From Desulfobacteraceae bacterium (GTDB lineage Bacteria > Desulfobacterota > DSM-4660 > Desulfatiglandales > HGW-15), in assembly GCA_003819975.1 (NCBI GenBank), contig RPPU01000025.1, forward strand, positions 1 through 16,111: 16,111 bases of DNA. Direction: 5' to 3'. Positions 1-16,111 of this stretch are shown here, one piece after another; position 1 is the stretch's first letter, and each line of letters opens with the position of its first letter. Under the pieces are notes generated by a model that saw only the letters and a list, made by a program, of their open reading frames with translations, was not told where the DNA came from and ran no database searches. The translations under genes and the position numbers were made by a program.

Positions 1-92
1 CAATGGATCGTAAAAAGTTTTTTTTCGGGTATTGATTTTATGTCATTGGTAACAAAAACAATACCCGAAAAAAAACTTTTTACGATCCATTG
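1..92. repeat. Perfect 34-bp inverted repeat at the window edge
   Basis: Bases 1-34 and 59-92 are exact reverse complements, separated by a 24-base spacer (35-58). The left arm begins at base 1, so the repeat may continue outside the window. It lies inside the coding frame of the glycosyltransferase read on the minus strand, and that frame stays open through both arms. A perfect repeat ending exactly at the sequence edge is typical of an assembly or amplification fold-back. The alternative is a real hairpin within a gene that stopped assembly. The repeat itself is certain; its biological reality is not. Confidence 0.95.
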
Positions 93-497
93 ATCGGCAA
101 AAAGATTTAGCGACATCTTTATAAAATTCAACCCCTTGGCCGGTTCAAGCATTCCGTGTTCTGTTTTCAAAGCTTTGATGCGGCAGTATCGCGCGGCCAG
201 ACCGCATAATATATTGGCTTTATAAGCATGCGTGTGAACCAGATTTATTTTTTTATTTCTGAATATGCCGACGATCTTCCGTAAACAGGAAAAATCGTAC
301 TTATAATTCGAATCAATCATATACAAGTCGATTCCCGACTGCTTTAAACGCTCGTAAAGCAATCCTTTGTTGAAAAGAACAACAATAGGCTTTACCCGGT
401 CATGTTTATTAAGCAATTCGGCGTAAGCATAGATGAATTGCTCGATCCCTCCATACAATTCGCCGGCCGTACATATCGCCAGATTTATCGGACGCAT
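1..497 (-). CDS. GT4-family glycosyltransferase, N-terminal part (3' end cut by window)
   Basis: About 165 codons are visible from an ATG at 497. The start follows the stop of the upstream gene by 13 bases. The N-terminus reads MRPINLAICTAGELYGGIEQ, with the Gly-rich loop (YGGIEQ, residues 15-20) usual in the acceptor domain of GT-B/GT4 enzymes. About residue 85 it has the family's VHTHAYKAN segment and then TEHG. The nucleotide-sugar-binding C-terminal half, with the E-x7-E motif, lies outside the window. It is probably a cytoplasmic enzyme adding a sugar to the lipid-linked repeat unit; donor and acceptor are unknown. Sequence beyond about base 58 is doubtful because of the inverted repeat. 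The GT-like reading continues there (VFVTND, then EKKLFTIH), but the spacing to the expected NG motif looks short. Confidence 0.82.
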   Translation of the reverse strand, partial: MRPINLAICTAGELYGGIEQFIYAYAELLNKHDRVKPIVVLFNKGLLYERLKQSGIDLYMIDSNYKYDFSCLRKIVGIFRNKKINLVHTHAYKANILCGLAARYCRIKALKTEHGMLEPAKGLNFIKMSLNLFADQWIVKSFFSGIVFVTNDIKSIPEKKLFTIH

Positions 498-510
498 CGA
501 ACCGATCCGT

Positions 511-1665
511 TCAACCTTTCCGCGGTTGCCAAGTAACCATGTTTTGTCCTTTTATAAATTTCAAAAAAGCCGCGGCACTGGATAAATTGAGAACGATAAA
601 GTAATATGGAAAAGTCGAAATTTTTCCGAGTTTGATCTTGAATTTTTCGGAAGCATAACCTAAAATCGCGAATGCATAAAAAAAACTTTGACCAAACAAC
701 ATGAATCTATAAGACAACCCGCGATCGAAGGAAATAACGTTCGTGATCAAGGCGGACAATATAAAAATCCAAGCAAAATAGCGCAACCATTTATGCGAAA
801 GCAATTGCCATGAAAACAGGCCATAGCGGAAGGGATTCAACAGATGCCGCATGCGCCATAATACATGCAACGCTCTGAGACTAACCCGCATTCGCATCTT
901 GAACTCATCTTGGCTATTATCCAAAGATTCTTCTCTTAAAACGGCTTTAGGCTCGTAAACAACCCTAAATCCTTTTTCTATGACTTTCAAAGGTAATATC
1001 AGATCCGGTAACAATGACGGATCGATGGTTTCATATAAATTGCTTCTGATTGCGTCTATGCCCCCATCCACGCCGACAATGGAACCGATCCCGCTTTCCC
1101 ATTCCCGCAATTTATTTTCATATTTCATATATAACCCGCATCCGGCGCCGGTCGGATTACCTGTTGAATTCGAGTAAATCATTTTTCCGGTCACATATCC
1201 GACCGTCGCATCGGCAAAATTTCGCGCCATATGAAATAAGGCATTTTCATCCCATATGGAATTGGCATCGGAAAAGCAAATGATCTCTCCCCTTGCCTGG
1301 GCTACGGCCCGATTCAGTGCGGCCGATTTACCCTGACGGGGTTCTTGGCGAACGAATCGGATATTGGGTTTCAAATGACTCTTGATTATTTCATCCGTTC
1401 CGTCATCGGATCCGTCGGAAACAATAATCAGTTCCATTTTATTTGGCGGATAGCGCAAACTTAATTTATTTTCCAAAGTGCGCTTGATAAACCGGGCTTC
1501 ATTGTAGGCCGAAATGATGATGCTGACAAACGGTTCCCTGTTCCTTTTATTAACGGATTTGGGACGCAGGCGACCTACCGCCCGGACGCAAACGGGATAA
1601 AGCAAATAACAATAGACCGTAACCGCCATGCTCAACCAAAATAACGTTTCAAAGATATGAATCAT
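511..1665 (-). CDS. Membrane-associated GT2-family glycosyltransferase
   Basis: This 384-residue protein transfers a sugar from a nucleotide donor at the inner face of the cytoplasmic membrane. An N-terminal membrane helix spans residues 6-28. The GT-A domain follows, with SIIISAYNEA (48-57), the donor motif VSDGSDDGT (82-90) and the metal-binding acidic motif FSDAN (131-135, D133). D221 in LLPDLILP is a likely catalytic acid. The RMRVSLRAL segment (257-265) replaces the Q/RxxRW motif of processive relatives. Three C-terminal hydrophobic segments lie near 293-312, 322-338 and 352-372, an architecture shared with poly-N-acetylglucosamine and cellulose synthase relatives. The start has a good AAGGAG site (1680-1675) nine bases upstream. 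It follows the deacetylase-like gene after 34 bases. Donor and linkage cannot be told. Confidence 0.9.
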   Translation of the reverse strand: MIHIFETLFWLSMAVTVYCYLLYPVCVRAVGRLRPKSVNKRNREPFVSIIISAYNEARFIKRTLENKLSLRYPPNKMELIIVSDGSDDGTDEIIKSHLKPNIRFVRQEPRQGKSAALNRAVAQARGEIICFSDANSIWDENALFHMARNFADATVGYVTGKMIYSNSTGNPTGAGCGLYMKYENKLREWESGIGSIVGVDGGIDAIRSNLYETIDPSLLPDLILPLKVIEKGFRVVYEPKAVLREESLDNSQDEFKMRMRVSLRALHVLWRMRHLLNPFRYGLFSWQLLSHKWLRYFAWIFILSALITNVISFDRGLSYRFMLFGQSFFYAFAILGYASEKFKIKLGKISTFPYYFIVLNLSSAAAFLKFIKGQNMVTWQPRKG

Positions 1666-1699
1666 ACCTTTAGTCTCCTTTGCTTCAAGTGCTTCGAGT

Positions 1700-2872
1700 T
1701 CAATCCGGATCTTTCCGGAAGCCTTTTAAGGTATTCCGGTAAGGTTTAAGCAGATAATCGCGATAAAGATTGGGGTTTCCCGATAAGCCCGATTCCGCGG
1801 CTTTAACGATGTTGTATGTCTCCCTGGCCGTCACATAATGAAGACAGTAGTTCTTTCCGTCATTGTATTTGCTTTCCAAATAAGAATAAATTTTTTCCAT
1901 TTCGCCTTTTAAAAAAATATTCATGCTTCCCGCGACCGCGCCGTGCGTATGAACCTTAATAAAAATCCAGTCCGGTTGACCTTGAACATGAATATTCGCC
2001 TTAACCCATTGATCGACTCTATGCATGGCGGGCGGACGTTTCCATTCGACCCCCCCGCTTTCAATGGAGGGAATCATTTGCAAGGGACGTTCAAAATGAA
2101 TTGTGAGGGGACCCTGAATCAGCATCAAGGCATCCATGGGATCGCTTTTACCGGCCGATACGTCGATGCCGGAGTTGTAGGATTTCGGTTTGGAAATGTC
2201 GTCTTTTGCATAATAGATGCTGTTGATTTTTTTCGGTTGAGCGGAGGTGTGGACGGCCGGAAAGGTAAAATCCGCATAACATCCTTCTTCATTCAAAATA
2301 TTAAGCTCGTTGTTAACACCGCAACAATTTTGATTATTTATGATCACGGAATTATCCAAGGCCCAATTCCCATGGATAAACCCGAAGGTTGTTTTTCCAT
2401 CCGTGGTGATCAAAGCGCCCATGCGGTTATAGAATTTCTTTGCGTCCTGCAATTTTTGCCGCAATGTTTCTTCCGTATCGTCATGATGATGAAGATGAAG
2501 TTCGATCTCTCCGAAACCCTCCGCGGTCAGCTTGCTGAGTAATCTAAAATGATCGAGACGTTCGGCGGCGCGTTCGGAAGGATAAAACCAGGAATGCCGC
2601 GGAGGCTTGTCATCCGCGTCCCGATGCCGTTGAACGGTAACGGGATATTGACTGACCCACTCCTTTACGATTTCGGTATTGGGGCCGGGTTCAAAATGAT
2701 CCGCCACCATGAACATGATGTGTACGGGCGGCCGGGCCGCGGCAAGCGCGCGGGTGTTTTTCCAAGTCCAAACTATATAGGAGGGAAACCAAATATAAAT
2801 TTTTTTTAAAACGATTTTATAGGCCAGATAGGCAGCCACGCCGCCCATCAACAACAAAATAATATAGATCAT
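1700..2872 (-). CDS. Membrane-anchored polysaccharide deacetylase-like protein, atypical
   Basis: This 390-residue protein starts with a hydrophobic anchor (about residues 1-22), so the rest probably faces the periplasm or the membrane surface. No standard NodB TFDDG motif is present. Instead it has FMVADHFEPG (54-63), a His cluster ELHLHHHDDT (124-133, H126 and H128-H130), GFIHGNWALDNS (164-175, H167) and VHTHGA (307-312). These look like metal-binding and catalytic positions of a divergent carbohydrate esterase/deacetylase fold, a substitution I infer rather than recognise. The ATG at 2872 overlaps the stop of the upstream GT4 gene by ATGA, so the two are probably translationally coupled. 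An A8 run near the N-terminus (2800-2807) stays in frame. A glycan deacetylase or hydrolase is the best guess; the function is otherwise unknown. Confidence 0.72.
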   Translation of the reverse strand: MIYIILLLMGGVAAYLAYKIVLKKIYIWFPSYIVWTWKNTRALAAARPPVHIMFMVADHFEPGPNTEIVKEWVSQYPVTVQRHRDADDKPPRHSWFYPSERAAERLDHFRLLSKLTAEGFGEIELHLHHHDDTEETLRQKLQDAKKFYNRMGALITTDGKTTFGFIHGNWALDNSVIINNQNCCGVNNELNILNEEGCYADFTFPAVHTSAQPKKINSIYYAKDDISKPKSYNSGIDVSAGKSDPMDALMLIQGPLTIHFERPLQMIPSIESGGVEWKRPPAMHRVDQWVKANIHVQGQPDWIFIKVHTHGAVAGSMNIFLKGEMEKIYSYLESKYNDGKNYCLHYVTARETYNIVKAAESGLSGNPNLYRDYLLKPYRNTLKGFRKDPD

Positions 2873-4044
2873 GCGATTTCGGCCGGCCTTTCCTGATGTA
2901 TTTGAATTCCAAACGGTTCGAAATACAAATTTAGGTAATATTTCTCCAGATTGGCGATCATCTTCTCCATCGCGTATTCTTTACAGACTTTTTGCTTGGC
3001 TTTTTCCGCGAATCCACGGCGCAAGGCGGGATTTTTGACAAGAGCCAAGACGGCTTCGGCCACCGCGCCGGAGTCTTGCGGCGGGATCAGCAAACCGTCC
3101 CGGTTGTGCGTAATGAGCTCCTTATTTCCGCCGACAGCGGTGGCCACGACCGGAATGCTTGCCGCCATATATTCAAGAAGAATATTTGAAAAGCCTTCCG
3201 AATCGGAAGTCAGCACGCCGATATCGATGACGGGCAATAGCGCGGCCACATCGTTCCGGCGGCCGGTAAAAATGATTTTATTTTCGATGTTCCGTGCCTT
3301 TGCCAATGCCCGGAGTTCATCTTTGAGATACCCGTCGCCGATGACTAGAAACGAAACCCGGTTTAGATCTTTCCCGATGATCGCGGCCGCTTCGATAAAA
3401 ATGTCGACCCTTTTGACTTTGCGGTTGAAATTGGCGATACATCCGATAACGATATTTTCCCGGGGTATGGACAGTTGCGCTTTAAGATCCCGGATATACG
3501 TCGCATCTTTTTCGGCAAAGTCGGCTAAGCGGATACCGTTATAAATAATGTCGATTTTGCTTTTGGGAACCTTTTCGACTTGAAATAAAATTTCTTTTAC
3601 CGCCTCCGAATTGACCAAAAAGCGGTTCACGAATCTGTTTATTTTCTTTAATCTTCCAAGCTCTTTCTTGTTGTACCAGAAACCCAGATCGCGACGGCTG
3701 GAAACGATGTTCTTCACCCCGGCAAGTTTGGCGGCCAATGCGCCAAGCAGATTGGCATCCGGAAAAAAAGTTTGCATGATATCTATTTGTTCCCTTTTAA
3801 GGAAAGAGCATAACCGAAAAATTTTTCGGACCATCCCAAGTGACTTGAAACTCCGGATATCGAGTACCAGCTTTTGTCCGTTGATTTCACATTTTTCGAG
3901 CATTTCTGAATTTCTGAAACAAACCAGATAAACGATGAACCGGTCGGCGTCCAGCATGCGCATGGTTTCGATAAGCTGTTTTTCCGTCCCTCCCATTTCA
4001 AGCACATCGATCATGAAACAGATTTTAATTTGTTTTTTGTTCAT
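2869..4044 (-). CDS. GT4-family glycosyltransferase
   Basis: This complete 391-residue GT-B enzyme is probably cytoplasmic. The N-terminal Rossmann half has MIDVLEMGGTEKQ (11-23), the Gly-Gly loop of the family. The interdomain region has IIYNGI (166-171). The C-terminal half has FNRKVKRVDIFIEA (206-219) and VIGDGYLKDEL (234-244). The GT4 E-x7-E motif is SEGFSNILLE (282-291; E283 and E291), followed by PVVATAVGGNKELI. Length is normal for GT4. It begins 24 bases after the ATP-grasp/GNAT gene; the upstream ribosome site is weak (AGG about 15 bases away). Its stop overlaps the start of the deacetylase-like gene. Substrate specificity cannot be read from the sequence. Confidence 0.93.
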   Translation of the reverse strand: MNKKQIKICFMIDVLEMGGTEKQLIETMRMLDADRFIVYLVCFRNSEMLEKCEINGQKLVLDIRSFKSLGMVRKIFRLCSFLKREQIDIMQTFFPDANLLGALAAKLAGVKNIVSSRRDLGFWYNKKELGRLKKINRFVNRFLVNSEAVKEILFQVEKVPKSKIDIIYNGIRLADFAEKDATYIRDLKAQLSIPRENIVIGCIANFNRKVKRVDIFIEAAAIIGKDLNRVSFLVIGDGYLKDELRALAKARNIENKIIFTGRRNDVAALLPVIDIGVLTSDSEGFSNILLEYMAASIPVVATAVGGNKELITHNRDGLLIPPQDSGAVAEAVLALVKNPALRRGFAEKAKQKVCKEYAMEKMIANLEKYYLNLYFEPFGIQIHQERPAEIA

Positions 4045-4068
4045 TTGCAGTGACGCCTGCCTGGCGGT

Positions 4069-4736
4069 CTATATGACATAACAGGGAACCAAGGCGTCGG
4101 AAACGAGCGACAGCTTTTTTTTGCCGTTGGCGCAAAACCGCTCCAACACAAGGTTGACCGGTCCCATTTTGACGCGCCAAATGATGGAATGCTTTACCCA
4201 GCCGATGCGGGACAAGGTCCCCGTGATAATCGTGTTGTCGGGGCGGTTCATCTCCCAAAATTTCCGGATCCGCTCTTTCCGATAATGCGAAAAAAAAGCA
4301 TCGTTAATGCTGCGATACACGCCCTGCCCCCGCGCTTGCGGGAGGGTATGGCTGCCGTATTTATAGACTTCGTCGTCGGCCAAATCGAGCAGTTTTCCGG
4401 CGCCTTTGATAAAACAGACGCCTTGATGAGCCCAGGAAATTCCCAAATATTGACCATCCCGCAGACCGACAAAGCAGAGGTCCCCGTGACCGAAGCGATA
4501 TTTCAGAATGCTTTCATCGATATGGAACGCGGTTGACAAACCCGGCAACGGTTCCCGGACAATCCTAACCTCGCACTGGCATACCGCCGGTCGGTGGTAG
4601 CCGATATCGAGATACCGGATGTCATAGCGGTTCCAGGCAATGATGCTTCTGAGCTTGTGTGCACAGGCGGAACGCGTCATTATTTTTTTAAGCGCACCGA
4701 GCCAGAGACTTTGATCCGCGCTTCCGATAGGCTCAT
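4069..4736 (-). other. Hidden independent GNAT gene, frameshifted at an A7 run
   Basis: An ATG at 4736 opens the frame MSLSEARIKVSGSVRLKK followed by TAA. This matches the start of the neighbouring paralog (MTATSEARIKFS), with seven of eight residues identical across SEARIK(V/F)S. One extra A in the A7 run, or a -1 ribosomal slip there, joins it to the GNAT domain (IMTRSACAHK onward). The rebuilt protein has 222 residues; the paralog has 220. The start sits in an ATGA arrangement with the restored stop of the ATP-grasp gene, as at three other junctions in this window. I infer that this was, or still is, a separate GNAT gene. Whether the shortened run is real, phase-variable or an error cannot be told here. 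Confidence 0.72.
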
Positions 4737-6081
4737 AGGTTAACTTGTTTGTACGGCAGTCGGAACCGGATGCGCATGACCGCGGCATCGGGAACCGCGA
4801 CTGAATCTGCTTTTTACAGCGAAGCGGCGCTTTAGTTCCCGGTAAAATTTCCAAACCACGCAGAAAATAGGAATACGTTATGCGCAGATTAGTTTCTATT
4901 TTCAGCATCCAAGACGCCAATAACGGGATGGGATCGTCCCAGGCAAACACATGGTACTCGATCTTTCCCGGCAAAAAAATCAAAGATTTCAGCCAGTTCC
5001 AAAGTGTCCACTCCCCCGTCTTCCGGTACGCGAGCATGGCGGCAAAATCCGCCCCCAACCAAAGCCACCGTCGGGATTTCCCGAAAGGCGGTTGCTCAGG
5101 CACGGCCGAACCCACGGCATCGAAATAGTGCAGCAAAGGCAGATTGACTCCGCAAGCGGTGTCGAAAATCGCCCAAAGGCTGTAGCGGGGGTTGATTTCC
5201 AGAATGTAATCTTGCAGCGTTTGCGGATGCCGTTTAAGATTGATGTTGGCGGCCCCGGTATAGCCGATTTTTTCGAGCGCGTTCAGGCATAACTTTTCTA
5301 TGGCGGGCTCTTCCGCATATTGGACGTAGCAACCCGCGCCGAAATGAATGGGGTGGATGCGCAGTTTATGGCCCACGATCTTTCCGCGTGCCTTCCCGTC
5401 CCGGTCAAGGTAAGCGTGAAAATCGAAATGCTGTTGATCGTCACCCGGGATATATTCCTGGATCATGACTTCACCCGTTAGCGGGGGAATCATTTGCAGG
5501 GTTTGTTTCAGAACCGCCGGATTTTCGATTCGGATCGCTTTGCGGATTCCGATCGACCGGATGATTTCGGATTGATGCCACAACCGCTGGCGGACGGGTT
5601 TTAAAATACAGGGATAACCGAGCGCTTCGGCGTAAGCCATGGCTTCGGCATTCGCGAGCGGGGTAAAAGTCCTCGGCACGGGGAGGTCGAATTGCTTCGC
5701 CAGATTGCCGAATTGGCTTTTATCGATCAGCTTGCCGATTAATTTGTCCGGAGCGAGTAAAATGTGAAAATACTTTTGAAGCCTCTCTCTGGATTTCGAA
5801 ACGAGCAGGACGTCCGACTCGGCATTCAAAAAAACGACCGGTTTATGTTCCTGGCGTTCTCCGTAACGTTCCAGGATTTGCAGCGCTTGCTCCGAGAACC
5901 GATCCAGATTGGGCAGAGTGACATATTCCGAGCAGTACCGGGATGCCCGTTCAAAAGTCCGGGACTCTTCCCGGGCCACAATGACCGGGATGCCCTCCCT
6001 TCCGAGACTTCGAACGATGCCGATTCGACCCAGGACAAGCGCTTTGTTTCTTACCGGCAATGGGCCGTGCAGTCGCATCAT
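4069..6081 (-). CDS. ATP-grasp ligase read through into a GNAT-like domain (apparent fusion)
   Basis: The open frame encodes 670 residues. Residues 1-410 are an ATP-grasp enzyme of the carboxylate-amine ligase type: a preATP-grasp Rossmann region (VLGRIGIVRSLGREGIPV), the ATP-binding lysine in CILKPVR (158-164), QEYIPGDDQ (208-216), and metal-binding YILEINPRYS (292-301; E295, N297). Such enzymes join an amino acid or other amine to a carboxylate using ATP. Residues 468-670 are a GNAT-like domain with HGDLCFV (532-538), the acetyl-CoA loop QARGQG (582-587) and the terminal N-x-LSRIGW pattern. It is paralogous to the 220-residue protein encoded just upstream. The linker (421-467) is rich in Arg, Ser and Cys and looks out of frame; two hidden reading frames there suggest two genes joined by indels. 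An AAGGAG site (6098-6093) precedes the start; ATG 6078 is an alternative. A T8 run at 4290-4297 is in frame. Confidence 0.85.
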   Translation of the reverse strand: MMRLHGPLPVRNKALVLGRIGIVRSLGREGIPVIVAREESRTFERASRYCSEYVTLPNLDRFSEQALQILERYGERQEHKPVVFLNAESDVLLVSKSRERLQKYFHILLAPDKLIGKLIDKSQFGNLAKQFDLPVPRTFTPLANAEAMAYAEALGYPCILKPVRQRLWHQSEIIRSIGIRKAIRIENPAVLKQTLQMIPPLTGEVMIQEYIPGDDQQHFDFHAYLDRDGKARGKIVGHKLRIHPIHFGAGCYVQYAEEPAIEKLCLNALEKIGYTGAANINLKRHPQTLQDYILEINPRYSLWAIFDTACGVNLPLLHYFDAVGSAVPEQPPFGKSRRWLWLGADFAAMLAYRKTGEWTLWNWLKSLIFLPGKIEYHVFAWDDPIPLLASWMLKIETNLRITYSYFLRGLEILPGTKAPLRCKKQIQSRFPMPRSCASGSDCRTNKLTYEPIGSADQSLWLGALKKIMTRSACAHKLRSIIAWNRYDIRYLDIGYHRPAVCQCEVRIVREPLPGLSTAFHIDESILKYRFGHGDLCFVGLRDGQYLGISWAHQGVCFIKGAGKLLDLADDEVYKYGSHTLPQARGQGVYRSINDAFFSHYRKERIRKFWEMNRPDNTIITGTLSRIGWVKHSIIWRVKMGPVNLVLERFCANGKKKLSLVSDALVPCYVI
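4681..4691 (-). other. In-phase A AAA AAA slippery heptamer with adjacent stop
   Basis: In the frame starting at 4736 the codons read TTA AAA AAA TAA. This gives the X XXY YYZ heptamer A AAA AAA (4689-4683) in the correct phase, immediately before a stop. A -1 slip continues as ATA ATG ACG into the GNAT domain. The same run could allow transcriptional slippage or replication slippage (A7/A8 switching). I see no obvious strong downstream stem-loop or well-placed internal Shine-Dalgarno stimulator. Function is inferred from layout only. Confidence 0.5.
4733..4818 (-). other. Hidden original C-terminus of the ATP-grasp protein
   Basis: At codons 422-424 the ATP-grasp frame reads TGT AAA AAG over an A5 run (4815-4811). 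With one more A, the frame would continue for 25 residues, beginning ADSVAVPDAAVM and ending YKQVNL. It would stop at TGA 4735-4733, which overlaps the hidden GNAT ATG by ATGA. That tail has ordinary residue composition, unlike the Arg/Ser/Cys-rich tail of the current frame. The rebuilt ATP-grasp protein would have 449 residues. This is inference from frame structure, weaker than the GNAT case because no homologous C-terminus is available here. Confidence 0.5.
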
Positions 6082-6220
6082 TCTTAAAAGATCTCCTTAA
6101 CCCGGTTAAAAAGAAGCATCACAGGAACTCTAAAAATACGTATTTTATCGATTTTACTTTTCATATTTGGTTTATTTTCTTGGGTCTCGTTACCGATAAA
6201 GCGGCATTTAGAGATGCCTG
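6082..6220 (-). other. 139-base intergenic gap with two short perfect palindromes
   Basis: This gap lies between the free-standing GNAT and the ATP-grasp gene. It holds a 14-base perfect palindrome, AAAATACGTATTTT (6133-6146), and a 13-base one, TTAACC-G-GGTTAA (minus strand, 6109-6097), directly before the AAGGAG ribosome site. A small hairpin GGCAT/ATGCC (6203-6218) follows the GNAT stop; it lacks a U-tract, so it is not a convincing terminator. No clear sigma-70 promoter is seen. A 26-codon open frame (6164-6084) ends two bases before the ATP-grasp start but has no ribosome site. An internal operator or RNA processing site is possible. Confidence 0.4.
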
Positions 6221-6883
6221 TCAGATGATATAACCCGTTTTCGGTTCCCGGGAGATGCGGTAATTGCATTTCTTGATACCCTGGACGCTTTGTTCGCGCA
6301 AAATTCCAAAGGTCGCAATCCGGATATATCGCAAATTCGATTCAACCCTGAATCCGTTTTCATGAAGAATCGCCAACATCTGTCTGTTTCCGGGGGATAC
6401 CAGGCTGCAATAACGCTTGATTCCTTTTCCCGAGTAATATTTAAAAAATTCATTAATCAGGCGGGAAAAAACCCGGTTCCGGCGGACGTTGGGCACCGTA
6501 AACGCATTATAGAGATAGACCGTATCGTCGCCGATATTCAAGTGCTTTCCGGCTCCGCGGATATAGCATTTCCCGCGATGACCCCAAACCATGCTGAGCA
6601 TCGCCTGGTTTGTTCCGAGCATAAAACACAGGTCTCCGTTTTGGAACCGGCGGGCCAGACTTTCTTCCGCAATCGGAAATACGCTTTGAATTTCGGGTTT
6701 GTCTTCACTGAGGACTTGGAGAACATCCTGACGGCTTGAAGTCTCGTCGATCGCAACCCTATCGGAACATAAAAGCATGTAACGATCATATAAAATCGGC
6801 GAGTGGACTCTGCTTTTCAACCGGTCGGAGAAACCGGCCATAAAAGGACTGAATTTAATTCTGGCTTCCGATGTCGCGGTCAT
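6221..6883 (-). CDS. GNAT-like acyltransferase, paralog of the ATP-grasp-linked domain
   Basis: This 220-residue protein probably transfers an acyl group from acyl-CoA to an amine, perhaps an amino sugar or amino acid of the polysaccharide; the substrate is unknown. It has NGDLCFML (82-89), WGHRGKCYIRGAGKHL (100-115), the strand YLYNAFTVP (123-131) and a classic GNAT end motif SPGNRQMLAILHENGF (163-178). The CoA-loop position reads NVRRNR (132-137) instead of Q/RxxGxG, so CoA binding may be altered or lost. The ATG at 6883 is chosen because AGAGG lies about nine bases upstream and the first residues (SEARIK) recur in the hidden paralog start at 4736; an internal ATG at 6841 has no such support. 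It overlaps the end of the upstream polymerase-like gene by 29 bases. Confidence 0.8.
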   Translation of the reverse strand: MTATSEARIKFSPFMAGFSDRLKSRVHSPILYDRYMLLCSDRVAIDETSSRQDVLQVLSEDKPEIQSVFPIAEESLARRFQNGDLCFMLGTNQAMLSMVWGHRGKCYIRGAGKHLNIGDDTVYLYNAFTVPNVRRNRVFSRLINEFFKYYSGKGIKRYCSLVSPGNRQMLAILHENGFRVESNLRYIRIATFGILREQSVQGIKKCNYRISREPKTGYII

Positions 6884-8225
6884 AGGTAGGAACCTCTTTC
6901 CCGGCGCGGCCGGTTTTATCGTTGGGAACGGTTCGGCTCAATATTCTCAAGCCGACCACGGACAAACCGCCGTTTAGATACCAGACATAGTAAGTGGAAT
7001 TGCCCGCCCATAGGGCGAACACCAATTGGGTTATCAGCAGAACCGAAATCAGATGGCTGAACTGGAAGAAATAGGCGTTTTCTTCCCCGCGCTTGATGCT
7101 TTTTTGCCTGATTAAAGCCAGGTTTTTGAATACGCTTTTTAAGTAAATGAAAAACAACAGAAATCCAAGGATGCCGACCTCGACCAGAACCCCGGTATAA
7201 AGACTATGAGAAACCAAAGCCTCGCCGGTGTAATTAAAATTGACCTCGGCGAACGTACCGATGCCGTAACCGAAAACGGGCCTGTTTAAAAACAGGTTAA
7301 ACGCTTTTTTTATGTGCTCGATCCGGTTCTCGGCGCTCGCTCGGCCCGCGACGTTTTTTTCAATCAGCGACTCATAGCGCACCTTATTCATATCGCCCAT
7401 TTGCGTCCAGATAAAAAGGATCGCCGCGATGGCCAAAAGGAATCCGATGATTTTGTGTTTGCCCTTGAAGATACATAAAACCACGGCGACGACGGCGGTT
7501 AAAAAACCGGATCGCGACCCCGTAAGGATCAGTACGGCGAAGAGAAAAGGAAAAGAAGCAAACAGCAAAATACGGGCGGCCTTGGTCTTATAATAATGCA
7601 GATAAAAATAAGCGATGAGGCCCGCCTGGACGGACAGCATGGCCAGGCCATTCGGATTGCCCCCGATTTTATTGGTTAAGCCGGTCAGGCGATAAAAAGG
7701 CGTGCCGCCCATGGAATAATCCACATACCCCAAATAGCCTGTGCCGAGATAGGCGAAAAAGGGCTCAAAGCAGATCATCCAGATGCAAAGCAAATAGACG
7801 AACATAAACCGTTCCAATTTTTGTTGCGTGTCGATGAAAAATATCGTGAAAAAATAAAAACTGCCGACTTTCAGAAACTCCAGAAGGCCTTTCTTCATGA
7901 CGGTGCCGGGCCATTTGGACATCGGAATGGTTAATATCATATAGAACACGAACAGCAGCAGCAACAAAGAGGTGGATGACCGCAACAAACCGTTCTCCGG
8001 ACCGGAAGGCCTGCTTGCGACCGAAAAGAGGATTGCCAACAGCAGGAGCGCATTCAGAATCATGCCGATATGCAACGGCGCCAGCGAAGCGATCCGATAC
8101 GGCAAATTCATAAAATAAATGACTGTAAATAACAAAAATAAATAATAGCCGATATTGGACGGACTTTTTACGGCCGCTATGATGCGCTCTTTTCCAATAT
8201 TTAATTCGGTAGTTTTATAGAACAT
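6855..8225 (-). CDS. Wzy/O-antigen-ligase family polysaccharide polymerase or ligase
   Basis: This multi-span inner-membrane protein (456 residues from ATG 8225) joins repeat units or ligates the glycan on the periplasmic side. About ten to twelve hydrophobic segments are visible. Family signatures (Wzy_C) are LTGSRSGF (234-241), then after a polar periplasmic loop NRPVFGYGIGTF (314-325), a His in ALVSHSLYTG (H340) and LVEVGILGF (347-355). The frame extends to an ATG at 8315, but those 30 extra residues lie within the conserved end of the ligase gene, lack membrane character and have no good ribosome site. Starting at 8225 leaves an 11-base overlap, in keeping with the tight packing here. Whether it polymerises or ligates cannot be decided. 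Confidence 0.88.
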   Translation of the reverse strand: MFYKTTELNIGKERIIAAVKSPSNIGYYLFLLFTVIYFMNLPYRIASLAPLHIGMILNALLLLAILFSVASRPSGPENGLLRSSTSLLLLLFVFYMILTIPMSKWPGTVMKKGLLEFLKVGSFYFFTIFFIDTQQKLERFMFVYLLCIWMICFEPFFAYLGTGYLGYVDYSMGGTPFYRLTGLTNKIGGNPNGLAMLSVQAGLIAYFYLHYYKTKAARILLFASFPFLFAVLILTGSRSGFLTAVVAVVLCIFKGKHKIIGFLLAIAAILFIWTQMGDMNKVRYESLIEKNVAGRASAENRIEHIKKAFNLFLNRPVFGYGIGTFAEVNFNYTGEALVSHSLYTGVLVEVGILGFLLFFIYLKSVFKNLALIRQKSIKRGEENAYFFQFSHLISVLLITQLVFALWAGNSTYYVWYLNGGLSVVGLRILSRTVPNDKTGRAGKEVPTYDRDIGSQN

Positions 8226-9558
8226 GGCTGATGGCAAACCGGTATTTACCGGACCTTTCCTGGGGGATGTTCCCAATTTTATGGATTTGAATTTGGCTGT
8301 TACTTCCGAAAACATTTTTCATCTCGACGATCAATTGCGCCTCGCTGGCTTCGCTATAGATCGGTTGCGGCACGATATTCAGCCGGAACCGGTTTACGGC
8401 ATCCTGAACGATCTGCATCTGTTCGATGCCTTTTATAGCGGTCAAAGTTCTCTCGATCAACGACACTCCGGCCACCAGGGCGCCTTGCTCGGTTTTCAGA
8501 AAATCGGCCGTGCGACCCACAACCTGCTCCATTAAAGGCAAGCCCCGGCCGCAGGAGCAGCTGCGCGCGGACGGAACGCCGAAATCTTCGATTTGATAGC
8601 GAATCAACGGCATGCCCCGGTTTTCCAGATCCGTAACCACGATGGCGCCTTGTTCGCCTGCTTCGGCCGGGGTGCCGTCGCTTTTCAAAAACTCGATGTA
8701 CAAGTGGTCGACATTAAGGTGCAACCCTTCATGTTTCTCGCATTCACAGGCAATCAGACCAACCTCCTCGCAGCCGTAGCGGTTGGTGACCTTGCAGTGG
8801 AACGTCTTTTCCATGAAGGTTCTTTCCCGTGGCAAAAGCATCATGGAACTGCAAATGACGCCCCGCGGTTGTAATCCGCCGATTTTATTTTCAGCGACGA
8901 ATTTGGCGAAGATGAATACGGAATGGGCATGACCGAAAATAACGGAAACGCCGAAGCTTTGAAACCGGGAAGCGAATGCCGCCAGGCTTTCCCGGTTGAG
9001 ATTCATCGTATCGAGATAGATGACCGGGTCCAGCAGGGCCCGTCTTATTTTTTTCTTCCAGGTATCCGCAACCGGCGGATTGCCCCAGATCGCGGCCCGC
9101 TTCATTCCCAAATCCCAACCGGCCCACCGGTCGCTGCGCATGGCCGCGGCGATCCGTTGCGTCACGCAGTCTTCATCCAAAAAGATTTGCAAAGCTTTTC
9201 CGGTCGATCCGCCGGTTTTGGCCGAGGCCAGGTTTTCCTTGGCATACTTTTGGGAAATCAGGTCTTCCGGATTGAGTTGGATTTGTTTTTTGGTAAGCAG
9301 CGGAATATTCAGAAAATCCCGGTAGCTCCGGATGTCCGCCGGACGGATCTTTTGTTGATCGAACAAGCGTCGATAATAGGCGCTGTGGTTATAGGCCTCC
9401 TGAACCATAGTCTTCAGTTTGGCCCATTGTGCTTCCTTTAATTCCGCGGCCGAATGCCACTGGGAATTTTCAAGTTTCCTCAAGGCTTTCAGCTTGTGCC
9501 GGCCGTCCTTCAGGTCCCAGAGCGGGTAAAATAGATTTTTTGCAAGCCAAGCGTTCAT
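8215..9558 (-). CDS. PaaK/CapK-type AMP-forming acyl ligase
   Basis: This 447-residue cytoplasmic enzyme is of the phenylacetate-CoA ligase-like branch of the adenylate-forming family, often found in capsule and exopolysaccharide loci (CapK). The P-loop is AKTGGSTGKA (113-122). Further motifs are NRYGCEEVG (259-267), a Cys/His segment CECEKHEGLHLNVD (271-284), VVTDLENRGMPLIRYQIEDFG (its tail at 319-327 is the ATP-binding aspartate region), CSCGRG (334-339), GRTADFL (348-354) and a terminal lysine in RSGKYRF (435-441). It activates a carboxylic acid as acyl-AMP, then usually acyl-CoA; the acid is unknown. The start has AAAGGA about 14 bases upstream. It could supply acyl groups to the GNAT proteins of this operon. 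Confidence 0.88.
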   Translation of the reverse strand: MNAWLAKNLFYPLWDLKDGRHKLKALRKLENSQWHSAAELKEAQWAKLKTMVQEAYNHSAYYRRLFDQQKIRPADIRSYRDFLNIPLLTKKQIQLNPEDLISQKYAKENLASAKTGGSTGKALQIFLDEDCVTQRIAAAMRSDRWAGWDLGMKRAAIWGNPPVADTWKKKIRRALLDPVIYLDTMNLNRESLAAFASRFQSFGVSVIFGHAHSVFIFAKFVAENKIGGLQPRGVICSSMMLLPRERTFMEKTFHCKVTNRYGCEEVGLIACECEKHEGLHLNVDHLYIEFLKSDGTPAEAGEQGAIVVTDLENRGMPLIRYQIEDFGVPSARSCSCGRGLPLMEQVVGRTADFLKTEQGALVAGVSLIERTLTAIKGIEQMQIVQDAVNRFRLNIVPQPIYSEASEAQLIVEMKNVFGSNSQIQIHKIGNIPQERSGKYRFAISHVL

Positions 9559-9587
9559 TTTTCAACCCATCCTTTTGATAGATTTAG

Positions 9588-10205
9588 TTAGTCCGGGATT
9601 TTCCGCACGGCTCTGGCCGGGTTGCCCATGGCAACGACATTGGCGTCGATGTCGGAGGTGACCACGGCCCCGAAACCGATAACGCTGTTCTCCCCGATAG
9701 TCACGCCTTTTAGAATGCCGGCTTGTCCGCCGACCCAGACATTGTCGCCGAGCCGCACCGGGGCGACGCCTACGGCCGCCTCGGCGCTGTCCCGGTTTTC
9801 GCTGAGGCTGTGGAAGTCATTGTCCATGATGCGGCAGTCGGCCAAAATACACCGCGAACCGATTTCGATTCGCTTTGCGGCGCCGAAACGTGTTCCGTTT
9901 AGAAAAACCTTTTTCCCGATTTTGATGACCGCTTCGCTGCGGTGCGTGAACGGCGTGACGACTCCGGCGCAGCGGATGTCGTCGCCGAAAATGATCTGAC
10001 CCGGTCCGCGAATGATCAGCTTTCCGTTGATGCGGACTCTTTTTCCGAAAACGGCTTTTTTCAATATTTTTTCATATTTTATTCTATACCAGAAACTCTT
10101 GACGAGAGCCGTCGCATAAACCAAGGCCTGCCAAGGATTCCGCAAGGCTTTTCGCAAATGAGCCCATGCTGGGGAAGGTGTTGTAGTCTGCATTTTAGCG
10201 TTCAT
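9588..10205 (-). CDS. Hexapeptide-repeat (left-handed beta-helix) O/N-acetyltransferase
   Basis: This 205-residue trimeric LbH-fold enzyme probably acetylates a sugar using acetyl-CoA. Imperfect hexapeptide repeats run from about residue 55 to 190 (for example IKIGKKVFL, IEIGSRCIL, VRLGDNVWVGG, VTIGENSVIGFGA). The likely catalytic histidine is H132 in DNDFHSL, as in maltose/galactoside-acetyltransferase relatives, and the C-terminus has the usual VAMGNPARAVRKI. The N-terminal 50 residues are basic and helical and may contact membrane or partner. The ATG at 10205 has only a weak GGA upstream; ATG 10193 is an alternative. It follows the flippase after a 104-base structured gap and precedes the ligase by 29 bases. 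Confidence 0.9.
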   Translation of the reverse strand: MNAKMQTTTPSPAWAHLRKALRNPWQALVYATALVKSFWYRIKYEKILKKAVFGKRVRINGKLIIRGPGQIIFGDDIRCAGVVTPFTHRSEAVIKIGKKVFLNGTRFGAAKRIEIGSRCILADCRIMDNDFHSLSENRDSAEAAVGVAPVRLGDNVWVGGQAGILKGVTIGENSVIGFGAVVTSDIDANVVAMGNPARAVRKIPD

Positions 10206-10309
10206 CGAGTTCCGGCTGACAAGAAATTACCGATAATAAAAAGCGCTGTCATTCATCCGTTTATTCCGGCCTCTTTGGCCGGATTCATGCTTTTGCGGTC
10301 CGGCGCTTT
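10206..10309 (-). repeat. Nested inverted repeats between flippase and acetyltransferase
   Basis: On the minus strand, AAAAGCGC (10310-10303), starting at the last base of the flippase stop region, can pair with GCGCTTTT (10246-10239). Inside this lies a 7-bp hairpin, TCCGGCC-AAAGA-GGCCGGA (10283-10265). The right arm of the outer stem ends in TTTTTATT, so it resembles a leaky intrinsic terminator with an insert. It may lower expression of the downstream genes or protect an RNA end. No promoter is evident. Confidence 0.45.
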
Positions 10310-11773
10310 TCAGGAGCGAAAAAAAAATTTTGAATGGGTAAGAAAAGGAATCATCTGCCGGAACATCAGGATTTCTTCCCGGTCGATGATGCGTAAAGCG
10401 CCCAGAGCGACGGTGTACGAACAGACGCCCAGTAAAATGGTAAACGGCAAATTGATCTGAACCAACCATAGAATCAGGCTCATGAAAAGCGTGGCCAATA
10501 AAGGCTTGATAATGCTTTTCAACACCACGGTTCCGGCAAAACTGGTGACGTATATCCGATAGAGATAAACCGTGCCGATGCATCCTGAAATCAGCAAGGC
10601 CGCGGCCGCGCCTCCTGCGCCGTAGAGCGGAATCAACCAGAAATTAAGCGCAATATGCGCGAGAATAGACAACAGATTCGTGATCGTCACGTGCCGGATT
10701 TTATCGGCGGCGGTCAGCACATAGGCAATCAAGCTTAGAACAAAGGTAATAAAGATTCCCAGGCCCAGAATGCGCATCACGCTTACGGCATTTGCATAAT
10801 CCGCACCATAAATAAGCGGGATAACGGACGGCGCGACGAAATAGATGCCGGCTGAAATGGGCAGCCCGATGATGGCCATGTATTTAATCGTCAGATTGCC
10901 GGATGCCACCAGGGATTTTGTGGATTCATAATATTGCCTTGAAAAAACAGGAAACAGCACGTTGGACACCAGGTTCGGAATCAAGTAGAGAATGTTAATG
11001 AGTTCATTGGCCGCGCTGAATATACCGACTTCCGTATTGTTCACCAATTTGGAAATCATGATGACGTCGATCCGGTTCTGGATGATCGCTACCGCGCTGA
11101 CCAAAAAGAACGGCGTGGAATTTTTGAATGTATTCAGAATCAGGGGCCCCGATGTTTTCCAGATGATTTTGAAAAATTTGCGGTGAATAATCCCGGTGCC
11201 CAGGAACGCCAGCAAGAAATAGGTTATATTAATGATGGAGGCGATCCAAAAAATATTCCCTTGCAGGTTGACGATCAACAGAATGCCGGCAAGTCCCAAA
11301 ACGCTTCGGGATATTTCCAGTAGGGCATTGTACTCCATTTTTTCATAGGCCCGGTAAACGGCGGAGTTGGTTTGAGTGATGGCGTAAAAAAATAGAGCCG
11401 AGGATATCATCAGGATAATCTTGACGTCCCGCAACGGATAACGCAGCAGATAAAGCGCCAGGCAGAGCATCCCGAATGAAAAAATCGTCAAAAGCAGCTT
11501 CAGAATAATGTTGGTTCCGTAATATTGCTGCGATAAAGTCTTATCACGGGCCACATCCTTGATGAAAAGACCGTTCAGACCGTAATTGGCCGCAACGGAA
11601 AACAGAAGGAAATAAGAGATGGCTAAAGAATAAATTCCATAATCCGCCGGACCGAGATAGCGCGGCAGAATCAGAAGCGTGACCGAGCCGAGTACGCGAC
11701 CCACGATCTCGCTGGTGGTCAAGGAAACGATATTTTTCCCGATATTTTTTAACGTAGCGGCCTTTGGGTTCAT
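10310..11773 (-). CDS. Wzx-type polysaccharide flippase (MOP superfamily)
   Basis: This 487-residue membrane protein moves the lipid-linked oligosaccharide across the inner membrane. About 12-14 hydrophobic segments are spread along it. The N-terminal signature is IGKNIVSLTTSEIVGRVLG, then ILPRYLGPADYGIYSLA (35-51), typical of the polysaccharide-synthase/flippase family. The frame extends upstream to ATG 11974, but those 67 residues lie inside the deacetylase gene, are not membrane-like and are rejected. ATG 11773 has AAGG (11784-11781) seven bases upstream and overlaps the deacetylase stop by ATGA. A run of nine T (minus strand, 10327-10319) near the end encodes FFF just before the stop; slippage there would change only the last residues. 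Confidence 0.92.
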   Translation of the reverse strand: MNPKAATLKNIGKNIVSLTTSEIVGRVLGSVTLLILPRYLGPADYGIYSLAISYFLLFSVAANYGLNGLFIKDVARDKTLSQQYYGTNIILKLLLTIFSFGMLCLALYLLRYPLRDVKIILMISSALFFYAITQTNSAVYRAYEKMEYNALLEISRSVLGLAGILLIVNLQGNIFWIASIINITYFLLAFLGTGIIHRKFFKIIWKTSGPLILNTFKNSTPFFLVSAVAIIQNRIDVIMISKLVNNTEVGIFSAANELINILYLIPNLVSNVLFPVFSRQYYESTKSLVASGNLTIKYMAIIGLPISAGIYFVAPSVIPLIYGADYANAVSVMRILGLGIFITFVLSLIAYVLTAADKIRHVTITNLLSILAHIALNFWLIPLYGAGGAAAALLISGCIGTVYLYRIYVTSFAGTVVLKSIIKPLLATLFMSLILWLVQINLPFTILLGVCSYTVALGALRIIDREEILMFRQMIPFLTHSKFFFRS

Positions 11774-12783
11774 ACCGCCGCCTTCAGGAACGACCGGTAT
11801 TTCGGCAAGATTTCCTTGATATTTTTTTTGATCGAATTCAATCCCGTGATGTTGGAACGAAAAAAATCGTCGCATTGCACTCCCGGAAAAATTCGGCCGA
11901 TAGCCAGGCGGTCGAGCTTGCGGAAATCGCCGATCAATTCCGATTGAGTCGTGAAAGCATAGTGATAGCCGCATTGTTGAGCCAAACGTTTCGTCTCCTC
12001 GTTATAATCCGATGACTGGCCGTTGGGATAAGCCACCGTGCAGACCGGTCGCTGTAATTCCGTTTCGATCCGCTTCTTTGAATGGGCAAATTCGTGAACG
12101 GCGTCCATGGGTTTTAAATGCGACAAAATTTCGTGCGAACGGGTGTGGGAACCGAATTCGATCCGATTCTTGGCCATTTCCCTGACCTGGTCCCAGGATA
12201 GCGGCGCATATTCCCCGACCGGCTTGTCCGGTATGGCGAGATTCATCCGGCCGGCCCAAGTCAGGATTGCCTCCATTCGCGGTCGGTAATCCAGGGAATT
12301 GAGGTGAAGGTAAATACGGAGACGTGTCTCGCCTTTCGCGATTTCGTCGGTCAAATTCAGTGTGAATTTCCTCCCGCCGATCTCCGCGGTCGGTGTTCCG
12401 CTCGGCAGTGCTTCCAAAACATACCGAATCTTATCGAACCAAAGCCAGTGCGTGCCGTCGATAAAATCCGTCGTCAAAAAAATCGCCGCCGGAAGCCCGT
12501 ATTTCTTCAGCACCGGATAGGCATGAGTGTAATTGTCTTGATAACCGTCATCGAAAGTAATCAAAAGCCCGTTCCGGATCGGCTTGCGCCCGGCTATCAG
12601 GTCCAGGAATTCGCTTAAACCCAGGATATTGAAATGTCCGGCTAAATACCGAATTTGGACTTCGAATTGCGCGGGGTCGATTATAAACGGATTTTTCGAA
12701 GTATTGACCCGGTGGTAGAACAAAATCCGGAAATGGTTGCGGGATATAATCCGCGCCAGGCTATGAAAAGGTCTCAAGAGCAT
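11770..12783 (-). CDS. NodB-family polysaccharide deacetylase (CE4)
   Basis: This 337-residue enzyme removes N- or O-acetyl groups from a glycan using a divalent metal. It has LFYHRV near the N-terminus, motif 1 ITFDDGYQDNY (75-85; D78 catalytic base, D79 metal), motif 2 SHTRSH (212-217; H213 and H217 metal ligands) and YPNG (252-255). A 100-residue insertion between motifs 1 and 2, containing THWLWFDKIRY, resembles deacetylases from exopolysaccharide loci of exosortase-type systems. No signal peptide is obvious, though residues 1-22 are amphipathic. The frame extends to ATG 12933, inside the methyltransferase gene; ATG 12783 fits the family length and lies 14 bases after the methyltransferase stop. 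The ribosome site is weak. Confidence 0.9.
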   Translation of the reverse strand: MLLRPFHSLARIISRNHFRILFYHRVNTSKNPFIIDPAQFEVQIRYLAGHFNILGLSEFLDLIAGRKPIRNGLLITFDDGYQDNYTHAYPVLKKYGLPAAIFLTTDFIDGTHWLWFDKIRYVLEALPSGTPTAEIGGRKFTLNLTDEIAKGETRLRIYLHLNSLDYRPRMEAILTWAGRMNLAIPDKPVGEYAPLSWDQVREMAKNRIEFGSHTRSHEILSHLKPMDAVHEFAHSKKRIETELQRPVCTVAYPNGQSSDYNEETKRLAQQCGYHYAFTTQSELIGDFRKLDRLAIGRIFPGVQCDDFFRSNITGLNSIKKNIKEILPKYRSFLKAAV

Positions 12784-12797
12784 TGTCGGTGCACGCG

Positions 12798-13805
12798 TCA
12801 GGCCCCCGGTTGTTTTTTGAGACGCACGAAGAGCAAATCGCCCAACAGCCGACTCAATCCGGATCGGGCCAGGATGAATTCGAGGAACATTTGCGTTTTC
12901 GCATTGAACCGTTTTGCAAACGGAAAAAAGCAATTGATACCGCCCAACTGATCGATTTTCAGATGGGGTTGGAATAGCTTTTTAATCTCCTGAAAAGTAA
13001 AGTTTTCGAAATAAATCTTTCCGCCGTGAAAACCTTTTTTGGGAACCGCATGCCTGAATCTTTTTTTAAGGTTGTAATTATAGGTCGTTAAGACCGCCGT
13101 CCCGTCAACGCGTAAAACGCGTTGGATTTCTTTCACGAACTTTTGCTGTTCCGTCGGTCCCGGGATGTGTTCCAGAACCTGAGCACTGACGACTTTATGA
13201 ACCGTATCGGCCTTCAGGGGCAACCGGCAGACGTCCGCTTTCATAAACAAGATATTATCTTGGCATTCATCGCTCAATTGGCTGCGTAATAGTCTCAGGG
13301 ACTCCATGGAAAAATCGATGGCAAAATAATCCTTGAATGGCCGGCCGACGATTTCCCGCGTGATGCGTCCCGTGCCGCAGCCCAGTTCCGCAATAACATC
13401 TTCTTTGTTTGATTTGAACGCGTTCCGGAATGCACGGGCTTCATTCAAACCGTAAACCCAGTATCCGAACGTATGATATTGGGCAGCCTGGGCGTTGCGG
13501 ACTTTGATTTCATTTTTTTTGCAGTACACGATCATTCTGTCCTGTTCAGCCGTTGTCTCTTCCAAACCGGCGTGTTGCCCCATGGCGGATTCATCGTCGC
13601 ACAAGCAATCCGGCAACGCGGTGAGAATGCCTTCGCTTACGGGATAGCATTTATTGCAGGAACCGCACCGCAAAAACCCGGTGGAAAGGACATCGGACTC
13701 TTCGGTACCCCGTATTTTTTTCAATTGATCCTTTTCGATCCGGTAAACATCGAAATGATCCGATCCGCAGAAGCATTTTAAATACTTTAAATAGCTCAGT
13801 TTCAT
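12798..13805 (-). CDS. SAM-dependent methyltransferase with N-terminal Cys ribbon
   Basis: This 335-residue cytoplasmic protein has an N-terminal ribbon with C11-x-C13 and C47-xx-C50-xx-C53, resembling Trm112-like zinc ribbons often joined to class I methyltransferases. The Rossmann domain starts near residue 136: motif I IAELGCGTGR (138-147), acidic D164 in AIDFSMESL, D191 in KADVCRLPL, and AQVLEHIPG (208-216). The C-terminal part (KGFHGGKIYFENFT) is typical of the Methyltransf_11 type in sugar loci. It probably methylates a sugar or its substituent; the acceptor is unknown. The start at 13805 has only a weak ribosome site. It lies 45 bases after the GNAT gene. Confidence 0.87.
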   Translation of the reverse strand: MKLSYLKYLKCFCGSDHFDVYRIEKDQLKKIRGTEESDVLSTGFLRCGSCNKCYPVSEGILTALPDCLCDDESAMGQHAGLEETTAEQDRMIVYCKKNEIKVRNAQAAQYHTFGYWVYGLNEARAFRNAFKSNKEDVIAELGCGTGRITREIVGRPFKDYFAIDFSMESLRLLRSQLSDECQDNILFMKADVCRLPLKADTVHKVVSAQVLEHIPGPTEQQKFVKEIQRVLRVDGTAVLTTYNYNLKKRFRHAVPKKGFHGGKIYFENFTFQEIKKLFQPHLKIDQLGGINCFFPFAKRFNAKTQMFLEFILARSGLSRLLGDLLFVRLKKQPGA

Positions 13806-13850
13806 AAAACGGTCATGGGCCTGTTATAAACGCGCGTCGGTTGATAGGGT

Positions 13851-14567
13851 TCAGTTCCTCTGCCGGATAAAACGGTCCAGCTTGGTCATCGGGTAAAATC
13901 GGTCTTTAATAAAAAAAGGGAACCCGCACAAGCGACAGTAACGAATCAGGCCTTTTTTCTCGAATCCCGCTTTCCGGAAAACGGCCAGCGATGCGCCGTT
14001 CCATTCTTCGATATGGCACCATAAATTCCGGTAGCATTGCTTGCTTAAATAGGCCGCGATCTGCAGAACGGCTAAATAAGCGACATGCCGGCCCCGAAAA
14101 TCCGGCAACACAAAGGTATCGTAAATAAACGCGGTTTTGCGCGGAAAGCAAACGGTTCCGTCGAAATCGTTGACATAGACCCGGTTCCTGCCGATCTTGC
14201 AATAACCGATGATGGACTTGCCGAACAGAATAACGGCAAAGATGTGTTGATCGGCCCAGGCCGTCCGCATTTCCTTACCGAGATACATCCAGGGATATAC
14301 GCGCCTGCGTTCTTTGAGCCAATCGATCAGTTTTGCCTTGTCTTGCACGAGAAACTCAAACGAAATTTCCGTATCCGGCGCCGCGGGAGCGACGGAACCA
14401 TCCAGGCGTTTTTCAAACCAGATCGAATTCGAGGTCTTGAAAGCGAAAGCGGAGATTTTTTGGGCTGCTTTCGCGAATAGAAAGAGAACCCCCTTGCGTC
14501 GGAGTATCCGCCCGGTTTTGATTTGCAAATAGGTCATTTTGCGGCGCACACCGCGGAGGATGGTCAT
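13851..14567 (-). CDS. GNAT-like acyltransferase
   Basis: This 238-residue protein resembles the other GNAT-like proteins of the window in layout. It has a basic N-terminal region (residues 1-30), a central GNAT fold with AVILFGKSIIGYCKIG (111-126), the strand FIYDTFVLPDFRGRHVAYLAV (CoA loop FRGRH at 157-161, lacking the second Gly) and a clear terminal motif EEWNGASLAVFRKAGFEKKG (187-206). Acyl-CoA-dependent transfer to an amine is likely by family; the substrate is unknown. ATG 14567 overlaps the radical SAM stop by ATGA, suggesting coupled translation and related function. ATG 14537 (residue 11) is an alternative start. Confidence 0.82.
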   Translation of the reverse strand: MTILRGVRRKMTYLQIKTGRILRRKGVLFLFAKAAQKISAFAFKTSNSIWFEKRLDGSVAPAAPDTEISFEFLVQDKAKLIDWLKERRRVYPWMYLGKEMRTAWADQHIFAVILFGKSIIGYCKIGRNRVYVNDFDGTVCFPRKTAFIYDTFVLPDFRGRHVAYLAVLQIAAYLSKQCYRNLWCHIEEWNGASLAVFRKAGFEKKGLIRYCRLCGFPFFIKDRFYPMTKLDRFIRQRN

Positions 14568-15742
14568 ACCGGCCGATTAAAACCCATGGTCTTCCGCGCC
14601 AGGTAAGGCTGGATGCGCGTGAGATAATGGCGTTTCAACGACAAGAGTAAACCCGGATTTCTTTGAATTCCCAGAACGCAATGGCCGCACATTTCAAGGG
14701 AGCCGCTGTTTTGGTAACGCCTGAATTCCCGGTGCCGCGGATTGTTCCAAATATCGGCCAGCGGCGTATTCAACAGGTTGCCGAGGACATAATTATTGAT
14801 AAAGGGGCAAATAACGACATTCCCCGCCGGATCCACGGTAACTTCCGTCCTTTCCACATAGCACTTCTTGTGCGGAATCGTTCCTTGACGTAGATTTTTC
14901 TCGCTGAGCACATCGATATTCACCGTCGAAATCCGGATACCGGAACCGGCATACTTTCTTTTAATCTCTTTCAGGCTCCGTTTCAAGCGCCGGGCATCGG
15001 TTGCATTGAGGAGCACCGAATCGTCTCCGCGGATGTAATAAGCCGCGGGCTTCAATCCGTTAATGCGCGAATGTTCCAAATGCTCTTGCGAAAATTCCCC
15101 GACATATTCAAAATGAATATCGTCGAATTGCCGGGCAATGGCATATTCGATAATTTGATCGAGTAAGCCGACATTGCAGTTGGATACGGTCGTGTTGCAG
15201 ACGATGCGGAGCTTGCTGCAACTGCCGGTCTTCAATTTCAACAATTGGACGATCGCGTCGTCGGCCCTTTGGAAAGCGCCTTTCTGCCCGCGGATCGCGT
15301 CCTGATGAATGTCAATGCCGTCGACCGAAAGATAGACATAATCGAGATAAGTGACGATCGCCCGGGCGATGTCTTCATCCATGCCGATTTGGTTGGTCGG
15401 CATATACAGCATCAACTTTTTGGCATGCAGATATTCCAGGAGGGGAATGAGCAAATCTTTACGCAGCAAAACGTTCCCGCCGAAAATTTCCACGCTCGTG
15501 ATGCCTGCGGCAATGAGTCGATCCGCGATGCATTTCCATTCCGCCAGCCCGATTTCATTCCTGAGCTCTTCCTCCTTGGGCCGGCTCCATAAAGTACAGG
15601 TTCGGCAATGCGAATTGCATCGAAACGTAAGAAAGAAAGTAGCCGATTTCGGACGTGTTTTGTAAAAATTGACTTCATGCAAAACGATCCTCTTAATATC
15701 GTCGGACACTGTTCGGATTTTGCCGGTCGTTTTTTTTTCCAT
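14564..15742 (-). CDS. Radical SAM protein with reduced SPASM/twitch-like C-terminus
   Basis: This 392-residue enzyme cleaves S-adenosylmethionine with a [4Fe-4S] cluster to start a radical reaction. The cluster motif is CNSHCRTC (42-49; C42, C46, C49). The SAM-binding segment usually reading GGEP is GGNV here (88-91), an unusual change. The C-terminal part has C294, C312 in VICPF, and C352 and C355 in MCGHC, enough for one auxiliary cluster rather than the usual two of SPASM proteins. Substrate is unknown; enzymes of this type oxidise or epimerise sugars, or modify peptides, and no precursor peptide gene is visible. Codons 2-5 contain A9 (15738-15730), a possible slippage tract. The start lies three bases after the upstream GNAT stop; the ribosome site is weak (GGGAAAA). 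Confidence 0.88.
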   Translation of the reverse strand: MEKKTTGKIRTVSDDIKRIVLHEVNFYKTRPKSATFFLTFRCNSHCRTCTLWSRPKEEELRNEIGLAEWKCIADRLIAAGITSVEIFGGNVLLRKDLLIPLLEYLHAKKLMLYMPTNQIGMDEDIARAIVTYLDYVYLSVDGIDIHQDAIRGQKGAFQRADDAIVQLLKLKTGSCSKLRIVCNTTVSNCNVGLLDQIIEYAIARQFDDIHFEYVGEFSQEHLEHSRINGLKPAAYYIRGDDSVLLNATDARRLKRSLKEIKRKYAGSGIRISTVNIDVLSEKNLRQGTIPHKKCYVERTEVTVDPAGNVVICPFINNYVLGNLLNTPLADIWNNPRHREFRRYQNSGSLEMCGHCVLGIQRNPGLLLSLKRHYLTRIQPYLARKTMGFNRPV

Positions 15743-15745
15743 GGC

Positions 15746-16111
15746 TTAAGATTTTCCCATGAAATAATGTTTAACTTGGTTCAATCCCATTTTTTTTAAA
15801 AAAGGCACGGTGCTGTACTCCAGGGCATGCAGGGCGCGCGGCTTAAATCCTTTATTGAATAATTCCACATTGACGTAACGACGGGTATCTTGGGTCCAAT
15901 TCATGAGGTAATCATAAGTGTGACCGCACGTATTGTATTCCCGGATTCGGGATTCATCGAAAAGGTCCTTGAGGATATGGGCCTCGAGAATGGACCCGGG
16001 CGACAAATGCCGGAAAGATTCGTTGAAGTCCGCCCGGATCGGGTAGGTGATTCGGTTATAAATTAAATGGAATTCAAAAGCAATCATTTCGCCCGCTTTC
16101 TTTAAGTAATA
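15746..16111 (-). CDS. CelD/BcsL-type GNAT acyltransferase, C-terminal part (5' end cut)
   Basis: The frame is open to the window edge; 121 residues are visible, starting YYLKKAGEMIAFEFHLIYN. The pattern I/A-F-E-F-H-L, then ESFRHLSPGSILEAHILKDLF (31-51) and YNTCGHTYDYLMNW (59-72), is that of the GNAT_acetyltransf_6 domain common in cellulose and exopolysaccharide loci (CelD/BcsL, FemAB-like). It probably acylates a sugar or lipid precursor; the substrate is unknown. An internal ATG at 16087 is not the real start, because similarity continues upstream of it. It is the first visible gene of the operon, three bases before the radical SAM start. Confidence 0.82.
   Translation of the reverse strand, partial: YYLKKAGEMIAFEFHLIYNRITYPIRADFNESFRHLSPGSILEAHILKDLFDESRIREYNTCGHTYDYLMNWTQDTRRYVNVELFNKGFKPRALHALEYSTVPFLKKMGLNQVKHYFMGKS

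What the first reader, a model, noticed from the sequence alone, without database searches (positions are those of the whole stretch)
4683..4736. Hidden GNAT start frame joined to its domain by a perfect -1 slippery heptamer
ATG 4736 opens a short frame (MSLSEARIKVSGSVRLKK, then stop) whose SEARIK matches the start of the adjacent paralog at 6883 (MTATSEARIKFS). The frame ends at A AAA AAA TAA, in exact -1 frameshift phase. A -1 slip, or an A8 allele, gives a 222-residue GNAT against 220 for the paralog. This could be programmed frameshifting, transcriptional slippage or a phase-variable acyltransferase in a surface-glycan operon, a classic setting for contingency loci. A one-base error is the dull alternative. 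Longer A/T runs nearby (T8 at 4290, A9 at 10319, T9 at 15730) stay in frame, which argues mildly against general homopolymer errors.
Basis: partly seen in the sequence, partly recalled or inferred. Interest (0 to 1): 0.8.

Follow-up and report, generated by a model that had tools for sequence, protein, structure and literature searches.

The report
Two neighbouring sugar-coat genes read as one
Two neighbouring genes of a bacterial surface-sugar cluster, an ATP-using ligase and a probable acyltransferase, read as one continuous gene here, and the supposed ribosome-slipping signal between them is most likely the remnant of the second gene's old start rather than a working switch.

Summary
The sequence facts are right. 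On the minus strand ATG 4736 opens MSLSEARIKVSGSVRLKK, which ends at A AAA AAA TAA (A7, 4683-4689) in exact -1 phase to the frame of the GNAT-like domain. SEARIK resembles the start of the paralog at 6883 beyond residue shuffles. The proposed switch is not supported: the ATP-grasp frame runs straight through the A7 into the GNAT-like domain (670 aa), so no slippage is needed; neither kind of stimulator scanned for stands out; the run is shorter than typical slippage tracts; no homolog seen shares the arrangement. Homologs explain the anatomy: 115 of 119 listed relatives (of 254 found) have stand-alone ligase length, ending near residue 413; a Zixibacteria locus has the two genes separately; P0003 (44% to the window, its ligase part 77% to the Zixibacteria one) has them apparently fused, with a different linker. 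The window's linker (residues 413-448) is unlike coding DNA in the fused frame. Best reading: two formerly separate genes joined by non-programmed frame changes, ATG 4736 a fossil start. The join may be real (slightly favoured) or a sequence error; no reads or second assembly were available. Low interest, cheap decisive test.

The parts
4069..6081 (-). 670-aa ORF: ATP-grasp ligase (about 1-415) running on in frame into a GNAT-like domain (about 468-670)
   Evidence: ORF; PF02786 32.5 bits, cut-off 19.8; residues 1-410 at pLDDT 85 or more in 39 of 41 blocks of ten, C-terminal helix 385-411; GNAT-type matches for the last 203 aa
4846..6081 (-). ATP-grasp part; 115 stand-alone homologs have a projected end at the equivalent of residue 413 (median)
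4738..4845 (-). Non-conserved linker (residues 413-448), not coding-like in the fused frame (-11.5 over 36 codons; 0 of 4086 true-frame windows of other genes as low)
   Evidence: Coil at low confidence in the model (pLDDT 28-41 in 421-460), but the GNAT part is also below 50 there, so the model says little
4733..4813 (-). Third-frame stretch with fairly coding-like composition, ending in a TGA that overlaps ATG 4736 (ATGA)
   Evidence: function unproven
4683..4736 (-). Short frame MSLSEARIKVSGSVRLKK, probable original GNAT start
4683..4689 (-). A7 run, A AAA AAA in the phase of the short frame
4678..4680 (-). In-frame ATG (M468) overlapping the short frame's stop as TAATG; alternative GNAT start giving 203 aa
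4069..4680 (-). GNAT-like acyltransferase domain
   Evidence: 28% identity to the paralog; 26.9% over 130 aa to P0121 and 31.5% over 130 aa to P0003; Foldseek hits of acetyltransferase type with a model of pLDDT 51.6; no Pfam hit
6221..6883 (-). Paralogous GNAT-like protein, 220 aa, starts MTATSEARIKFS and overlaps the upstream ORF by 29 nt
   Evidence: (PF00583 E 0.031, below cut-off)

Best explanation
Two genes that are normally separate and adjacent, an ATP-grasp ligase and a GNAT-like acyltransferase of a surface-polysaccharide cluster, have become one open reading frame through non-programmed frame changes (loss of the ATP-grasp stop or frame somewhere in 4845-4737, and a change of frame at the A7). 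Translation of the sequence as written runs straight through and makes a 670-aa two-domain protein, with no slippage needed. ATG 4736 with SEARIK is the fossil of the GNAT gene's own start. Shown: the open frame, the homologs' separate and (as a predicted protein) fused states, the non-conserved and non-coding-like linker, the SEARIK resemblance. Inferred: that the joined state is real in the organism, that it is young, and that the fusion is made and works.
For: Of 119 listed relatives other than the window (254 found; only 368-1172 aa could be found), 115 are 368-470 aa, with a projected end at window residue 413 (median; 5-95% 403-433; none beyond 460). L001 (Zixibacteria) has ATP-grasp 3980-5230 and a separate GNAT 5487-6173. 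P0003 is a predicted protein with both parts in the same order, 44% over 97% of the query, its parts 77% and 64% identical to the two L001 proteins, so joined and separate states seem to occur among close relatives. The linker 412-467 gives no BLASTP match to P0003 396-470, though so short a query is a weak test. The linker scores -11.5 in the fused frame, lower than all 4086 true-frame windows of the other ORFs, as expected of a stretch that only recently became a linker. SEARIK resemblance. The joined frame is open in 309 of 4000 dinucleotide shuffles of 4683-4845, which favours a real fusion over a chance open frame. None of the other 27 runs of 7 or more interrupts an ORF.
Against: At least two events are probably needed. 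No relative above 65% identity and no second assembly shows either state. A linker unlike coding DNA fits an error as well as youth. On a second measure (coding against noncoding) real ORFs of the window fall to -8.6 and the linker to -7.2, so composition is not decisive. In the SEARIK stretch the two measures disagree: frame contrast favours the fused frame (5.6 against 1.3), the other slightly favours SEARIK (2.1 against -0.1). Three unrelated places in the window match the paralog's N-terminus as well as SEARIK does.
Confidence: 0.45

Rival explanations
1. Sequence or assembly error: the organism has two ordinary separate genes, and base-level errors in 4845-4683 merge them on paper.
For: Stand-alone length is the rule among listed homologs (115 of 119) and L001 has separate genes; the linker is unlike coding DNA in the fused frame; all six split gene models tried score 5.4-12.6 bits better than the fused one, with breakpoints chosen by hand and no penalty for them; singleton frame transitions are described as likely indel mutation or sequencing error (PMC3711429, passages).
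Against: None of the other 27 runs of 7 or more interrupts an ORF (ORFs not otherwise checked against homologs for hidden frame changes); probably two errors within about 160 bases would be needed; the joined frame is open in only 309 of 4000 shuffles; an apparent fusion exists in P0003.
Confidence: 0.33
2. SEARIK is a coincidence or irrelevant: the GNAT part is translated as part of a fusion, or starts at the in-frame ATG 4680, which overlaps the short frame's stop (TAATG) and could be used by re-initiation.
For: ATG 4680 lies in the GNAT frame; frame contrast in 4736-4683 is better in the fused frame than in the SEARIK frame (5.6 against 1.3); no SEARIK at the N-terminus of P0121 or in the GNAT part of P0003; three unrelated places match as well and the 22-nt repeat is not exceptional.
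Against: No Shine-Dalgarno-like sequence is seen before ATG 4680; a start there leaves 203 aa against 220 in the paralog; SEARIK beats residue shuffles.
Confidence: 0.13
3. Programmed -1 frameshifting, transcriptional slippage or A7/A8 phase variation lets the cell make a free 222-aa GNAT from ATG 4736 besides, or instead of, the fusion.
For: A_AAA_AAA in exact phase next to a stop; 39 heptamers (61% of 64) are shift-prone in E. coli even without stimulators, though the text seen gives no figure for A_AAA_AAA (PMC4066793, section 17), and an insertion-sequence cluster with A_AAA_AAA is called a proven case with a stem-loop (same paper, passage); a branched hairpin starts 7 nt after the run.
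Against: No SD-like element in the 51 bases before the run and no clear ribosome-binding site before ATG 4736; hairpin energy equals shuffles (96 of 200 as good, z 0.04; 34 of 200 for a longer stretch); A7 is below the nine bases given for a large proportion of genomes (PMC1088944, passages), and 11 longer runs sit in open frames here; no homolog seen shares it; no slippage is needed to express the domain.
Confidence: 0.06

Closest known systems
P0003, predicted ATP-grasp/GNAT protein (638 aa) on a 2214-bp JGI contig
   Same: Same two parts in the same order; 44% identity over 97% of the query
   Different: Its join is short and keeps the GNAT N-terminus (aligned to P0121 from P0121 residue 2); no detectable similarity to the window's linker; DNA not seen
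L001, Candidatus Zixiibacteriota MAG JAAEQD010000062.1, GY839_04160 and GY839_04155 (P0004, P0121)
   Same: ATP-grasp gene followed by a homologous GNAT-like gene
   Different: Two separate genes with a 256-nt gap; no SEARIK at the start; no fused frame
Bacterial -1 frameshift sites of A_AAA_AA(A/G) type (insertion sequences; PMC4066793, sections 13 and 17 and passages)
   Same: The heptamer and its phase
   Different: No SD-like stimulator, no better-than-chance hairpin, no conservation seen; the downstream frame is already open from upstream

Membership tests
Programmed -1 ribosomal frameshift site | Slippery heptamer in correct phase in the upstream frame | tested here: met
   A AAA AAA TAA
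Programmed -1 ribosomal frameshift site | Stimulatory SD-like element 6-17 nt upstream (rule of PMC4066793, section 13) | tested here: not met
   None found in 4690-4740
Programmed -1 ribosomal frameshift site | Stimulatory hairpin 4-10 nt downstream | tested here: inconclusive
   Branched hairpin starts 7 nt after the run but is as stable as shuffles (96 of 200, z 0.04; 86-nt stretch 34 of 200, z -0.94); pseudoknots not examined
Programmed -1 ribosomal frameshift site | Conservation of the transition in homologs | tested here: not met
   115 of 119 listed relatives have stand-alone length, P0003 reads as fused, L001 is separate; no relative above 65% identity was available
Programmed -1 ribosomal frameshift site | Both products made | not testable with these tools
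   No proteomics or reporter data
Transcriptional slippage site | A/T run of about nine (PMC1088944, passages) | tested here: not met
   Run is seven
Phase-variable contingency locus | Run length varies between cells | not testable with these tools
   No reads; no second assembly (P0001 has 1 member)
ATP-grasp ligase (PF02786 / PF15632) | Profile score above cut-off | tested here: met
   PF02786 32.5 bits against 19.8; PF15632 only 23.6 against 29.1
GNAT acyltransferase | Profile score above cut-off | tested here: not met
   No Pfam family up to E 10 for the domain; paralog PF00583 15 bits against 20.7
GNAT acyltransferase | GNAT fold | tested here: inconclusive
   The 50 Foldseek hits listed (of 1267 at E up to 10; 12 at E up to 0.001) are mostly described as acetyltransferases, the rest bear names I recall as such; best E 2.6e-4; but pLDDT 51.6 and TM by query length at most 0.39
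Natural ATP-grasp/GNAT gene fusion | Open frame through both parts, and a fused homolog | tested here: met
   P0003 as a predicted protein
Natural ATP-grasp/GNAT gene fusion | Linker conserved or coding-like | tested here: not met

The most novel reading that the evidence does not exclude
The A7 is a working -1 frameshift site: the same message gives a 670-aa ligase-acyltransferase fusion from the ATP-grasp start and, from an internal start at 4736, a free 222-aa acyltransferase by slippage, so that fused and free enzyme are dosed against each other in one polysaccharide operon.
Probability: 0.05. Interest if true: 0.6.

Novelty: new member of a known kind. Interest (0 to 1): 0.2.

Why it matters
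If the fusion is real, it is a second joining of the same two enzymes, with a linker unlike that of P0003, which points to a shared step (ligase product handed to an acyltransferase) in building a surface glycan, and it catches a fusion young enough to show the old start. If it is an error, it warns against reading slippery-run switches from one contig. The frameshift reading would be of wider interest but has little support.

Tried and rejected
Programmed frameshifting, transcriptional slippage and phase variation: rejected as leading explanations for the reasons given under the rivals.

An old, stable fusion with a selected linker: disfavoured by the frame contrast and by the unlike linker of P0003.

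Composition-based gene models: all six split models beat the fused one, by 5.4 to 12.6 bits, but breakpoints were chosen by hand without penalty and real ORFs have stretches as poor, so I do not treat this as proof. In one search some training ORFs were entered out of phase; I rely, which used corrected frames, for scores. Structure prediction of the whole ORF left both linker and GNAT part below pLDDT 50, so it does not tell whether the linker is disordered.

Searches that gave little: own genome not held; first genome-contig scan, 4 stretches, none confirmed; protein search with the GNAT domain alone, none at E 0.001 among 87 candidates; GNAT profile search, 8 proteins; viral contigs, one 21% relative; 132 genomes of the phylum of L001 and 392 drawn from the phylum of L002 (at most 4 candidates scored per genome), none at E 1e-80 beyond the two already known; plasmids, 78 records, all below 60% identity, one opened, where the gene after the ligase is a metallophosphoesterase. 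Literature: one listing of 9 papers, of which I saw passages of three and two sections of one; ATP-grasp with GNAT, fusion and exopolysaccharide, 2 papers, listing only; a five-term ATP-grasp search, none; a phase-variation search, 4 papers, listing only.

Full report
What is there. The minus-strand ORF 4069-6081 encodes 670 residues. Residues 1 to about 415 are an ATP-grasp ligase (PF02786, 32.5 bits against a cut-off of 19.8), and AlphaFold2 models this part with high confidence up to a C-terminal helix ending at residue 411. Residues from about 468 are GNAT-like. Pfam does not recognise the domain even at E 10, but it shares 28% identity with the paralog at 6221-6883 and 31.5% over 130 residues with the C-terminal part of P0003. 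A low-confidence model (pLDDT 51.6, four sequences) gives Foldseek hits of which the 50 listed are mostly described as acetyltransferases, with TM by query length at most 0.39. Calling it a GNAT is therefore likely but not shown by profile.

The observation. ATG 4736, the 18-codon frame, the A7 at 4683-4689 and the -1 phase are exactly as described. The resemblance of its SEARIK to the paralog's N-terminus is better than residue shuffles (6 of 20000; 4 of 2000), and the four nucleotide differences in SEARIK are all synonymous (319 of 200000 random sets). These are not independent tests and the pair was chosen because it matched. Against it, three unrelated places in the window reach the same score against the paralog's first 30 residues (17 of the 40 printed stretches, 55 of 18174 in all, 23 of the printed ones being the paralog itself), the DNA repeat is no better than others nearby, and P0121 and P0003 show no such N-terminus. 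I take it as moderate evidence that ATG 4736 was the start of a free-standing GNAT gene.

Why no switch is needed. The ligase frame has no stop from 6081 to 4069, so ribosomes that translate the ligase enter the GNAT-like domain without any shift. The short SEARIK frame would have to be started internally, and no clear ribosome-binding site precedes ATG 4736, whereas the paralog's ATG 6883 has a purine-rich stretch upstream (sequences). The motif lacks an SD-like stimulator (rule from PMC4066793 section 13). The hairpin downstream starts at a suitable distance but is no more stable than shuffles (z 0.04 for 71 nt, -0.94 for 86 nt, -0.11 for 119 nt including the short frame). At seven bases the run is shorter than the nine at which selection against slippage is evident in a large proportion of genomes (PMC1088944, passages), and this contig carries 11 runs of eight or more inside open frames. 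For the other side: A_AAA_AAA is a motif of the right kind, and one insertion-sequence cluster with it is called a proven case (PMC4066793, passage).

What relatives show. The fused query found 254 proteins at E 0.001 among the 7990 candidates scored (proteins outside about 368-1172 aa could not appear); 120 were listed, one of them the window itself. Of the other 119, 115 are 368-470 aa and their projected ends fall at window residue 413 (median); none reaches beyond 460, and one alignment ends inside 421-467. The four longer ones are P0003 (638 aa), two proteins that look like two ligase modules (P0043, P0045) and P0064, with a PF13480 acyltransferase region apparently in front of the ligase (Pfam as listed; order judged from sequences). 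In the Zixibacteria locus L001 the ligase and a homologous GNAT-like gene are separate, 256 nt apart. In L002 a PF13480 acyltransferase ORF lies 138 nt downstream of the ligase. So a ligase with an acyltransferase after it was seen in both genomic loci, but not in the one plasmid locus opened, where a metallophosphoesterase follows. P0003, 77% and 64% identical to the two L001 proteins, reads as an in-frame fusion that retains the GNAT N-terminus; I saw only the protein, not its DNA.

The linker. In residues 413-448 the fused frame is unlike the coding DNA of the other ORFs: -11.5 over 36 codons, against a minimum of -9.9 among 4086 true-frame windows. A third-frame stretch at 4813-4733 does better (4.7 over 27 codons including its stop; between the 5th and 25th percentiles of true frames and the 95th and 99th of off-frame stretches) and ends in a TGA that overlaps ATG 4736, the ATGA form of junction that this cluster also uses at 2869-2872 and 14564-14567. 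Six gene models with separate genes beat the fused model by 5.4 to 12.6 bits, with hand-chosen breakpoints and no penalty. Against this, real ORFs have windows down to -8.6 on that measure (the linker -7.2), and in 4736-4683 the frame contrast prefers the fused frame (5.6 against 1.3), while the other measure slightly prefers SEARIK (2.1 against -0.1). The linker is therefore probably not an old coding linker, but composition alone cannot say whether it is a young real one or a product of errors.

Real or error. For a real join: the joined frame is open by chance in 309 of 4000 shuffles, none of the other 27 long runs interrupts an ORF, and P0003 suggests that the fusion is viable. For an error: probably two changes are needed, the linker is not coding-like, and singleton frame transitions are described as likely errors or indel mutations (PMC3711429, passages). 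No genome, reads or second assembly was available. I give 0.45 to a real, young, non-programmed fusion, 0.33 to an error, 0.13 to coincidence or re-initiation at ATG 4680, and 0.06 to a programmed or phase-variable mechanism.

Setting and function. Neighbours scanned include a glycosyltransferase (2869-4044), an O-antigen-ligase/polymerase-like protein (6855-8315: PF04932; TIGR03097 below its cut-off), an AMP-ligase-like protein (8215-9558, NCBIfam matches below their cut-offs), a radical SAM protein (14564-15742) and a third GNAT (13851-14567), which fits a surface-polysaccharide cluster. From general knowledge of ATP-grasp enzymes (recalled), the ligase would join a carboxylate to an amine on a glycan or its precursor and the acyltransferase would then modify it; this is inference.

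Noticed in passing
window 1-16111: A7/T7 matches are over-represented (40 overlapping matches, shuffled mean 21.7, 1 of 200 shuffles as many); 28 runs of 7 or more (27 A/T, one C) all lie inside open frames, although long A/T runs are reported as avoided in some genomes (PMC1088944, passages).
   Followed up: partly
window 4733-4813, minus strand: Short third-frame stretch KADSVAVPDAAVMRIRFRLPYKQVNL with fairly coding-like composition, its stop overlapping ATG 4736 as ATGA.
   Followed up: partly
window 4678-4682, minus strand: Stop and start overlap (TAATG): the short frame's stop overlaps an in-frame ATG of the GNAT-like domain, a possible re-initiation site.
   Followed up: partly
window 13851-14567, minus strand: A third acyltransferase in the same cluster, this one a clear Pfam GNAT (PF00583, 44.6 bits).
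   Followed up: no
window 8215-8315, minus strand: The ORFs 8215-9558 and 6855-8315 overlap by 101 nt; the downstream gene probably starts at a later ATG.
   Followed up: no
P0064 (593 aa) and L002 5363-6493: A PF13480 acyltransferase appears fused to, or encoded downstream of, a related ATP-grasp ligase, so ligase-acyltransferase pairing recurs with a different acyltransferase family.
   Followed up: partly
window 1700-2872, minus strand: A 390-aa protein of the cluster with no Pfam match at E 0.01 or NCBIfam match at E 0.1.
   Followed up: no
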